DNA from: a virus
DNA length: 60,297 nt
Direction: 5' to 3' (one strand)
IMG/VR virus record: IMGVR_UViG_3300017941_000009
Location: 1 to 60,297 of that record
This document shows positions 1 through 60,297 of this stretch, piece after piece. The stretch's first letter is position 1, and every line of letters starts with the position of its first letter. The position numbers and the translations under genes were made by a program. The notes under the pieces are model-generated. The model searched no databases. It was not told the origin of the DNA and was given only the letters and a program-made list of their open reading frames with translations.

Positions 1-2
1 AC

Positions 3-71
3 ACCGAGACGGGCGAGATCCACGGACTGCCGGAAGGTACGCCTCCCGCGGAAGAAGAGGTAGACCTGTGA
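3..71 (+). CDS. C-terminal end of a gene cut by the window edge, probably recT
   Basis: Reading frame 3 is open from the first base to a TGA at 69-71 and encodes an acidic, Gly/Pro/Glu-rich tail (ETGEIHG, then EEEVDL). The gene at the other end of the window (59578-60297) is RecT without its C-terminus, and such acidic tails are normal for RecT. A direct end-to-start join is out of frame by one base. One extra G at the junction would give the run DVDTETGEIHG. The stop overlaps the next start (GTGA). Assignment to recT is inference. Confidence 0.5.
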   Translation, partial: TETGEIHGLPEGTPPAEEEVDL

Positions 72-370
72 GCGAGATCCCTGAGGGCCCGCCGGCGGAT
101 CCAGCCACCAACGGCTCGGATGCCACGGACATCCCGGCGGGTCTCTCGCTCGCGGAGTACGAGGATCTACGCGCGAAACTCGAGGCGGTGCGGAACTGGG
201 GCGTGGGCTCGATGGGCTACAAGCAGGCGTGCGAGCACTTCTACAAGTTCTGCAACGAGCACGGCCACGCCATCCTCGTGACGTGCGCGGCCGCGCTGGG
301 GCAGCCCGCTCCGGCCGACTGGCCCCAGAGCCAAGTGAGTTACGGCAAGGTCACGGAGATGGGCGGCTAG
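68..370 (+). CDS. Hypothetical protein, 100 aa, downstream of recT
   Basis: The GTG start at 68 overlaps the TGA of the upstream gene, suggesting translational coupling. The product has an acidic, proline-rich start (about residues 1-25) and then a predicted helical part with several aromatic residues and two cysteines. I do not recognise a family. Its place directly after the recombinase suggests an early gene linked to replication or recombination, but nothing in the sequence shows the function. Confidence 0.6.
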   Translation: MSEIPEGPPADPATNGSDATDIPAGLSLAEYEDLRAKLEAVRNWGVGSMGYKQACEHFYKFCNEHGHAILVTCAAALGQPAPADWPQSQVSYGKVTEMGG

Positions 371-652
371 GTGGATTCCCTGCGCCGGGTCCCCTCAGAC
401 GGGGCCGCAGCTCCCTCTCCCTGCGGTGGGGTCACACCCGCCCGGCCAGGGCACCCGCGGCTCGGCCGTGGGGCCCACATCATCTCCTACGATGACGCGG
501 TGCAGTACCTGCTCGCCTTGACGCACCGGCGGCCCTACTTTCAGTTCTCGCGCGACGAGCGGCGCGGCTGGCGCTCCGCGATTGCCGCGCTCCGCGACCG
601 CCGAGAGGAACTCCTGGGCGAGCTGCGCGACCTCGGAGTGCGGATCCCGTGA
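371..652 (+). CDS. Hypothetical protein, up to 93 aa
   Basis: This frame starts with a GTG directly after the preceding stop and ends at a TGA (650-652) that overlaps the next GTG. The first 35 residues are Pro/Gly/Arg-rich and look non-coding. From about position 480 (ISYDDAVQYLLALTH) it resembles a real helical protein with the charged run ALRDRREELLGELRDLG. The true start may therefore lie inside, near 470-480, and use a rare codon. Function unknown. Confidence 0.45.
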   Translation: MDSLRRVPSDGAAAPSPCGGVTPARPGHPRLGRGAHIISYDDAVQYLLALTHRRPYFQFSRDERRGWRSAIAALRDRREELLGELRDLGVRIP

Positions 653-768
653 CGCAGCTAACTCCCGATCCCTCCCGCCGGGTCGTGGTAGCGCTCCTGG
701 TGATCGCGGCGCTTATCGGCCTCGTCGTCGCCTGGATGTGCCTGACGGATGGCGGGAGGCTCCTGTGA
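649..768 (+). CDS. Small single-pass membrane protein, 39 aa
   Basis: A GTG at 649 overlaps the upstream stop, and the TGA at 766-768 overlaps the next GTG. The product has a short N-terminal head with two arginines, then one hydrophobic segment (VVVALLVIAALIGLVVAWM) and a short tail. The arginines before the hydrophobic segment suggest that the N-terminus stays in the cytoplasm. The double overlap and the clean membrane profile support a real gene. Function unknown. Confidence 0.55.
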   Translation: MTQLTPDPSRRVVVALLVIAALIGLVVAWMCLTDGGRLL

Positions 769-1124
769 GCGGCCCGGAGCGCCCCGACTGGGACCTCTTC
801 CACCAGCCGCCAGAGCCCCCCACGGGCCCCCAGACCGACGTCAGCTCCTTCCCGAGGGGCTACCACGCCTGGGTCGCCTTCAAGTCCTCACGGCGCGGCC
901 AGGTCGTCTGGCGCTGGTGGGAGAACCGCGCCCTGATGCTCGCGGCTGCCCCGGATCCCAGGATCTCGGCGCGTACGATGCTCGCACAGGCCAGGGAGAA
1001 GTACCGCGTGAAGATCAACGACCACTGGTCCCCGCTTCTGGCTGACGACCTAGTCGCGCGGCATCCGCACCTCGAGGCGTTCATCGAGCGCCGGGTCCGG
1101 AAGTCCACCGAGAACACGCCGTGA
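765..1124 (+). CDS. Hypothetical phage protein with a KINDH motif, 119 aa
   Basis: The GTG start overlaps the previous TGA. After a proline-rich N-terminus (residues 1-28) comes a compact part with many Trp/Phe/Tyr residues and the run YRVKINDHWSP. Its pattern of aromatic positions, KIN motif and a C-terminal FIERR helix matches, from memory, a widespread family of phage proteins of unknown role often seen near replication genes. A 150-base gap with a hairpin follows. Confidence 0.65.
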   Translation: MSGPERPDWDLFHQPPEPPTGPQTDVSSFPRGYHAWVAFKSSRRGQVVWRWWENRALMLAAAPDPRISARTMLAQAREKYRVKINDHWSPLLADDLVARHPHLEAFIERRVRKSTENTP

Positions 1125-1216
1125 CTCTTGCGTCGTGGACGCAGGCGTGTACGTTGGGGTCGTCGGCGTGTGGACCGTCGGCGTTCGTGTCTCTGTCGGC
1201 CCGTGTCGCCTGCCCG

Positions 1217-1234
1217 CCCCAGCTTCGGCTGGGG
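1217..1234. terminator. UUCG-capped hairpin in the 1125-1275 gap
   Basis: Perfect 7-bp arms (CCCCAGC and GCTGGGG) enclose a TTCG loop. As RNA this is a C(UUCG)G tetraloop, one of the most stable hairpin types. There is no T-run after it, so it may be a processing, pausing or mRNA-protecting stem rather than a terminator. The rest of the gap is GT-rich. A weak promoter-like pair (TTGCGT, 16 bases, TACGTT) lies near 1132-1160. Confidence 0.5.
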
Positions 1235-1275
1235 GTCCACCGGGTAGGCACCGGGCCGATCCCGTTGAGGCGCTG

Positions 1276-1872
1276 ATGGAGCGGAAACAAGTATCGACTC
1301 GCACCCGTTTCGAGGTCTTCAAGCGGGACAAGTTCACCTGCCAGTACTGCGGCCGCACTCCGCCGACGGTCATCCTGCACGTTGATCACATCGTCGCCGT
1401 CGCCAATGGGGGCACCGGCGACCCCCTGAACCTCATCACGGCCTGCGCTGACTGTAACCTCGGGAAGGCGGCCGTGCCGCTCGGCCAGGTGCACCGGCCC
1501 ATCGCCGAGCAGATCGCCGAGGCCGAGGAGCGGAAGGCCCAGGTCGAGGCATTCAACGCCTTCCTGATGGAGGCGCGCGACGAGGAGACAAGACAGGTGG
1601 AGGAGGTCGGGCGGTACTGGTACAACAAGTTCGCGAAGACCCCCGAGGAGCGTGACGAGTGGTGCTTCGGACCGGGGCGTATCCCCTCCATCCGCACCTT
1701 CGTGCGCCGCCTACCACTGGCGGAAATCTTCGACGCGATCGACATCGCTGAGGACCGCATCTTCGCCATCGACAGCGGCTCGGACTACAAGCGGTTCAAG
1801 TACTTCTGCGGGGTCTGCTGGCACAAGATCCGCGACCACGAGAACCCGCCGGCGGTCGGTAGCGATGGCTAG
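1276..1872 (+). CDS. HNH endonuclease, 198 aa
   Basis: A metal-dependent DNA endonuclease of the HNH family. The N-terminal third carries the full motif: a zinc knuckle at C22/C25 (CQYCG), the HVDHI core at residues 35-39, N52, and a second CxxC at residues 57-60 followed by N61. The remaining 130 residues are helical and unassigned; they may set specificity or act as a partner domain. ATG at 1276 is the first start that keeps the whole motif. The gene overlaps the next one by 8 bases. It may be a packaging or recombination nuclease or a free-standing homing type. Confidence 0.85.
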   Translation: MERKQVSTRTRFEVFKRDKFTCQYCGRTPPTVILHVDHIVAVANGGTGDPLNLITACADCNLGKAAVPLGQVHRPIAEQIAEAEERKAQVEAFNAFLMEARDEETRQVEEVGRYWYNKFAKTPEERDEWCFGPGRIPSIRTFVRRLPLAEIFDAIDIAEDRIFAIDSGSDYKRFKYFCGVCWHKIRDHENPPAVGSDG

Positions 1873-2686
1873 GATCCGTTCGATTAAGCCGGAACTCCCC
1901 CAGGACGCGAAGCTCGCGAGACTCTCGCGAGGGACTCGCTACCACTTCGTGCTCCTGTGGCTGGTGGCCGACGACGAGGGGTACTTTCGCGCATCCCCGA
2001 GACTTCTACTCGGACAACTCTACCCGCATGACCGAGACCTCGGAGAAGCGGCCGTGGACGGCATGACAGCGGAGCTCCGCGACGGTGGGTTCATCGAAGT
2101 GCAAATGACGGCAGACGGCCCACTTGGGCACATCGTGAACTGGTCGAAACACCAGCGCATCGACAAGCCGTCGAAGTCGCACCTTGCCCCACTATTCGCG
2201 AGTGCCTCGCGAGGGTCTCGCGAGGGTGTCGCGCCTAGGAGTCCTGAGTCTGGAGTCCTGAGTCTTGACCATTCGGCTTCTAACGAAGCCGGGGCAGAGC
2301 CCCGCCCGGATAGCACACCGACACCGGAACGGCACGACCACCGCGACTACAGCGTGGCGATGGGTGCGCTGCGGCAATTCGGGTACAAGGGCGGCACCCC
2401 GACCGACCGAGACGGCAAGATTCTGCGCGACTGGATCCGCAGCGGGAAGCACAGCGGTCCCGAGATCGCCTCGGCCTTCGAGGGCCTGCGCTTGGCGACC
2501 GAGGCGGGAAAGACCTGGCTGAAGCCCGGCGAGCAGTTCACGGCACGGGCGCTCATCAACACACGGAGTGGCGACCTGTCGACTTGGGAAGAGGCGATGA
2601 GAGCGATACGCGACAAAGACAGCAGCGGCGAGCGTACTAGTGGCCTCGTCGGCGTCGGCAAACTACTCGGAGGGCCAACAGCGTGA
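1865..2686 (+). CDS. Replication initiator-like protein, winged-helix type, 273 aa
   Basis: The N-terminus (MARIRSIKPE) and the next 110 residues match the pattern of phage replisome-organiser or O-like proteins: LARLSRGTRYHFVLLWLVADDEGYFR, then a winged-helix region ending in IVNWSKHQRIDKPSKS. A variable Ser/Pro-rich linker follows at about residues 120-160. A C-terminal domain at 160-260 has the layout often used for helicase loading. It would bind the origin and recruit host helicase. No helicase or polymerase is encoded here, so host replication machinery is probably used. Confidence 0.6.
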   Translation: MARIRSIKPELPQDAKLARLSRGTRYHFVLLWLVADDEGYFRASPRLLLGQLYPHDRDLGEAAVDGMTAELRDGGFIEVQMTADGPLGHIVNWSKHQRIDKPSKSHLAPLFASASRGSREGVAPRSPESGVLSLDHSASNEAGAEPRPDSTPTPERHDHRDYSVAMGALRQFGYKGGTPTDRDGKILRDWIRSGKHSGPEIASAFEGLRLATEAGKTWLKPGEQFTARALINTRSGDLSTWEEAMRAIRDKDSSGERTSGLVGVGKLLGGPTA

Positions 2687-2946
2687 GCACGAAGAAGCCG
2701 AAGGTCGCGAAGCCCCACAAGGGCAAGCTCTGGTGGATGCTCGAGGTGCAGCGAACGGATGGGTCCTGGCTCGCCACCGGCCGCACGCTCCTGCGCGTGA
2801 ACGCCCCGAAAGGGAAGCACCTGGAGTGGGACGGCCGCGGACGGAAGGTGCGCTGGGTTGTCTCGCCAGTCCAGAGCGAGCTGGCCGACCACGATGACGT
2901 TCGGTTCCCGTTCGTGTCGCGCCCTGCGGCTACGGTGTCTCCGTGA
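2683..2946 (+). CDS. Hypothetical basic protein, 87 aa
   Basis: The GTG start shares its bases with the preceding stop (GTGA). A lysine-rich N-terminus (STKKPKVAKPHKGK) is followed by a probable small beta domain with three tryptophans and repeated charged strands (WMLEVQR, HLEWDGRGRKVRW). The composition would fit a nucleic-acid binder, but there is no recognisable family. Confidence 0.6.
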   Translation: MSTKKPKVAKPHKGKLWWMLEVQRTDGSWLATGRTLLRVNAPKGKHLEWDGRGRKVRWVVSPVQSELADHDDVRFPFVSRPAATVSP

Positions 2947-3581
2947 CCGCCCCGGCGCCGGCCGCCGCCGCGCTCGCCCAACGGCTGCATGCCGCCTCTG
3001 ACGTACTCCACCACTTCGGCTGTTACGCCTCATCCGCGAGCCTTTACTCTGCCGCGAGGGACGTGGAGCGCGAGGATGCGGGTCAGGGTTGCCCCGGAGC
3101 CGCACCCGCGCTTGCCGCGCTCGACGCCCTGGCCGCGCGGAGCACCCCGGAACTGCGGCATTGCACCTGTCCACCGGACCACTTTCAAGGGCACCTTCCG
3201 GGGTGTCCGCGCATCGCGCCGCCCGCCCCGTCCGCGCCGCGCGAGAGCGAGCAACGGCGTGAGGGCGGCGTCGGCGATATTGGGAGTCACTTGGCGTCAG
3301 TTGGGCACTCGGAGCGCGAGGCCCTGGCCTACCGACTCAAAGTGGCCGCGTTCAATCTTCGCCAGATGGGCGGCTCACTCTGCCGCGATGAGGCAGCGGA
3401 CGTTGAGTCTGTCGCTGCCGCCCTGCTGCGGTTCCCGGCGCTCCCCGCGCGGGAGACCCCTAGCGCCGAGACGCTGGAGGCATGGTTGACCGCGTGGCTG
3501 GACGCTCCGCCGACCTCGCCGCCGTTTGGCGAGTTCACGGTGGCCCGCCTCGCTGCGGCCCCCACGAAAGGAGACGGATGA
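2943..3581 (+). CDS. Hypothetical Ala-rich protein with a Cys/His cluster, 212 aa
   Basis: Two similar helical segments (about residues 8-42 and 123-160, each of the form ALAxRL..AA...L....G) flank a middle part with a likely zinc site (HCTCPPDH...HLPGCP, about residues 75-91). The segment ALAARSTPE at about residue 64 recurs almost base for base in the gene at 3888-4721. GTG start overlaps the upstream stop, and the stop overlaps the next ATG. Probably one of a family of shuffled early proteins. Confidence 0.6.
   Translation: MTAPAPAAAALAQRLHAASDVLHHFGCYASSASLYSAARDVEREDAGQGCPGAAPALAALDALAARSTPELRHCTCPPDHFQGHLPGCPRIAPPAPSAPRESEQRREGGVGDIGSHLASVGHSEREALAYRLKVAAFNLRQMGGSLCRDEAADVESVAAALLRFPALPARETPSAETLEAWLTAWLDAPPTSPPFGEFTVARLAAAPTKGDG
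3123..3149 (+). repeat. 27-bp direct repeat, copy 1
   Basis: The stretch GACGCCCTGGCCGCGCGG followed by AGCACCCCG matches 4434-4460 at 26 of 27 bases and is read in the corresponding frame in both genes (DALAARSTP). Such near-identity between otherwise diverged genes suggests recent recombination or conversion between early-gene modules. Confidence 0.8.
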
Positions 3582-3901
3582 TGAAGCAACCGAAGCCGCT
3601 GGCCGTATTCCTGCGGGTCGCGGCACCTTCCAAGTCTCTTCGCGCACGGCTCTCGCAGGCGGGCTACTGCGTCGTCCTCGTGGACAGCTTGGAGGATATA
3701 CGGGTTGTCCAACCCATCGTGCTCGGTCTCGGCGACGGCACGACGAACGAGCTAGAGCGCGCCTGCATCGAAGTGCTCGGTGCGGCGAGCGACAGCCGCT
3801 CAATGTACGGCAACGAACTGCGCGCGCTCGTGGCGCAAAAGCTCCTCGGCCGTGCGGCGGCACGCATCGCAGCGAGCGGGGGTCCCGATGCTTCCCGCTG
3901 A
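3578..3901 (+). CDS. Hypothetical protein, 107 aa
   Basis: ATG at 3578 overlaps the TGA of the preceding gene. A second in-frame ATG at 3581 is better spaced from a strong ribosome site (AAAGGAG, 3567-3573) and may be the real start. The product begins with a beta-alpha pattern (LAVFLRV...LRARLSQAGYCVVLVDSLEDI) like half of a Rossmann-type fold and ends in an Ala/Arg-rich helix. No family recognised. Confidence 0.65.
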   Translation: MMKQPKPLAVFLRVAAPSKSLRARLSQAGYCVVLVDSLEDIRVVQPIVLGLGDGTTNELERACIEVLGAASDSRSMYGNELRALVAQKLLGRAAARIAASGGPDASR

Positions 3902-4721
3902 CGCGCCGGACCCCGCGCTGCTGCCCTGCCCGTTCTGCGGCGCGGTCGCTGAGGAGTTCGGACGCGGGGCGCTGATCGGCCCCCTCTACGCCGACGAGCC
4001 GGTGCGCGTCGTTCACTGTACGGCCTGCTACTGCGGGACCGACGAGTTCAAGACGCCCGGCGAGGCCATCGCCGCGTGGAACCGTCGTGCGCGTCCCGCG
4101 CTCCCGACGACGCCCTCCGAGGCGGCACTTCGGTCGGTGCAATACGCGCTCGTCATTGCCGAGGGTTTCGTCCGCAAGGTCGGGCCGAATCACGACGACG
4201 CGGAAGCAACGCTCGGGGCAATTCGGACGGCACTCCACGACCTCTGTGCGGTCCCCGTCCCGAAAGAGCAACCGCTTTCGTGGGACCTCGTACCGCCAGC
4301 CGCTCCCGCCGGGGACGCCGCCGCGCTCGTCACGCGGCTCCGCGACCACGCGCGTTTCTTGGCGGGAATGCCACGGTTGGACCGCTATCACTCGGCAACG
4401 GCAATCCTCGTCACGGACTGCGTGGCTGCCGCTGACGCGCTGGCCGCGCGGAGCACCCCGAAGGCGGCCTCCGCGCCGAGCGACGAGGCCGTGGCCCGCG
4501 AACTGGCGAAGACCTATAAGGGCGTACCGTGGGAGGACTTGGACGACTTACACCGCGCCGATCTTCAGGGGATGGTACTCGTCCACCGTGCCGCCGAGCG
4601 TGCCGCGCTGGCCACCGCCCCCACGAACGCGAAATGCGCTCCCGTGATCTGTGTTGGCGACTCGCCTGCCGCCCAAGATGAACGCCTCACCGCGAAGGAG
4701 TTGCACGATGGCCAAGCGTGA
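3888..4721 (+). CDS. Lar-like zinc protein with C-terminal extension, 277 aa
   Basis: Residues 1-60 have the layout of the Lar (restriction alleviation) family: LLPCPFCG, then VHCTACYCG, then a T...EAIAAWNRR ending. Lar in lambdoid phages reduces host type I restriction. The 210-residue extension contains two helical modules related to the gene at 2943-3581 and the shared ALAARSTP segment, which is not usual for Lar. ATG at 3888 follows a purine-rich stretch and overlaps the previous gene by 14 bases. The first domain is clear; a role in anti-restriction is inferred. Confidence 0.65.
   Translation: MLPADAPDPALLPCPFCGAVAEEFGRGALIGPLYADEPVRVVHCTACYCGTDEFKTPGEAIAAWNRRARPALPTTPSEAALRSVQYALVIAEGFVRKVGPNHDDAEATLGAIRTALHDLCAVPVPKEQPLSWDLVPPAAPAGDAAALVTRLRDHARFLAGMPRLDRYHSATAILVTDCVAAADALAARSTPKAASAPSDEAVARELAKTYKGVPWEDLDDLHRADLQGMVLVHRAAERAALATAPTNAKCAPVICVGDSPAAQDERLTAKELHDGQA
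4434..4460 (+). repeat. 27-bp direct repeat, copy 2
   Basis: Second copy of the 3123-3149 repeat, with one mismatch. It encodes DALAARSTP in the middle of the Lar-like gene. Confidence 0.8.
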
Positions 4722-4977
4722 TGGCCTCTACCAGAAGTTCGTCGTCGAGCGGGTAGACGGCCGGAGCGCGCCCGGCGAGAAGCACGACGGGTGCCGCTAC
4801 TTCGTCCTCGACCTCGACCACGACAAGTTCGCCGTCCCGGCACTCCGGTCATATGCGATGGCCTGCCGCGCCGAACTGCCACGACTCTCTGCCGACCTCC
4901 TCGACTTCGTGGCAGCGAAGGAGGACGCGATTCGGACAGCAGGTTTAGCCGCCGCCCCCGAGGAGAAGAAGCCGTGA
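4708..4977 (+). CDS. Hypothetical protein, 89 aa
   Basis: ATG at 4708 has a good ribosome site (GAAGGAG, 4694-4700). The first part (KFVVERVDGRSAPGEKHDG, then CRYFVLDLDHDKFAVPAL) resembles short phage proteins of unknown role that carry the pattern R.DG.S.PG.KH..C.YFVLD..HD. It ends in LAAAPEEKKP, like the ends of the two genes before it. Early region; function not shown. Confidence 0.65.
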   Translation: MAKRDGLYQKFVVERVDGRSAPGEKHDGCRYFVLDLDHDKFAVPALRSYAMACRAELPRLSADLLDFVAAKEDAIRTAGLAAAPEEKKP

Positions 4978-5228
4978 AGCAGATGACGGAATACGAACGC
5001 CAGGCGCGCGTGCGGAACTGCGCCGTTGCGATGGGAAAGTCGGCGCCTTGGGCCTTCGGCGTGATGGCGGCGGCGGACCTCGCGGACGGCTATAACGGCT
5101 GCACCACGCACCCGTGGCGACTTGGCGACTGCATCCTGCTCAAACTCAACCTCATCACGAAGCCGATGGTGCGGAAGAATCGCGGAGCGTCCGCCTCCCC
5201 GGTGCCGCGCAGGGAGCAGACACCGTGA
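4974..5228 (+). CDS. Hypothetical protein, 84 aa
   Basis: GTG at 4974 overlaps the upstream TGA; an ATG at 4983 is an alternative. The sequence has a helical middle (YERQARVRNCAVAMGKSAPW), an LADGYNGCT loop and a basic C-terminus. No family recognised. The stop overlaps the next GTG. Confidence 0.55.
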   Translation: MKQMTEYERQARVRNCAVAMGKSAPWAFGVMAAADLADGYNGCTTHPWRLGDCILLKLNLITKPMVRKNRGASASPVPRREQTP

Positions 5229-5311
5229 CGCCCGGCCGCGCGCGCCGCCTCCTCGCCGCCTGGCTCGCCGCCGCCTTCGGGCTCGGCCTCCTCTGGGGCC
5301 GCCTCGGATGA
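5225..5311 (+). CDS. Very small membrane-like peptide, 28 aa
   Basis: GTG at 5225 overlaps the preceding TGA. Four arginine-rich residues are followed by a hydrophobic helix (LLAAWLAAAFGLGLLWG). Short length makes this a weak call, but the coupling pattern matches the rest of the operon and the profile matches the small membrane gene at 649-768. Confidence 0.4.
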   Translation: MTPGRARRLLAAWLAAAFGLGLLWGRLG

Positions 5312-5333
5312 GCGCGCAGCGCGAGGCCCCGCA

Positions 5334-5717
5334 GTGAAGCGCGGCGGCTGGCTGAAGCGGACCACCCGCTTGCGCTCCAGCGGGAAGCGGCTGAAGCGGT
5401 GCCGCCTGAAGGCCCGGGGCGGGCACCTCTTCAAGAAGGACCGGGATCCCACGTACCTGGCACGGGTTCGCACCTGGACCTGCGTGATGCGCGGGCTCTC
5501 GCCCTGCTGGGGCCGGGTGGATCCCCACCACACGATCAAGCAGTCGCACGCCGGTGCCGACCATGCGGCGGTCCCGCTCTGCCAGGGTCATCACGACGAA
5601 GTGGACCGCATCCCGCGGTCCACTTGGCGCCGGCGCTATCCCGGACTCAATCTCCTCGCGATCGCGCGCGAGCTCTATGAGGACTATGCGGCGGGACTCT
5701 CCGCCGGCGGCAGGTAG
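5334..5717 (+). CDS. HNH-type nuclease, Ref/YbcO-like, 127 aa
   Basis: A small basic protein. Residues 50-90 carry the HNH signature of phage recombination nucleases of the Ref, NinG or DUF968/YbcO kind: C50...C58, RVDPHHT at 62-67 and VPLCQGHHDEVD at 80-91. Such enzymes nick or cut DNA during recombination, which fits with the RecT gene across the contig ends. The start is GTG. The 3' end overlaps the minus-strand gene 5684-5887 by 34 bases, and a strong hairpin lies inside the last third of the gene. Confidence 0.75.
   Translation: MKRGGWLKRTTRLRSSGKRLKRCRLKARGGHLFKKDRDPTYLARVRTWTCVMRGLSPCWGRVDPHHTIKQSHAGADHAAVPLCQGHHDEVDRIPRSTWRRRYPGLNLLAIARELYEDYAAGLSAGGR
5599..5625. terminator. Strong 11-bp hairpin inside the convergent junction
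   Basis: Perfect 11-bp arms (AAGTGGACCGC / GCGGTCCACTT) with a 5-base loop lie within the coding part of 5334-5717, about 100 bases before its stop. Each arm ends in AA/TT, so the stem reads the same on both strands. It sits where the plus-strand early operon meets the minus-strand operon and could act as a two-way terminator or anti-collision stem. The T-tract is too short for a classic terminator. Confidence 0.5.
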
Positions 5718-5887
5718 TACCCCCGCTCGAGACCCTGTTTGACTATGCGCACCACGTGCGCCGGCACGCGGTGCTTCCCCGCCACCCAGTAGCGCACCGC
5801 CCGATCGGTGACGTGGAGATCCCGCGCGAGCTGGACCTGAGAGAGGCCGAGCACCTGGAGGCCGTCCCGCAGCTCGAGGGGCGACAT
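5684..5887 (-). CDS. XRE/Cro-like helix-turn-helix protein, 67 aa
   Basis: Last gene of the minus-strand operon. The sequence LQVLGLSQVQLARDLHVTDR, then AVRYWVAGKHRVP, is a typical HTH of the Cro/XRE type (residues about 8-45). It has no other domain. The ATG at 5887 overlaps the upstream stop (TGATG). It may regulate the divergent promoters at 11 kb or a host gene; its position at the operon end would make it a late feedback regulator. Target unknown. Confidence 0.75.
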   Translation of the reverse strand: MSPLELRDGLQVLGLSQVQLARDLHVTDRAVRYWVAGKHRVPAHVVRIVKQGLERGYYLPPAESPAA

Positions 5888-6459
5888 CAGCCCTCCTTCT
5901 TCCCCAGGAAGTCGATCAGCTTCTCCTCCATCGCCGCGGCCTGCTCGGTGCTGCTGCGTCCGTAGCCGAGCTTCAGCTTGAAGGCGTGGGCCTCCAGGGC
6001 CTTCTCGAGGGCCTGGTCCGCCACCCGCTTCGCGCGCTCCGCCTCCCGCGCGTCCTTCGCCAGCCGCTGCACGAGGGCGATCGCAGGATCCCCCAGGCGG
6101 AAGAAGTAGGGGTCGCTGACCGTGCGATCCTCCTTCTGTCCGTGCACGCGCACGGTGATCGCGTGGGTGTGGGCGTTCACGCCGCGGAACGCCACCTGGA
6201 GCCACTGGTCCTGCTCTTCATCCTCGGGGTCGTCCCAGCGGTAGCGTGACATCTCCAGGAACATCATCGCCGGCACCTTCTGAGCCGCCAGGCGGCTGCT
6301 CACGCGCCGCGCCGTGTCGATCTTCCGCTTCAGGCCGACGAGAGTCTTGTCGGTCCAATGCGTTCCCTGCGTGTCGCGCGCGTAGAACTCTCCCGTCTGG
6401 GGATCCAGGCGGATTTCGAGTCCGGCGTGCGTGCCGACGATCGGGTTGGTCTCCTTCAT
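5887..6459 (-). CDS. Hypothetical protein with C-terminal coiled coil, 190 aa
   Basis: An N-terminal beta-rich part (EIRLDPQTGEFYARD..., about residues 15-110) is followed by a long charged helix rich in Ala/Arg/Glu (LVQRLAKDAREAERAKRVAD, about 130-160). No family recognised. Start ATG at 6459. Member of the minus-strand operon. Confidence 0.65.
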   Translation of the reverse strand: MKETNPIVGTHAGLEIRLDPQTGEFYARDTQGTHWTDKTLVGLKRKIDTARRVSSRLAAQKVPAMMFLEMSRYRWDDPEDEEQDQWLQVAFRGVNAHTHAITVRVHGQKEDRTVSDPYFFRLGDPAIALVQRLAKDAREAERAKRVADQALEKALEAHAFKLKLGYGRSSTEQAAAMEEKLIDFLGKKEG

Positions 6460-6776
6460 AGCGCAGCCTCCTCGGTGGGGCCTGGCTCGGCATCGGGCAG
6501 GCCCTCGTTAATGGCGCCGGTGGTGAGGTTGACCCAGCCGCAGAACCAGTAGCGCCAGTTGATGGTGGTGGGCGTGTCGGGCATCCGCCGCGGTGCCGCG
6601 TGGAAGGTGACGTCGGGCCCGATGGCCAGGAACTGCAGGTGCCCGAGCTCCGGGTGCCCCAGATCGACGTTCTGGTACGCGGCCCAGCGGGTGGTGGGCT
6701 TCTCGGCCGTGAGCGCGCGCATCTTGGCGAGCGCCTCGGGATCCGGCCGGTCGGTGTCCAGGATGGGGCGGCTCAC
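6456..6776 (-). CDS. Hypothetical protein, 106 aa
   Basis: GTG at 6776 was chosen because it overlaps the upstream stop (GTGA), the junction form seen through the whole operon; an open frame continues further upstream but lies over another gene. The second half is aromatic (NWRYWFCGWVNLTTG) and suggests a small beta domain. Function unknown. Confidence 0.6.
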   Translation of the reverse strand: MSRPILDTDRPDPEALAKMRALTAEKPTTRWAAYQNVDLGHPELGHLQFLAIGPDVTFHAAPRRMPDTPTTINWRYWFCGWVNLTTGAINEGLPDAEPGPTEEAAL

Positions 6777-7003
6777 AGGTTCCTCACCAGGACTTCGTTG
6801 CGGAAGGCCCGCAGCAACCGCCTGCGGTACGGTTCGCCGGCCACGCACATCGTGGCGGCCTCGAAGCGGGCAGCGAGCCACCAGCGGAGCTCAATGCCGT
6901 TCCACTCCTTCGGAAACTTCCCCGCCTTCGCCAGGGCGACCCCGTCTTTCAGGATCGAGCCGGTGAGCTCGCGCAGGAAGCGCGCCTGCTCACGGCGGGT
7001 CAC
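6773..7003 (-). CDS. Hypothetical helical protein, 76 aa
   Basis: Basic, mostly helical (TRREQARFLRELTGSILKDG, then WNGIELRWWLAARFEA). GTG start at 7003 overlaps the preceding TGA. No domain recognised. Confidence 0.6.
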   Translation of the reverse strand: MTRREQARFLRELTGSILKDGVALAKAGKFPKEWNGIELRWWLAARFEAATMCVAGEPYRRRLLRAFRNEVLVRNL

Positions 7004-7242
7004 TGCTCGTCGTCGAAGGCGAGCGTCGGACTCTCGGCGCCGCCCTCGTCCTCGTACGTGACGCCCTGACCGACGAGGTCGTCGAGCTTCGTCACGCCGC
7101 GGGCATCGACCAGGTGCTGGAACATCCGGTGGTCGAAGTGCACGATCGTGAACGGGCGCTTCCCGGGTTCGACCTTGTCGGCCGTCACCCACACGGAGAC
7201 GATGGTTCCGTGATTCTCGACACTGGTGATGGTGCCGTGCAT
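7000..7242 (-). CDS. Hypothetical small beta protein, 80 aa
   Basis: It starts with two probable beta strands (GTITSVENHGTIVSVWVTA) like a small SH3 or OB-like barrel and ends in an acidic tail. ATG at 7242 overlaps the stop of the gene before it. No family recognised. Confidence 0.6.
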   Translation of the reverse strand: MHGTITSVENHGTIVSVWVTADKVEPGKRPFTIVHFDHRMFQHLVDARGVTKLDDLVGQGVTYEDEGGAESPTLAFDDEQ

Positions 7243-7541
7243 CAGATCCCCCGCTGTGCGGCGAAGCGCCGCGTGGCAGCCCGTCCCGCTCGCTCGATCT
7301 TGGCGATGAGCTGGGCTTCGGTGCCCTCGAAGAGGGTGATGAGTGCCCCGCTCCCGTTGTAGGGGCGGGCGATAACCGAGACGGTGCGCCGCTCGTCCTT
7401 CTCGCCGGCGCGCTGCAGGTGCATCTCCACCTCGACCTGCACGCGCCAGGTGTTGGCGCGCACCGTGATGCCGCTCGCCTTCGAGCCCAGGCGCGAGGCT
7501 GGACCCCGGCAGCCGTAGATCTCGCCGCGGAACTCAGCCAC
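7242..7541 (-). CDS. Hypothetical protein, 99 aa
   Basis: A beta-strand-rich first half (TWRVQVEVEMHLQRAGEKDE, RRTVSVIARPY) is followed by a basic helix (LIAKIERAGRAATRRFAAQRG). The start is taken as GTG 7541, which sits just inside the end of the upstream gene. Function unknown. Confidence 0.6.
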   Translation of the reverse strand: MAEFRGEIYGCRGPASRLGSKASGITVRANTWRVQVEVEMHLQRAGEKDERRTVSVIARPYNGSGALITLFEGTEAQLIAKIERAGRAATRRFAAQRGI

Positions 7542-8196
7542 GGGCCACCTCCTGCTTCGTCCAGAGCGTGGCATCCGCTGCGAACTGCCAGAGGATGCGC
7601 GTCACCACGAACTGCTGGTCCGGGTGGTCCCAGACGTAGTCCCGGAAGCGGTGGAAGAGCTCGTCGCCCGTCTCGCCGCTGTAGTCGCGGCTGGCGCTGA
7701 AGGTGTCGAAGTCACCCTCGCCGTCCTTGCCCTCGACCTTCGTGTAGCCCGCCTCCTCCAGTGCCTTCTCGACCACCCGCTCATCGAGCGCGTGGCGGAA
7801 CTGGTCCCAGGTCAGCCGCCCCTGCACCGGCCAGCCGGGGATGACGTCGTTTTTCCGGCCCTTCGCCAGGGCCTTTGGCAGCGCCGCGGCGTAGCAGGCG
7901 TTGCAGAGGACGCCGTCGTCGAGGGACTGGTACTGCATCACGCCCCAGGTCAGCGGCTCGCTGAAGACGTACTTCCCGCAGCCGTCGCAGAGCCGGTACT
8001 GCTCGTCGAGGCTCTCGTTGGTGAGGAGCTCCCCGTCGATGAAGTTGAGCGTCTCGCCCTTCGTGATGAGGGCCTCGACCTCGGCTTGGCCCTCCGCGTT
8101 GAAGTGCTCCCTGGCCCAGGCGCGCGCCTCTTCGGGCGTGGCGCAGGTCGCCTGGTACGTGACGTTCAGCCCAGCCAGGGCCTGTGGTGCGAACAT
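7534..8196 (-). CDS. Hypothetical zinc-binding protein, 220 aa
   Basis: Two Cys pairs about 30 residues apart (CDGC and CNAC, about residues 70-105) suggest one zinc ribbon in the middle of an otherwise acidic helical protein. The C-terminal part contains several aspartate- and aromatic-rich stretches (FHRFRDYVWDHPDQQFVVTR). ATG at 8196 has a ribosome site AAGGAG nine bases before it. No family recognised. Confidence 0.65.
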   Translation of the reverse strand: MFAPQALAGLNVTYQATCATPEEARAWAREHFNAEGQAEVEALITKGETLNFIDGELLTNESLDEQYRLCDGCGKYVFSEPLTWGVMQYQSLDDGVLCNACYAAALPKALAKGRKNDVIPGWPVQGRLTWDQFRHALDERVVEKALEEAGYTKVEGKDGEGDFDTFSASRDYSGETGDELFHRFRDYVWDHPDQQFVVTRILWQFAADATLWTKQEVARG

Positions 8197-8198
8197 CG

Positions 8199-8387
8199 TT
8201 AGTGCTCCTTCACGTCGGAGGTGAGCATCCGCTCGACCCACTTCATCGCGGACGCGCGCAGCTTGTAGCTCATCGAGGTGCGGCTGTCGTCCAGCACGCC
8301 GAACCAGCCGAAGCGCCCGCGGATAACGGCGGCCCCGCGGTCGTCCTTCCAGATACGGGGCTGGATCTTGCGCCAGGGGGAAGTCAT
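8199..8387 (-). CDS. Hypothetical basic protein, 62 aa
   Basis: Short basic protein with an aromatic beta core (IWKDDRGAAVIRGRFGWFGV) and a basic helix. ATG at 8387 overlaps the upstream stop. No family recognised. Confidence 0.55.
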   Translation of the reverse strand: MTSPWRKIQPRIWKDDRGAAVIRGRFGWFGVLDDSRTSMSYKLRASAMKWVERMLTSDVKEH

Positions 8388-8638
8388 AGCCGCCGTGTCT
8401 CGTGGGCGATCATCCGGTCCAGCGCGAGCAGTGCCGCGGCCGGCGCATCGGGGAGGTTGGCGAGGACGGCAGCCAGCCGCATCCCCCGCTTGGGCTGGTG
8501 CTTCGGGCAGCGCCACTCGGTGCGCCGCGGCTGCCGCTTGTACGGCGGGATGACCCACCGCTCAACGGGGGTCTTCCCGCAGCGGACGGTCTTCCCGTGC
8601 TTCGAGCCCACGGGGCACTCGCAGCGGGCGGGGTTCAC
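8384..8638 (-). CDS. Hypothetical Cys/His-rich protein, 84 aa
   Basis: CECP, H, RCG and RCPKH in the first 50 residues give four or five possible zinc ligands in a basic context, followed by an Ala-rich helix. GTG at 8638 has the ribosome site AAGGGAGG five bases ahead and overlaps the upstream stop. Possibly a small nucleic-acid binder. Confidence 0.6.
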   Translation of the reverse strand: MNPARCECPVGSKHGKTVRCGKTPVERWVIPPYKRQPRRTEWRCPKHQPKRGMRLAAVLANLPDAPAAALLALDRMIAHETRRL

Positions 8639-8880
8639 GACTGCCTCCCTTCGGTGGTGAGGAGTCCACGGGTGACCCGGCGCCGCCTGGTCGGCAGCTT
8701 CCGCATCAGGAGCGCGCGAGTGTAGAGGGCGCCCCACGGGATCGAGACGTCGGCCGGCCCGCCGCGGCGGCAGCGCAGCGGGCGGAGGATGAGGATGTCG
8801 GACCGCACCTCGGCCACGTAGTCCTGGCCCCGGGTGTCGGTGACAATCCGGCGGACGATGCTCTTCGCGGCGCGGGTCAC
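8635..8880 (-). CDS. Hypothetical basic protein, 81 aa
   Basis: Strongly basic (KSIVRRIVTDTRG; LRCRRGG; RRRRVTRG) with a short beta pattern. GTG at 8880 overlaps the upstream TGA. No family recognised. Confidence 0.55.
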   Translation of the reverse strand: MTRAAKSIVRRIVTDTRGQDYVAEVRSDILILRPLRCRRGGPADVSIPWGALYTRALLMRKLPTRRRRVTRGLLTTEGRQS

Positions 8881-9074
8881 TGGCCCCTCGCATGATAGCA
8901 GTTCGAGAGGTGCGCGATCGGCGCGTTGGGGCAGTCGCAGTTGGGCCCCTCGACGTCGCCGTCGGCGTAGTGGGTGTTGCCGTGCGCGTCGACACGGACG
9001 ATCTCGCGATCGCCAGGCATCTGCTGGACCCAGGTCTGGCGCGCGTAGTCGAAGTACCAGGATCCGCCAACCAT
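8877..9074 (-). CDS. Hypothetical small protein, 65 aa
   Basis: The first half is aromatic (WYFDYARQTWVQQMPGDREI) and the end carries Cys/His residues (CDCPNAPIAHLSNCYH) that may bind zinc. ATG at 9074 overlaps the upstream stop. No family recognised. Confidence 0.55.
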   Translation of the reverse strand: MVGGSWYFDYARQTWVQQMPGDREIVRVDAHGNTHYADGDVEGPNCDCPNAPIAHLSNCYHARGQ

Positions 9075-9262
9075 CAAAACGCCCCCTTCCGCGTGGCGCG
9101 CTGCGCGAGCTCGCGCCGGATTTCGTTGATGACTTCCTGCCGGAAGAAGTTGTCGCCGACATTCGGGTCGGCCTCGAGATCCTCGAGATAGACGAGCCGC
9201 ACCACGAGGGCCGGGGTCCGCCATTCGGTGAAGCGGTCGGTCTCGCCCGTGCGCGTGCTCAT
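9074..9262 (-). CDS. Hypothetical small protein, 62 aa
   Basis: A beta strand (LVVRLVYLEDLE) and a C-terminal charged helix (QEVINEIRRELAQRATRKG). ATG at 9262 overlaps the upstream stop. No family recognised. Confidence 0.55.
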   Translation of the reverse strand: MSTRTGETDRFTEWRTPALVVRLVYLEDLEADPNVGDNFFRQEVINEIRRELAQRATRKGAF

Positions 9263-9693
9263 CAGAACGCCCCTTCCCGGCACGCGCAGGCATCGCGGTG
9301 CGCCACGGGGTTCATGCGGGAGCCGATGTTCTGGTCCCCGGTGGGCTCGAAGGTCCGCTCGAAGCCCTCGGACCCATCGTAGCGGGCCACGCGGCTGATG
9401 ATCACCGCGTCGGGCGTGATCGCGAGCAGCGCCCGGAAGAAGTCCCGGTGCCCGTGCCAGCACACCGCAGCGATCCGCTGGTGGTTGCCGTGCACCGCGC
9501 ACCGGCGCTGGGTGCAGCCCTCGGCGGGCCGCAGGGTGAGGCCGTGGGCGACCCCGCGGCGATTCTGCGTGCTCGGGTCGTACGGGATGCCGCCGCAGCC
9601 GCGGGTGTAGGGTCGGAAGCCGAAGCGCACGCGGACCTTCGTCACGAGTGCGGCTGCCTCGACGGCCTCTTCAGTGGTGTTCCGGATGATCAT
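9262..9693 (-). CDS. Hypothetical protein, 143 aa
   Basis: ATG at 9693 has a clear purine-rich ribosome site (GGAGGGGG). Cysteine and histidine residues cluster at GCTQRRCAVHG and CWHGHRD (about residues 59-85), followed by FFRALLAITPDAVIISR. One zinc site is plausible. The start is separate from the upstream gene by 24 bases, the widest junction in this operon. Confidence 0.6.
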   Translation of the reverse strand: MIIRNTTEEAVEAAALVTKVRVRFGFRPYTRGCGGIPYDPSTQNRRGVAHGLTLRPAEGCTQRRCAVHGNHQRIAAVCWHGHRDFFRALLAITPDAVIISRVARYDGSEGFERTFEPTGDQNIGSRMNPVAHRDACACREGAF

Positions 9694-9717
9694 TCCCCCT
9701 CCAGGGTGATCGGTGAA

Positions 9718-10605
9718 CTACGACTTCAGGCTGAGTGCCATCGGGCGCTTGCCGAACGCGAACTTCGGATCGTCCTTCGACGGGATGACCGTGACACGCA
9801 GGGAGACGCGCTCGCCCCGCAGCGGCTTCTCGCCGAGGAGGGCGTCTGGGCAGGTGACCCAGAGCTTCCAGCCGGCGTCCGTCTGCACCAACATCTTGAT
9901 GGGCCCGCAGTGACCGCGGACGTAGCCGTCCATCGCCTTCGTGGAGAGCACCAGGCCGGTGACGTCTACGCGGCCCGTTGGCGCGGGCGCGGCGGCCTCG
10001 TGCTCAGCCTCGCGCTGCGCCGCCCGCTCGGCCCGGGTGTCGATCTTCGTGAGCAGGGTCCCCAGGTACGCCATCTGCCGGTCGCTGATGTCGCCGTAGG
10101 TGACGAGCCTGCCGACGATGTCGCGCACAGTGCGCTCTTCGTACTCCTCCGCCTGGTCCTGCTCCGGCAGCGGGGCGGTGTAGAGATCCCAGCAGCGGGA
10201 GAGGCCGGCATCGGCGAGCAGTGCCTGGGCCTTCGCCTTGCCGGCGAGGTGGGCGCGGGCGTCGGTGACGAAGCGGCGCAGGCGTTGCACCTCCTCGGCA
10301 TCGTAGGCGAGGCTGTCCACCTGCTCGGCGCAGTCCTGGCCCATCCGCACGTACGTGTTCGTGGGACGGTGGTAGAAGAGAATCGTGTAGGTCGCCTGGA
10401 CGTTGCCGCAGACCATACAGTTGCCACCGTGCTCGTGCCGGCTGTAGGTGCCGCCGGTCCGCGCCATATGCTCCTGGATCTTCTCGCGGAACGCCTTCAG
10501 CATCAGCGCATCGCCCAGCCCCTCGATGCGGAGGCACTCCGGCGCGACGTACTCGTAGTCGCTCGGGACGATCGCGCTGGGGCGGTGTGGGTCGGTGCGA
10601 GTCAT
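9718..10605 (-). CDS. Hypothetical protein with zinc knuckle, 295 aa
   Basis: Largest gene of the minus operon. A CMVCG motif and a later Cys in MGQDCAEQV (about residues 64-95) suggest a treble-clef or zinc-knuckle fold, followed by a helical part (100-205), an Ala/Pro linker and a beta-rich C-terminus ending KRPMALSLKS. It resembles phage and plasmid proteins of unknown role that pair a CxxCG motif with a later GxxC. ATG at 10605 overlaps the upstream stop. Confidence 0.65.
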   Translation of the reverse strand: MTRTDPHRPSAIVPSDYEYVAPECLRIEGLGDALMLKAFREKIQEHMARTGGTYSRHEHGGNCMVCGNVQATYTILFYHRPTNTYVRMGQDCAEQVDSLAYDAEEVQRLRRFVTDARAHLAGKAKAQALLADAGLSRCWDLYTAPLPEQDQAEEYEERTVRDIVGRLVTYGDISDRQMAYLGTLLTKIDTRAERAAQREAEHEAAAPAPTGRVDVTGLVLSTKAMDGYVRGHCGPIKMLVQTDAGWKLWVTCPDALLGEKPLRGERVSLRVTVIPSKDDPKFAFGKRPMALSLKS

Positions 10606-11012
10606 CAGACCTTCTGGTTCGGTTCGCCGATGGAGGTGCTGATCTGCCGCGGCCGGTCCTGCTTGCCGGCGTATTTCCTCGCGTACCGCTTGCCCTGGTC
10701 GAGGAGGCTCTTCCGCGCCGCCTTGAGTGCCCCATCGACCGACTCGAAGAACCGCGCCGAATGGATCGCGGCGAAGTGCTGGCCGTCCCGACGCGCGTGA
10801 ATGCGGAGTTCGAAGCGCTTGCCATCGAACGGCACTCCGGACTCCCTCGCCCAGCGACTGGTCTCCTCCGGGCGGAACTCCCAGATGACCGCGTAGCCCG
10901 TCACCTTCCGGCCCTTCTCATCCACCAGGTGGTGGTCGGCCTCGAGCTGCCACCACCGGCGCTCGTGCGCGCCGATTCCCGACCGGGCCTTCTCGTCGAT
11001 CGTGGTCTGCAT
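10605..11012 (-). CDS. Hypothetical protein, first gene of the minus operon, 135 aa
   Basis: ATG at 11012 is preceded by GGAGG at a proper distance, and the promoter at 11052-11080 lies about 40-70 bases upstream. The product is basic with several Trp residues (RRWWQLEADHHLVDEKG; YAVIWEFRPEE) and a C-terminal basic helix (ALKAARKSLLDQGKRYARK). As the first and probably most highly made product of the operon it is a candidate host-takeover protein, but nothing in it identifies an activity. Confidence 0.6.
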   Translation of the reverse strand: MQTTIDEKARSGIGAHERRWWQLEADHHLVDEKGRKVTGYAVIWEFRPEETSRWARESGVPFDGKRFELRIHARRDGQHFAAIHSARFFESVDGALKAARKSLLDQGKRYARKYAGKQDRPRQISTSIGEPNQKV

Positions 11013-11048
11013 CGGATCCTCCGCGTAAGGTTGGTGCCACCACACGCA

Positions 11049-11061
11049 CACATATTACCGG
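11049..11061 (+). repeat. 13-bp direct repeat in control region, copy 1
   Basis: CACATATTACCGG overlaps the -10 box of the minus-strand promoter. It matches 11124-11136 at 11 of 13 bases. Both copies overlap a -10 region, so they may be operator sites. Confidence 0.5.
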
Positions 11062-11080
11062 AACGACTTAGGAATGTCAA
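11052..11080 (-). promoter_or_regulatory. Near-consensus sigma70 promoter for the minus operon
   Basis: On the minus strand: TTGACA (11080-11075), a 17-base spacer, and TAATAT (11057-11052). The -35 is perfect, the -10 differs from consensus at two positions, and the spacing is optimal. The transcript should start near 11045, about 33 bases before the ATG at 11012. This is the best promoter in the window. Confidence 0.85.
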
Positions 11081-11107
11081 GCCCCCCTGCCAAGGTCAGG
11101 CTTGACA
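11075..11107. promoter_or_regulatory. Palindrome joining two divergent -35 boxes (likely operator)
   Basis: Nine-base perfect arms, TGTCAAGCC and GGCTTGACA, are separated by 15 bases. Each arm contains the -35 hexamer of one divergent promoter. A dimeric regulator bound here would cover both -35 boxes. The HTH protein encoded at 11138-11350 or the one at 5684-5887 are natural candidates. Confidence 0.65.
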
Positions 11108-11131
11108 ACAACATACGCGCACCCACATATT
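11102..11131 (+). promoter_or_regulatory. Plus-strand promoter for the HTH gene
   Basis: TTGACA at 11102-11107, 18-base spacer, CATATT at 11126-11131 (4 of 6 to the -10 consensus). The ATG of the next gene at 11138 is only six bases after the -10, so the message would have little or no leader. Confidence 0.6.
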
Positions 11132-11136
11132 GACGG
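11124..11136 (+). repeat. 13-bp direct repeat in control region, copy 2
   Basis: CACATATTGACGG overlaps the plus-strand -10 and ends just before the start codon of the HTH gene. See copy 1 at 11049-11061. Confidence 0.5.
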
Positions 11137-11137
11137 T

Positions 11138-11350
11138 ATGGACGAGCACCCTGCTGGCCGAGACAGCCTCGAGATCCTCGAGAAGCCGAAGTTTGTGTCG
11201 CTGATGGAGGCCGCCTTCTTCCTCGGCGTGCCGTACGACACCGCGCGCCGGCTGCTCCTGACGCACAAGCTCGAGGGCTGCCGGCTGGGCAAGCACTGGC
11301 TGGTGGATCGTGCCAGCCTCACCCGGTACCAGGAGACGATGAAGCCGTGA
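11138..11350 (+). CDS. Excisionase/MerR-type HTH regulator, 70 aa
   Basis: The core (VSLMEAAFFLGVPYDTARRL, then GCRLGKHWLVDRASLTRY) is the winged HTH of the excisionase family (HTH_17): helix-turn-helix, then the K.W.V.....RY wing. It binds DNA and probably controls the divergent promoters beside it. ATG at 11138 is used because an upstream in-frame TTG lies inside the promoter. No integrase is present in the window, so excision as such is unlikely. Confidence 0.75.
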   Translation: MDEHPAGRDSLEILEKPKFVSLMEAAFFLGVPYDTARRLLLTHKLEGCRLGKHWLVDRASLTRYQETMKP

Positions 11351-11601
11351 CCGACGAGACGGAAGGACCGCAGCCGCCGACTGGCACCAGCACGCTGATA
11401 CTCGGCCGGAAGATGACGCGCCGGGATGTGGAGCGCGCGAAGCTCGAGCGCGACCTGTCGGAGTTCCTCCAGCAGGCGCTGCGGGACGCCGTCGTGCGGG
11501 CCCAGCCGATCCCGCCCTGGCCCACCGGCATCGAGGTCCCGAACTGGTTCGAGGAGCAGCTCGCCCGCGGCGTGTCGGTGCGCGTGACGATCGGGCTGTA
11601 G
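11347..11601 (+). CDS. Hypothetical protein, 84 aa
   Basis: GTG start overlaps the stop of the HTH gene. A flexible N-terminus is followed by a long charged helix (MTRRDVERAKLERDLSEFLQ) and a proline-rich end. Possible partner of the regulator before it; no family recognised. Confidence 0.6.
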   Translation: MTDETEGPQPPTGTSTLILGRKMTRRDVERAKLERDLSEFLQQALRDAVVRAQPIPPWPTGIEVPNWFEEQLARGVSVRVTIGL

Positions 11602-11943
11602 GTGGCGCCGATCCCACAGAAGGACCTGATCACGAAGCTGGCCGGCTACCTGGCCGTACGGGAGGCGGTGGGCGAGACCGGGAGGCTACTCACGCCGAAA
11701 CAGCTCCCGCGATCGGTGGGGGCGTGGGAGGATCGGCTGCGGTGTGCGCTGCAGGCAACCGACCTCACGCTGGTTCCACCGCCAGGCCGTGGCAGTGGAC
11801 AGCAGGTCCGGCAGGCAGAGCGCGACCAGGTGGAACTGAGCCGCCGGTGGGAAGTGGTGCGGGCCGCGATGGATCAGCCGCACCCCACGCCGGCGCTGAA
11901 GGCGGCGCTCGAGCCGTACATCGCGACGGTCCTGTCCGCGTGA
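11602..11943 (+). CDS. Hypothetical protein, 113 aa
   Basis: GTG start directly follows the preceding stop. Mostly helical and basic with a Gly/Pro loop in the middle (LVPPPGRGSGQQV). No family recognised. Confidence 0.55.
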   Translation: MAPIPQKDLITKLAGYLAVREAVGETGRLLTPKQLPRSVGAWEDRLRCALQATDLTLVPPPGRGSGQQVRQAERDQVELSRRWEVVRAAMDQPHPTPALKAALEPYIATVLSA

Positions 11944-11953
11944 CGACCGGCTC

Positions 11954-11982
11954 TTGCAACCTGGGACAAGGAGTCCCATATT
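11954..11982 (+). promoter_or_regulatory. Candidate promoter with internal inverted repeat
   Basis: TTGCAA (11954-11959), 17-base spacer, CATATT (11977-11982, the same -10 as at 11126). The spacer holds a perfect inverted repeat (TGGGAC-AAGGA-GTCCCA, 11962-11978) that could be an operator. It would serve the zinc-ribbon gene and those after it. Confidence 0.5.
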
Positions 11983-12000
11983 CGCCCTCGTGGACAGACG

Positions 12001-12177
12001 ATGGTTCTTCTCCTCCGGTGCCCGCGCTGCGGTTGGACGCCCGACCGCGATGCGCCCGAACCGCTGTGCCTGATCTGTGGGCACAGCCTCGTGGTGAAGC
12101 CGCAGGCGTCGGCGAAGCCGAAGACGGAGCAGGCGTACCCGTTCGTCGGCCACGTGAGGGTTCTGAAGACCGCGTAG
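12001..12177 (+). CDS. Zinc-ribbon protein, 58 aa
   Basis: CPRCGW at residues 7-12 and CLICG at 23-27 form a rubredoxin-like zinc ribbon; the rest is a flexible Lys/Ala tail. Similar small zinc-ribbon proteins are common phage accessory genes, sometimes binding RNA polymerase or DNA. ATG at 12001 is the first start after the candidate promoter. The stop codon overlaps the first base of a hairpin arm. Confidence 0.65.
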   Translation: MVLLLRCPRCGWTPDRDAPEPLCLICGHSLVVKPQASAKPKTEQAYPFVGHVRVLKTA

Positions 12178-12210
12178 GCCCCGTGGCTCAACCCACCGAA
12201 CCACGGGGCC
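12177..12210. terminator. Perfect 10-bp stem-loop after the zinc-ribbon gene
   Basis: GGCCCCGTGG and CCACGGGGCC pair perfectly around a 14-base loop. No T-run follows, so it may not terminate. The left arm contains the possible GTG start (12183) of the next small gene, so the stem could also limit its translation. Confidence 0.5.
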
Positions 12211-12332
12211 GCGCTGCGTCGGGCGTCGTCTTCCAGTGGCAGGACGGCCCGCCATGCCCGATGCAGTTCACGATGATCACGGAGTTCTCGGTGCACCGGA
12301 GCCTCGTGCCGCCGGAGGCGATGGGCCTGTGA
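12183..12332 (+). CDS. Hypothetical small protein, 49 aa
   Basis: The GTG start lies inside the hairpin at 12177-12210; an internal ATG at 12263 is another choice. The stop (TGA 12330-12332) overlaps the GTG of the next gene, which supports a coding role. Sequence is unremarkable apart from DGPPCPMQFTMITEFSVHRS. Confidence 0.4.
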   Translation: MAQPTEPRGRAASGVVFQWQDGPPCPMQFTMITEFSVHRSLVPPEAMGL

Positions 12333-12514
12333 GAACGGCGCTACGCGAGGTACTCGCGGCGTTCGCGGGCGGCGGGATGCTCGCCTTCGGGGCGCTCCTC
12401 GGCCTCGCACTGTCTCTCTGGATGCGTCACGAGACGGCGACTCCAGGGTATGTGCTGGGCATCGCGGTCGTGTGGCTCATCCTGGTTCTCCTCGCACGGA
12501 GGGTGCGCTTGTGA
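12329..12514 (+). CDS. Small two-pass membrane protein, 61 aa
   Basis: Two hydrophobic segments (about residues 9-27, AAFAGGGMLAFGALLGLALS, and 40-56, VLGIAVVWLILVLLA) are separated by a short charged loop (WMRHETATPG) and followed by an Arg-rich end. It has a holin-like profile but lies far from the lysis genes. Coupled by overlaps on both sides. Confidence 0.6.
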   Translation: MRTALREVLAAFAGGGMLAFGALLGLALSLWMRHETATPGYVLGIAVVWLILVLLARRVRL

Positions 12515-12927
12515 AGTGCGAGACCCTGGATGCGATACCGCCCTTCCGGTGCGTCACGGACCCGTCCCTCGAGCCGGGGACCGTGGTTTTCGGACCCGAC
12601 CTCGCGACCCTCAGGGCAGCGAGTCGCGGCGATCTCGAGGCGGCGCGGAGGTGCGGGATGGTCACGGACGCCAGCGGAGCCACGCCCGCGATGCTCCCGC
12701 TCGAGCGTGCGATGCGGAACATCCTCCGTCCGGAAAGCACCCCGGTGTCCATCCGGGAGGTAGGAGATACGCGGTACGCGCCGTGGGGCGTGCGGGCCTT
12801 CATCCTCCGTGACCACCTCGAGAACGAGCTCCGCACGATGGCGGCGCACTACGGACTCGCGCGCTGCGCACTGGAGCCGAAGCATCCACCGGCTGGCGAT
12901 GCCCTGATCGTCGGGGTGACGGTGTGA
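12511..12927 (+). CDS. Hypothetical protein, 138 aa
   Basis: GTG start overlaps the upstream stop. Beta-rich first 30 residues, then mixed helices; several isolated Cys residues without an obvious motif. No family recognised. Confidence 0.55.
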   Translation: MKCETLDAIPPFRCVTDPSLEPGTVVFGPDLATLRAASRGDLEAARRCGMVTDASGATPAMLPLERAMRNILRPESTPVSIREVGDTRYAPWGVRAFILRDHLENELRTMAAHYGLARCALEPKHPPAGDALIVGVTV

Positions 12928-13181
12928 CCACCCCACCGGAGCACGTCCCCTTCGAGGGGGAATGCGGCCGCTGCCACAAGCACGTGCTGGACGGCGAGGT
13001 GTGCTGGTACTGTGGCGGCTGTCTGTGCTACGACTGCTGGCATATCTGGGGACACTGCGGCCATCCGGAGGCCGAGGAGATCAACGAACAGGGGCGCACG
13101 ATGGGACTGAGGGTGGACCGATTCGTAACGCAGGTGCCAGACACGCCCGAGGTACGGGCGGCACTGGGGGTGCAACCGTGA
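12924..13181 (+). CDS. RING-like zinc protein, 85 aa
   Basis: Residues 14-46 hold eight Cys/His ligands in the order CGRCHKH, CWYCGGC, CYDCWHIWGHCGH, which fits a treble-clef or RING-like double zinc site. In phages such domains are rare and have been linked to protein interaction rather than ubiquitin transfer. The C-terminal half (about 40 residues) is unassigned. GTG start overlaps the upstream stop. Confidence 0.6.
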   Translation: MTTPPEHVPFEGECGRCHKHVLDGEVCWYCGGCLCYDCWHIWGHCGHPEAEEINEQGRTMGLRVDRFVTQVPDTPEVRAALGVQP

Positions 13182-13642
13182 TGGAGACCCAGCCCTACGG
13201 GTTCTCGGAGATGGAGCGGATAATCCCCGCCCAGCGGGCGGTGAACCGTGCCTGCCGTGAGGTGCTCGCTGCGCGCCTGGACGTACGGCGGGTGTCCTTC
13301 GCCGCCCGCCTACTGGCGCACCTGCGCTGGTTCGCGGCCTGGCTGACTACCGGGACCTGTGGGGCCTCCGGAGAGGTCAACGGCTCCCTGTTGGTCTGCG
13401 ACCGGGCGCGCTACCACCCCGGCGACCACGCGGAGCGGGTGAGCTTCCAGGTCGGCGGGTCCTGGCGGACGGAGCCAGGGCTGCGGCACGTTCCCGTGGT
13501 GGTCCTCCACCCCCGGCGGTCAGGCGACATCGACCTCGCCCACGCGGCAGACGAGGTGCTTCACTTCGAGTTGTACGAACAGTCTGCCCTCCACGCCCGC
13601 GTCGGCCGCGCCTACCCGCGCCCGACCCCCGGGAGTTCGTAA
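13178..13642 (+). CDS. Hypothetical protein, 154 aa
   Basis: GTG at 13178 overlaps the upstream TGA, with an in-frame ATG directly after it at 13181. The N-terminal half is helical and basic; the C-terminal half looks like beta strands (RVSFQVGGSW, HVPVVVLHPR). No family recognised. Confidence 0.55.
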   Translation: MMETQPYGFSEMERIIPAQRAVNRACREVLAARLDVRRVSFAARLLAHLRWFAAWLTTGTCGASGEVNGSLLVCDRARYHPGDHAERVSFQVGGSWRTEPGLRHVPVVVLHPRRSGDIDLAHAADEVLHFELYEQSALHARVGRAYPRPTPGSS

Positions 13643-13643
13643 G

Positions 13644-13853
13644 GTGAGGCGTATCAGCGCGCCTGGCCCGGGGAGGGACCTGGAGGGGTTCGAGGCGGCG
13701 ATGCGTACCGCTGGCCTTTTCAAGTCCGGGGTGGTCACGGAAGTCACGGTGGAACATGACCGCGGGTGTCCCTGCCCGAAAGGTGCCTCAAGCGAGTCCT
13801 GTACGTGTCGGCGTGTGACGGTAGTCGAGCGACGATCACTGCCTGAGATGTGA
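13644..13853 (+). CDS. Hypothetical small Cys-rich protein, 69 aa
   Basis: HDRGCPCPKGASSESCTCRR gives a possible zinc or metal site with CxC pairs. Located just before the terminase. GTG start one base after the preceding stop. No family recognised. Confidence 0.55.
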   Translation: MRRISAPGPGRDLEGFEAAMRTAGLFKSGVVTEVTVEHDRGCPCPKGASSESCTCRRVTVVERRSLPEM

Positions 13854-13861
13854 GGGGTAGC

Positions 13862-14509
13862 ATGGCCAAGACGAAGCGCCCCACCGGCCGCCGCAAGGCG
13901 CCCGCCGGCGCGAAGAAGAAGGCCCCACCCAAGCCGCGGGTCCGTCGGACCGATGATGTTGCACGTGCAACACCCCTGGCCCAGCTCACGGGCAAGCGGC
14001 GTACGTTCGCGCAGGAGTACGTCCTCGACCACAACGCCACGAAGGCCGCGGAGCGGGCCGGGTACAGCGCCAAGACGGCAGCGCAGCAAGGCTACCGATT
14101 GTTGAGAAATGTTCATGTGGCTGCCGCCGTGGCGTGGCTCGAGGAACGCATCGCGGAGAAGAACCTCGTTACAGCGGATCGGGTCCTCCGTGAGCTGTTG
14201 ATCCTCCTCGACAGCGACGTCCGGCACTTCCTCGTGGACAACGACGGTCAGCTTCAGCTCGCCGCCGGCGCGCCGGACACCGCGTGGCGTGCGGTCTCGA
14301 GCGTGAAGCACAAGACCACCACCTACGGCAACGGCGAGCGCGAGACCACAGTGCACGAGGTGGAGTTCCGGCTGTGGGATAAGCCGGCCGCGGCGCGGAT
14401 GTTGGGCGAGCACCTGGGCCTCTTCCCCCACAAGATCGACCTGTCGGACGTCACGAAGCTGACGGACGAGGAGCTCGCCGCCCGGCGCAAGGCGCTTGGG
14501 CTGAAGTGA
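13862..14509 (+). CDS. Terminase small subunit, 215 aa
   Basis: DNA-recognition subunit of the packaging motor. A basic N-terminal tail (Lys/Arg-rich, residues 1-30) is followed by LTGKRRTFAQEYVLDHNATKAAERAGYS, the signature of the Terminase_2 small-subunit family with its HTH. The middle and C-terminal parts would form the oligomer and the large-subunit contact. ATG at 13862 is chosen because a GAGGGG ribosome site precedes it; a GTG at 13850 adds four residues. The stop overlaps the large-subunit GTG. Confidence 0.85.
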   Translation: MAKTKRPTGRRKAPAGAKKKAPPKPRVRRTDDVARATPLAQLTGKRRTFAQEYVLDHNATKAAERAGYSAKTAAQQGYRLLRNVHVAAAVAWLEERIAEKNLVTADRVLRELLILLDSDVRHFLVDNDGQLQLAAGAPDTAWRAVSSVKHKTTTYGNGERETTVHEVEFRLWDKPAAARMLGEHLGLFPHKIDLSDVTKLTDEELAARRKALGLK

Positions 14510-16038
14510 CCACCCCGCCGGCGCGGCTGGAGCGGTATGCGCTGGAGCTGGAGACCGAGTACCGGCGCCGGCTCCGCGCCCCGGTGTCCGAGCGTCAGGT
14601 GCTGACGTTCCGGCAGTTCATCTGCAGGGTCCACCCTCGGTTCATCTGGTACACGCACTGCGAGCGCCTGGTGGCCGTGCTGCAGCGCGTGGCCGACGGC
14701 GAGATCAAGCGCCTGATCGTGATGGCGCCGCCGCGGCACTCGAAGTCCGAAACCGTCACGCGGCTCTTCAGCGCCTACCTGGTCTACCGCTTCCCCGAGC
14801 GCTGGGTCGGGCTCGCGGCGTACGGAGCGCAGCTCGCCTACACGTTCTCGCGGGCCGCGCGGGCCTTCGCGCGCGCCGCGGGTATGGAGTTCCAGGGCGA
14901 TGCCGAGGCGGTCGAGCAGTGGGAGACCACGAAGGGTGGCGGCCTGTGGGCGGCCGGCGTGGGCGGGCCGGCGACGGGCAAGGGCTTCCACTGCGGGATC
15001 TTGGATGACCCCCTGAAGAACGCCGAGGAGGCTGCCAGCGCCACGATCGCCAACCGGAACCAGGAGTGGTGGGAGTCCACGTGGTACACCCGCCAGGAGC
15101 CGGATGCGGCACTCGTCGTCATCCTGACGCGCTGGCCAGGGCCCGCGGATCTCATCGGCTGGCTCTTCGAGCAGGAAGCGGCGGACGAGCACCCGGAGCA
15201 CTGGCACATCATCGCCTTCGAGGCAGAGAAGTCCGAGGAGCCCTACCCCATCCCGGCGACCTGCACGCTCGAGCCGGACTGGCGGCAGCCGGGCGAGGCC
15301 CTGTGTCCGGAACGCTACCCGCTCGAGAAGCTCCACAAGCTGGCGAAGCGCATTGGCTCGTACTTCTGGAACGCCCTGTACCAGCAGCGGCCTGGCCCCC
15401 GCGAGGGCGGGCTCTTCAAGTACGACTACTGGAAGCTCCTCGAGGCGGTGCCGGCCGTGGGCCGGATGGTGCGCTACTGGGACACGGCGGGCACCGACAA
15501 GAAGGTCGGCAACGACCCCGACTACACGGCTGGCGGCCTGCTCTGCAGGATGGAGGATCTCTGCACAGCGATCGTGGACGTGGTGCGGTTCCGTTACTCG
15601 CCGGCCCGCCGCGATGCGAGGATCCTCGAGGTGGCGCGCGCCGACCTGGAAGCCTATCGTGGTCGCGTGACGTGGTGGTTCGAGACGGAGGTGGGCGTCC
15701 AAGGTGAGGAGCGCACGAAGGCGATCGTGAAGCGGTGTCAGAACCTCGGCCTGACCGTGCACGCGGAACACCCGACCGGGAGCAAGCGCGGCCGCGCTGA
15801 GCCGTTCGCCGCCGCGGCGGAGGCCGGCAACGTCTATCTCTGCCCCGGCGAGTGGCGCGATGGGTTCCGCGCGCGGGCGGCGGACTTCACCGGCGCCGAG
15901 GGCGGCGAAGACGACGAGCTCGACGCGGTCGACGGCGCGTACGCCAAGCTCAACGATGACGAGAGCGCCTTCGGTCCGCCGAAGCCGGCGTCGGAGCGGA
16001 AGAAGGTCCGGCCCCTGTTCGCGAGGGCCACGCCATGA
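14506..16038 (+). CDS. Terminase large subunit, 510 aa
   Basis: ATPase-nuclease that drives DNA into the prohead. Walker A is APPRHSKSE at about residues 74-82, Walker B is GILDD at 164-168. The nuclease half starts with MVRYWDTAG (D326) and ends with DDELDAVDGAYA near residue 480, the usual acidic residues of the RNase H-like fold. Length is normal for a headful or cos terminase of the gp17/TerL_N kind. GTG start overlaps the small subunit. Confidence 0.93.
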   Translation: MTTPPARLERYALELETEYRRRLRAPVSERQVLTFRQFICRVHPRFIWYTHCERLVAVLQRVADGEIKRLIVMAPPRHSKSETVTRLFSAYLVYRFPERWVGLAAYGAQLAYTFSRAARAFARAAGMEFQGDAEAVEQWETTKGGGLWAAGVGGPATGKGFHCGILDDPLKNAEEAASATIANRNQEWWESTWYTRQEPDAALVVILTRWPGPADLIGWLFEQEAADEHPEHWHIIAFEAEKSEEPYPIPATCTLEPDWRQPGEALCPERYPLEKLHKLAKRIGSYFWNALYQQRPGPREGGLFKYDYWKLLEAVPAVGRMVRYWDTAGTDKKVGNDPDYTAGGLLCRMEDLCTAIVDVVRFRYSPARRDARILEVARADLEAYRGRVTWWFETEVGVQGEERTKAIVKRCQNLGLTVHAEHPTGSKRGRAEPFAAAAEAGNVYLCPGEWRDGFRARAADFTGAEGGEDDELDAVDGAYAKLNDDESAFGPPKPASERKKVRPLFARATP

Positions 16039-16634
16039 CCACGCCGTGGACCCACGATGCCCTGGCCGCTGATCTGATGGATGCCCGCCACCTCGCGGGC
16101 GAGATCGCGATGGAGCGGCTCGCGATGAGCGGGGGTCAGCTCGACGTGGCGGCGATGCGGCTGAGCTGGTCTCACCCGCTGCCCACGGGCTACGAGGTGA
16201 AGATCAGTCGGGCCGACTTCCTGAGCGACATCCGCAGCGAGAAGTGGCGCAACTACCTGGGGTGGGTCGAGCGCCTATTCTTCGCCGTGCCGAAGGGGAT
16301 GGTCGAGCGCGACGAAGTGCCGAAGCAGTGCGGGCTGCTCTGGCGCGGTGCCCATAGGTGGACGACGCGGCAGCGCGCGCCGTGGTTGCCGGTGGAGCCG
16401 GACGCCCTGCGGCGGTTCTGCCAGGCGCTGCTGTTCCGGCACTACGCTGCGGCGTGGGATGGCAGCCAGCGTGCGCACCAGAAGGTGATGGACGCCGCGC
16501 GGGACGCCATCCACGGGCCCTGTAAGAACTGCGGCCATCGCTTCACCGGCCACTACGGGTACGGCTGCGCCGGGGACTCGACGGAGCGGTATCTGGTGCC
16601 GTGCCGGTGTAAGCACTTTCAGGCGGCGGCGTGA
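16035..16634 (+). CDS. MmcB-like PD-(D/E)XK nuclease, 199 aa
   Basis: The block LDVAAMRLSW (D37), YEVKISRADFLSD (E54, K56) and KWRNYLGWVERLFFAVPKG matches the MmcB-related family of the PD-(D/E)XK superfamily, with the catalytic D...ExK arrangement present. MmcB was linked to DNA repair in Caulobacter. A C-terminal extension (after residue 155) adds a Cys cluster (CKNCGHRF, GCAGD, CRCKHF) that probably binds zinc. Coupled to the terminase by an ATGA overlap, so it may act in genome processing during packaging. Confidence 0.75.
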   Translation: MTTPWTHDALAADLMDARHLAGEIAMERLAMSGGQLDVAAMRLSWSHPLPTGYEVKISRADFLSDIRSEKWRNYLGWVERLFFAVPKGMVERDEVPKQCGLLWRGAHRWTTRQRAPWLPVEPDALRRFCQALLFRHYAAAWDGSQRAHQKVMDAARDAIHGPCKNCGHRFTGHYGYGCAGDSTERYLVPCRCKHFQAAA

Positions 16635-16876
16635 GCGACCCAGTCAAGATCCCCCCGAAGGACTTCGCTTCGACGGCGCATGAGGTGACGCTCGTGCACT
16701 TCGGTGCCGACGTGCTCGTGACCATCCGCGGCATCGACCTTGAACTAGACAGCCAGAAGGCCGTTCTCACTGCGTTCCTGCACCTCTGTGCGGTCATCCG
16801 GGATGGGGGCCAGAACCCCATGCTCGTGGCGCTCGCGGCGCTGCAGGTGCCCCTCGAAGACGAGCCTCCCTCGTGA
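16631..16876 (+). CDS. Hypothetical protein, 81 aa
   Basis: GTG start overlaps the upstream stop. Beta strands in the first half (HEVTLVHFGADVLVTIRGID) and a hydrophobic helix in the second. No family recognised. Confidence 0.6.
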   Translation: MSDPVKIPPKDFASTAHEVTLVHFGADVLVTIRGIDLELDSQKAVLTAFLHLCAVIRDGGQNPMLVALAALQVPLEDEPPS

Positions 16877-17643
16877 GCACCACCCTCCGCGTCATCGATC
16901 CCTTCGTGGTCGGCCTGCAGCTCGGGCGGGTGCAGTCGCCGGCGGCGCTCGCGATCATCGAGCGGACGCCGGGCGCGCTCGAGGCATCGCCCGTCACCCA
17001 CGAGCTGGGGCACCTGCAGCGCTGGCCCGTGGGGACACCCTATCCGAGGATCATCCACGAGTTGACCGAGATCCTGCGTACGCCGCTGCCGATCCTGCAG
17101 GCCAATCGGGACGCGCTGGGCAACGTGCTGCCGCGGGACCTGGGCGGCCAGACGGCGGCCTTGGTGGTGAACGCCACGGGCGTGGGACGGGCCGCGCTCG
17201 AGCTTCTGAGGGACGAGGCACCGGACGTCCGCCGGGTGGCGACCTGGGTCACGACCGGCGACCAGGCGCTCGAGGAGACCGAGGGCTGGCGAGTGCCGCA
17301 GCGCGACCTCGTCGCCGCGGTCCAGGTGCTCGAGCAGCAGAACCGCCTGGAGATGGCGGAGGACCTGGCTGACTACCCGGAGCTCCGCCAGCAGATGGAC
17401 GCCTTCAAGGTGGTGCCGGGCGTGGCGGGCCGGGATCGCTACGACCCGACTGCGGGCGATGACCTGGTGGTGGCCCTGGCGCTGGCCTGCTGGTGGGGTG
17501 AGCTCGTGAGTCCCGGGCGGGTGGAGCTGATCCCCGGCGAGTTCTCGGCGTTCAGCAAGGAGGCGCTGGACTACGAGCGGGAGAAGCGGCGGGTGAAGGG
17601 GTGGCCGGTGGACGCCTCGGGCCCGATGGCGGACGGCGTCTGA
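16873..17643 (+). CDS. RNase H-fold (terminase nuclease-like) protein, 256 aa
   Basis: The order of motifs fits the RNase H-like nuclease fold found in TerL C-termini and related phage proteins: a first strand FVVGLQLGRVQSPAALAIIE (residues 11-30), a GTPY.RI helix, VVNATGVGRAALELL near residue 100, QRDLVAAVQVLEQQNRLEMA, and a final AGDDLVVALALACWW near residue 194. The first strand usually carries a catalytic Asp (VGxDLG); here it is Gln16, so activity is doubtful. It may be a structural partner of the terminase before it. Confidence 0.6.
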   Translation: MSTTLRVIDPFVVGLQLGRVQSPAALAIIERTPGALEASPVTHELGHLQRWPVGTPYPRIIHELTEILRTPLPILQANRDALGNVLPRDLGGQTAALVVNATGVGRAALELLRDEAPDVRRVATWVTTGDQALEETEGWRVPQRDLVAAVQVLEQQNRLEMAEDLADYPELRQQMDAFKVVPGVAGRDRYDPTAGDDLVVALALACWWGELVSPGRVELIPGEFSAFSKEALDYEREKRRVKGWPVDASGPMADGV

Positions 17644-17906
17644 TGGGCCAGCGCCAGCGGCGGCACCGCGCCGGCGTGGCGCTTAGTTCCCTCCCCGTGG
17701 GGGCTATCTTCTACCCTCCGCGGATGACGCAACGGCTCATTGAGCGCTGGCGGGTGTGGGGTCCGGGGCACCACGGCGGCGTCTTCGTGCAGGAGCGCGT
17801 GCTGCATCGGGACGGGGGCCGGTGCCGCTACGCCTGGGGGCCGGCGGTGGAGTGGTCAGGTGGGGTGCTGGTCGAACCCGTGGGGCGGAAGCGAAAGACC
17901 CGATGA
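17643..17906 (+). CDS. Hypothetical basic protein, 87 aa
   Basis: Basic at both ends with a Trp/Gly-rich middle (RVWGPGHHGGVFVQERVLHR). ATG at 17643 is in the overlap with the upstream stop. No family recognised. Confidence 0.55.
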   Translation: MGQRQRRHRAGVALSSLPVGAIFYPPRMTQRLIERWRVWGPGHHGGVFVQERVLHRDGGRCRYAWGPAVEWSGGVLVEPVGRKRKTR

Positions 17907-18646
17907 ACCCCTCGACGGATCTCACGATCGTGACGACCGTCACGAGCGGCTACGCGAAGTTCCTGCCGGAGTGGGCGGCCAGCCTCGCGGCGCTGAAGTC
18001 GCCGGCGGCGGTCGGCATCATTCTGGGCAACGGCCTGGGCAAGAGGGGCCGGGACATCTGTGCGGCGGTGGAGAACCCCAAGGGGGCGACACCCCTGTAC
18101 TACACCGATGCCGCCTTCATGCCCTGTGGGCAGGCGCGCAACCTCGCAGTGGGATCCTCGGCGACTCGCTGGGTGATGCACCTCGACGCCGACGATACGC
18201 TCCTGCCCGATGCCCTCGAGACCATCGCCGCGGTGGGCGACGACGCCGACGTCATCCAGCTCGGGTACGAGCACTGGTGGCCCGGCAACCCCCACGGCTA
18301 CCCGCGGAAGCGGCTGTACGAGGCGTGCACGGGCCTCGAGGCGCTGGATGCGAAGGCGATCGCCTCGGGCTGCTCACCGTTCCGGAAGAGTCTGTGGGAG
18401 CAGTGGCGCTACCCGGAGCAGCTCGAGGCGAGCTGGGACTACGGCCTCTGGCTGGGCTTCGCGCACCTCGGTGCGCGGTTCCGGCCGACGAAGCGTCCTG
18501 TGTTCAAGTACCGGCAGTGGGGCGGGTCGCACTGGCGGAGGGTGGGGCAGCACCGACACGAGAACCTCCTCGCGCTGCGGCGGTGCCTCGAGGCTGATTT
18601 CGCCGGCGCGCAGCAGGTGAACCTTCTCCTCGGAGCGATCTCGTGA
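17903..18646 (+). CDS. Glycosyltransferase, GT-A fold (family 2-like), 247 aa
   Basis: The N-terminal part is a Rossmann-like nucleotide-sugar domain: DLTIVTTVTSGYAKFLPEW, then VMHLDADDTLLPD with the DxD metal site at about residues 95-98. The C-terminal half contains the acceptor part with SWDYGLWLGFAHLG. Cytosolic, no membrane segment. First gene of the sugar cassette that follows the terminase; ATGA overlap with the gene before it. The donor and acceptor are unknown. Confidence 0.8.
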   Translation: MNPSTDLTIVTTVTSGYAKFLPEWAASLAALKSPAAVGIILGNGLGKRGRDICAAVENPKGATPLYYTDAAFMPCGQARNLAVGSSATRWVMHLDADDTLLPDALETIAAVGDDADVIQLGYEHWWPGNPHGYPRKRLYEACTGLEALDAKAIASGCSPFRKSLWEQWRYPEQLEASWDYGLWLGFAHLGARFRPTKRPVFKYRQWGGSHWRRVGQHRHENLLALRRCLEADFAGAQQVNLLLGAIS

Positions 18647-19398
18647 GCACTGTGCAACGACGGCGCGCCCACGCCCCAGAGGACGGGTACGACTTCGGCA
18701 ACAAGCGCCAGTACCGACGGACCATCTGGAATGGCTTCGCGCAGCTGGGGACAGATGGACACGCGCTCCTCATGCCAGCCCTGGAAGGTGATGAGATCGA
18801 CGAGGCGTTGCGTCACGGGTTCCGCGAGGACCACCTCCACGTCGTGGACCACAACCCCGCAGTGGTGGCAACCCTCAAGCGGCGCTACCCTCGCATCCAT
18901 ACCTACGGCGTGGACGTCGTGCGCGCCTGTCGTCGCATAGCGAAGAAGGGGATAGACCTCGTCGCCGCCAACTTCGACTTCTGTGGCCCCGTCTCCCCTG
19001 CGCTCTTTCAACGGGTCCAGCGCGTGGCAGCGATGCACTGTTGGGCTCCCCGGTCACGCCTCGCCGTGACGGTCCTGCGGGGTCGCGAACATGGGACGGC
19101 TCGTACGTGGCTCAGGCGGCGCCTGTTCCTCCAGACGGGACATAACTTCTGGCGCGGATCTGAAGTACGGGCGCTGGCATACGGGAGACCTTCCATCGCG
19201 GATCGTGCTCGCATCGGCGCGGTCGGTGAGGCGTTGATGGATTGGGGCTTCGCCTATGATCCTATGAAGATGACGGTTTGGCTGAGTCGAATCGGGACGT
19301 ACCGTAGTATCGCGGGCAACCAGACGATGCTCTGGATGATGTTCGAGAACGTGCGTGAGGGTGATGGACTCGGTGGCCCTGATGAGGAGGTGCGGTGA
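18643..19398 (+). CDS. Methyltransferase-like Rossmann protein, 251 aa
   Basis: The core reads like a class I SAM-dependent methyltransferase: GDEIDEALRHGFREDHLHVV, then DHNPAVVATLKRRYP (acidic residue after strand 2), and IDLVAANFDFCGP in the motif IV position. The usual glycine-rich motif I is weak, replaced by LMPALEGDEID. Related phage proteins are normally unassigned. The last third is less GC-rich than its neighbours. GTG start overlaps the glycosyltransferase stop. Confidence 0.5.
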   Translation: MSTVQRRRAHAPEDGYDFGNKRQYRRTIWNGFAQLGTDGHALLMPALEGDEIDEALRHGFREDHLHVVDHNPAVVATLKRRYPRIHTYGVDVVRACRRIAKKGIDLVAANFDFCGPVSPALFQRVQRVAAMHCWAPRSRLAVTVLRGREHGTARTWLRRRLFLQTGHNFWRGSEVRALAYGRPSIADRARIGAVGEALMDWGFAYDPMKMTVWLSRIGTYRSIAGNQTMLWMMFENVREGDGLGGPDEEVR

Positions 19399-19571
19399 AG
19401 CAGATCCTCGTCCAACTCCACGACGGCGACACCGTCGTGCCGAAGATGGATGGCTACGTCCTCGAGTGTTGCGGGTGCGGCCGGCGGCATAAGCTGGTGT
19501 TCCACGTGACGCGAGCGGGCCGGGCGAACCACGTGGCGTTCACGATCACGCGGCTGCGGAGGAAGCGATGA
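19395..19571 (+). CDS. Small zinc-site protein, 58 aa
   Basis: CCGCGRRHKLVFHV around residues 25-38 could form a half zinc ribbon, followed by a basic end (RLRRKR). GTG start and ATGA stop overlaps place it firmly in the operon. Resembles short phage proteins with a CGCG.H pattern; function unknown. Confidence 0.6.
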   Translation: MKQILVQLHDGDTVVPKMDGYVLECCGCGRRHKLVFHVTRAGRANHVAFTITRLRRKR

Positions 19572-19657
19572 GCGTCCTGCGCGACATCCTGCATGGCATC
19601 AAGCTCCTGTACTGGGACTATCCGCGCGACTTCATCCGCATCCTGAGGGGCCGGTGA
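19568..19657 (+). CDS. Very small protein, 29 aa
   Basis: MSVLRDILHGIKLLYWDYPR and a basic end form one amphipathic helix. Start overlaps the upstream stop and stop overlaps the next GTG, which supports translation despite the size. It might be a leader for the lipoprotein gene. Confidence 0.4.
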   Translation: MSVLRDILHGIKLLYWDYPRDFIRILRGR

Positions 19658-20673
19658 AGCACCTCCTGTTTGTGCTGGCACTGGCCGCGTGCGCCGCGGC
19701 ACCGACCGCGCCGGCGCACCGGGCCTGCGACTCGTGCCTGGTGCAGGATCGCCTGGCGGCCGATGCGAGCCTGGCCCTCCCCGACAGCCTGACCACCGTC
19801 GTAGTGAAGACCTACGATGGCGCGAACCAGGTCGTGCACCCCGATGCGATCGCGTTCCCGGTGCCGCTCCACGGCTGGCGCTACGGCCTCCTGGCGATGC
19901 CCTACCCGCCGCGGGAGGGCCGGGACCAGGTCGAGCGGCCCTCGCTCTGGGTGAGTAACAACCGGCGGTACTGGACGACGGTCACGGACAGCACGAAGAA
20001 TCCCATCGCTGCCGCTGTGCGCGGTCATATCTTGTCCGACAATTCCATCTTGTACGACACGGCGTTGGGCGGGTTGCGGATCTACTACCGCGAGAACGTG
20101 CCCAACACCCCGGACCACGTCCTCACGAAGACCTCGCCGGATGGGGGGCTGACGTGGAGTGCGGCCCGTGAGGTCCTCGCACCGGGCCCCAATGACGGCT
20201 TCCACGAGTTCGCCTATCTCTCGCCGACCGAGGTCTACCACCGGATGTGGTACGTCTCGGCGCAGGACGGCTGCTATTCGACGGCTTCTCTGCTCCACGA
20301 GCGGTCCTCGGTCGATGGCGAGCACTGGGGTGCGGAGACCACGGACAGTCTCGTGCAGCCGGGCTACGTGCCCTGGCACATCAACATCGTCTACGATGCG
20401 GCCAGCAGGCAGTACCTTGGCCTCCTCGCCGCTTTCCATCCCGCCGATGGCTGCGCGGCCACGGACCTGTTCCTGATCACGAGCGTGGATGGCACGCACT
20501 GGATGACGTATCCTCAGCCCCTGATGCGTGCGGCGTACGAGTCGACGTTCGTTGACCACGACGCGCAGGGGGCGACGATCCTGTTCTCGCGCATCGGGCC
20601 GGCGAACGGGGTGTTCACGCTGGCCATCCAGCACTACGCCTGGGCGGACCTGTACCAGAGGGTGACCCAATGA
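19654..20673 (+). CDS. Secreted lipoprotein with beta-propeller (sialidase/GH43-like), 339 aa
   Basis: The N-terminus is a lipoprotein signal: MKHLLFVLALAAC with the lipobox LAAC (C13), so the mature protein should be membrane-anchored in the host envelope or outer membrane. The remainder has repeated four-strand units, including TSPDGGLTWSAAREVL (an Asp-box-like turn) and SVDGEHWGAE / SVDGTHWMTY, as in sialidases and GH43 enzymes. Several conserved acidic residues are present, but I cannot name a catalytic set. Its place in a sugar cassette suggests it binds or cuts surface glycans, for example to block re-infection. Confidence 0.65.
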   Translation: MKHLLFVLALAACAAAPTAPAHRACDSCLVQDRLAADASLALPDSLTTVVVKTYDGANQVVHPDAIAFPVPLHGWRYGLLAMPYPPREGRDQVERPSLWVSNNRRYWTTVTDSTKNPIAAAVRGHILSDNSILYDTALGGLRIYYRENVPNTPDHVLTKTSPDGGLTWSAAREVLAPGPNDGFHEFAYLSPTEVYHRMWYVSAQDGCYSTASLLHERSSVDGEHWGAETTDSLVQPGYVPWHINIVYDAASRQYLGLLAAFHPADGCAATDLFLITSVDGTHWMTYPQPLMRAAYESTFVDHDAQGATILFSRIGPANGVFTLAIQHYAWADLYQRVTQ

Positions 20674-20903
20674 CGATCCCGGGACAGATCGGGACGTGGA
20701 CCAGCCCGAGCGGCGAGGTGGTGCCGATCGTGGAGCCGGCGATCAACACGCACGTGACCTGGGATGTCACGGCGGTGCTCGACGGCGTGATCCTGCCGAT
20801 GAACGTGGCGTACGCCAGCCTCCTGGCGCAGCGCGACTACTGGCGGCGCAAGGCGGACGAGGCGCGCACGGCGCTCGCCGACCAGAAGTCGGGCGGCCTG
20901 TGA
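20670..20903 (+). CDS. Hypothetical protein, 77 aa
   Basis: Beta strands in the first half (GTWTSPSGEVVPIVEP) and a C-terminal charged helix (RDYWRRKADEARTALADQ). ATG overlaps the lipoprotein stop. No family recognised. Confidence 0.55.
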   Translation: MTIPGQIGTWTSPSGEVVPIVEPAINTHVTWDVTAVLDGVILPMNVAYASLLAQRDYWRRKADEARTALADQKSGGL

Positions 20904-21109
20904 ACGGGAAGGGCTCGGCGCGGCGGCCCGCGGCCTTCGTGCCGCGGTGCGGGACGGTGCGGCACGTCTTCCTCGCCGGCTACGACCGCTGCGTCTGCGG
21001 CGAGCGCAAGCTCTCGGTGCCGCTGTACCGCGGCACGCTTCACCCGGTGGAGATTCCCTCGGAGTTCTATGAGGAGATTCTCCCCCTTGAGGCTCGGAGG
21101 AGGCGGTGA
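20900..21109 (+). CDS. Hypothetical basic protein, 69 aa
   Basis: Arg/Lys-rich start, a possible zinc pair (CGT...RCVCGERK) and a C-terminal helix. GTG start and stop both overlap neighbours. No family recognised. Confidence 0.55.
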   Translation: MNGKGSARRPAAFVPRCGTVRHVFLAGYDRCVCGERKLSVPLYRGTLHPVEIPSEFYEEILPLEARRRR

Positions 21110-21840
21110 GCGTTCACGTTTTCTACACGCCGCACCCGGACGACGAGACGCTCGGGATGGCCGGCGCGATTGCGCGGGCCAAGCGCGAGGGCCACCGCGT
21201 GGTGCTCGTGCTCCTGACGGACTCCATGCCGAGCAAGCGGTTGCAGCGGATCTTCCGGGGTGAGCTCCTCTGCCCGATCCACAACCGCTTCCACGTCTCG
21301 CCGGTGGACCTCGGGAAGGCGAGGATGGCGGAGTTCCGGGCGGCCGCGCGCAAGCTAGGGGTGGACGAGGTGAGCGAGGTCCACATCCCCGAGCAGATCA
21401 TCAGTGAGGACCGGGGTGGCTTCCTCGACAGCATCGTGGCGACTGTGCGGGGCTACGAGGCGCGCTACCCCGGCGCGGTGCACCACTTGGTGAGCGGCGA
21501 CCGCGACATCGCGATGCCGAACCTCCAAGAGACACACCGCACGCACCGGCTCTGCTGGGAGGCGGGACTGCAGCTCGCCGGCGAGGGGCTGCAGGTGCTG
21601 TTCCACCGTGTCTACGTCTACCGCCTGCCGCTGAAGTCGCGCTTTGAGGGAGTGCCGTGGTCTACGGCACCGCGGGTCGAGGTACTGGACGATGAGCTGA
21701 TGAGCGTGAAGCGGGCGGCGCTGGGGGCGTACCAAGTCTGGGATCCCCCGCGGGATCGCATCGCCTTCGCCTACCACTCGGTGCCGGATCTCTTCGAGGG
21801 AGCCGGCAGCGACCCGCACGAGTACGTGGACCTGCCGTGA
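21106..21840 (+). CDS. PIG-L/LmbE-type deacetylase, 244 aa
   Basis: Zinc-dependent N-deacetylase that removes acetyl groups from N-acetylglucosamine-type sugars. The signature HPDDE is at residues 10-14 (YTPHPDDETLGMAGAI), with RVVLVLLTD at strand 2 and a third His likely in ETHRTHRLCW near residue 146. Lack of a signal peptide means it acts on nucleotide sugars or cytosolic glycoconjugates. It sits among glycosyltransferases and probably supplies or trims a modified amino sugar. Confidence 0.85.
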   Translation: MSVHVFYTPHPDDETLGMAGAIARAKREGHRVVLVLLTDSMPSKRLQRIFRGELLCPIHNRFHVSPVDLGKARMAEFRAAARKLGVDEVSEVHIPEQIISEDRGGFLDSIVATVRGYEARYPGAVHHLVSGDRDIAMPNLQETHRTHRLCWEAGLQLAGEGLQVLFHRVYVYRLPLKSRFEGVPWSTAPRVEVLDDELMSVKRAALGAYQVWDPPRDRIAFAYHSVPDLFEGAGSDPHEYVDLP

Positions 21841-21845
21841 GTGGG

Positions 21846-22010
21846 TCAGCCGCGGCGCGCGAGCACCTTGAGGTGGGTCACGTGCGTCTTGTGGCGCAGG
21901 TGGAACTGGTGCATCAGTTGGCGGCCGAACTCCTGCATCGCGCGGAGTATCACCACCTGCTGGTGCGCGAGGTGCTTGACGTGGGCAACGTGGTCGGTAT
22001 GCGCGGACAT
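21846..22010 (-). CDS. His-rich small protein A, 54 aa
   Basis: Encoded against the flow of the late operon. ATG at 22010 has a strong ribosome site (AAAGGGAGG) five bases ahead. The product has 10 histidines in 54 residues (SAHTDHVAHVKHLAHQQ at the start, FHLRHKTHVTHLKVLARR at the end), spaced as on one helix face. It is a paralogue of the gene just upstream (22023-22169). The plus strand is also open here (21837-22196), so direction rests on the ribosome site and the paralogy. Possible metal or nucleic-acid binding. Confidence 0.6.
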   Translation of the reverse strand: MSAHTDHVAHVKHLAHQQVVILRAMQEFGRQLMHQFHLRHKTHVTHLKVLARRG

Positions 22011-22022
22011 CGGAACCTCCCT

Positions 22023-22169
22023 TTAGTGGCGCCTGGCGAGCACCCGCTTGTGGCGCAAGTGGATGAGGTGCTGGTAGTGGTAGATGATGTGGCGCACCAT
22101 GATGTCGTACTGGCGCGCCAAGTACGCGACGTGGTTCAGGTGCTTGACGTGGTCGGTATGCGCGGACAC
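22023..22169 (-). CDS. His-rich small protein B, 48 aa, paralogue of A
   Basis: GTG at 22169 follows GAGAGAGGG. It begins SAHTDHVKHLNHVAYLARQ and ends HLIHLRHKRVLARRH, matching protein A at both ends with a shorter middle. Twenty bases after the start codon (TCCGCGCATACCGACCACGT) are identical between the two genes, which indicates tandem duplication. Eight or more histidines in 48 residues. Function unknown. Confidence 0.6.
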   Translation of the reverse strand: MSAHTDHVKHLNHVAYLARQYDIMVRHIIYHYQHLIHLRHKRVLARRH

Positions 22170-22244
22170 GGGGCCCTCTCTCGGGATGAACAGTGAAAGG
22201 CGCGGTACTATGATGATGCGCGATGCACGCACGAGCAAGACGCC

Positions 22245-22517
22245 GTGAGCGTCTACGTCGATCACGTGCGGAACTGGGGCTGGAGGCTGGGGCCGAACGC
22301 GCACCTGTTCGCGGACTCTCTCGAGGAGCTGCACGCCTTCGCCCGCACACTGGGACTGCGGAGCGACTGGTTCCAGAACCGACCGGACTTCCCGCACTAT
22401 GACTTGACGGGGAGGCGGCACGCTGCGGCGCTCCGTCATGGAGCCACGCTGGTCAGCAACCAGTTCGTGTTCGAGCGCCTGCAGGTCAACCGTGCAGCGC
22501 GAGAGGCAACGCCGTGA
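22245..22517 (+). CDS. DUF4031 protein, 90 aa
   Basis: The run VYVDHVRNWG, then HLFADSLEELHAFARTLGL, WFQNRPDFPHYDLTGRRHAAAL matches the DUF4031 family, a small conserved phage and bacterial protein of unknown role often encoded near nucleic-acid enzymes. Length is typical. GTG at 22245 is the first start after the minus-strand pair; a weak -10-like TACTAT lies just upstream. Confidence 0.8.
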   Translation: MSVYVDHVRNWGWRLGPNAHLFADSLEELHAFARTLGLRSDWFQNRPDFPHYDLTGRRHAAALRHGATLVSNQFVFERLQVNRAAREATP

Positions 22518-23245
22518 AGGTCTCGATCCTCCTCCCGGCCCATGAGCGGCCGGCGCTGCTGATGCAGGCGATCGCCAGTGCCAGCGCGCAGGAGTTCCTG
22601 GCTGACGAGTACGAGATCGTCGTCGTCCACGACGGCCTCGATGCCGACTGGCTGCCGGTCTCGGACTGGGGGCCTCCCGTGCTGCGCGTCCACGCGATCC
22701 CGCACAAGAGCCTCGGCGCCGCCATCAACGCCGCGGCAAACCTGGCGCGTGGCGACTACCTGACGGTCCTGCCGGACGACGACCTAATCCGGCCGCACAA
22801 GCTGCGCGTTCTGATGGCGGCGCTCGAGGCGCACCCCGAAGCAGATGGTGTGTACGCCCGGCCCCAGTACATCAACGGGGACGGCGAGCCGATCGAGACG
22901 CCCGCCCGGCTCCGCGAGTGGCTGCTCGAGCATCCAGTTGTCACGCCGGCGAGCTTCGCCAGGGACGGGTTGATGGTCCACGGGGTCGCGACAATGTACC
23001 GGCGCGCGGCGTGGCTCAGCACGGGCCCGTGGGATGAGACCCTGCCGACCGCAGAGGAGTGGGAGTGGCACGTGCGGTTCTTCTACACGGGACACACGCT
23101 GGTCGCGGTGGACGCCGTGACGGACTACTACCGGGTGCACGACGCGCAGAAGAGCCGGCGGAAGGCCCGCGGCCAACGCACGCGGCGGGAGGTCCTCGCC
23201 GGGATCCGCCGGCGCTATAGCCCCTGGCCCGAGCAGTACCGATGA
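22514..23245 (+). CDS. Glycosyltransferase family 2, 243 aa
   Basis: Classical GT-A fold: VSILLPAHERPALLMQAI at the start, EIVVVHDGLDADW (HDG motif, residues 39-41), GAAINAAANLARGDYLTVLPDDD (DDD at 88-90) and a C-terminal EEWEWHVRFFYTG in the acceptor region. Cytosolic and of normal length. GTG start overlaps DUF4031. It would add a single sugar; the acceptor is not shown. Confidence 0.88.
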   Translation: MKVSILLPAHERPALLMQAIASASAQEFLADEYEIVVVHDGLDADWLPVSDWGPPVLRVHAIPHKSLGAAINAAANLARGDYLTVLPDDDLIRPHKLRVLMAALEAHPEADGVYARPQYINGDGEPIETPARLREWLLEHPVVTPASFARDGLMVHGVATMYRRAAWLSTGPWDETLPTAEEWEWHVRFFYTGHTLVAVDAVTDYYRVHDAQKSRRKARGQRTRREVLAGIRRRYSPWPEQYR

Positions 23246-23754
23246 ATCAGCTTGTGTACCGCGACGAGAACCTCGAGCTCTGGCACGGCCATGCGGCCGA
23301 TTACGAGGGGCGGCGGCCAGACCTCATCTTCACGAATCCCCAGGCGTGGCTGCCGAAGACCTTCTCGGGTGTGCCGATGCTGCTGCACCAGCGACTGTGC
23401 CGCAAGAGGGCTTTGGCGCGCTGGGCGCACGTCCACGAGCGCGACCTCCATCTCATCAGCCTGTGGAACAATGGGCGTGAGGCGTTCTGGACCGTGAACA
23501 TCGAGGTGCCGTGCTGGGTGGAGCTCGGCCGGTATGTCCCGGACCCGCCCGGCCGGTGGCCACTGGGCCTCGCGGACAGCCTGCTGGAGGTCTACGGTAC
23601 GGTGGGTGGCTTACTCTGGGACGGGTTCATGGGCCGTGGCACGGGAGCCAAGGCGGCACTCGGCGCGGGGATGTACTACGTGGGCATCGAGTGCCGGTCG
23701 GAAGCCATCGAACTGGCACGGGCCTATCTCCACCTCGCTCCGGCGGGCGTGTGA
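23242..23754 (+). CDS. DNA methyltransferase-like protein with altered motif IV, 170 aa
   Basis: The circular order of an N4-cytosine/N6-adenine beta-class enzyme can be seen: a start like LVYRDENLELWHGHAADY, motif IV position DLIFTNPQAWLP (about residues 27-38), and C-terminal motif I, WDGFMGRGTGAKAALGAG, then YYVGIECRSEAIELARAYL. Active enzymes carry (D/N/S)PP(Y/F/W); here it reads NPQA. The protein is short and lacks an obvious target-recognition domain. Either a degenerate enzyme or one with a new substrate. Confidence 0.6.
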   Translation: MNQLVYRDENLELWHGHAADYEGRRPDLIFTNPQAWLPKTFSGVPMLLHQRLCRKRALARWAHVHERDLHLISLWNNGREAFWTVNIEVPCWVELGRYVPDPPGRWPLGLADSLLEVYGTVGGLLWDGFMGRGTGAKAALGAGMYYVGIECRSEAIELARAYLHLAPAGV

Positions 23755-25538
23755 AGCCGCCACCGAGTCCGTGGGAGGACCGGCACCCCGAGGGGCTGGT
23801 CCTTCGGCCTTGGCGGCCGGCGCCAGAGCCCCGGACGCTCGTCTCCTGCACCATCCTGCGCTCGCGGGACGTCCCGCTCTGGCTCGAGCGGGCGCCGAGC
23901 TGGCGACCGGGGGTGGACCGCTCGATCGTGGTCCTGGGGTCGTGGAGCGAGAAGGAGCCCTCTGCGGTAATCGAAGGTGCCTCGAAGCAGCTCACCGCGC
24001 TGGGCGTGAAGGTGATCCTGCCTCCCGCCGGAGGCTGGCCGGACCAGATCGCCAAGCGATCGGCCTACTTCGCCCGGCTGTCCCCTGGAGAGGTCGCCTT
24101 CATCGTCGATGCGGACGAAGAGCTCGTAGAAGGGCCCGAGGCGCTGCGCCAGGCGGCCGCGGGGGCGTTTGACGTGGGGTGGCTGACCATCGAGGCCCAC
24201 CCGCGGTACGAGCGCGTCTACGGGCAGCCCAGGCTCTTCCTGGTGCCTCCGGAGGGATTGCTCTATCGGGAGCGCCATCACTGGGTATTCACTACCGACG
24301 GCCGGCTGGTGGCGGGCCACAGCTACGGGGGAACCGGCTGGCTGCACGAGCGGGTGCCGCTCACCCTCATCAACCAGGGCGGGAAGCGCCTGCTGGCGCA
24401 CCGGCGGCAAGTGCAGAAGGAGCAGCAGTTCAAGCACTCCGCGTTGGACAGCGGGGCGGACAAGATCGAGCCGTTGTTCATCGCCCAGGTGATGCGGTAC
24501 GACGCGGGGCTGGCCGCCTACCGGCTGCACAGTGCGATCAACTCCACGACGCGAGAGCGCAGCCTGATGCTGTGCGAGGCGGGGAACAACCCCCTCGCCG
24601 GGCCGCTGCAGTACGACCTCGCCGACCGCAGTCTGGCGCGGGGGATCATGGCCGGCGCCGACATCCTGCACTGTCACCTCGACTACACCGGCCTCGCTGC
24701 CGTGGGCGGCCATCCCGACCAGCCGGTGATCATCCACCATCATGGCACGATGTACCGCCGGGATCCCGAGCGGGCGGACCTGCTCGACCGGCGGGCGGCG
24801 CTGCGGCTCGCCAGCACGATGAACCTCCTGCTGCTCGACAAGACCGGCACGCTCCAGTGGCTGCCGAACCCCGTGCCCGTGGCGCTCTACCGCCGAATGG
24901 CAGCCGCGGCGCACGCCGAGCGCCAGGGCCTCGCGCACGAAGTGTGGATCGCGCACTCGCCCAGCAAGCCGAAGCTGAAAGGCACAGGCGAACTCCTGGC
25001 CGTTGTGGAACGCCTGCGGAAGAAGCGTCTCAAGGTGCGGCTGCAGCTCACGATGGGCGTGCCGCACGCCCAAGCACTGTGGACGAAGGCGGCGTGCGAC
25101 CTGTGCTTCGATAGCTTCTGGCTGGGGATCCAGGTCTCGGGGCTCGAGGCGGCAGCGATGGGCCAGCCGGTGCTCGCCGGCGATCAGGACACCGCCGACG
25201 AGTACGTGCGGCGCGTGGGGTCCCTGCCGTACACCTTCGTCACGCCGGAGACGCTGGAGGAGGTCCTCGAGCGGCTGGTCGTGGACGCGGACCACCGGGC
25301 GGAGGAGGCGGCGCGCGTCGGCGCCTATGTGCTGCAGTACCACGACGAGCCGGCGGTCGCACGACGCTACCTCGAGCTCGTGCGCGCAGCGCTGGCCGGG
25401 CAGTGGCGGCGTCGGCTGCGGGACGCCGTGGACACCGAGCGCAAAGTGCTGGCGAAGGCACTGCGGCAGGACGTGAAGACGGATGTGCAGGTCGTCGGTA
25501 CGGACTTCCGCTTGGGCCCGCGCGTGCGATCGCTGTAA
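23751..25538 (+). CDS. Two-domain glycosyltransferase (GT-A plus GT-B), 595 aa
   Basis: The N-terminal domain (about residues 25-230) looks like a GT2-type GT-A enzyme: TLVSCTILRSRDVPLWLERA, and FIVDADEELVEGPEALR with the acidic metal site near residue 118. The C-terminal domain (about 270-560) looks like GT4/GT-B: ADILHCHLDYTGL, HHHGTMYRRD, NPVPVALYRRM, and SGLEAAAMGQPVLAGD near residue 462. The start is GTG at 23751, overlapping the previous stop; an open frame continues upstream but over the methyltransferase gene. Two transferase activities in one chain suggest sequential building of a glycan. Confidence 0.75.
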   Translation: MKPPPSPWEDRHPEGLVLRPWRPAPEPRTLVSCTILRSRDVPLWLERAPSWRPGVDRSIVVLGSWSEKEPSAVIEGASKQLTALGVKVILPPAGGWPDQIAKRSAYFARLSPGEVAFIVDADEELVEGPEALRQAAAGAFDVGWLTIEAHPRYERVYGQPRLFLVPPEGLLYRERHHWVFTTDGRLVAGHSYGGTGWLHERVPLTLINQGGKRLLAHRRQVQKEQQFKHSALDSGADKIEPLFIAQVMRYDAGLAAYRLHSAINSTTRERSLMLCEAGNNPLAGPLQYDLADRSLARGIMAGADILHCHLDYTGLAAVGGHPDQPVIIHHHGTMYRRDPERADLLDRRAALRLASTMNLLLLDKTGTLQWLPNPVPVALYRRMAAAAHAERQGLAHEVWIAHSPSKPKLKGTGELLAVVERLRKKRLKVRLQLTMGVPHAQALWTKAACDLCFDSFWLGIQVSGLEAAAMGQPVLAGDQDTADEYVRRVGSLPYTFVTPETLEEVLERLVVDADHRAEEAARVGAYVLQYHDEPAVARRYLELVRAALAGQWRRRLRDAVDTERKVLAKALRQDVKTDVQVVGTDFRLGPRVRSL

Positions 25539-25545
25539 CGGTGAC

Positions 25546-25574
25546 TTGATACGGTTCCGCGGGACCCGTACCGT
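25546..25574 (+). promoter_or_regulatory. Candidate promoter for the adaptor/tail unit
   Basis: TTGATA (25546-25551), 17-base spacer, TACCGT (25569-25574). The spacer contains a near-palindrome (GGTTCCGCGGGACC). It lies in the first true gap after a long run of overlapping genes. Confidence 0.4.
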
Positions 25575-25595
25575 AGACTCCACGAAGGGGGACGC

Positions 25596-26141
25596 ATGGC
25601 CGGACGGAACGGTGGACGACTGTGGTTGCCGCACGGGGTGGGGCACACACCCCAGCCGGGAGACGAGGGGCACGCCGCGGATCTCCGCGACGTGATGACG
25701 ATCGAGGAGTGGCTGGCAAAGCCGGAGACGCTCGTCACGCGGCGCGAAGCGGCCGCCTTCTGTGAAGCGGTCATCCAGGACCAGGTGCGCGCGGTCTGCC
25801 AGTACGTGGTGGACCACAACAACGCGAAGATCGAGCGGTTCGTCATCTGTACGATCGGCGAGCGCATCCTCGACTACCACGCGCAGCGCTGGTATCGCCG
25901 GCTGTGGCGGTGGATTGCTACCTTCGGGCATCGGCCGATGATGGCACCCGTTCGGGAATCGGCTAGCAGCCTCGCGCAGCACCTCGCCGCAGGAGAACCC
26001 GGCGGCGTGCGGGACGTGCAGTCCCGCATTGCGGAGATTGACCGCCTGCTGGAGGCGGGTGATGCGGGCGAGGAGATGGGGCGGCTCCTCGATGAGCGGC
26101 GCTTGCTCGAAGACCAGCTACCCAAGAGCGCACCCGAATGA
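25596..26141 (+). CDS. Hypothetical protein with C-terminal coiled coil, 181 aa
   Basis: ATG at 25596 follows a purine-rich ribosome site (GAAGGGGG). The middle (FCEAVIQDQVRAVCQYVVDHNNAKIE) is helical, and the last 45 residues form a coiled coil (RIAEIDRLLEAG, RLLDERRLLEDQL). No family recognised. First gene of the structural block; possibly virion-associated. Confidence 0.6.
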   Translation: MAGRNGGRLWLPHGVGHTPQPGDEGHAADLRDVMTIEEWLAKPETLVTRREAAAFCEAVIQDQVRAVCQYVVDHNNAKIERFVICTIGERILDYHAQRWYRRLWRWIATFGHRPMMAPVRESASSLAQHLAAGEPGGVRDVQSRIAEIDRLLEAGDAGEEMGRLLDERRLLEDQLPKSAPE

Positions 26142-26488
26142 CCAGCGCCGTGGTGAACGTCCTCATCGTGGCGTTCGTCGGCTGGATCCTCGCGGCGCTG
26201 ATGGTCGGGCTCTGGCTCGGTGAGCGTGGCCGGCGCGCCGCGGCTGAGCGGCTGGTGGTGTACGGCAGTCCGGATGCAGGTGCAGGGACGCAGCCGGTCA
26301 GCCGGGCCCCCTCGAAGGAGGCGGAGGATCGCCTCAGGGACGTGGAGTTCGAGTTCTCGGAGGAGACGGTCAGTCGGGCGATGGCGGACCTCAAGGTCGC
26401 CGCTGATGCCCAGGGTCTCACCGTCAGCGAGGACCAGCTCCGCAACGAAGCGCTGCGGCTGCTGGGCGGGCAGAGCGTAGACGAGTAG
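26138..26488 (+). CDS. Membrane-anchored hypothetical protein, 116 aa
   Basis: One N-terminal membrane segment (about residues 5-27, VNVLIVAFVGWILAALMVGL) followed by a charged cytoplasmic part that ends in two helices. ATG overlaps the upstream stop. Function unknown. Confidence 0.6.
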   Translation: MTSAVVNVLIVAFVGWILAALMVGLWLGERGRRAAAERLVVYGSPDAGAGTQPVSRAPSKEAEDRLRDVEFEFSEETVSRAMADLKVAADAQGLTVSEDQLRNEALRLLGGQSVDE

Positions 26489-26503
26489 TCGCGTGCCGAC
26501 ATA

Positions 26504-26522
26504 GCCCCGCCGAGTCGGCGGG
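26504..26522. terminator. Hairpin 1 of the repeated double-hairpin element, copy A
   Basis: CCCCGCCGA and TCGGCGGGG pair around one central base (in practice an 8-bp stem with a short loop). No T-run. It is followed 18 bases later by the terminator at 26541-26583. The same two-hairpin layout recurs at 40995-41063. Confidence 0.65.
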
Positions 26523-26540
26523 GCCCGGAGAACCGACACG

Positions 26541-26583
26541 AAGGCCCGGTGTAGCCGCAACGCGCGCGGCGCACCGGGCCTTT
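26541..26583. terminator. Rho-independent-like terminator (copy A, hairpin 2)
   Basis: Perfect 11-bp arms AAGGCCCGGTG and CACCGGGCCTT with a 20-base loop, ending in TTT. The stem is strong, the T-run short. It separates the cassette before it from the adaptor and tail genes after it. Confidence 0.65.
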
Positions 26584-26604
26584 GGACGTTGGGGGAGAAC
26601 GGCG

Positions 26605-27333
26605 ATGCCAGTTACCACGACCCCGATGAATATCATCACGGCGGCGTACAACTACAGCTCGAAGAACAAGCCGGGGACGATCGCCACGGAGGCGACCGAG
26701 CTCCTGCAGCTCGTGATCCGGCGCTTGCGGCGCCTGTACGCGCTGGCGCCGCGCATCAACTACACCTACTTCGCGGGCTTCGCGGAGGTGGATGCCAACG
26801 CCGAGAGCGGCGGGCCGGAGGATGAGGGCTGGGAGCGGCCCCAGGAAGCGGAGTCCGTCTTCCGCATCGAGCGCACCAGTCACACCGTGGGTGGTCAGGG
26901 CAAGCCGCGCGACGAGGTGAAGATCGTCGGCTACGACGACGTGAAGGCCGAGGAGGGATACGGCTGCGTGTTCCGCATGGGCCAGACGTACTTCTCAGCC
27001 GGCAATCCCCTCGATCCGACCGGCGGGCAGCTCCGCATCTTCTTCAGCCGGCGGCCGACCGATCCTACGACCGTCAACGACCCGCTTGACGTGCAGTGGA
27101 CCGAGCAGTTCAACGACCTACTGATACTCGATGTGGCGGCGTACCTCGCGGCGAAAGATGGCCGGGACGCCGAGGCGGCGAGCCTGCGCGCGGAGCGCAA
27201 GGAGTGGCTGCAGCAGTTCGTGATGTTCCTCGAGCACTGCGAGGCCAACGAGGTGCGGCGGCTGGCCAATGTGCGGCGCTTCAACACGAACACCCTGGTG
27301 CCGCTGACCACCTTCCTGCCCGCGGCCGGGTAA
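26605..27333 (+). CDS. Structural adaptor-like protein 1, 242 aa
   Basis: Its central block has a beta strand LRIFFSRRP, followed by a helix WTEQFNDLLILDVAAYLAAK and a charged C-terminal helix. The same layout (VYYSHRP... ELLVLDLARWLLRKA; RFLYVAEP... TLVAYLALKMA) is found in the next gene and in 45310-45972. The pattern resembles head-tail adaptor proteins of podoviruses. The N-terminus (MPVTTTPMNIITAAYNYSSK) suggests a virion protein. ATG at 26605 follows the terminator by about 20 bases. Confidence 0.55.
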   Translation: MPVTTTPMNIITAAYNYSSKNKPGTIATEATELLQLVIRRLRRLYALAPRINYTYFAGFAEVDANAESGGPEDEGWERPQEAESVFRIERTSHTVGGQGKPRDEVKIVGYDDVKAEEGYGCVFRMGQTYFSAGNPLDPTGGQLRIFFSRRPTDPTTVNDPLDVQWTEQFNDLLILDVAAYLAAKDGRDAEAASLRAERKEWLQQFVMFLEHCEANEVRRLANVRRFNTNTLVPLTTFLPAAG

Positions 27334-27342
27334 GGGGCACCG

Positions 27343-28056
27343 ATGAGCACCACTGTTGAAGACATCGCCATCCAGGCCCTGGCCCGCTGCGCGGAGTTCG
27401 GGGGCAGCTATCCGACGACGCGGTCGGTGATGTACCGCCGGGTCGGCGCGCGGCAGCAGGCACTCTACGCGGCCGCCGCGCGCGCCAACCCCGAGTATTT
27501 CGGCGCCGAGGCCATCGGCACACTGGATGCGCAGAAAGCCATCAGCTTGGCGTCGTTGGGCGACCCGGCCGCCGGGGATCCGGTGCCGAACATGGAGCTC
27601 ATCTCGAAGATCGAGGTCGCGGTCTCCAGTGGCGCGGGCGCGCTGCCGGTCGGCACCGAGATCCACGTCGTGCCCATCACCGATGCCATGAACGCCGCTC
27701 TGCCGCCGCGGGTCACGTTCCGCGGTGGGGTCATCGCCCAAGTGGGCACGGACCTCGCGACAGTTACGAAGATCAATGTCTACTACTCGCACCGACCCTT
27801 CAACCTGCGGCCCACGGACAAGGCGGCCCTCATTGAATTGCCGGAGTCCTTCCACGAGCTCCTGGTGCTGGACCTGGCGCGCTGGTTGCTGCGGAAGGCC
27901 AGCTCGGTGACGAAGGAAGTGCGCGAGGTGGCGCTGGCCGCCCTCGAGGCGGAGGAGAAGGAGGAGTTGGTCAACTTCCTCGCCACCGTGCAGGCGTTCA
28001 CCAGCGCGGTGGAGCGCGGGAGGTTCTCTCGGACGCAGGGTTCCACGCGCCAATAG
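27343..28056 (+). CDS. Structural adaptor-like protein 2, 237 aa
   Basis: Paralogue of the preceding gene: KINVYYSHRPFNLRP, then ELPESFHELLVLDLARWLLR, then a long charged helix (REVALAALEAEEKEELVNFL). The N-terminal half contains beta strands (GTEIHVVPIT; RVTFRGGVI). It probably forms part of the connector or tail hub. ATG at 27343 after AAGGGG. Confidence 0.55.
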   Translation: MSTTVEDIAIQALARCAEFGGSYPTTRSVMYRRVGARQQALYAAAARANPEYFGAEAIGTLDAQKAISLASLGDPAAGDPVPNMELISKIEVAVSSGAGALPVGTEIHVVPITDAMNAALPPRVTFRGGVIAQVGTDLATVTKINVYYSHRPFNLRPTDKAALIELPESFHELLVLDLARWLLRKASSVTKEVREVALAALEAEEKEELVNFLATVQAFTSAVERGRFSRTQGSTRQ

Positions 28057-28065
28057 GAGGCTCGG

Positions 28066-28458
28066 ATGGCAGTCAAGACGGCGCTACTCGCGCGCAGTGC
28101 AGCGGTCACAGCCCTCATCGCCTACATCGGCGCCGGTGGCAAGCTCACGCTCTACGATGGCGCGGTGCCGACGGATGCTGATACGGCGCTCGGGGGCGGG
28201 AACCACGCGCTCGTGACCTTCACGGTTCCCTCGTGGTCGGTGAGCGGGGATACGGCAACGGCCGCAGCCATCGCGGCGGCGGTCGCCATTGCGAGCGGCG
28301 TGGCCGCCTTCTTCCGGCAGTACCAGGCGGACGGCGTCACCTGCGGATTCCAGGGTACGGTCGGCACGGCAGGGGCGGACTGCCTCATCAACGACACGAC
28401 CATCGTGTCGGGCGCCGCGGTGTCGATGCTCGCGGCCGACTACCAGCTTCCGGCGTAA
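28066..28458 (+). CDS. Small tail-associated protein, 130 aa
   Basis: Ala/Val/Thr-rich beta protein with LTLYDGAVPTDADTALGG near residue 27 and no charged core, the pattern of small tail-tip or fibre-linked proteins. ATG at 28066 has a good ribosome site (AGGAGG). It lies between adaptor and tail protein genes. Confidence 0.6.
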   Translation: MAVKTALLARSAAVTALIAYIGAGGKLTLYDGAVPTDADTALGGGNHALVTFTVPSWSVSGDTATAAAIAAAVAIASGVAAFFRQYQADGVTCGFQGTVGTAGADCLINDTTIVSGAAVSMLAADYQLPA

Positions 28459-28467
28459 CGAGGAACC

Positions 28468-30123
28468 GTGGCCGACCGCGCGCCCTACCTCAGCCCCTCC
28501 ATCGTGCACGTGGGGATGAGCAAGTCCTCTCCTGTGAGGCAGGTGCGGATCTACTTCTGGGCGGTGGGCATCGGGCCGGCGTTCGCGGGTTCTGGCCTGA
28601 TGGCATACACGGAGCTGCTGACCAACCTTGCGGCGGCGTACTCGATCGGACTGGGAACGGCATCCTGCGGGTGGCCCGCCTACAATGGCATCACGGGGGA
28701 TGATCCCGGCGCGGCGGAGATTGATGGCTACAACTACCTCGTGGTCACGCTCACGCCGACTGGCGGCAGGGATGTCACGGACGGGAGCATCATCATCAAC
28801 ACGCCGCTCGGCACGGCGGTCATCTACATCCACGGCTTCACCGAGTCGTCGCTCATCTACGATCGGTTCATCGATGCCGACGCCACGGCGCTCAAGGACC
28901 ACACACCGGACACGGCGCCTGCGGGCGACCTCGTCGGCTACCAGGGCCAGCTCGGCAATCAGTCTGCCATCTACGGCGACGACCTCTATCCGGGCTGTTG
29001 CACCGGCAACTTCTATCGGGGGCGCCTCTACTCCGCGCTCCACGATGCGTACTGCTCCTATGTCGATGTGAGCCGGGGCGACCACGATGGCGTGGCCGTC
29101 TCGCAGGGCGTCACGATCCGCGACAGCCGCGTGGCCGGGGTGACGGACGGCGGCGAGGAAACCATCCAGTTCTACTTCGCCCACAAGGATGCCACGCACG
29201 TCTGGCTCAACTGGGAGCAGCGCAAGGACGGTACGGTCTACCAGCACGACTACAACTTCGCCTCCATCGCCCTGGCCCCCAATGCCCAGGCGCGACTCCT
29301 CGCGCACATCAAAGGGGACCAACTCCGGCTCTACACCGGGGATGCGGGAGGCGGGAACTACGTCCTGCAGAAGACTGTGACGCTGGCCACGCCGTGGAAC
29401 GATGCCAGCCACCTGTACGCGGGGGTCGTGCAGCAGCACTACGACTCGACCAGCTACTACGGGAAGCTGCTGACCTTCGGGAGTTCGCAGCTTGCCTTCG
29501 TGGTGACGCCCTCCGGCGGGGCCCTCGGTCCGGGGCGGGATGTGCGCTTCGCCTCCGTGCTGGGCGCGCCGGCGCCGCCCGCGCAGCTCGGGTCCATCGA
29601 TGCCATCCCGAGCGGCTTCCCGTGCCAGGACCTCACCGCGACGGTCGCCTACGTCGAGGGCGCGGGCTGGCTGGCGGTCAGCCTCGGTGCAACCACCACG
29701 CCGGCCGGCTTCACGATGACGGTGGATCCGACGGGCCTCGCCATCGGACTCTATCACGCGACCATCACCTTGGACTCCCCGGATGCGGACTCCGATCCGG
29801 TTGTGGTGGATGTGGAGTATGAGATTATGGATGGGGCCACGCTGACGGCCTTGGCTGCCCCCGGGATGGCCGCCCTGCTCGGGGCATCCTACCACGGGGC
29901 CACGGTAGCGGTCGCCCGGCCCGGGGTCGTCGCGTTCGTCGGTGCCACCTTCCACGCGGTGCTCGCCGCCGTGGCGAGTGCGGGGCGGTCGGCACTCGAG
30001 GCGGAGAGGCCCATCTGGGCTCCGGTCACGGACGGGAACGGGGTCTGGATGCCCGGAGCTGGTGGGGCGGGATCATTCACGAAGCCGGCGGGTGCTGGCG
30101 GTTCCTGGTCGGGGGCGGCCTGA
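28468..30123 (+). CDS. Tail/receptor-binding protein with BACON-like domain, 551 aa
   Basis: Residues about 100-350 form a beta-rich globular region with many aromatic and Asp residues (FTESSLIYDRFIDADATAL; VWLNWEQRKDG), like a carbohydrate-binding jelly roll. Residues about 370-455 (WLAVSLGATTTPAGFTMTVD, then TGLAIGLYHATITLDSPDAD) follow the BACON pattern, a carbohydrate-associated domain known from crAss-like phages and Bacteroides proteins. The last 60 residues are Gly/Ala-rich. GTG start ten bases after the preceding stop. Confidence 0.6.
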   Translation: MADRAPYLSPSIVHVGMSKSSPVRQVRIYFWAVGIGPAFAGSGLMAYTELLTNLAAAYSIGLGTASCGWPAYNGITGDDPGAAEIDGYNYLVVTLTPTGGRDVTDGSIIINTPLGTAVIYIHGFTESSLIYDRFIDADATALKDHTPDTAPAGDLVGYQGQLGNQSAIYGDDLYPGCCTGNFYRGRLYSALHDAYCSYVDVSRGDHDGVAVSQGVTIRDSRVAGVTDGGEETIQFYFAHKDATHVWLNWEQRKDGTVYQHDYNFASIALAPNAQARLLAHIKGDQLRLYTGDAGGGNYVLQKTVTLATPWNDASHLYAGVVQQHYDSTSYYGKLLTFGSSQLAFVVTPSGGALGPGRDVRFASVLGAPAPPAQLGSIDAIPSGFPCQDLTATVAYVEGAGWLAVSLGATTTPAGFTMTVDPTGLAIGLYHATITLDSPDADSDPVVVDVEYEIMDGATLTALAAPGMAALLGASYHGATVAVARPGVVAFVGATFHAVLAAVASAGRSALEAERPIWAPVTDGNGVWMPGAGGAGSFTKPAGAGGSWSGAA

Positions 30124-32216
30124 TGGGCGATCGCACCGTGGTGCCGCTGCTGTACGGAGCCGGGATGGACCGCGCGACGGGGATGTTCTCCGTCGACGGG
30201 AAGGCGGGCCGCGACCTGCGGAACCTCTACCTGTACCGGGACAAGGCGCAGGTGCGCCACGGTCATGCCCGGGTCAACGACCTCGTGGTCAGTGGCGTCA
30301 CGGTCAAGGACGTGCTGCTGGTGCAGGCCATGTCGGCCGAACAGATCGGCCTCGTGGTGGGATTCGGCAACGACGGCAAGCTGTATCTCTTCCGTGTGGC
30401 AGGGGATGGCGGCGGCCTGTCAGAGATCGGCACCTGGCCAAACCTCGTCGGTGCGGACTTCACGCTGTCCGCGGGCGCACACACACCGCCGCGGGTCCTC
30501 GCGGCTGAGCAGTACAGCAAGATCTTCGTGGCGCACGATGAAGCGAACCGCATCCTGCGGGCCCCGACCGTCTACTACAATCCGTTCGGCGCACCCGCGC
30601 TCAACACGCTCACCGCCGACTTGGACGGCGACGGCAGCGCGGCACCCGTGCTCTTCCGGGGCGTCTCGCCCTACCTCACCTACCTCGTCGGCTGGGGCTT
30701 CGGCACGGAGACCGACCCCGATCATCCTGAGGTGGTGCGCGTCTCGCATCCCGACGACCCGACGCTCCTCGACCCGGATGATTACTTCGAGGCCGGGACC
30801 GGGGGTTCGCCGGTCCTCACCTGCTTGCAGGCCGGCACCGTGGACAACTCCTGCCTGCTGGTGCTGAAGCCGAGCGAGATCCACCAGATCTTCGGCTACG
30901 ACAAGAACACGTTCGGCGTGCGGCAGATTGAGAGTGGGCACGGCGTGGTAGCGAGCCGACTGGCGTACAGCCTCGGCGGGATGGTCTACTTCTGGGACCC
31001 CGAGGGACCGCGCCGCTCCAGCGGTGGGCCCTCCGAAGACCTCGCGTGGCCCCTCGACCTCGACGCGCCGAGTCCCGCGGATCTCGTGGCGGCGGGCGCG
31101 CTCGCCGATGGGTTCTGCTGCTACCTGCCCTCCCGTCGGTGTCTCCTGTTTGTCTTCGGCCCGCGTGTCTACGTCCTGAACCTCTGGGACGCCGGCGCGC
31201 TCAAGTGGAGTTACGGCGAGCTCGGGTTTGCGGCGCAAAGCGGCGGCGTCCTCTACCAGGGCCTCGATGCGCCGAGTGCGCCGCCGACCGCGGCCGCCTC
31301 CGCCGTCACGCTCAGTGGGCCCACCGATACGACGCTGACGTGCGGCTGGACCAACGACGTCGTCGCGCACCTGACGGGTGGAGAAGTGGTGGAGGTGTGG
31401 CTCCACGCGCTCACGGCAGACACCTGGAGGCAGGCAGGCCAGGTCCTGCCCACGGGGCCGAGCACGACCCAGAGCCTCCTGCTCACGGGCCTCGTTCCCG
31501 GCACCCACTACAAGGCGCAGGTGCGCTACCGCCGCGGCCCCTACTACCGTGCGGACTACACTGGCGTGCCGGGCACGTGGCCCTCGGGGTCGCTCTCGGG
31601 GACGGAAGCCCCGCTGATTGCGGCACCTGTGCTCGCCGTGCCGGTGTGGTCCCGGCTCTCGCCCAGCCTAGAGCAGATCGCGCTGGCGTGGACGGGCAGC
31701 GCCCTCGTCTCCTCGCTCGTCTATCGCGACGGGGTGCTCATCGCCACGCTCCCAGCCGGGGTGTTCGGCTACGCGGACCAGACCATCGCAGGAGAGACCT
31801 CCTACGTCTACACCGTGACGCAGAAGGGCGATGACGAGAGTGCGCCCTCGGCGCAGACAGTGTGGTCCGGTCCGCTGCCGGCCGACAGCGTCGTCGGGGA
31901 ATCCTGCGGCATCGGTGAAGGCCCCGGGCCCGGCTACTGGTATCTCAACTTCCACGTGCCGGCCGCCTTCGTGGGACCGGGCACCGCGGCGTTCTACGAG
32001 TCGCTCACCCCCGGTGGCGAAAACTATGGCGCTGCGCCAACGGGCTCGCGGGTGGTGGTGGCCGGCGCGAACTACAGCATCGCCGGTGCCATCTTCGGGG
32101 GCAGCTACTGTCCGGATCCGACGCACGTCTACGGTACCCTCGTGCTCACGGATGCCAACGGTGACGTGAGCGCACCCTCGGCGGAAGGGGACGTGTTCAC
32201 GGTGACGTGCCCATGA
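30123..32216 (+). CDS. Tail hub protein: beta-propeller plus fibronectin-type domains, 697 aa
   Basis: Residues 1-370 contain repeated four-strand sheets with regularly spaced hydrophobic strands (QIGLVVGFGNDGKLYLFRV; RCLLFVFGPRVYVLNLWD), as in propeller-like tail stabilisation proteins of podoviruses. Two fibronectin type III-like segments follow (about 380-490 and 500-580: LTCGWTNDVV..., GLVPGTHYKAQVRYRRG; LAWTGSALVSSLVYRDG, TSYVYTVTQKG). The end is another beta domain. ATG overlaps the previous stop. Confidence 0.65.
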   Translation: MGDRTVVPLLYGAGMDRATGMFSVDGKAGRDLRNLYLYRDKAQVRHGHARVNDLVVSGVTVKDVLLVQAMSAEQIGLVVGFGNDGKLYLFRVAGDGGGLSEIGTWPNLVGADFTLSAGAHTPPRVLAAEQYSKIFVAHDEANRILRAPTVYYNPFGAPALNTLTADLDGDGSAAPVLFRGVSPYLTYLVGWGFGTETDPDHPEVVRVSHPDDPTLLDPDDYFEAGTGGSPVLTCLQAGTVDNSCLLVLKPSEIHQIFGYDKNTFGVRQIESGHGVVASRLAYSLGGMVYFWDPEGPRRSSGGPSEDLAWPLDLDAPSPADLVAAGALADGFCCYLPSRRCLLFVFGPRVYVLNLWDAGALKWSYGELGFAAQSGGVLYQGLDAPSAPPTAAASAVTLSGPTDTTLTCGWTNDVVAHLTGGEVVEVWLHALTADTWRQAGQVLPTGPSTTQSLLLTGLVPGTHYKAQVRYRRGPYYRADYTGVPGTWPSGSLSGTEAPLIAAPVLAVPVWSRLSPSLEQIALAWTGSALVSSLVYRDGVLIATLPAGVFGYADQTIAGETSYVYTVTQKGDDESAPSAQTVWSGPLPADSVVGESCGIGEGPGPGYWYLNFHVPAAFVGPGTAAFYESLTPGGENYGAAPTGSRVVVAGANYSIAGAIFGGSYCPDPTHVYGTLVLTDANGDVSAPSAEGDVFTVTCP

Positions 32217-32719
32217 TCGCCAACCTCTTCCTCGGCGAGTCGGGAGGTGCCCGGCTGCTCGAAGCGGACCAGGGCAGCCACGACGACGGCGAGCGGGTCT
32301 ACGCGCGCCTCGAGACGGTGGCCGCTGGTCCCGGCCTCGGGGGCGAGGCCATCTTCACCGCCCTGTTCATTGGCATTGAGAACAATGCCGATGCGGACGT
32401 GGATGTGACGCCGATCATCACGGGGGCGAACGAGGATGGCACCCCGTTCGAGCGCGAGCTCGAGACCCAGCAGATCACGCTCCACGCCAGCGCGGAACGC
32501 ACGCGCGTCCAGTACCAGCTCGGCGTCTCCGACCCACTGATCATCGGCGGCGTCGAGGTCGGGCGGTTCGCCGCGCGCGCCACCTGGTTCCGGGTGCGCA
32601 TCGTGGCGCTGGTCCATTCGCCGGGCGATCTCCTCTTCCACGGTCTCGGCGTCGAGATGGAAGTCGTGCGCGAGGCCATCCCGACACAGGCGCCAGCGCC
32701 CGTTCCGGCGGGGTCCTAG
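32213..32719 (+). CDS. Tail-associated beta protein, 168 aa
   Basis: A beta-sandwich-like pattern ([40 protein letters not shown]) with a proline-rich tail. It lies between tail hub and fibre genes and is likely a fibre-linking protein. ATG at 32213 overlaps the previous TGA. Confidence 0.6.
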
Positions 32720-35700
32720 TGGCTGGCGGCTTCCGGCGCCAGACCAGTAAGGGGCTGCCACAGCCCCTCTTGCCCGGCGCAGCCGGCGCCGATCTCACGG
32801 CGCTCGTCCGCACCCTGGATTCCTACGTCATCGACCAGTGGGCGTGGAAGGAGCCGGCCACCCAGCGTCTCCTCTACGCCTACAAGGGCGGTACGGTCTT
32901 CACGGGCCTGGCCTTCATCCTGATCCCCGACGGCACGACCCCGCTCGCGGACAACGCCACCAACTACGTCGAACGGGATAGCGCGGGTGCCGTCTCGGTC
33001 AACAGCACGGGCTTCAGCGCCGCCCGGACGCCGATGGCGAAGGTCGCCACGGCCGGCGGCCAGATTGCGACCGTGGAGGACTGGCGGCCCCTGGCGCAGT
33101 CCTCGTCTGGGAACCTCTCGGGGCCCAGTGGCCCCTCTGGTCCCTCGGGCCCCGGCTCGACCGTGTCAGGCCCCAGCGGTCCCTCGGGTCCGAGCGGGCC
33201 GGCGTCTACGGTCTCCGGACCGTCTGGGCCGTCTGGTCCTGTGTCCACGGTCTCGGGCCCCAGTGGTCCCAGTGGCCCTAGCGGCCCCGTCTCGACCGTC
33301 AGCGGCCCTTCGGGGCCGTCGGGACCCTCCGGTCCAGGGGGCGCGGCCTCGACGGTCTCCGGGCCTTCTGGGCCCTCGGGGCCCCACGGTGCCGATTCGA
33401 CGGTGAGCGGGCCGAGCGGGCCATCTGGCCCGCAAGGTGCCGCTTCCACTGTGTCCGGGCCGAGTGGCCCTTCGGGTCCCCAGGGTGCAGCATCCACGAT
33501 CTCCGGCCCGAGCGGGCCGAGCGGACCGAGCGTCACTGGACCTTCGGGACCCTCGGGCCCTTCTGGACCGCAGGGGGCGGCTTCGACGGTCTCGGGCCCG
33601 AGCGGTCCCAGCGGCCCCGTCTCAACCACCAGTGGGCCTTCGGGTCCATCGGGCCCTTCCGGGCCGGGTGGTGCCGCCTCGACAGTGAGCGGCCCCAGCG
33701 GACCCTCAGGGCCCCAGGGAGCGGCCTCGACCGTCAGCGGTCCCTCAGGACCTAGTGGACCGCAGGGAACAGCAAGCACGGTAAGCGGGCCGTCTGGTCC
33801 TTCTGGTCCGTCTGGGCCGCAAGGAACTGCTTCGACGGTGTCGGGGCCGTCGGGACCGAGTGGACCCACGGGTGCCGCATCTACCGTCAGCGGACCGAGC
33901 GGTCCCTCGGGGCCGCAGGGGAACCCCTCGACGGTCTCGGGACCCTCCGGGCCCTCCGGTCCGAGCGGTCCTCAAGGCGCTGCCTCAACCGTTAGCGGGC
34001 CGAGTGGTCCATCCGGGCCACAGGGAGCAGCTTCGACGGTCAGCGGCCCTTCGGGGCCCAGTGGACCCACGGGAGCGGCATCCACGGTCTCTGGCCCGTC
34101 TGGGCCCTCGGGTCCGCAAGGGAATGCTTCGACGGTGAGTGGGCCCTCCGGCCCCAGTGGGCCGTCCGGGCCGCAGGGTGCCGCCAGTACGGTCTCTGGG
34201 CCGTCCGGACCGAGCGGGCCACAGGGCACTGCTTCTACGGTATCTGGGCCCTCGGGTCCTTCGGGTCCTCAGGGTGCAGCATCCACGATCAGCGGCCCCT
34301 CAGGCCCCTCCGGACCACAGGGAAACGCCTCGACCGTGAGCGGGCCGTCTGGGCCAAGCGGCCCTTCGGGACCACAGGGAGCGGCGAGCACGGTCTCTGG
34401 GCCAAGTGGTCCCTCAGGCCCTCAAGGCGCAGCTTCCACGGTCTCGGGGCCCTCCGGACCGAGTGGCCCACAGGGGAATGCCTCGACGGTCTCCGGACCG
34501 AGCGGTCCTTCTGGGCCTTCCGGACCACAGGGAGCTGCCTCCATAGTCTCTGGCCCCTCAGGTCCGAGTGGCCCGCAGGGCGCTGCATCGACCGTTAGCG
34601 GGCCGAGTGGACCGAGTGGACCCCAGGGTGCCGCCTCGACGGTTTCGGGGCCCTCGGGGCCGTCCGGACCGCAAGGCGCGGCATCCACGGTTTCGGGGCC
34701 GAGCGGGCCCAGTGGACCCACGGGCGCAGGGGGCCCGAGCGGACCTTCCGGACCCTCCGGGCCGAGTGTCACCGGCCCGAGCGGCCCCTCAGGACCCAGC
34801 GGGCCGGCGGGATCCCTGGCGCACCACGTCCTCTCGGCTACTCACACGGACTCCAATGCCGCAGCGGCCGGCGTGGCCCGCGGCGATCTCCTGGTGGGCA
34901 ATGCCACGCCGGCTTGGGACCGGCTCGCTTTCCCGGCCTCTCCAACCGGGAAGGTGGTCGTCGCCTCGGCGACGGACATCGGGTGGAGCGCGAACCCGCT
35001 CGGCAGTGCGGCGTGGGCGGCGACGGGGGACTTCGCTCCGGCGGCGGGGACCTTCACGAACACGATAACTCAAAGCCCCGCGACTGACGGGATAGATGGC
35101 ATCATCCTCAACGGCAGGGACTCGGTAAGCGGGAACCTCTACAATGTCTTCCGGCTGATAGCCTATGCCAATTCCGGCGGGGCGACTCCGACGTGGACGT
35201 TGGGAATCATCAATACTGCGAACTCTGCGTGGCAACCCGTACTAACGGCAGCGACCTCTGGCGCGGCGACCTTCGCGGCGGGCCTCACCATCGCCGGTGC
35301 GCTCGCAGGCGTGACGACGACACAGTTCCATGCCATCACCTATACGTGGCCCTCTGCTGATGCGGGAGCCAGCGGTTACGTCCTCTCCTCTAACGCCTCG
35401 GGCACTTTGAGTTGGGTTGCCCAAACGGCCGCCGCGGCGGTGACGAGTGTGGCCGGTCGCACAGGGGCTGTGGTACTGACGGCGGCTGACATCGGGGCGG
35501 GAACATTCCCGAGTGGTCAGTTCAAAATGGGTGGCACACCGTGGGCAGCTTCTCTTGATGCGCTTAACATGGGAGTTAACCAGAGGATTACGTTCCGTAA
35601 CTACAATGACAACGATGACGTTAGCATCAGTGGTGGCTTCAACGGCATATCGGGAAGTGCTCTTACTGTTACTGGATATGGACTAGAGGTGTTGAATCGC

Positions 35701-35832
35701 TTCGGCTGTAACGGCAAGTCGGCTCAACCCGCGTACGCATCCGGTGGTGCGGCGGGTGGGACTCTGGCACAGGTAACGACGTTGGCGAATAACATCCGGG
35801 CGGCGCTCGTTGCCGACGGTATCATGTCGTAG
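32719..35832 (+). CDS. Collagen-like tail fibre, 1037 aa
   Basis: Residues 1-132 form an N-terminal virion-attachment part ([33 protein letters not shown]). Residues about 133-698 are about 31 collagen-like units of the type [16 protein letters not shown]: Gly-X-Y triplets broken every 12 or 15 residues by a four-residue STVS-type interruption. The C-terminal 340 residues hold the tip, including [19 protein letters not shown], a motif seen in many phage fibres, and an end ([16 protein letters not shown]) typical of fibre C-termini. Ser and Thr fill the exposed positions, so it is a strong candidate for O-glycosylation by the nearby transferases. The last 270 bases are clearly poorer in G+C. 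Confidence 0.85.
33118..34815 (+). repeat. Collagen-like repeat array, about 31 units of 48 or 57 bp
   Basis: Units alternate between 16 and 19 residues. In the second half the 19-residue unit recurs after every two or three 16-residue units, and the unit before it often reads QGNA instead of QGAA, giving a higher-order repeat. Codons for Gly, Ser and Pro differ from unit to unit, so DNA identity between units is low compared with the protein identity. Confidence 0.85.
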
Positions 35833-35908
35833 TGGGGTTTGCCGGTCGTGTCGAACTAAGGAGTGTGGAGGCTTCCATTGCGGCATCGACCCGACAGTTT
35901 GCTTCGGG

Positions 35909-36070
35909 ATGTGGCGTCCGTTGCACGAGATTCTCCTGGCCGACGCCTACCGGGATTCTGCCTGGGCCGTGCGGCACGAGATGTTACACGACATCTTACA
36001 GGATGCGGGACATCCACCCGTGTTTGACCGTTGTACAAGTGACATTCTCACCACAGGAGTCCTACGATGA
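35909..36070 (+). CDS. Small metallopeptidase-like protein with HExxH, 53 aa or longer
   Basis: VRHEMLHDILQDAGHPPVFD contains HEMLH, the zinc motif of metallopeptidases, followed by a GHPP.F..C ending that I associate with small phage proteins of this kind. ATG at 35909 is the first ATG in frame; the same frame stays open back into the fibre gene, where only a TTG (35810) is available, so the protein may be longer or 5'-truncated. The DNA is poorer in G+C than its surroundings, as is the end of the fibre gene. Confidence 0.45.
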   Translation: MWRPLHEILLADAYRDSAWAVRHEMLHDILQDAGHPPVFDRCTSDILTTGVLR

Positions 36071-36276
36071 CGTACCAGATGAAGGTGCAGTCCGCGAGCA
36101 GCCAGGATGGCCGGATGATGGGGCCGCCCCCGGCGGCTGCCGTTCCGGCGATGCTGAACGTGCAGCTCGTGCCGGTGGATGCCAACATCGGCGGGTTCGG
36201 CTTCTCGGTCGAGAAGACGCCGGACACGATCAGGCAGTACGCGGTGGACACGGTGGTCCCCGTCACGGTCGGCTGA
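36067..36276 (+). CDS. Hypothetical protein, 69 aa
   Basis: ATG at 36067 overlaps the upstream stop and follows CAGGAG. The sequence is Met/Gln/Pro-rich with a beta end (VNVQLVP-like strand, GGFGFSVEKTPDT). Possibly a small virion protein. No family recognised. Confidence 0.6.
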   Translation: MTYQMKVQSASSQDGRMMGPPPAAAVPAMLNVQLVPVDANIGGFGFSVEKTPDTIRQYAVDTVVPVTVG

Positions 36277-36311
36277 GGGCGTAGCCGGCTCAACCCGTTC
36301 CTGGGGGGTGT

Positions 36312-36701
36312 GTGAAGAAGCTCAACTACGGGCAGTTCGGGGCGAAGAAGGATCGGATGTTCTCGCTGACCTGGCTTGGGTATCGTGCCGCCTACCCCAA
36401 GCACTCGGCCGGCTATGAGCAGATGAAGCTCTGCAACCGGATCGGCGAGAAGCTGGAGCAGATGAGCAAGGAGGCGCCGACCCCGCAGGACGCCGCGGAG
36501 CGGCTCCCCACCAAGTCCGTCCTGCTCCTGGATGGTCACGAGCACGAGAAGCTGCTCGCGATGCTGAAGTCGGAGGAGGTCGGCTGGACCTACCTCGCCG
36601 GCAAGGAGGTCGAGGTGCTGATCGAGGCGATGGTATCGGCCCCCGAGGTGGAGGTCGAGGAGAAGGTCCGCGGCCGGGCCAAGAAGAAGGGGAAGCGGTA
36701 G
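36312..36701 (+). CDS. Hypothetical helical protein, 129 aa
   Basis: Lys-rich and helical throughout (KLCNRIGEKLEQMSKEAPTP; HEKLLAMLKSEEVGW) with a very basic end (RGRAKKKGKR). GTG at 36312. No family recognised; could be a DNA-binding or head-packaged protein. Confidence 0.6.
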   Translation: MKKLNYGQFGAKKDRMFSLTWLGYRAAYPKHSAGYEQMKLCNRIGEKLEQMSKEAPTPQDAAERLPTKSVLLLDGHEHEKLLAMLKSEEVGWTYLAGKEVEVLIEAMVSAPEVEVEEKVRGRAKKKGKR

Positions 36702-36702
36702 G

Positions 36703-36736
36703 ATGCCCAGGCGGGGCGCCTCAAGGGGCCGGGCAT
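36703..36736 (+). promoter_or_regulatory. Hairpin covering the start codon of the fusion gene
   Basis: ATGCCC (36703-36708) pairs with GGGCAT (36731-36736), and within it AGGCG (36709-36713) pairs with CGCCT (36717-36721). The right outer arm contains the first two bases of the ATG at 36735, and the ribosome site AAGGGG lies in between. Folding would hide the start. Confidence 0.4.
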
Positions 36737-38432
36737 GAAGTATTCCGGCCTCTTGTCGAAGCGGGACGCCGTCGTTCTTCAGCACTATGCGGCGAAGGCG
36801 CCGCGCATCCTGGAGTTCGGCGCCGGCGGCTCGACCCAGATCTTCGCGCAGTGCGCGCCGGGAACCGTCCTCACCCTCGACACGAACCCGCACTGGATCG
36901 ACCAGACCAAGGCCAGCCTCAAGGCGCTCAAGGTCCCCCCGGGCCGCGTGGCGTTTCGGCTGCTACCCCACGAGACGGGCCCGTCGCTGGACGCGGCGCT
37001 CCAGCGCGAGGCGGCGCCCCGTGCGCCGTATCACCTGGTGTTCAACGACGGCGCGAGCGACCACGAGATGCGGCTGGCGTTTGCCCGTGCCGCCTGGCCG
37101 CTGCTCGCCGAGGGGGGCGCACTCCTGACGCACGATACCCGCCTCCAGCCGGACATCGGATGGCTCTGTACATTTCTGGCGGAGCACTTCGCGACGGTGG
37201 GCCGCGTGTACGCGAACCACCGCGACAGCAACATCACCGTCGTCATCAAGCGCGCTCCATTGCCCTACGAACCCTTTGTCACCGCAACCGACTGGAGACC
37301 CGAGCCGATTATGCCCACCGTCCACCTGTTGGGCCTCGCACACACGATCACCCGCCCTGAGTTCTCGAAGTGCCCCTTCACGGGGAACCTCCTGCGGTTT
37401 CCCAAGATGCTGAAGCCTTTCGGTTACAAGTGCATCCACTATGGCGTCGAGGGGGCGCAGGTCCCCGGTGCGGAGTGTGTCGCGGTGACGAGCGCCGTGC
37501 GGTTCCGGCTGCAGCACAAGGGGCACTCGTGCGATCCGCGCAGTGAGGAGAGCCTCTGGATTCCGGAGGTCTACGAGCTCGACAAGCCGGCGGCGATCGA
37601 GCACCAGAAGGGCATCGTCAAGGCCCTCCTGCCGCGGCTCTCCCGCGGGGACATCGTGTGCTTCCCCTTCGGGCGGGTGCACGAGCGGGTGCTGGCGAAG
37701 CTGCCCCCAGACGTGGTGGCGATCGAAACCGGGATCGGCTACGAGCAGGAATCCTCCATGCCGTTCCAGGTCTTCGTGTCGAACGCCTGGTACTCGTGGC
37801 ACCGGGGCCGTGCGCGGAACATGAACGGCGACTACTACAAGTTCGTGATCGGCAACTCGTTCGATGTCGACGAGTGGACGGTGCGTCCCATCCCCAAGAA
37901 GGGGTATGTGCTCTACCTCGGGCGGTGCAACGAAGACAAGGGGATGCGGATCATCTACGACCTGGCCGCCGCGCGGCCCGACCTGCAGTTCGTCCTCTGT
38001 GGCCAGGGCGCGACGTTCTGGGCCCAGCTCCCGAACATGAAGGCGCTGCCACAGGTCTGGGGCAAGGAGCGGAACACGCTCTTTGCTGGCGCGCAGGTGG
38101 TGTTGATGCCGAGCCTGTACCTCGAAGCGTTCGGGAACGTCTGCGCTGAAGCCCAGCTCTGTGGGCGCCCGGTGCTGAGCACGCCCTGGGGGGCCTTCCC
38201 CGAGATCCTCGCGCACGGGGTGGCAGGCTACCACTGCCGCACCCTGGGGGACTTCCTCAAGGGACTCGAGCTGGCACCGACGCTCAGTCCCAAGGCGATT
38301 CGTGCGCAGGCGGTGGCGCAGTTCTCCCTGCCGGTGGCGGGCGCGAAGTATCACGCGGCCTTCCAGCAGTGCCAGGACCTCCTCGCGGGTCCCGGGTGGG
38401 CCTCGCGAACCCCCCACTGGATCAACGCATGA
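36735..38432 (+). CDS. Methyltransferase-glycosyltransferase fusion, 565 aa
   Basis: Residues 1-175 look like a class I SAM-dependent methyltransferase: ILEFGAGGST (motif I, residues 25-34), VLTLDTNPHWIDQTKASL, then LVFNDGASDHEMRLAFARAA. Residues about 195-555 form a GT-B glycosyltransferase: GYVLYLGRCNEDKGMRIIYD near 393, LQFVLCGQG, and the EX7E-type run LYLEAFGNVCAEAQLCGRPV near 463. The two activities may add and methylate a sugar as a cap. Located between fibre and portal genes. Confidence 0.75.
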   Translation: MKYSGLLSKRDAVVLQHYAAKAPRILEFGAGGSTQIFAQCAPGTVLTLDTNPHWIDQTKASLKALKVPPGRVAFRLLPHETGPSLDAALQREAAPRAPYHLVFNDGASDHEMRLAFARAAWPLLAEGGALLTHDTRLQPDIGWLCTFLAEHFATVGRVYANHRDSNITVVIKRAPLPYEPFVTATDWRPEPIMPTVHLLGLAHTITRPEFSKCPFTGNLLRFPKMLKPFGYKCIHYGVEGAQVPGAECVAVTSAVRFRLQHKGHSCDPRSEESLWIPEVYELDKPAAIEHQKGIVKALLPRLSRGDIVCFPFGRVHERVLAKLPPDVVAIETGIGYEQESSMPFQVFVSNAWYSWHRGRARNMNGDYYKFVIGNSFDVDEWTVRPIPKKGYVLYLGRCNEDKGMRIIYDLAAARPDLQFVLCGQGATFWAQLPNMKALPQVWGKERNTLFAGAQVVLMPSLYLEAFGNVCAEAQLCGRPVLSTPWGAFPEILAHGVAGYHCRTLGDFLKGLELAPTLSPKAIRAQAVAQFSLPVAGAKYHAAFQQCQDLLAGPGWASRTPHWINA

Positions 38433-38445
38433 AGGTGCCCAAGTC

Positions 38446-38474
38446 TTGCATGGGCGGCCGCCGCCCCCATCTTA
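38446..38474 (+). promoter_or_regulatory. Candidate promoter with palindromic spacer, before the portal gene
   Basis: TTGCAT (38446-38451), 17-base spacer and ATCTTA (38469-38474; or CATCTT at 38468). The spacer is a near-perfect palindrome (GGGCGGC-C-GCCGCCC, 38452-38466). The layout matches the candidate at 11954-11982, where an inverted repeat also fills the spacer. Confidence 0.4.
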
Positions 38475-38517
38475 GGGGTGTCGGTACCGTCCTTCTCCTG
38501 ACTGAGGTCGTTCGCGC

Positions 38518-40785
38518 GTGACTGCTCTCTTCCGCCCCCGCGAGAAGCCCCCCACGCCGCAAGGGGATACCACGCCGAGGCACGAGCGCTGGCTCCCGCC
38601 GGCGCTCCGCACGAACAACCAGGAAGACGACCTCGACTCCAAGCGTGCCACCTGGGCTGAGGAGCGGTGGACGGAACAGGATGCCATCTACCGTCTCCGG
38701 GACCGCTCGATCGAAGAGCACATCCGGATGATTGCCGGTCAGCAGTGGTGGGTGTACCACCATCTCCTGGGCTGGCAGGACATCTTCCACTGGATGACGG
38801 ACGACGAGAAGCGCTGGCGCCAGCGCCCCGTCTTTAACCGCATCCTGCCGTGGTTCATCCTCACGCACGCGCGGTTCACCGAGAACCCCTTCATCTGCAC
38901 GTTCCTGCCGGGCCCCGACCAGCACGACGCCGAGGTGGCGGAGATGCTGGACACGCTCTACAAGATCAAGTGGCGCGACACGGGGATGGTGGATGTGTGG
39001 GCGCGGTGTGCCTCGTGGATCATCGCGTCCGGGACGGGCTTCCAGCAGAGCCGGATCGACCTCAGTAAGGGCGAGTTCGAGGACTGGGTCGGCAAGGCGG
39101 AACTCGCGCTGCTCGGCCCCGACGGTCAGCCCGTCCTGCGCGAGGATGGCCAACCCATCACCCGTGAGATCCCCGAGGGCGTGCCGTTCGATGCCAAGGG
39201 CCAGCCGCTCGCCGAGTTGACCTCCGAGGGCCTGCGCATCACCGGCAAGCCGCACCGGGAACGCCGCGGCGATCTGGTGATGGATGTGCACTCGCCGCTC
39301 GAGGTGCGGGGGCAGTGGGGACCGCGGCCGTGGCACGAGCAGAAGATTCACCTGATCCGCTCCTACATCCCCCCGAGCGAGGTGTACGAGCGCTGGGGCG
39401 TCGAGGTCGAGCCGGACGTCACGGATCTTCCCTCGGGGTCAGCGGGCTTTCTGGAGCGGATGCTGTTCGGCTCCGGCTTCTACGGCGCAGCGTCCTCGCC
39501 CGTGCACCCCTACGCGACGGGCAGTGCGCAGGCATCACCCGACGGGTACTGCTGCATCCAGAGCACGTGGATGGCCCCCTCGAAGGCCGTCGAGGGGATG
39601 GAGGAGACAGAGGAGAGCACGGGCGGACGCCTATTGGTGACGGCGAAGGGCAAGACGCTCTTCGATGGTCCGCGCCCCTTCAAGTGTAAGTGGACGAGCC
39701 CAGTCCGTTGCTACGAGTTCATCCGCTTGCCGGGCCGGCCGTGGGGCTCCACCCCACTCGAGATGCTGGTCTCCCCACAGAAGGCGTACAATCAGGGCTG
39801 GAAGCAGGTCCTGGAGAACCGGGCCCTGTGCGCGAACCCGCAGCAGGTGTACGACCTCGATTCCGGCCTCCGCAGCAACCAGGTCGACAACCGCCCGGGT
39901 CGCCAGTACGGTGTCCGGATGAAGAAGGGCGTGAAGCCCATCGACTGGATCATCCCGCCGGCGATGGGGTCGGACGTCTGGCGCAGCCAGCTCGCGCTCT
40001 CACAGGAGCTCTCCTACATCGGCTCGCAGACGGGCACCGATGCCCAGCAGACGATGTCGCGGCGCTCCTCCGCGAAGATGATGGAGGAACTGCGGTTCAA
40101 CGACGACCGCTTCATCGGCCCCACGATGATGCGGTGCGCCGAAGAGAATGGGCGGATGATCGAGGACTGGCGGGCGATGGCGCGCGTGCTCTACACCACG
40201 GAGACCCTCCTCAAGTACACGGGCGAAGACTCGGCGGCGCGTGCAGTCGTGCTGATGCCGCAGCTCCTCGACACCGCGGACGTCACGGTCCAGCCGGACA
40301 TCGAATCCATGAAGCCGGAGGGCCGGGGCGAGCGCCGCCAGCGGGTGTACCAGATGTGGAAGGACAGCGCCTTCGGCGACCCGAAGAGTCCGCAGGCGCG
40401 GCGTATCCTGTACGAGGTGGGGCGGTTCCCGAGCATGGCGCAGATGGTGCCGGGCGGGGTCCACCTCGCTGCCGCGAAGCAAGAGAACGCGAAGATGGTG
40501 CAGGGGCAGGCGTGCCAGGTGGAGGAGTGGCAGGATCACGAGGTGCACCTCGATGCGCACGAGACATTCATGGCGGCGCCGGAGTTCACGCGCCTACCGG
40601 ACGCCGTGCGGGCCATCTTCATCGAGCACCGGCGCCAGACGATGGAGGGCCTGGTGCGGAAGCAGCGGCAGATGCAGCTCATGGCACAGGCGGCCCAGGC
40701 GCCACCGATGCCCCTGCCTGGCGCCCCGGCGCCGGGTGCTCTCCCGGCGGGGGCACCGGCGCAGCCCGCAGGCGCTGCTGCGTGA
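38518..40785 (+). CDS. Portal protein, 755 aa
   Basis: The dodecameric ring through which DNA enters and leaves. The layout is that of large podovirus portals: a charged N-terminus (RDRSIEEHIRMIAGQQWWVY), WFILTHARFTENPFICTFLP, a long wing and stem region and a helix-rich C-terminus (IEHRRQTMEGLVRKQRQMQL), ending in a Pro/Ala-rich tail. Length is close to that of P22-type portals (about 725). GTG start at 38518. Confidence 0.8.
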   Translation: MTALFRPREKPPTPQGDTTPRHERWLPPALRTNNQEDDLDSKRATWAEERWTEQDAIYRLRDRSIEEHIRMIAGQQWWVYHHLLGWQDIFHWMTDDEKRWRQRPVFNRILPWFILTHARFTENPFICTFLPGPDQHDAEVAEMLDTLYKIKWRDTGMVDVWARCASWIIASGTGFQQSRIDLSKGEFEDWVGKAELALLGPDGQPVLREDGQPITREIPEGVPFDAKGQPLAELTSEGLRITGKPHRERRGDLVMDVHSPLEVRGQWGPRPWHEQKIHLIRSYIPPSEVYERWGVEVEPDVTDLPSGSAGFLERMLFGSGFYGAASSPVHPYATGSAQASPDGYCCIQSTWMAPSKAVEGMEETEESTGGRLLVTAKGKTLFDGPRPFKCKWTSPVRCYEFIRLPGRPWGSTPLEMLVSPQKAYNQGWKQVLENRALCANPQQVYDLDSGLRSNQVDNRPGRQYGVRMKKGVKPIDWIIPPAMGSDVWRSQLALSQELSYIGSQTGTDAQQTMSRRSSAKMMEELRFNDDRFIGPTMMRCAEENGRMIEDWRAMARVLYTTETLLKYTGEDSAARAVVLMPQLLDTADVTVQPDIESMKPEGRGERRQRVYQMWKDSAFGDPKSPQARRILYEVGRFPSMAQMVPGGVHLAAAKQENAKMVQGQACQVEEWQDHEVHLDAHETFMAAPEFTRLPDAVRAIFIEHRRQTMEGLVRKQRQMQLMAQAAQAPPMPLPGAPAPGALPAGAPAQPAGAAA

Positions 40786-40973
40786 GCGCACCGGCACGGG
40801 TCCGGACCGAGGACCTACAGGCCCAGCAGGCGGTCGAGTTGCTGGTCGGGTTGGTCCGAGAGGGGTTCCACGGCAGCGTGGAGATCCACTTCGATCACGG
40901 TCGCCCGGAGCTGGCGAAGAAGCATGTCACGGTGCACTTCGAGAAGCCGCGCGACTTGCTGCGAAGAGGGTAG
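40782..40973 (+). CDS. Hypothetical small protein, 63 aa
   Basis: GTG overlaps the portal stop. A helix (LQAQQAVELLVGLVREGFHG) is followed by a strand-rich half (VEIHFDHGRPE; HVTVHFEKPRD). Its position between portal and scaffold genes suggests a head-associated role. No family recognised. Confidence 0.6.
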   Translation: MSAPARVRTEDLQAQQAVELLVGLVREGFHGSVEIHFDHGRPELAKKHVTVHFEKPRDLLRRG

Positions 40974-40994
40974 GTCCGTAGAGTAGGTACATAG

Positions 40995-41011
40995 CCCGCC
41001 CAGTTGGCGGG
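40995..41011. terminator. Hairpin 1 of the repeated double-hairpin element, copy B
   Basis: CCCGCC and GGCGGG pair around CAGTT. Sequence and surroundings match 26504-26522 (shared ACATAGCCC, AGT, GGCGGG, CCGGA, CCGA, GGCCCGG). Confidence 0.6.
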
Positions 41012-41029
41012 TCCGGAAGCCGATCGAAA

Positions 41030-41063
41030 GGCCCGGGATGCTCCTGAGGGAGCGTCTCGGGCT
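41030..41063. terminator. Strong 14-bp hairpin, copy B hairpin 2
   Basis: GCCCGGGATGCTCC (41031-41044) pairs with GGAGCGTCTCGGGC (41049-41062), 12 Watson-Crick pairs and two G-U pairs around a TGAG loop, followed by TCTT. Probable terminator or processing stem before the scaffold and capsid genes. An ATG in its left arm (41038) is unlikely to be a start. Confidence 0.6.
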
Positions 41064-41085
41064 CTTCGCGTTCAGGGGGCAGCCG

Positions 41086-41352
41086 ATGGAGCACACGTAC
41101 AAGCGGCATGGGGTGGTGAAAGGACTCCGCGAGGACTACGACGACAAGAATCTCGTCGGCGTGGAGTTCGAGGAGCCTGCCCCACCCGCGAAGAAGCGCA
41201 GCCCCAAGTCGCCCGGCATGGTGTCGATGCCCCGCAGCCACACCGTCCCGATGCCGCGCGAGAAGGCCAAGCACTTCGCGGTGGGCGATGCGGTGGAGTA
41301 CGAGGCGACCCTCCGCCACTTCGGGAAGCACGGCGCGAAGGAGGATGCGTAG
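41086..41352 (+). CDS. Hypothetical protein, 88 aa
   Basis: ATG at 41086 has AGGGGGC before it. It starts with a beta strand pattern (HGVVKGLREDYDDKNLVGVE), a Pro/Lys-rich middle, and ends with VGDAVEYEATLRHFGKHG. Small head-region gene; no family recognised. Confidence 0.6.
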   Translation: MEHTYKRHGVVKGLREDYDDKNLVGVEFEEPAPPAKKRSPKSPGMVSMPRSHTVPMPREKAKHFAVGDAVEYEATLRHFGKHGAKEDA

Positions 41353-41529
41353 ATGCCCGGCAAACTGAGGCGACACCCGACCTCCGAGGCGCAGCGCAAG
41401 GCGATGGGCGCGGCCGCCTCCGGGCACTCGACGCTCGGGATCCCGAAGTCGGTCGGCAAGGAGTTCATCGCTGCGGATCCCGGCGGCAAGCTGCCCAGGC
41501 GCCGGAAGGTGAAACGGAGGAAGTCCTGA
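41353..41529 (+). CDS. Small basic head-region protein, 58 aa
   Basis: [15 protein letters not shown], then [20 protein letters not shown] and a very basic end. The (S)EAQR.AM.AAA.G...G.P..VGKEF...D.GGKLP pattern recurs in many phages next to capsid genes; its role is unknown, though a link to the virion is likely. ATG follows the preceding stop directly. Confidence 0.65.
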
Positions 41530-41657
41530 TGCCGATCGGCTTGTTCTCCCCGGACGGGAACTACCCCCCGCGGCGAAGCGTGGTGCAGCAGCGCCGCGAG
41601 GCCGCGTGGCGGTTCAAGACAAGTCAGCGCCAGCGCCGCAAGGCGCGCAGGCGGTAG
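41529..41657 (+). CDS. Very small basic protein, 42 aa
   Basis: Overlaps the previous stop as [25 protein letters not shown] and a strongly basic C-terminus (RQRRKARRR). May bind DNA. Function unknown. Confidence 0.45.
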   Translation: MPIGLFSPDGNYPPRRSVVQQRREAAWRFKTSQRQRRKARRR

Positions 41658-41712
41658 CAGGACGGGGCCGCACTCACGCGCCCCCGAAAACCAGAGTGGG
41701 GGATTGGACACG

Positions 41713-42969
41713 ATGCTCGAAGACCAGGGTTCGCCAGGTGGTGCCGCACCCGCCGCGGAAGCGCCGGGCGGTGCCGCTGCCGCCGCGCCTGCCGCGCCGG
41801 CCGCACCCAGTGGAACGCAGTCCGCGATCGACGCGGCCCGCCAGCGCCTCGCTGAGACAGGCACAATGCTGCCGGCCGAGGAGGCCGACAAGGGCGGCGA
41901 GGGCGAGACGGCGGAGCAGAAGGCGGCGCGGGAAGCCGCAGCCGCTGCCGGACACGAGGGCGAGACCGAAGAGCAGCGGACGGCGCGCGAAGCGGAAGAG
42001 GCCGCGAACGAGCACCCCGAGACCGCCGACGAGAAGACAGCGCGCGAAGCAGCGGAAGCCGCCGCTGCGGAGGAGCACCCCGAGCTGGCGGTCGTGCTCC
42101 CGCCGGACGAGAACCGCGGTGAGAAACCGATCACCATCGATGCCCCGGACCAGGAGGTCGTGAACCGCCTGAACCGCCTGAACAACGAGGCGGCGATCGG
42201 GCGGCAGGTGAAGCAGGAGCGGCGGGCGATCGAGCGGCAGTTCGACCAGCTCGAGGCGGTCGAGGACCTGATCACGCTCGACCCCGCGGGCTTCGTGCTG
42301 GACCGCGTGGACCAGGTGGTCCGGCCCGACGTGGCGATGCACCTCCTGTTCGAGCCGGGGATGCTCGAAGCCGTCCAGGAGCGGCTCGAGCAGATGGGTG
42401 TCGAGGGGGGCATCGCGGCGGCCTTGGAGAGCCCCGAGACGCTGCGTGTCCTGCGGGCCGAGCTCAAGGCCGGCAGATTGGAGATGCGGGAGACGCTCCG
42501 GGAGAAGGCCGATCAGCGGCGGACGCTGCGTGCGGCTGCGGCCCGGGTCTCCGGACAGATCGACGCCCTCATCCCCGAGCACATTGTCGGGGAGCAGCGC
42601 GACCAACTGTATGAGGAGGCGCGACGGGACATCGTCGCGCGCGCGAAGAAGTACGGCGTCCAGGACCTCGATGCGGAGGATGTGGCGCTGTTCGTAGGAC
42701 GGGTGCTGCGGCAGCACGAGATCGCCGCGGTGCCCGCGCGCAGTGCAGGAGACGGGAAGCCGGCAACCTCACGGCCCCCGGTGCCCGCCGCCCGCACGGG
42801 CGCGCAGTTCACGCAAGGCCGAGACGCTCGGCAGAAAGCCGCCGCTGCCGCCCCCGCTGGGGCCGGTGCGCCCGCTGCGAAGCCTCGTCCGACCCTGCCG
42901 CCGACCACGGACGGGCGCATCGCGTATATCCGGCAGCACGGATTGCGCGCGGCGCTCGGCAAGGTGTAA
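41713..42969 (+). CDS. Scaffold-like protein, 418 aa
   Basis: Position directly before the major capsid gene and composition (acidic, helical, few aromatics) fit a scaffolding protein that guides prohead assembly. Residues 1-45 are Pro/Ala/Gly-rich; residues about 50-125 hold three similar acidic repeats built on ET.EQ..AREA (GGEGETAEQKAAREA, HEGETEEQRTAREA, PETADEKTAREA). A long helical middle follows (LNNEAAIGRQVKQERRAIER and so on) and a basic C-terminus that could contact the capsid. ATG at 41713; a TTG at 41704 adds three residues. Confidence 0.65.
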   Translation: MLEDQGSPGGAAPAAEAPGGAAAAAPAAPAAPSGTQSAIDAARQRLAETGTMLPAEEADKGGEGETAEQKAAREAAAAAGHEGETEEQRTAREAEEAANEHPETADEKTAREAAEAAAAEEHPELAVVLPPDENRGEKPITIDAPDQEVVNRLNRLNNEAAIGRQVKQERRAIERQFDQLEAVEDLITLDPAGFVLDRVDQVVRPDVAMHLLFEPGMLEAVQERLEQMGVEGGIAAALESPETLRVLRAELKAGRLEMRETLREKADQRRTLRAAAARVSGQIDALIPEHIVGEQRDQLYEEARRDIVARAKKYGVQDLDAEDVALFVGRVLRQHEIAAVPARSAGDGKPATSRPPVPAARTGAQFTQGRDARQKAAAAAPAGAGAPAAKPRPTLPPTTDGRIAYIRQHGLRAALGKV

Positions 42970-42980
42970 CCCGCAGGCTG

Positions 42981-42996
42981 GCGCGCAGACGCGCGC
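42981..42996. promoter_or_regulatory. GCGCGC hairpin before the capsid gene
   Basis: Two GCGCGC arms around AGAC sit between the scaffold stop and the ribosome site (GAGGAG) of the capsid gene. It may protect the capsid message or help to separate scaffold and capsid expression. Confidence 0.45.
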
Positions 42997-43008
42997 GAGG
43001 AGCAGCAC

Positions 43009-44388
43009 ATGGCTTCCGAAACGACCACCACAGCCCTCATCGACGAGGCGCTGAAGGTGATCTTCGCGAAGAGCATCCATGACGACATCGTGGTGGACCA
43101 CGAGCTCATGGACATCTTCAAGGCGGAGATGAACGTCAAGAGCGACGAGACCACGGGGGGCCGCTGGATCGAGCAGGGCCACTTCTGGCAGTACCCGGCC
43201 GGCTTCGGGTGGCGCCAGGACAATGAGTACATCCCCGAGGCGGTCTCGGCGAAGTTCAAGAACAGCCGGCTCTACCTCCGCAAGGGGCAGGGCGTGCTGG
43301 AGATGAGCGGCGACACGATGCGCAAGGTGCGCACCGACGAGGGGGCCTTCCTCGACTACATGGAGAAGGCGAAGCCCGCCCTGATCGAGGGCGTGAACAA
43401 CGAACTGGACCTCGCCTACCTCGGCACCGGCTCGGGCATCAAGGCGGAGGTGGCGTCGAAGGATGGTGGGGGCTCGACCGCCGGGACGTACAAGCTCGGG
43501 GTGAAGCATCACTCCGGCATCCCCGGCTACACCGAGGCGTGGCTGGCCTTCCTCGAAGGCCAGAACATCATCTTCGGGTCCAACGCGACCTTCCACACCA
43601 TCCGCGCCGGCGCGCCCGGCCGCTACGCGACCGTGGTGGGCATCGTCGAGGATCGCAACCAGATCATCGTGAAGTGCGATGCCACGCTCTACAGCAACAT
43701 CACGGCGGGCGACTGCATCGCCGAGGGCGATGGGGCCGGCTACTCCGCGATGGACCGGGACGGCAACCCGCGCGTCATGGCGGGCCTCCTGGCCGGCGAC
43801 GACAACGGCGAGATCGTCGAGGTGTACAACAACATCGACCGGATGGCGGACGACGCCCGCCTGTGGCGCTCGCACGTCATCGACGCGCAGGCGGAGTCCG
43901 GCGGCGCGCTGTCTGAGGACCTGCTCGACCTGGCCTTCCGCCGGGCCGTGGTCCGCGGCAACGCGAAGATCACCCACATCGTGATGTCGCACTCGGCATC
44001 CACGATGTACTGGCGCGGGCTGCGGGACGGCGTCAACGCCCAGGGCCAGCAGCGGTTCGTGAACGTCGAGGGCAACTTCACCTCCGGCAAGGGCAAGCTG
44101 GGCATCCGCGTCGGGGCCGAGGTCTACCCCGTGCGCGTCTGCCGCAAGCTCCCGCCCGAAGTCGTGTTCGGCCTCCAGGCCGATCGCTGGGCGCGGCTCA
44201 CCCTCGGCGCGCTCACCTGGGAGGAAGAGACCGGCTCCATGTGGAACCGGGTCGTGGACAGCACGGGCCGGAAGGATGCGTACTACAGCACCTTCCACCT
44301 GTACGAGCAGCTCTACTGCATCGCCCCGCAGAAGCAGTTCCGGATCGACGGGCTCAACCCCGCCGAGCACCCGGCCCACGCGAGCTGA
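43009..44388 (+). CDS. Major capsid protein, 459 aa
   Basis: Location after portal and scaffold, length and composition fit a major capsid protein of the HK97/P22 group. Notable parts: an N-terminal helix (ALIDEALKVIFAKSIHDDIV), a beta-rich middle with GDCIAEGDGAGYSAMD, ITHIVMSHSASTMYWRGLRD in the A-domain region, and a C-terminal AYYSTFHLYEQLYCIAPQKQ strand pair. Good ribosome site (GAGGAG). No transmembrane or signal region. Confidence 0.8.
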   Translation: MASETTTTALIDEALKVIFAKSIHDDIVVDHELMDIFKAEMNVKSDETTGGRWIEQGHFWQYPAGFGWRQDNEYIPEAVSAKFKNSRLYLRKGQGVLEMSGDTMRKVRTDEGAFLDYMEKAKPALIEGVNNELDLAYLGTGSGIKAEVASKDGGGSTAGTYKLGVKHHSGIPGYTEAWLAFLEGQNIIFGSNATFHTIRAGAPGRYATVVGIVEDRNQIIVKCDATLYSNITAGDCIAEGDGAGYSAMDRDGNPRVMAGLLAGDDNGEIVEVYNNIDRMADDARLWRSHVIDAQAESGGALSEDLLDLAFRRAVVRGNAKITHIVMSHSASTMYWRGLRDGVNAQGQQRFVNVEGNFTSGKGKLGIRVGAEVYPVRVCRKLPPEVVFGLQADRWARLTLGALTWEEETGSMWNRVVDSTGRKDAYYSTFHLYEQLYCIAPQKQFRIDGLNPAEHPAHAS

Positions 44389-45068
44389 TGCAGGTACGAC
44401 GGTGGCTAGGGCAGGTCGCCGGGGCCTTCGGGCTCCGGCGGCCTGAGCCGGACGAGGACAAGGGACCGTCCTCGCCCGCGCGCCTCATCGACATCCCCGG
44501 CCAGGAACGGCAGCCGAGCGCGGAGCTTCTGCACCGGCTCCGCGCGTTGGACACCCGCGCCGAGGTGCTCTACACCGGGCACGGGCACTGGCTCCTGGGG
44601 CACGTCAACGAAGGGATGGACCGCGGGGCGCGTGTGCGGATGGGCCAGCGCATGGCCCTGCGGGTCCGGGCCGGCGACGGCTACGCCTTCACCGAGGATC
44701 GGTGGGCTGCACTGCGGCAGGGGCTGATGTACGCGCAGGGGTTCCACGTGATCTCCGACCTGGAGATCCAGGGGGAGCCCGACGGGCAGTTGGTCGAGGA
44801 GTTGCGGCGCTGCCTGTTCGTGGAGAACGGGGGCGTGCTCGAGACGCCGCGGGCCCTCGCGGAACAGGCAGCACTGCGCGATCGCCAGCGGGAACGCCAG
44901 GTGCGCGAGCGCGACATGGTGCATTGGTTGTGGGGTCGGAGCGTGTACGGCCGTGGAAATCCCGCGCCCGTTACCGTCCCGAGACTGGTTGATGCCACTG
45001 GGAGGCCGTATGGTGGGAGATCTGAGGCTGGGCAGGCGCGCGCTCGCGAGTTCGCCCGGACTGCTTGA
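44388..45068 (+). CDS. Hypothetical head-region protein, 226 aa
   Basis: Directly after the capsid gene with an ATGA overlap. Contains LRALDTRAEVLYTGHGHWLLG and several Arg-rich helices (LRDRQRERQVRERDMVHWLW). May be a minor head protein. No family recognised. Confidence 0.6.
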   Translation: MQVRRWLGQVAGAFGLRRPEPDEDKGPSSPARLIDIPGQERQPSAELLHRLRALDTRAEVLYTGHGHWLLGHVNEGMDRGARVRMGQRMALRVRAGDGYAFTEDRWAALRQGLMYAQGFHVISDLEIQGEPDGQLVEELRRCLFVENGGVLETPRALAEQAALRDRQRERQVRERDMVHWLWGRSVYGRGNPAPVTVPRLVDATGRPYGGRSEAGQARAREFARTA

Positions 45069-45309
45069 GCAGCTTCGGGAGCAGGGCGCGGGAATGGCTT
45101 CGCAGTTCCGGATGGGCCAGAAGCTGCTTCACCCGGAACGCTTCGACGCGCGCGGACAGCGGAAGCCGGAAGCGGCCCCCGTCAGCGCGGAGACCCAGGA
45201 GCTGTTCCCGAAGCACCTCAACGGCCCGCGCTGGCAGCTCTCGGATGGCAGCATCGTCCGCGGCAAGCGCTCGGACGCTGAGGCGGCCGAGCAGAAGCTG
45301 GGACAGTAG
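45010..45309 (+). CDS. Hypothetical head-region protein, 99 aa
   Basis: ATG at 45010 was chosen for its ribosome site (GGGAGG); it overlaps the previous gene by 59 bases. Helical start (LLEQLREQGAGMASQFRMGQ) and a C-terminal part with WQLSDGSIVRGKRSDAEAAE. The last part resembles short sequences found in virion-associated proteins, but I cannot name the family. Confidence 0.55.
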   Translation: MVGDLRLGRRALASSPGLLEQLREQGAGMASQFRMGQKLLHPERFDARGQRKPEAAPVSAETQELFPKHLNGPRWQLSDGSIVRGKRSDAEAAEQKLGQ

Positions 45310-45972
45310 GTGACCGTGGCCGGCACCCTGGTTGTGCGCGACCTCGTCACCGCGGCACGGGATGAGCACCCGACGTTCGACGATCGTCGGCACCCCGACC
45401 CCGTGCTACTGCGCGCGTTGTCGCGGTACAACAAGGAGCTGCTCGGCAAGATCATCCGCCTGGACGACTCGAAGGGAGTGGAGTACTTCGACCAAGCACT
45501 CCCGCTGGCGGTGTTCGACAACGGCATCGCCATCCCGGCGTACAAGTACCCGTTTGGGCTGCAGGCCACGGCCCTCGGCCGGACACGGCCACACCCACTC
45601 GACTTGGTGTCGTGGGAGGAGAGTAGCCAGTATCGGCACGCGGGCTACCTCCTCAACGGCATTCTCTTCCTGTGCGGGCGTCCGCACGACTGGACGTCCT
45701 TTTCCAGTGTGCGGTTCCTGTATGTCGCGGAGCCAGCGGCACTGGCGATGGACCTGGCGACGGTGCTGACGGCGATGCCGGACAGCGCGGAGCCCACGCT
45801 CGTCGCCTATCTCGCGCTGAAGATGGCGCAGCGGGGCGGCGCGGGTGAGGGTGAGACGAGGCCGGATCCCGGGGTGTTCGGGGCGCAGTGGCAGGCGGCC
45901 GAGGATCGCCTCCTGGACGAGATGGGCCGGAACACGCAGGCCGTTTCGTCGGTTATACGCGATGTGATGTAA
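45310..45972 (+). CDS. Head-tail adaptor-like protein 3, 220 aa
   Basis: It follows directly on the head genes, the normal site of a connector or adaptor. N-terminal helices (RDLVTAARDEHPTFDD; LLRALSRYNKELLGKII) precede a beta block, LPLAVFDNGIAIP and SVRFLYVAEP, and a helix TLVAYLALKMAQRG. The last two elements parallel those in 26605-27333 and 27343-28056. GTG start next to the upstream stop. Confidence 0.65.
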   Translation: MTVAGTLVVRDLVTAARDEHPTFDDRRHPDPVLLRALSRYNKELLGKIIRLDDSKGVEYFDQALPLAVFDNGIAIPAYKYPFGLQATALGRTRPHPLDLVSWEESSQYRHAGYLLNGILFLCGRPHDWTSFSSVRFLYVAEPAALAMDLATVLTAMPDSAEPTLVAYLALKMAQRGGAGEGETRPDPGVFGAQWQAAEDRLLDEMGRNTQAVSSVIRDVM

Positions 45973-45981
45973 GGAGCTACG

Positions 45982-46905
45982 ATGCCCTCTACCGCAGATT
46001 CGTTCGCGCAGGCCCTGCTCGACTACCGGCGGAAGAGCAGCACGCCCCAGTCGCTGACGGACCTGGAGAACTTCGACCCCACGGCGGCGCTGCAGCAGTA
46101 CGGGGCGGCGGCGACCGGCGACTTCCAGAAGCAGTTCGGCCAGGACGTGACCGACCTGCGGGGTGCCGCGGCCGGCGCGGGACGACTGAAGACCGGCTTC
46201 TACGACCAGGACGTCGGGCGGCTGGCTACCAGCGAGGCGGCACAGGTCACGCGAGACCTCGCGGGCCAGGCGATGAACGCCGCGAGCCTCAAAGCGGGCA
46301 CGCTCGAGAGCGCGACCGGGACCCAGGAAGAGGAGCAGAACCGCTACCTCGACCTCCTCTCGGGCCAGCTCGACCGGGAACAGGCGGCGGCGAACGCGAA
46401 GCAGCAGGGCAAGAGCAGCCTCTTCGGCGCGCTCGGGTCGATCGGCGGCGCCATCGCCGGCGGTCCCATCGGCGCCGCAGCGGGCAAGCTCCTACTCAGC
46501 AGCGAGCGGTTCAAGGACAACATCAAGCCCCTCGAGGGCGCGAGCGAGACCCTGGACCGGCTGCCGGCGAAGCGGTTCACCTACAAGGGCGACGACCAGC
46601 CGCAGGTCGGGGTCATGGCCGAGGACGTCGATCGCGAGCTGCCCGAGGCGTCAGTGCGCGATGAGCAGGGGCGGCCGACGGCGGTGGACTACACGAAGGT
46701 TCTGCCGCTGGTGCTCGAAGCCACGCGCGAGCAGGGCGAGCAGATCCGCCAGCTTCGCGGCGAACTGGACCGGCTGATGGGGGGTGGCCGGCTGGGGGCA
46801 CCGCCGCCGGAGGAGGATGAGGGCATGATGCCGCCACCGCGCCGGCCTGGGATGATGATGGTGGGAGGCGGCCAGGGCCCGATGCCGATGGGAGGGGTGA
46901 ACTGA
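45982..46905 (+). CDS. Virion protein with glycine zipper and S74 chaperone domain, 307 aa
   Basis: Residues 1-145 are helical and Ala/Gln-rich. A glycine-rich membrane-like segment (FGALGSIGGAIAGGPIGAAA, about 148-167) resembles glycine zippers of ejection proteins. Residues 172-285 form a C-terminal intramolecular chaperone of the S74 family: SSERFKDNIKPL with the Ser174/Lys178 positions of the self-cleavage dyad, VGVMAEDVDRELPE, VDYTKVLPLVLEATREQ. The end is Pro/Met/Gly-rich. S74 domains usually sit on fibres, so finding one here is unusual. Confidence 0.7.
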   Translation: MPSTADSFAQALLDYRRKSSTPQSLTDLENFDPTAALQQYGAAATGDFQKQFGQDVTDLRGAAAGAGRLKTGFYDQDVGRLATSEAAQVTRDLAGQAMNAASLKAGTLESATGTQEEEQNRYLDLLSGQLDREQAAANAKQQGKSSLFGALGSIGGAIAGGPIGAAAGKLLLSSERFKDNIKPLEGASETLDRLPAKRFTYKGDDQPQVGVMAEDVDRELPEASVRDEQGRPTAVDYTKVLPLVLEATREQGEQIRQLRGELDRLMGGGRLGAPPPEEDEGMMPPPRRPGMMMVGGGQGPMPMGGVN

Positions 46906-47963
46906 TGCCTTCCCGGTATGGGCCCGGGGTACTCCCTGAGCCGAACTACAGCTTCGCCGACTTTCTCGGCGGCGCGGAGCGCGGCTACGGCTTCGTCCAA
47001 GGGATCGCCGATCGGCGGCGGCAGCGGCAGCAAGAGGATGAGGACCGACGGCGCCAACAGCAGGAACGGGAGGCGGCTGATCGCGCGCGCCCCGGCGCGG
47101 TGGACATCGGCACGTATCTCCAACGGCCCGGCGTGGAGCGTGACCTCAGCCCCCAGACGCTGCACAACATCGGGAGCGCGGGAGTACCCGACGCCACCTC
47201 ACACCTCGAGTTCACCCCAGAAGCGGGGAAGGACCTCTACCAAACAGCGACGGGGCCGGTGGTGAGCCGTGCCGCCGCGCAGGAGCAGTCGCTTGCGCCG
47301 TATCTCAGTCGGATCAAGGCCACCGCTGAGGCACGCTCGGCCTATCCCACGGCGGCCGATCGCGGGGCCGAGGATCGCCGGATAGCGGCAGCCATGAAGG
47401 CGAAGGAAGTGACGACTTCGGCGGCACAGTTCCGCACCCAGTATCCGGATCTCGCTGGCCTCGGTGACGAGCAGGCTGTACGGCTCGGAATGTCCCGGAA
47501 CCAGAGGATCTTCGGCAACGCGAACCCCACGCCGGCGCGGCCACGCGCGGCTGGCGCGGGAGCGACCGAAGCGGACCGGCGCGTCGGCCAGCGTCAGCGT
47601 GAGCGCGATGCGGCGCAGCGCGCCCTGCAGGCCGTCCAGACCGAGGGGGCACGCCTCGGCGCTCCGCGGGCCCCGGCCCCGGACTCGACGGGTCACGCGC
47701 CGGCACCCAGCCCACGGTGGACGGCCTACAAGTCCCGTCTCGACACGGCACAGGCGCGCTTTGATCGCGCGCAGGCGGCGGTAGATGCCGTCCTCAACGG
47801 CGGCGGTGGTCAGGGTGCCAGGCGCGCCGGCGCCGGCCAGAAGACTGCCCAGGCGTGGATTGACGAGGTGGCGGCGGACCCGGCCTGGGCCTCGAAGACC
47901 GACCAGGAGATTCGGGCTGAGGCGCGGCGCCGCGCCCATGCCGCAACGCCCGCGAGGCGGTAG
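46905..47963 (+). CDS. Putative internal virion (ejection) protein, 352 aa
   Basis: A long charged coiled coil at about residues 36-60 (DRRRQRQQEDEDRRRQQQER) is followed by Ala/Arg-rich helices; no globular core is obvious. It sits between the glycine-zipper protein and the giant protein, where podoviruses carry ejection proteins. ATG overlaps the upstream stop. Function inferred from position. Confidence 0.5.
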   Translation: MPSRYGPGVLPEPNYSFADFLGGAERGYGFVQGIADRRRQRQQEDEDRRRQQQEREAADRARPGAVDIGTYLQRPGVERDLSPQTLHNIGSAGVPDATSHLEFTPEAGKDLYQTATGPVVSRAAAQEQSLAPYLSRIKATAEARSAYPTAADRGAEDRRIAAAMKAKEVTTSAAQFRTQYPDLAGLGDEQAVRLGMSRNQRIFGNANPTPARPRAAGAGATEADRRVGQRQRERDAAQRALQAVQTEGARLGAPRAPAPDSTGHAPAPSPRWTAYKSRLDTAQARFDRAQAAVDAVLNGGGGQGARRAGAGQKTAQAWIDEVAADPAWASKTDQEIRAEARRRAHAATPARR

Positions 47964-47965
47964 TC

Positions 47966-50900
47966 GTGCAGGACGGCGTGGGGGTTCCCCAGCAGCCGCA
48001 GGGTGATGACTTCGACCGGGCCGTAGTCCGGCGACGTCGCCCTGCGGCTGCTGCGCCACAGGGAGACGAGTTCGACCAGGCGCCGGTCCACCGTCCCGAG
48101 GCGGTGAGCGACACCACGCCGATCGACCTCAACACCCCCTGGCCGGGTGCTCCCCTCCCCACCGCGAAGCCGCCCGCGCCCCAACCCAACCTCGGGGACT
48201 TCCTCGCACGGAAGGGTCCTACCACTGCCGCCAGCGTCTTCGGGCGCGCGCCGGTAGAGGAAGGGGCAACGAAGGCGCTCGAGGCCGCCGTCGAGCAGTA
48301 CCCCACCCCGCTCCCGACCATCCGGCAGGCACGGACCCGGGCTCACGACACGGGACGGCCTTTCCGGCTGGGGAGTCCCACGGGAGAGGCGACCGTGCGG
48401 CCCGAGACGGAGGTCGATCGCCGCCGCGCAGTGGCGCGCGCGCGTCAGGCGCAGCTCGAGGGATTGACGGAGGAAGAGGCTGCGCATCGGCGCGAGATCG
48501 GTGAGGAGGTGCAAGCTGATCCCCTGGGCATCCCGCGGATCTTCGGGGAGGAGGTACTCCGCCAGACGAAGAAGGGTGTCGGCGACCTGGGGCAGTACCT
48601 CCGCCGGATGTCGATCGCCAGTCAGCCCTCGGACCCCTACGCACGGCGCCCAGAGGGCTCGCCGGTCCTGACCGATGAACAACGAGCCAAGCTGCTCGAG
48701 CCCCTCAATCGGGACATCGAGGAGCGGGAAGCTGAGACGGCGGGGGCAGGTCCGGTGATGCGGCTGGCCCGCACTCAGGTCCCCTTCTTCGCGGCTCTGG
48801 CGCCGCTCGAGCCACTTCTTCCGGCGGTCGAGGCGGCGGCACCCGCCGCTCGTCTGGGTGAGCGGGCGCTGAAGGGCGCGCTCCGCATCGGTCGAACAGG
48901 TGCGGTGGTGGGCGGTGCCTCGGGCCTCACGGAGGCGGCACGTGGTGGCACCCCGGCCCAGGTGGGCGCGGCCGCGGCCGGTGGCTTCGGCGCCGGCGTG
49001 GGGTTCGGGGTGACGGGAGAAGCTCTCGGCTTGGCGCGCGCGGGGTGGGATGCCGCCGTCCAGCGCGCCAAGGAAGCGATGGCGGGCGAGGACGTGGCCC
49101 GCTGGGTCGGCCCTGCGGATCCCTTGGCCCGCGCAGCGACCGGGGACCCTTACGCCACGCTCGGTCTCGATCGGGCAACGGCAACCGCCGAGATGGCGAC
49201 AGCCGCCCGGAACCGGCTGGCGCAGCGGTTCCACCCGGACGTGGCGCCAGACAACCCCCATGCTGGCGCGACGATGTCCGCGGTCAACGCCGCGCATCAG
49301 CTGGTTGTCGAAGACCTCGCGCGGCGTGCGCCGCCCGCCGCGGCTGAAGCCCCTCCGGCGGCTGCCGCCGCGCCGGAACCGCCCCGTCCCGCCCCGACCC
49401 CCGCCGAGCCTGGGGCCCAGGCACCCCCTGCGGCCCCCGCGGCTCCTGTGGCCCCGCCGACGCGCGCGCAGGCCATCGAGCAGGAAATCCAGGCCGCGCT
49501 GCTTCTGCGTGACCACGCCGCGGTCGGGAACGATCCGGCGGGTGTGGCGACGGCTCAGGCCCAGATCAATGCCCTGGCGCACGAGCGGGCGCTGCTCGGA
49601 CTGGCGGGACAGGGGGTCCGGATGCCGGAGCCCGCGCCCGCCGAGCGGCCGGGCCGGGCGCTGCACGACGTCGAGGGACGGCCCATCCCGGGCAGTGAGA
49701 TCCGCCCACCGCTCAAGGCCGGCGAGATCGACCGACCACCGCAGGACGAGTTCGATCAGGCAGAGATCCACCGGCCGAAGGGGTTCGCCAAGGCATCGGA
49801 GGCGATCGCGGCGATGGAGCAGGCCGGCATCGAGATCACGCCCGAGCAGAAGCAGGCGATCACCAGTGTCATCGGCGTGGCCGAGCCCGAGGCGCCGTAC
49901 GGGGCGCCGGCACATCCGACCCTCGTCCCGAGCGAGGCCGTCTCGGTACATCCCCGGGGCTGGGTCCCGCTCGACCATCCCCCGGCCCCCGGCAGCGCCG
50001 AGGAGCTGACGCGCGCCGTCCGTCCATCTCGCCACGTTGTCGGAGAAGATGAAGCGCGTTACGGTGAACGGCCTGACGCGGATGCAGGACGAGGAGGCCC
50101 CCTACGGGAGCCCGCCGCAGGAGAGGGACCTGTTCCGGCTGGACGGGGAGAGGGCGCCGTACCTGAGCCTGGCGCTGGAGCCGGACGACCCCCCAAGGAA
50201 GATCAGGCCGAACTCCCGCTGACGGGCGAGGAGCGGGTGAAGCGCGCCAGCGGGCCCGGCGCGCCGCCGCTCACGCCGGAGCAGGGGGACCTCCTCCGCA
50301 AGCCTCCGACCGCAGGGTCGGCCGACGCGATCGACATCAGCAAGCTTGCCCTCCCGCTGCCGGCCGAGGAGAAGGGCGGCATCCGGTCCGGCTTGCGCGC
50401 CTTGGTGCGCGCCATCACGCTCGGGGTCAATCCGGAGTGGGGCGGTCCCGCCGCGCGCGCGACGGCCGACACCTTCCGGGCCCGCAAGGCGGAGATGTTC
50501 CGGTCGTGGTCTATCCTCAAGACCAACATGGAGCGGGTGGACCGCGTGGTAGCCGCGCTGCCGCGGAGGCAACAGCTCGCGGCTTGGGCCGCGTTCGAGG
50601 CAGGCAAGCCCACCGGGATCAAGGCGCTCGATGCCCCCGAAGGGCTGCCGACGCTCCGGCGCATCAGCGATGCGGCGACGGCGGGCTTGGTGGCGCGGGA
50701 TGAATTGAAGGCCGAAGCCCTCATCGAGAACTGGGTGGGGCGCTACTGGCAGGTGGACCCCGAAGCGGCGCGCGGGCTCGAGGGTATCCTCCAGGGCCGG
50801 CGACCGCTGGCGGGGCCCCGGACCTACCGCAAGCAGCGCACGTGGCCGCGCCTCATCGATGGCCTACAGGCGATCAACGACGCGCAGGCGCGCCTCGCCT

Positions 50901-52948
50901 CCGGCGCGCCGGATGAGGGCGATGCGCGGCTGTCGGGCTTCAAGCCGCTGACCTACAACGTCGTCCGCAGCCTGATGAGCAAGATCGAGGAGATGCTGCG
51001 CGCCACGGCGGCGCACGACATCATCGTGGACGAGATGACCGCGCAGCGCGCGCAGTGGGTCGGGGTGAACGATGACCCGCCGCTCGACGCGAACGGCGAG
51101 CCGTGGGGCAAGGTGGATCCCGAAGGGCGGGATCCGTCGTTCACGAAGTACGGCCCGCGCTCGCTCGGCAAGCAGGGCGAGGTCTACGTCCCGGGGCGCA
51201 TCACGCTCGGCCATCTGTACGCCCCGAAGCAGTCGCTCGCCATCTGGCGTGGCGCTCTCTCGAAGGGGATCCGCGGCGACCCGATCTTCGGGCCGTTCTA
51301 CGAAGCCTACATGGCGCTCGGCAACATGACGACGCAGATCCTGCTCGGCTTCTCCGGCTTCCACGCGGGCACGATCTCGCGCGAGGCCGTGAACGCCTCG
51401 CTCGAGCTGTCGATGTCGGCGGCGCTGGACAAGCGCGCGGGCGCAATCCCGGAGCATCTCGCGCACGCGGTCGGGGCGCCGGCGTTCGACTTTATGATGG
51501 GGCGGCGGATCCTCCAGCAGTACCAGAACCCCGGCGTGCATCCGGAACTCGAGCCCGTGCTGAAGGCGATGATGGCGGGCGGCTACCGCGGCACCGCGGA
51601 GAACGAGTGGTACACAGGCGAGCGGCTGCAGAAGCTGAAGGACGCCTTCCACGAGGCGGTGGAGAAGGAGAACCCCGGCGGCCGGCGCCTGTGGAACGGC
51701 ATCAAGGTCGGGCCGGACCTCCTGTTCGCCGGGGTGGAGTTGCAGGTGATGCCGCTGATGCGGTACTACGTCCCGAACCTGAAGGCGGCGGCCGCCTATC
51801 GCGCGGTCGTGGACGAGATGGCGAAGCTGCCGCCCGGGTATGATCGCGCGCTGTTCCGCGCGCGGATGGCCAAGGTCATCAAGGAGATGGACTATCGATA
51901 TGGGCAGGTGAATTACGATTCGTACTTCATGCCCAAACTCGTGAAGGACTTGGCGCACGCCTTCTTCCTCGCCCCTGGGTGGACAGCGGGCGGCGCCACG
52001 CTGCTCGCGAAGGGCGTCGGACAGGTGCCCTACCGCCTCGCGCGGCGGCTGTTCGGGAAGGACAAGAAGCTCGACGAAGAGGTCGTCGGCCGCACCGCGC
52101 GCTACGTCCTGGCGAGCGTGGTCTTCTTCATGGTGGTGAACGGGATCCTGACCTACCTCCACACGGGCGAGCAGCCCGAGGGGAAGGACTTCTGGTTCCC
52201 GCGGGACGGCACCAGTGATCCAGACGGTAACGCGAATCGCTATGCGATCCCCGGGTACGAGGCCCGTGACTGGTACGACTGGGGCATCGCGCCGGCGCGT
52301 GATGTCGCGCAGGGAAAGCCGTTCAAGGCTGTCAGTCGCATCACGCGGACGCTGATGAACAAGAGCAAGCCAATCCTCGGTGACTTCTTCCGGCTCGCCG
52401 AGAACCGGGACTACTTCGGCAATATGTACTACGACCCCGACCACCCGACGGTGGGCCAAGTGGCCAAGGCGGTGGGCGGCGAGCTCGCGAGTCCGATCAC
52501 GCTTCGCAACGTCCAAGAGCAGATGCGGCGGGCGAAGTCTGGCCAGGCGACCATCGGTGGCGTAGCGCGAAGTTTCATCGGCGTGGCTCCCGTGAAGAAG
52601 GATATTCAGCGCACTGAGGCGCAGAACCTCATGGCCGAGTACCTCGGGCGACGGGGTCGCACGACGCTCACTCCAGAACAACGGGAGAGAAGTCGCGCGC
52701 GCGCTGACACCGTGGCGATGTTGCGTCGAGGTGAGGATGTTGAGGCTTCGTCCGCACTGGAGCGGAGGGCGGCGCGTTCGCGTCTTGAGTCCGGGTTCTT
52801 GATTCTTCCGCTCGACCAAAAGGAAGCCGTCTATGCTGCTGGTGAGCCGTGGGAGAAGGAAGTGTGGCTCCCCCTGCTTGAGGATGCTCGGGCCCGGGAG
52901 GAGGGCGGTCGGGCGCCTCGCCGGCGTGCGGTGCGGAGGCGCCGGTGA
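47966..52948 (+). CDS. Giant presumed ejection protein with J-domain, 1660 aa
   Basis: The N-terminus carries two copies of PQG(D/E)(D/E)FD(R/Q)A at residues 11-44 and a third near 592. A glycine-zipper hydrophobic stretch lies at about 315-358 (VVGGASGLTEAARGG, AAAAGGFGAGVGFGV). Residues 394-447 form a DnaJ-type J-domain: DPYATLGLDRATATAEMATA, then RFHPDVAPDN with the HPD triad at 423-425. A Pro/Ala-rich linker is followed by an 800-residue helical part (about 800-1650) with a membrane-like segment near 1385-1402 (ASVVFFMVVNGILTYL). Size, position and build fit a podovirus ejection protein crossing the envelope; the J-domain could recruit host DnaK. GTG start at 47966. The last 400 bases are less GC-rich. 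Confidence 0.7.
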   Translation: MQDGVGVPQQPQGDDFDRAVVRRRRPAAAAPQGDEFDQAPVHRPEAVSDTTPIDLNTPWPGAPLPTAKPPAPQPNLGDFLARKGPTTAASVFGRAPVEEGATKALEAAVEQYPTPLPTIRQARTRAHDTGRPFRLGSPTGEATVRPETEVDRRRAVARARQAQLEGLTEEEAAHRREIGEEVQADPLGIPRIFGEEVLRQTKKGVGDLGQYLRRMSIASQPSDPYARRPEGSPVLTDEQRAKLLEPLNRDIEEREAETAGAGPVMRLARTQVPFFAALAPLEPLLPAVEAAAPAARLGERALKGALRIGRTGAVVGGASGLTEAARGGTPAQVGAAAAGGFGAGVGFGVTGEALGLARAGWDAAVQRAKEAMAGEDVARWVGPADPLARAATGDPYATLGLDRATATAEMATAARNRLAQRFHPDVAPDNPHAGATMSAVNAAHQLVVEDLARRAPPAAAEAPPAAAAAPEPPRPAPTPAEPGAQAPPAAPAAPVAPPTRAQAIEQEIQAALLLRDHAAVGNDPAGVATAQAQINALAHERALLGLAGQGVRMPEPAPAERPGRALHDVEGRPIPGSEIRPPLKAGEIDRPPQDEFDQAEIHRPKGFAKASEAIAAMEQAGIEITPEQKQAITSVIGVAEPEAPYGAPAHPTLVPSEAVSVHPRGWVPLDHPPAPGSAEELTRAVRPSRHVVGEDEARYGERPDADAGRGGPLREPAAGEGPVPAGRGEGAVPEPGAGAGRPPKEDQAELPLTGEERVKRASGPGAPPLTPEQGDLLRKPPTAGSADAIDISKLALPLPAEEKGGIRSGLRALVRAITLGVNPEWGGPAARATADTFRARKAEMFRSWSILKTNMERVDRVVAALPRRQQLAAWAAFEAGKPTGIKALDAPEGLPTLRRISDAATAGLVARDELKAEALIENWVGRYWQVDPEAARGLEGILQGRRPLAGPRTYRKQRTWPRLIDGLQAINDAQARLASGAPDEGDARLSGFKPLTYNVVRSLMSKIEEMLRATAAHDIIVDEMTAQRAQWVGVNDDPPLDANGEPWGKVDPEGRDPSFTKYGPRSLGKQGEVYVPGRITLGHLYAPKQSLAIWRGALSKGIRGDPIFGPFYEAYMALGNMTTQILLGFSGFHAGTISREAVNASLELSMSAALDKRAGAIPEHLAHAVGAPAFDFMMGRRILQQYQNPGVHPELEPVLKAMMAGGYRGTAENEWYTGERLQKLKDAFHEAVEKENPGGRRLWNGIKVGPDLLFAGVELQVMPLMRYYVPNLKAAAAYRAVVDEMAKLPPGYDRALFRARMAKVIKEMDYRYGQVNYDSYFMPKLVKDLAHAFFLAPGWTAGGATLLAKGVGQVPYRLARRLFGKDKKLDEEVVGRTARYVLASVVFFMVVNGILTYLHTGEQPEGKDFWFPRDGTSDPDGNANRYAIPGYEARDWYDWGIAPARDVAQGKPFKAVSRITRTLMNKSKPILGDFFRLAENRDYFGNMYYDPDHPTVGQVAKAVGGELASPITLRNVQEQMRRAKSGQATIGGVARSFIGVAPVKKDIQRTEAQNLMAEYLGRRGRTTLTPEQRERSRARADTVAMLRRGEDVEASSALERRAARSRLESGFLILPLDQKEAVYAAGEPWEKEVWLPLLEDARAREEGGRAPRRRAVRRRR

Positions 52949-53706
52949 GCGTCCCGATGCGACCGTTTACCTTCGCGGACGCCCTACGGCGCGCCCGGCC
53001 TGCGGCACAGGACGATACGGCCGTAGGGATCCAGCATCCCCGGGCACTCTCGAGGTTCGGCACCGGCGTACTGGCCGATCAACTTGACAACGTGCTGAGC
53101 CCCACGCCCAAGACCCCTGCGGTCATCGAACCCCGCGGCGGCGACTTCCCGAGTGCCTACCGCTTCGAGTTGAATCAGGAAGTCCCGGCGGGAGCGTATC
53201 GGCGGCACCCGGGCCGAATCCTCCAAGAGGGCGACTTCGGCAACGCCGGCCTTGATCCTATCGCGTTTCAGGAGGTCGAGCGACTGCATCCCGGATGGAC
53301 GGAATCAGCGATGCCCGCGGGGATCCCAGGCGAGGCAGTCGATGCCCCTGCCTCGTACGGCCCCCGTGCGACCCCTGTCGCGAAGGCACGGAACGCGAAC
53401 GTGGCACGTTCGGTCTATGCTGATATCTGGAACGAGTCGGGGGCAGGCACGCTACCAGAGCCACTCGCGACGATTCACTACGATGCGGCGGTCCAGCACG
53501 GGCCTGCGGTGGCGCTCCAGCTCCTTCGCCAGAGTGGGGGAGACCCGGCGACCTACGTGGACCTGCGCGAGGCACGCTACCGGGCCGACATGACTGCGCC
53601 GAACGCCAACAGTCCACGGGGATACTTCAGGGAGAAGCCCGCCAATCAGCGCGGCTGGGTGGAGCAGCGCATCCCGGCGTTGCGCAAGATTGCGAGGCGT
53701 CGGTGA
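52945..53706 (+). CDS. Virion protein with GH108/TtsA-like C-terminal half, 253 aa
   Basis: The last 110 residues (VYADIWNESGAGTLPEPLAT, IHYDAAVQHGPAVALQLLRQ, a Y..LR.ARY pattern and RGWVEQRIPALR) follow the second half of GH108/TtsA-type muramidases. The catalytic EGG...GG.T.NGIT part of that family is not seen in the first half, which instead is Pro-rich and unassigned. It may therefore bind rather than cut peptidoglycan. GTG start overlaps the giant gene. Confidence 0.55.
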   Translation: MSVPMRPFTFADALRRARPAAQDDTAVGIQHPRALSRFGTGVLADQLDNVLSPTPKTPAVIEPRGGDFPSAYRFELNQEVPAGAYRRHPGRILQEGDFGNAGLDPIAFQEVERLHPGWTESAMPAGIPGEAVDAPASYGPRATPVAKARNANVARSVYADIWNESGAGTLPEPLATIHYDAAVQHGPAVALQLLRQSGGDPATYVDLREARYRADMTAPNANSPRGYFREKPANQRGWVEQRIPALRKIARRR

Positions 53707-55052
53707 GCCGCGGCCCGAAGGTCATCGTGGTCACCGAGACGTGGGACGGGCTCGGGTTGGCGATGCTGATGGAGCGCCAGGGCACGGAGGTCCTCGTGGC
53801 GCACGACATCAGCGACCTCAAGGATCCCAAGGACCACGATGCGGCGAAGGTCTGCGGCGAGGGGCTGGTCGAGCGGATGCCCTACGAGAAGGCGGTCAAG
53901 CAGTACAAGGGTGCCGAGGCGATCTGGCTCTTCGACAACAACAGCTTCCCCGAGAAGGCTGATGCGCTGCGCAAGGCCGGCGAGCAGGTGCTCGGCACCG
54001 GGGCGCTCTCGGCGAAGATGGAGAAGGACCGCGCCTACGCCGTCGAGGTGGCCGAGGAGGCGGGGTTCGCCCTGCCGGACTCCCAGGAGTTCTCGGATGT
54101 CGCCAAGGCGGTGGCGTACCTCGAGGCCCACCAGGACACCGCCTACGTCTGCAAGGCGCAGGGCGGGGATGCGGATCTGACGTTCGTGCCGATGCCGAGC
54201 GACCGGGATGCGGTGGCCAACGAGATGCTGCGCGGCTACCTCGCGGCGCTCGAGGAGGCGGCGGAGGGTGACCGGCCGAAGACGTTCCTGCTCCAGGAGC
54301 GGATCAGCGGGGGCATCGAGGTCAACGTCGACCTGTGGATCCACCGCGGGAAGCCGCTCGTGGCGTTCGTGGATCTCGAGGCGAAGCGGCGGCTGAACGG
54401 AGACTTGGGCGAGCTGGTGGGGTGCGGGTTCGACTACCTGTTCCAGGTGCCGATCCTGTCGCCGCTCGTGCGGAAGACGGCGGGCCGGTTCCTCGGTCGG
54501 CCGGAGCTGCGCAACTACACCGGGTCGGTGGACGCGAACGTCATCCTCAAGGATGGCAAGGCGTACTGGCTCGAGGCGTGCAACCGCCTCGGCTACAACG
54601 CCACGCCGACGCTGTTCTACGGTCTGGCCAGCGCGACGATGGAGCGGATCCTCGCCGCGTGGCTCTCGGGGAAGCTGATCAGTCCGCTCTTCCAGCGCGG
54701 GTACGCGGCGAGCCTCTCGCTCTTCGCGAGCGAGCACCAGGCGGGGTTCCCCATCATCGTGCCGCAGAGTGCCGCGGCGCACTTCTGTCCCTACGCGGCG
54801 CGCGAGGGGCAGGATGGGAATCTGGCGATGGTGGGCGGCGGGAAGGCGTGGTACGCCGTAGGAGCGACCGTAGCATACGCACCAGCCGCTCCTGGTGCGG
54901 GACGGCGCGCGCTCGCGGTGGCGCGGGAAATAGTGTATCCGAATAAGGGCTTCAGGACAGATGGACCTGACGATGACGTGCCAACTCTACCGTTGGCGAG
55001 GTTGAGGCGACTTCAGGCCATCGGATTGCTCCCTCGAGGAGCCATCCGATGA
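53703..55052 (+). CDS. ATP-grasp enzyme, PurD-like, with altered C-terminus, 449 aa
   Basis: The fold resembles phosphoribosylamine-glycine ligase and related ATP-grasp enzymes that join a carboxylate to an amine using ATP: a Rossmann-like start (KVIVVTETWDGLGLAMLMER), AYVCKAQGGDADLTFVPM in the ATP-binding part, LLQERISGGIEVNVDLWIH, and TGSVDANVILKDGKAYWLEA with CNRLGYNATP near the metal site. The last 60 codons are clearly poorer in G+C, and the final 21 residues (LPLARLRRLQAIGLL, then PRGAIR) recur in a second copy at 55745-55813 beyond the HNH gene. The product could modify an amino acid or sugar. Confidence 0.7.
   Translation: MSRGPKVIVVTETWDGLGLAMLMERQGTEVLVAHDISDLKDPKDHDAAKVCGEGLVERMPYEKAVKQYKGAEAIWLFDNNSFPEKADALRKAGEQVLGTGALSAKMEKDRAYAVEVAEEAGFALPDSQEFSDVAKAVAYLEAHQDTAYVCKAQGGDADLTFVPMPSDRDAVANEMLRGYLAALEEAAEGDRPKTFLLQERISGGIEVNVDLWIHRGKPLVAFVDLEAKRRLNGDLGELVGCGFDYLFQVPILSPLVRKTAGRFLGRPELRNYTGSVDANVILKDGKAYWLEACNRLGYNATPTLFYGLASATMERILAAWLSGKLISPLFQRGYAASLSLFASEHQAGFPIIVPQSAAAHFCPYAAREGQDGNLAMVGGGKAWYAVGATVAYAPAAPGAGRRALAVAREIVYPNKGFRTDGPDDDVPTLPLARLRRLQAIGLLPRGAIR
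54987..55052 (+). repeat. Gene-tail copy 1 (upstream of the HNH insertion)
   Basis: Encodes LPLARLRRLQAIGLLPRGAIR and a stop followed by ATGA. It matches copy 2 at 55745-55813 in protein but differs at many third positions. It probably came in with the endonuclease gene. Confidence 0.7.
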
Positions 55053-55693
55053 TCTGCGAGACGCACGCTCCGTGCGATGGCGGCGGACAAGGTCAATCCG
55101 TAGACGCGGTAACCCTTGTACAGTCGGTGATAGGGTACACCAAGGTGCTCTGCCAACCCTGCGATCGTCCATCGCGCCCCCTTCCAGCGGACTATGATGT
55201 TCGATCGCATATTCCGCATCTGAGTGACTTTGGATGCCCACTGACAATTCCCCGGCCCGTATGGCCCGCTGTTGTCGATGCGGTCCAGTGTGAAGGTCGG
55301 GGGACAGGGACCCATATCAGCGGCGAAGCGCGCGAAGTCGTGCCGCCACTCAGCGGCGACCACAATGCCGCGTGCGCCGTAGAAGGGATATTGCCTGGTG
55401 TTGGGATTGTGGCATCTGCGCTTGGCAGCGCACCACGCCCGGTACTCTCTCGTCGTGGTGCTGTGGCGAGTGGCCCCGTGAGTTGTGTGCGTCAAACTCC
55501 GGGCCTCGGCCTCCAGGCACCCGCAGCTTCTCGTGGCTCCGCGTCTGAGGTTCCCCGGGTAGACCACCTTCGTCCCGCCACAGTCACAGCGGCAGCGCCA
55601 GAGAACCTTGGGGCCAGTCTTGGTGACGCGGCGCACCACCGAGATGGCAACCAGTCGGCCGAAACGCTGTCCGGCAATGTCAATCAGTATCAT
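55013..55693 (-). CDS. HNH/AP2-type homing endonuclease, 226 aa
   Basis: A minus-strand gene inside the plus-strand late operon. Its N-terminal part, RFGRLVAISVV, WRCRCDCGGTKVV and RRGATRSCGCL, is the zinc-containing DNA-binding start of this family; the core REYRAWCAAKRRCHNPNT, YGARGIVVAAEWRHDFARFA and FTLDRIDNSGPYGPGNCQWA holds the HNH residues (W...C; DRIDN; NC.W). The end is basic (helical, WTIAGLAEHLGVPYHRLYKG). ATG at 55693. Its 3' end overlaps the ATP-grasp tail by 40 bases. Composition is poorer in G+C than its neighbours, so it is a recent arrival. Confidence 0.85.
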   Translation of the reverse strand: MILIDIAGQRFGRLVAISVVRRVTKTGPKVLWRCRCDCGGTKVVYPGNLRRGATRSCGCLEAEARSLTHTTHGATRHSTTTREYRAWCAAKRRCHNPNTRQYPFYGARGIVVAAEWRHDFARFAADMGPCPPTFTLDRIDNSGPYGPGNCQWASKVTQMRNMRSNIIVRWKGARWTIAGLAEHLGVPYHRLYKGYRVYGLTLSAAIARSVRLADHRMAPRGSNPMA

Positions 55694-55744
55694 CGGGTAA
55701 AAGTAATGCCAACAGCCGGGTTGCGCCAGAACTATCTTGTCACC

Positions 55745-55813
55745 ATGCCCCTGGTCCGCCTGCGGAAGCTCCAGGCGCTGGGGCTCCTCCACACCACCGG
55801 GGCGATTCGATGA
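55745..55813 (+). pseudogene. Displaced original 3' end of the ATP-grasp gene (tail copy 2)
   Basis: The frame ending at 55813 encodes MPLVRLRKLQALGLLHTTGAIR with GC-rich codons typical of this phage and an ATGA overlap with the next gene. It is best read as the old end of the ATP-grasp gene, cut off by the HNH insertion. The longer open frame before it (from 55049) lies antisense to the endonuclease and is probably not translated. Confidence 0.6.
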
Positions 55814-56154
55814 CGCACATGGAGACGGAGGCGGTCCGCCGTGAGATTGCCCAGCGGTTGGCTGACCTCGATGCGAAGGTCACCCAGCGGTTCGACTTTG
55901 AAGCGACGGCGCGTGCGGCGGCGCTTGATGCCGAGGTCAGCGCGCGTGCCGATGCGCTTGCCGCAATGGACAAGCGGCTCGGCCTCTTGAACGAGTTGCG
56001 GACGGGCATCCTCACGCGGGACGAGTTCGAGGCCAAGCACAAGAGCGTCGAGGACCGTCTGCACGGCGTCGAGCGGTTGGTGTGGATGGCCGCCGGTGCG
56101 TCGGGACTGCTCGGGGGTATCATCGCCGCCGCGATCGCGCGGCTACTCAAGTAG
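55810..56154 (+). CDS. XhlA-like membrane protein, 114 aa
   Basis: A long coiled coil (residues about 5-85, RREIAQRLADLDAKVTQRFD and more) ends in RLHGVERLVWMAAGASGLLG, GIIAAAIARLL, a C-terminal membrane segment. This layout is like haemolysin XhlA, which works with a holin in host lysis. First of the lysis genes; ATG overlaps the old end of the ATP-grasp gene. Confidence 0.6.
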   Translation: MTHMETEAVRREIAQRLADLDAKVTQRFDFEATARAAALDAEVSARADALAAMDKRLGLLNELRTGILTRDEFEAKHKSVEDRLHGVERLVWMAAGASGLLGGIIAAAIARLLK

Positions 56155-56167
56155 ACCTGGAGGCATT

Positions 56168-56359
56168 ATGTCGCTCGCCCTCTTCCTGTCCTGGGTGTTC
56201 TTCTTCGTCATCCTCGCCGTCATCGCGTGGCTGCTGTGGCGCGCCGTGGGCAAGTTGCCCGCTGGGACGCCGGCGTGGGTGGCCTCCCTCTGTTACGTCC
56301 TCATCCTGGTGGCCTGCGCGATCGCGGTGGCGGTGCGCGCGGGCATTCTACGCGGATGA
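56168..56359 (+). CDS. Holin candidate 1, 63 aa
   Basis: Two membrane segments (about residues 3-25, LALFLSWVFFFVILAVIAWL, and 39-58, VASLCYVLILVACAIAVAVR) with a short loop between them, the build of a class II holin. ATG at 56168 has a TGGAGG ribosome site. The stop overlaps the next ATG. Confidence 0.65.
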   Translation: MSLALFLSWVFFFVILAVIAWLLWRAVGKLPAGTPAWVASLCYVLILVACAIAVAVRAGILRG

Positions 56360-56613
56360 CGACCCCCGCGGCGCCAGCGCCGCCCCCGGCGCCCTTCTCG
56401 CTGACGGACAGCATCCGGCGCACGGCGCGCGGCCTGTTCATCATCCTCGTGTGCGCGGCCATCGCCGGCTGGCTCTTCGACAAGGATCCGGCGAAGCTCG
56501 TGCCGGTCCTGTGGGTCGTGGTGGTCGCGATGGGCGTAGGCGAGGCTTCCAACGTCGGAAAAAGAGCGACTACGCAGCCGGCCCTGATGCCTTCTTCGAC
56601 CAAGGATGGATAG
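56356..56613 (+). CDS. Holin candidate 2, 85 aa
   Basis: A proline-rich start, then a membrane segment (RGLFIILVCAAIAGWLFD) and a second hydrophobic stretch (LVPVLWVVVVAMGVG). Either a second holin or antiholin. ATGA overlap with candidate 1, and the stop lies directly before the endolysin start. Confidence 0.55.
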   Translation: MTTPAAPAPPPAPFSLTDSIRRTARGLFIILVCAAIAGWLFDKDPAKLVPVLWVVVVAMGVGEASNVGKRATTQPALMPSSTKDG

Positions 56614-57075
56614 ATGACACCTCCCACGATGGCGGAACTGGTCCGCTCCGCGACGGCGCAGGAGCACGGCATCGACAACACGCCGCCTGCGGCGCTCCTC
56701 GCCAACGGCGAACGGCTCTGTGCCTTTCTCGGCGAGGTGTTCGCCATGTGGGGGTCGGACGCCACGATCAGCAGCGGCTACCGCTGCCCTCTGGTGAACA
56801 AGTTGGTCGGCAGCCAAGAGGGCAGCGCCCACGAGGAGTTCCGCGCGGGCGACCTGAATCCCACGGCGATGCCGCTCGAGCAGTGCTTCGATCTCCTGGC
56901 CAGGAGCGACCTACCCTTCGATCAGCTCATCGAGGAGGGGATGGTGCGCGACGGAGTGGTGGTGCTGTGGCTGCACATCGCCATCGCACGCGACGGGGAG
57001 ACCCCGCGGCGGGAGGTGCTGCGCGGCGACGGCGTTCAGGGTCACATGCACTACACCCGCATCGCGGCCGGCTGA
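56614..57075 (+). CDS. Endolysin, peptidase M15 type, 153 aa
   Basis: Zinc peptidase that cuts the peptide stem or bridge of peptidoglycan. Motifs: ISSGYRCPLVNKLVG at 52-66, SAHEEFRAGD at 71-80 (H73 and D80 as ligands of the SxH...D motif), and LWLHIAI with H121. Typical length for phage M15 enzymes. No signal peptide, so it depends on the holin. ATG directly after the preceding stop. Confidence 0.8.
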   Translation: MTPPTMAELVRSATAQEHGIDNTPPAALLANGERLCAFLGEVFAMWGSDATISSGYRCPLVNKLVGSQEGSAHEEFRAGDLNPTAMPLEQCFDLLARSDLPFDQLIEEGMVRDGVVVLWLHIAIARDGETPRREVLRGDGVQGHMHYTRIAAG

Positions 57076-57094
57076 GGTCGCAGAAGGAACTCTT

Positions 57095-57412
57095 ATGACA
57101 CCGCCCGTGGCACCTCCGGTGCCCCACACGACCCTCTTCTCCCAGCTCTACAACTGGCTGGGGAAGCTCACCTTCCTCCACTGGCCGACCTTGGTCGCCG
57201 AGCTGGCCGGCGGCCTGTTCCTCGTGGCGCTGGTCACGGTGGTGGTGCTCCTGGCGCACGGCTGGGTGGCCCTGTTGCTGCTCGCCACCGCGGGCAGCCT
57301 CGCGTTCGAGCTGAAGCTGGACCCCTCAGGGTTCAAGTGGCTGGACGTGCTCGAGCGTGAGCTCGGCATCCTGGTCGGCGTCCTGATCGTGCACCTGGTG
57401 CTGCGACTGTGA
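57095..57412 (+). CDS. Multi-pass membrane protein in the lysis module, 105 aa
   Basis: Hydrophobic segments at about residues 33-52 (LVAELAGGLFLVALVTVVVL), 55-72 (GWVALLLLATAGSLAFEL) and 90-104 (LGILVGVLIVHLVLRL). It may be a further holin or an accessory lysis protein. Ribosome site AAGGAAC at a proper distance. Confidence 0.6.
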   Translation: MTPPVAPPVPHTTLFSQLYNWLGKLTFLHWPTLVAELAGGLFLVALVTVVVLLAHGWVALLLLATAGSLAFELKLDPSGFKWLDVLERELGILVGVLIVHLVLRL

Positions 57413-58038
57413 AAGCCCTGCGCTGGTACGCGCTGGTGGCGCTCCTCGCCCTGGCAGGAGGCGTCCTGCTGGGGCGGGCTGGCAGTGGCGCAACGGCCGC
57501 CGAGAAGGCGTCCCGTGACTCCCTCGCGCTCGCCCGCCGGGCGCTGGACGCCGCGGTGCACACCGCCGACAGCCTCCGTGCGCACGGGGACTCTGTGGCG
57601 GGGGCGGCCGTCGCCTCGGCGGCCGGAACCGTCGGGCCAATGCGGCTGCACACGGACACCCAGATCGTCACGGTCGAGCGCCTGGTGCCCGATACCGGCG
57701 CCCTACGCCGTGCGTGGGACGCTGTACCGCTCGCTGTGGCGGCCGAGCGGGCTCATGGAGACACGCTGGTCGCCCGGCTGGCGGCCGATACCCTCCTCAA
57801 GGCCAAGGACCTCAGCGTGGCGTACAGCGAGCGGGCGGCCTATCAGGCCCAGCGGGACGAAGCCCAGCGCCAGCTCGACGCCTGCCTCAAGCGCCGGACC
57901 GAGCCGCCGATCACCCTTGGTGCCACCGCCGGCGGGGTGGTCGTGTACCACGGCGGCACCCTCCTGGTCGGGCCCGGAGCTGCGGCCGGCCTGACGGTGC
58001 GCATCAAGATCCCCCTGCCGAGGTTCCTGGGCGGATAG
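57409..58038 (+). CDS. Inner-spanin-like (Rz) protein, 209 aa
   Basis: One N-terminal membrane anchor (LRWYALVALLALAGGVLLG) followed by a long periplasmic coiled-coil-rich part (SLALARRALDAAVHTADSLR; YQAQRDEAQRQLDACLKRR). This is the usual build of an i-spanin, which links the inner and outer membranes in the last step of lysis of Gram-negative hosts. A separate outer-membrane partner is not visible. GTG start overlaps the upstream stop. Confidence 0.6.
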   Translation: MKALRWYALVALLALAGGVLLGRAGSGATAAEKASRDSLALARRALDAAVHTADSLRAHGDSVAGAAVASAAGTVGPMRLHTDTQIVTVERLVPDTGALRRAWDAVPLAVAAERAHGDTLVARLAADTLLKAKDLSVAYSERAAYQAQRDEAQRQLDACLKRRTEPPITLGATAGGVVVYHGGTLLVGPGAAAGLTVRIKIPLPRFLGG

Positions 58039-58051
58039 GGGGACACCCAGG

Positions 58052-58110
58052 GGTACACCCCAGTCGTTCCTATTACGTTCATGTTGACAGGTGTACCCCC
58101 CGGGTGTACC
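58052..58110. promoter_or_regulatory. Three GGTGTACC operator-like sites
   Basis: GGTACACC (58052-58059, inverted) and two direct copies of GGTGTACC (58090-58097 and 58103-58110, 13 bases apart). The two direct copies cover the spacer and the -10 of the promoter at 58084-58112. They are natural binding sites for the ribbon-helix-helix protein encoded next. Confidence 0.65.
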
Positions 58111-58112
58111 TT
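58084..58112 (+). promoter_or_regulatory. Early promoter of the recT unit
   Basis: TTGACA (58084-58089), 17-base spacer, TACCTT (58107-58112). The -35 is perfect. The ATG of the next gene lies ten bases after the -10, so the transcript would be nearly leaderless, as at 11138. It should drive the genes up to recT and, if the genome is circular, on into the 68-5717 operon. Confidence 0.75.
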
Positions 58113-58122
58113 CGGTATCACG

Positions 58123-58296
58123 ATGATCAAGCTCACCGTGAACGTCTCGAAGATGACCTTCGCCTGGCTCGAGCGGCTGGCTAAGCCGAACGGCCTCACG
58201 CCCCGCGGTGCGGCGCGCGAGGTCCTCGAGCTGGTGCGCGATCCCCAGCGCCCCAATCCCCTCACGAAGCCTCCGTTGCCGGAGTCCCCGCGGTGA
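58123..58296 (+). CDS. Ribbon-helix-helix regulator, 57 aa
   Basis: IKLTVNVSKMTFAWLERLAK, then GLTPRGAAREVLELV follows the strand-helix-helix pattern of Arc/CopG-type repressors. It would dimerise and bind short repeated sites; the GGTGTACC sites directly upstream are the obvious target, so it is probably self-regulated. ATG at 58123 has no ribosome site because the promoter abuts it. Confidence 0.65.
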   Translation: MIKLTVNVSKMTFAWLERLAKPNGLTPRGAAREVLELVRDPQRPNPLTKPPLPESPR

Positions 58297-58553
58297 GGGC
58301 CGAGTTCCAGGCCCTCGACATCGATGACCGCCGGAGCCAGGTCAACCTCCGCGCGCGGGTGTTCGACGATGCCGGCGAGCACGTGGCCACCGTGGTGCGC
58401 CTCGCGCCCGATGCCACCCGGCACAGCATCCGCCGCGAAGCGACCTACGTCTGTGGCTGCTGGAAGTCCAACGGGATGACGGTGCAGCGCGAGCACTGCC
58501 TCCACATCCAGTGCGTCGAGGCCGCCGTGGCCGCCGCGGAGACGACCCCGTGA
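58293..58553 (+). CDS. SWIM-like zinc-finger protein, 86 aa
   Basis: VCGCWKSNGMTVQREHCLHI near residues 53-72 fits the SWIM zinc motif CxC...CxH. The first half is a beta-rich domain. SWIM motifs bind DNA or proteins and also occur in phage and bacterial recombination proteins, in line with its position near recT. GTG start overlaps the upstream stop. Confidence 0.6.
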   Translation: MRAEFQALDIDDRRSQVNLRARVFDDAGEHVATVVRLAPDATRHSIRREATYVCGCWKSNGMTVQREHCLHIQCVEAAVAAAETTP

Positions 58554-58834
58554 ACCAGTGGGCCGTGTGCGCTTATGTGCTCGTGGCCTTCTGGGCGCTC
58601 AGTGTCGGGACGGCTGGTCTCTGTGTCGCCGTGGATGTCTGGCTCCAGAGGCGGCGCGCGCGGGCCGTCGACCCCCGCACGGAGCCGGGTGTGTCCGCGG
58701 ACGCGGTGCGCGCCTACCTCGACCAGCAGCGTGCGGCCGAGGATACCGAGCGGAGTATAGCGGCGGACCGCCTCATCGAAGAGACCCAGCTCTATCGTGG
58801 CTCAGACACCGACTACCCGCGGGGGACGTGGTGA
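58550..58834 (+). CDS. Membrane-anchored hypothetical protein, 94 aa
   Basis: One N-terminal membrane segment (about residues 5-28, AVCAYVLVAFWALSVGTAGL) followed by a charged helical part (AYLDQQRAAEDTERSIAAD). GTG start and stop both overlap neighbours. Function unknown. Confidence 0.6.
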   Translation: MNQWAVCAYVLVAFWALSVGTAGLCVAVDVWLQRRRARAVDPRTEPGVSADAVRAYLDQQRAAEDTERSIAADRLIEETQLYRGSDTDYPRGTW

Positions 58835-59133
58835 GTCTCACGATCAATGCTATCCTCGACCACGCGCAGAAGGAGATCGACGAGGAGCGCGCGGATATGG
58901 TGAAGCATCTCGAGAAGGCGGCAGAGTCTGGTCGTCGGATCGCGATGCTCGAGAGTGCGCTCATCCTCGCGCAGGACCACAAGGCCGCTCAGGCCGGTAC
59001 CGATGCAGCACCGACGGATCCACTAAGCACTCACCCTGGAGGGGGGAATGACAGCACCACAGCAGGAAGCCCCGCCCGTAGTGGGCGTGGAGATGCTCGC
59101 CGAGCAGGTGCGGCGAGTCCAGACGCTTCGTAA
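58831..59133 (+). CDS. Hypothetical coiled-coil protein, 100 aa
   Basis: Residues 1-60 form a charged helix (ILDHAQKEIDEERADMVKHL and so on); the rest is Ser/Gly/Ala-rich and overlaps the next gene by 86 bases, so the C-terminal part may be unstructured. GTG start. No family recognised. Confidence 0.5.
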   Translation: MSLTINAILDHAQKEIDEERADMVKHLEKAAESGRRIAMLESALILAQDHKAAQAGTDAAPTDPLSTHPGGGNDSTTAGSPARSGRGDARRAGAASPDAS

Positions 59134-59581
59134 CGACCTCGCTGGTCGGCAGGAGGAGCTGGGGGAGGCGCAGCGCCAGTTCCTCGTCGCACACGCCGCC
59201 CAGGTCCTCGTCATCAAGGAGCGGGCGGCGGAGGTGGAGGCGGCGGAGATGGCGCTCCGCGCGCTGGCCATCGACCACTTCACCCGCACCGGCGAGACCA
59301 AGCCCACCGCCGGCGTCGAGGTGAAGCAGCGGAACGTCTACGCCATCACCGATGCCGTCGCGGCCCTCGCATGGGCGAAGAGCAGCGGCGTGGGCCTCGT
59401 CCCCGAGAGCATCGACGAGAAGGCCATCCTGAAGGTGGCCACCGTGTCCACCCTGCCCTTCGTCTCCCACACCACCACCCCCCAGGCCCAGATCGCCACG
59501 GACCTGGACAAGGTCCTCGTCACGGTTGGGTCGAGGCCGCGCGGCCCAGAAGGTCCAGCGGGACCGCGAGGTACCCAATGA
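59048..59581 (+). CDS. RecT-linked hypothetical protein with collagen-like end, 177 aa
   Basis: ATG at 59048 has a strong ribosome site (GGAGGGGGG). The first 75 residues are a long coiled coil (VRRVQTLRNDLAGRQEELGE; QVLVIKERAAEVEAAEMALR), followed by a compact domain with VKQRNVYAITDAVAALAWAK. It ends in three Gly-X-Y triplets (RGPEGPAGPRG), reminiscent of the fibre. Located directly before recT with an ATGA overlap; perhaps a recombination partner or inhibitor of host nuclease, but no family is certain. Confidence 0.6.
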   Translation: MTAPQQEAPPVVGVEMLAEQVRRVQTLRNDLAGRQEELGEAQRQFLVAHAAQVLVIKERAAEVEAAEMALRALAIDHFTRTGETKPTAGVEVKQRNVYAITDAVAALAWAKSSGVGLVPESIDEKAILKVATVSTLPFVSHTTTPQAQIATDLDKVLVTVGSRPRGPEGPAGPRGTQ

Positions 59582-60297
59582 CCGCGCCCACCACGGCGAT
59601 GGTGACCCGCGACGAGTTCCTCGCGGAGCTCACGAAGAGGTACGGCGACCAGATCACCGCGCTCGCACCGCAGGGCGCCACGCCCGCGCACTACGCGGCC
59701 TCGCTGAGGCTCTACGCGGCGACCAACCCCGGCCTGCTCAAGTGCACGAAGAAGAGCGTGATGGTTGGGATGCTGCGGGTCGCCCAGACGGGGCTCGAGC
59801 TCGGGGTGACGTGCGACCTCCTGACGTTCAAGGATACGGCGCAGTTCTCGCCGCGCTACCAGGGGATAGTCGAGCTCGCGCTCGGAGCCGGCACGCGGGT
59901 CATCAACGCCGACGTGGTGCGCAAGGGCGATGAGTTCATCTTCGAGAAGGGCACTCGACCCTACATGAAGCACGTGCGGCACGCCGCCGCAGATGCGGAG
60001 GTCACGGGGGCGTACGCCATCGGCGAGATCCGGGTCAACTCCTTCGCGATGGTGTACCTCACGCGGGACGAGATCGAGGACACCCGCAAGCGGTACTCGA
60101 AGAAGTGGTGGGCGAAGAAGGACGGCACGCCCATCCCGCTCGAGACGATCCCGTGGTACGGGCGGAAGACCGCCATCCGGCGGCTGGCCGAGTACCTGCC
60201 GAAGAACGCCCGGCTCGCCGCGGCGCTGCTGTTCGCGGACGAGAAGCCCGAGGAGGAGATCCCGGATGGCGTCAGTGAACCTATCCCGCCGGACGTG
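59578..60297 (+). CDS. recT: RecT-family single-strand annealing recombinase, C-terminus cut by window end
   Basis: Anneals complementary single strands in phage recombination. Recognised from the order YAASLRLYAATNPGLLKCTK, MVGMLRVAQTGLELGV, FKDTAQFSPRYQGIVELAL, VRKGDEFIFEKG, VTGAYAIGEIRV, VYLTRDEIED and the end TIPWYGRKTAIRRLAEYLPK, all normal for RecT. Two hundred and forty codons are present; the acidic C-terminal tail is probably encoded at 3-71. A partner exonuclease (RecE, YqaJ) is not seen; the HNH and PD-(D/E)XK genes may substitute. Confidence 0.88.
   Translation, partial: MTAPTTAMVTRDEFLAELTKRYGDQITALAPQGATPAHYAASLRLYAATNPGLLKCTKKSVMVGMLRVAQTGLELGVTCDLLTFKDTAQFSPRYQGIVELALGAGTRVINADVVRKGDEFIFEKGTRPYMKHVRHAAADAEVTGAYAIGEIRVNSFAMVYLTRDEIEDTRKRYSKKWWAKKDGTPIPLETIPWYGRKTAIRRLAEYLPKNARLAAALLFADEKPEEEIPDGVSEPIPPDV

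Follow-up and report, generated by a model that had tools for sequence, protein, structure and literature searches.

A candidate two-branch virion glycosylation system encoded by an SU10-like phage

Introduction

Why would a tailed phage carry a series of sugar-modifying enzymes between its terminase and tail genes, and on what would they act? Virion glycosylation has been documented in few phages. The locus that raises the question lies in IMG/VR virus record IMGVR_UViG_3300017941_000009, a linear record of 60,297 bases with ~68% G+C, which was analysed over its whole length and is referred to here as the window. An initial annotation proposed a large sugar cassette next to a Ser/Thr-rich collagen-like fibre and favoured glycosylation of the virion over that of host surface glycans or phage DNA. 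From the gene content and its conservation, the best reading, and a probable one, is that the phage encodes a two-branched system for glycosylating its virion. The cassette looks linked to the capsid or to virion genes, while the enzyme linked to the fibre appears to be a separate fusion.

Results

Organisation of the locus

The features are listed in Table 1. The adaptor and portal matches are SU10-like, and profile searches of the window locate the tail and fibre genes between the terminase and the capsid protein. The cassette interval (17903–25538) coincides with gene borders and falls between the terminase genes and the tail genes, with the capsid gene 17 kb further on. It was thought to adjoin the fibre; in fact, it ends 7.2 kb before the fibre, and only the MT/GT-B fusion is adjacent (gap of 0.9 kb). 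An Rfam search of the window gave no match.

Table 1. Positions of the cassette, fibre and reference genes in the window
Feature	Position	Strand	Evidence
Terminase genes	13850–16038		
GT-A1, GT2-type glycosyltransferase, homologue of Tweety gp104 and Wanda gp18	17903–18646	+	PHROG 9549 (1.5e-39)
ORF overlapping GT-A1 by 4 nt, earlier labelled methyltransferase-like	18643–19398	+	No family match
Putative lipoprotein with BNR/propeller-like stretch	19654–20673	+	Lipobox LALAAC; weak BNR_2 match (0.0012); PHROG 37952 (1e-10)
LmbE, PIG-L/LmbE-type de-N-acetylase	21106–21840	+	PIG-L (2.5e-16)
DUF4031 protein within the cassette	22245–22517	+	PF13223 (7e-19)
GT-A2, GT2-type glycosyltransferase	22514–23245	+	Glycos_transf_2 (1.5e-16)
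Small N6/N4-methylase-like protein	23242–23754	+	PF01555 (N6_N4_Mtase; 3e-5), C-part of family
GTdbl, fused GT-A (residues ~25–236) and GT4-like GT-B (~237–560) transferase	23751–25538	+	AF2 model, structure matches
Collagen-like fibre with 16-residue repeats	32719–35832	+	Collagen (1e-14); several tail fibre PHROGs
MT/GT-B fusion, N-terminal Methyltransf_24 and C-terminal GT4-like GT-B	36735–38432	+	Glycos_transf_1 (4e-14); Methyltransf_24 (3e-7); PHROG 3408 (1e-43)
Major capsid protein	43009–44388		

The cassette enzymes

Most of the proposed sugar cassette is retained: both GT-A transferases, the GT-A/GT-B double transferase and the LmbE-type deacetylase are recovered, and one of the two methyltransferase labels finds no support. 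GT-A1 carries an LDADD motif. The AF2 model of GTdbl has a pLDDT of 82; its N-terminal half carries a DAD motif, its C-terminal half is closest to BshA and PimA in structure comparison (Z ~23), and Glyco_tranf_2_4 is matched by 7 of 16 members of the GTdbl family. LmbE scores 60.8 bits against PIG-L (curated cut-off 28.2) and has the metal motif PHPDDE, and its profile matches diacetylchitobiose deacetylase at 1e-3.

The similarity of the GT-B half to BshA raises a different role, in which a BshA/MshA-type transferase and a BshB/MshB-type LmbE would produce a sugar-containing metabolite, for instance a low-molecular-weight thiol. LmbE does match the BshB1 and MshB models, weakly and far below their cut-offs. 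However, no cysteine-adding enzyme was recognised, and three transferases, the methylases and the conserved linkage to virion genes do not fit a small-molecule pathway, which we regard as very improbable.

Of the two genes annotated as methyltransferase-like, the small one before GTdbl keeps the label with a qualification, as it matches N6_N4_Mtase with a degenerate motif IV (TNPQ; TNPY in its relatives). For the ORF at 18643–19398 the label is unsupported: Pfam, PHROG, structure and relative searches returned no family, no solved-structure match and no relative, and its AF2 model (pLDDT 41) is unusable. The DUF4031 gene had been overlooked. The surface lipoprotein of the initial annotation has a lipobox in its sequence; its BNR match is weak, and it is a doubtful member of a glycosylation system.

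A lipoprotein within the cassette would suit enzymes that alter host envelope glycans and so convert the serotype or exclude superinfecting phages, with the lipoprotein itself perhaps taking part. GT-A2 resembles transferases of cell-surface polysaccharides, and phage glycosyltransferases are often read as host-surface modifiers in the literature (PMC7029224). Gtr-like serotype conversion uses a membrane glycosyltransferase with a flippase or lipid-carrier enzyme, but the cassette transferases have no transmembrane segment, and neither a flippase, a lipid-carrier enzyme nor an integrase was recognised among the window genes by profile searches. The cassette is moreover tied to virion genes, and in the contigs described below its conserved companions do not include the lipoprotein. 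We therefore consider modification of the host surface improbable.

Relatives of the cassette adjoin capsid genes

When IMG/VR was scanned with GTdbl, substantial relatives turned up in 18 distinct contigs. A scan of bacterial genomes with its profile found no relative, and neither did searches of isolate phages with GTdbl, with LmbE or with the ORF at 18643–19398. In 16 of the 18 contigs, and in 11 of 13 clusters made at 80% identity, the GTdbl relative has an HK97 major capsid gene upstream on its own strand; the Phage_capsid assignment was confirmed in two representatives. In those 16 contigs the distance from capsid gene to GTdbl ranges from overlap to 3.7 kb, with eleven within ~330 bases.

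The other cassette enzymes are found in the same company. Relatives of GT-A1, GT-A2, LmbE and the methylase-like protein recur in the GTdbl contigs at 31–44% identity. Those of GT-A1 directly follow GTdbl and are fused to a second GT2 domain, and those of GT-A2 (41–44%) lie beside GTdbl in five contigs. In two contigs (L101 and L113), GTdbl and GT-A1 are accompanied by both LmbE and the methylase-like gene; in both, PHPDDE is kept and the methylase-like relative (35% identical) directly precedes GTdbl, the same adjacency as in the window. Because these relatives recur beside capsid genes, the cassette is best described as a conserved module of virion-gene regions. The N-terminal domain of the MT/GT-B fusion is distantly related (4e-4) to the methyltransferases of the capsid-linked clusters.

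No consistent pattern emerged when the C-terminal Ser/Thr tails of the capsid proteins were considered as a mark of glycosylation. No collagen was detected in 12 GTdbl contigs, an absence that is not firm since the same scans miss the fibre of the window.

Homology to mycobacteriophage glycosyltransferases

GT-A1 is 37–40% identical, over ~82% coverage, to glycosyltransferases of the mycobacteriophages Tweety, DeadP and Wanda. In Wanda, the homologue sits in a kinase–methyltransferase–glycosyltransferase cluster after the capsid gene, and a further Wanda protein, gp24, matches the GT-A half of GTdbl (2.7e-9). Tweety gp108, which shares a locus with the GT-A1 homologue gp104, is 90% identical to Che8 gp110. 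Che8 gp110 and Corndog gp38 are called essential for capsid glycosylation in PMC12363180, and PMC12619734 reports glycans on capsid and tail tube subunits, at their C-termini. BLAST found the cassette transferases not to be homologous to Che8 gp110.

DNA as an alternative acceptor

The GT-B half of GTdbl also shares its fold with T4 α-glucosyltransferase (Z 21.6), so the fold cannot tell a protein acceptor from a DNA acceptor. Hypermodification of DNA is the main rival and a serious one: the transferases would glycosylate modified phage DNA bases against restriction, and the deacetylase and methylases would trim the base-linked sugar. The cassette does hold a DNA-methylase-like gene, and genes of the hmdU type accompany some of its relatives. 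Thymidylate-synthase-fold and HMUDK_hel genes occur in 5 of 15 GTdbl contigs tested, one of the five having kinase and amino-acid:DNA transferase matches as well, and a C5 DNA methylase is present in four GTdbl contigs. However, the hypermodification genes in the five contigs are ~10 kb or more away from the capsid-linked cassette. The window, which may be an incomplete genome, has no match for thymidylate synthase, HMUDK or C5 methylase, and unlike T4 AGT and hmdU systems it combines the absence of a recognised base-preparing enzyme with a module linked to structural genes. Wanda, Tweety and Che8, whose genomes are complete, carry glycosyltransferases of these clusters without HMUDK. A Tet_JBP search was silent in the window and equally silent in the controls, which makes its silence uninformative. 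Hypermodification would also leave the capsid and collagen linkage unexplained, and we judge it unlikely. A sugar coat on the virion is a likelier product than modified DNA or a modified host, because relatives of the enzymes in other phages nearly always adjoin genes for capsid or collagen-like fibre proteins.

The collagen-like fibre and the MT/GT-B fusion

Both the Ser/Thr-rich collagen-like fibre and the methyltransferase–GT-B fusion that follows it were annotated correctly. The repeat region of the fibre spans 566 amino acids, mostly in 16-residue units of four Gly-x-y triplets followed by STVS. It contains 149 Ser and 39 Thr residues and no Lys, Arg or Glu, and Ser occupies 74% of Y positions. 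In the GT-B-linked collagens of relatives, Thr or Ser is found at ~65% of Y positions. Since bacterial collagens commonly have Thr-rich Y positions, composition alone is weak evidence. The fibre of the window escapes both a strict Gxy-12 scan and a genome-level search for the collagen family because its repeats are interrupted; Pfam does match it at the protein level.

In the cyanophages S-CBWM1 and ACG-2014f, the gene for a collagen-like tail protein is closely followed by a relative of the GT-B half of the fusion (29–35% identical). A collagen-like ORF flanks 57 of 80 GT-B loci in IMG/VR compared with 1 of 48 control phage loci; as the controls are another type of phage, tests within the set carry more weight. 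Among 80% clusters with enough flank, a same-strand collagen ORF lies ≤4.5 kb upstream of GT-B in 20 of 25 and downstream in 3 of 32. Within the genomes of 16 whole records, the proximity of GT-B and collagen gave a combined p of 3e-5 (4e-4 after thinning of relatives), a moderate value, and aquatic and cyanophage-type phages contribute most of the linkage.

Of the 80 GT-B ORFs, 49 exceed 500 residues, and all nine sampled have a C-terminal methyltransferase (eight Methyltransf_23/11, one FkbM). The methyltransferase of the window fusion is N-terminal and of another kind, unlike the C-terminal ones of its relatives. The recurrent fusion of GT-B and methyltransferase suggests that glycosylation and methylation would take place on the same product.

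Discussion

Two features point to the virion: the transferases are related to those of known virion glycosylation systems, and they are linked to structural genes. The leading hypothesis of the initial annotation gains from the capsid linkage, the mycobacteriophage homology, the collagen linkage and the GT-B/methyltransferase fusions. What has to be divided is the proposed action of the cassette on the fibre: relatives of the cassette genes adjoin capsid genes, and the fibre-linked enzyme is the fusion outside the interval. The cassette not being beside the capsid gene in the window and the unexplained ORF at 18643–19398 count against a virion target.

In the glycosylation scheme that we favour, the soluble cassette enzymes GT-A1, GT-A2 and GTdbl would draw on host nucleotide sugars in the infected cell and assemble a short sugar chain on one of the structural proteins, the capsid or some other virion protein being the likeliest acceptor. 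LmbE would probably strip the N-acetyl group from an added HexNAc, and the methylase may cap the product, giving what would be a deacetylated, methylated and O-linked glycan. In the second branch, the MT/GT-B fusion would glycosylate and methylate the collagen-like tail fibre whose gene lies shortly upstream, with Ser/Thr residues of the repeats as the probable sites. The proposed benefit is a sugar shield or altered adsorption. We infer from the genes which proteins are modified, with which sugar, through an O-linkage and in what order, as well as the benefit.

Beyond what is known, the locus would add the two-branch picture itself, a capsid-region module with a fused transferase and a deacetylase, and a separate MT/GT-B enzyme for the fibre. 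We are evenly divided over a broader proposal: that tailed phages of widely separate lineages (T4-like cyanophages, other aquatic phages and this SU10-like one) have in common an enzyme devoted to glycosylating and methylating collagen-like tail fibres, and that many uncultured phages have in addition a mobile, capsid-decorating GT-A/GT-B module, sometimes with a deacetylase. Both together, if true, would extend virion glycosylation far past the examples from mycobacteriophages. With a capsid-linked cassette conserved in uncultured phages and a conserved GT-B/collagen pair, sugar-coated virions would be common, and enzymes and candidate target proteins for the modification can now be named. 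A glycosylated and methylated collagen-like fibre would alter views on receptor-binding fibres, adsorption and evasion of antibodies or defences.

The closest known system is virion glycosylation in the mycobacteriophages Che8, Corndog and Myrna (Freeman et al. 2023, as related in PMC12363180, PMC11256854 and PMC12619734), where the glycosyltransferases are likewise phage-encoded. The likeness extends to the homology of GT-A1 and to the Wanda cluster, with its methyltransferase, after the capsid gene. The phage described here differs in adding the fused GT-A/GT-B transferase, the LmbE deacetylase and the collagen-fibre-linked MT/GT-B fusion; its head proteins are of another, SU10-like kind, it has no direct homologue of Che8 gp110, and its glycan, unlike those of the mycobacteriophages, is a predicted one.

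For the fibre branch, the precedent is BclA3/SgtA of Clostridioides difficile, where sgtA is immediately upstream of bclA3 and SgtA transfers GlcNAc to Thr, Ser also being accepted, when given peptides with collagen repeats (PMC7157674). In both organisms a transferase gene adjoins the gene for a collagen-like protein with Ser/Thr repeats, and a collagen-like, Ser/Thr-rich candidate acceptor of the sort used by BclA/SgtA-type systems is thus present in the window. The phage enzyme differs in being a predicted GT4-like GT-B fused to a methyltransferase and encoded downstream of the fibre. The collagen/GT-B pair of the cyanophages ACG-2014f and S-CBWM1, itself unstudied, has a homologous GT-B in the same downstream position; it lacks the N-terminal methyltransferase, and in ACG-2014f a 2OG oxygenase adjoins the pair.

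Further genes in phages with related glycosyltransferases

A PiuC-type 2OG oxygenase, a relative of the GT-B half of the window's methyltransferase/GT-B fusion and a collagen protein are grouped within a short distance in cyanophage ACG-2014f (L011:3169-8657); at another locus (L026), the GT-B relative is directly preceded by a 2OG oxygenase. This proximity is reminiscent of collagen hydroxylation followed by glycosylation. Five siphovirus contigs (L135-L139) with the capsid-linked module around the fused GT-A/GT-B transferase also carry thymidylate-synthase-fold and HMUDK_hel genes (thymine hypermodification).

Other features of the window

The gap separating the LmbE-type deacetylase gene from the DUF4031 gene is without a clear gene. 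It contains an imperfect pair of 60-nt repeats (77% alike, spacing 159 nt), the copies of which translate on the minus strand into His-rich peptides. The DnaJ-domain protein, at 1660 residues, is possibly a large internal virion protein. The PurD-like ATP-grasp enzyme and the next ORF have their C-terminal ~40 residues in common (50% identity).

Positions of further features in the window
Feature	Position	Remark
tRNA-Leu (cag)	360-449	single tRNA, near left end
LmbE-DUF4031 gap	21841-22250	repeat pair
DnaJ-domain protein	47966-52948	domain match 2.8e-5
PurD-like enzyme and next ORF	53703-55813	PurD-like match 5e-8
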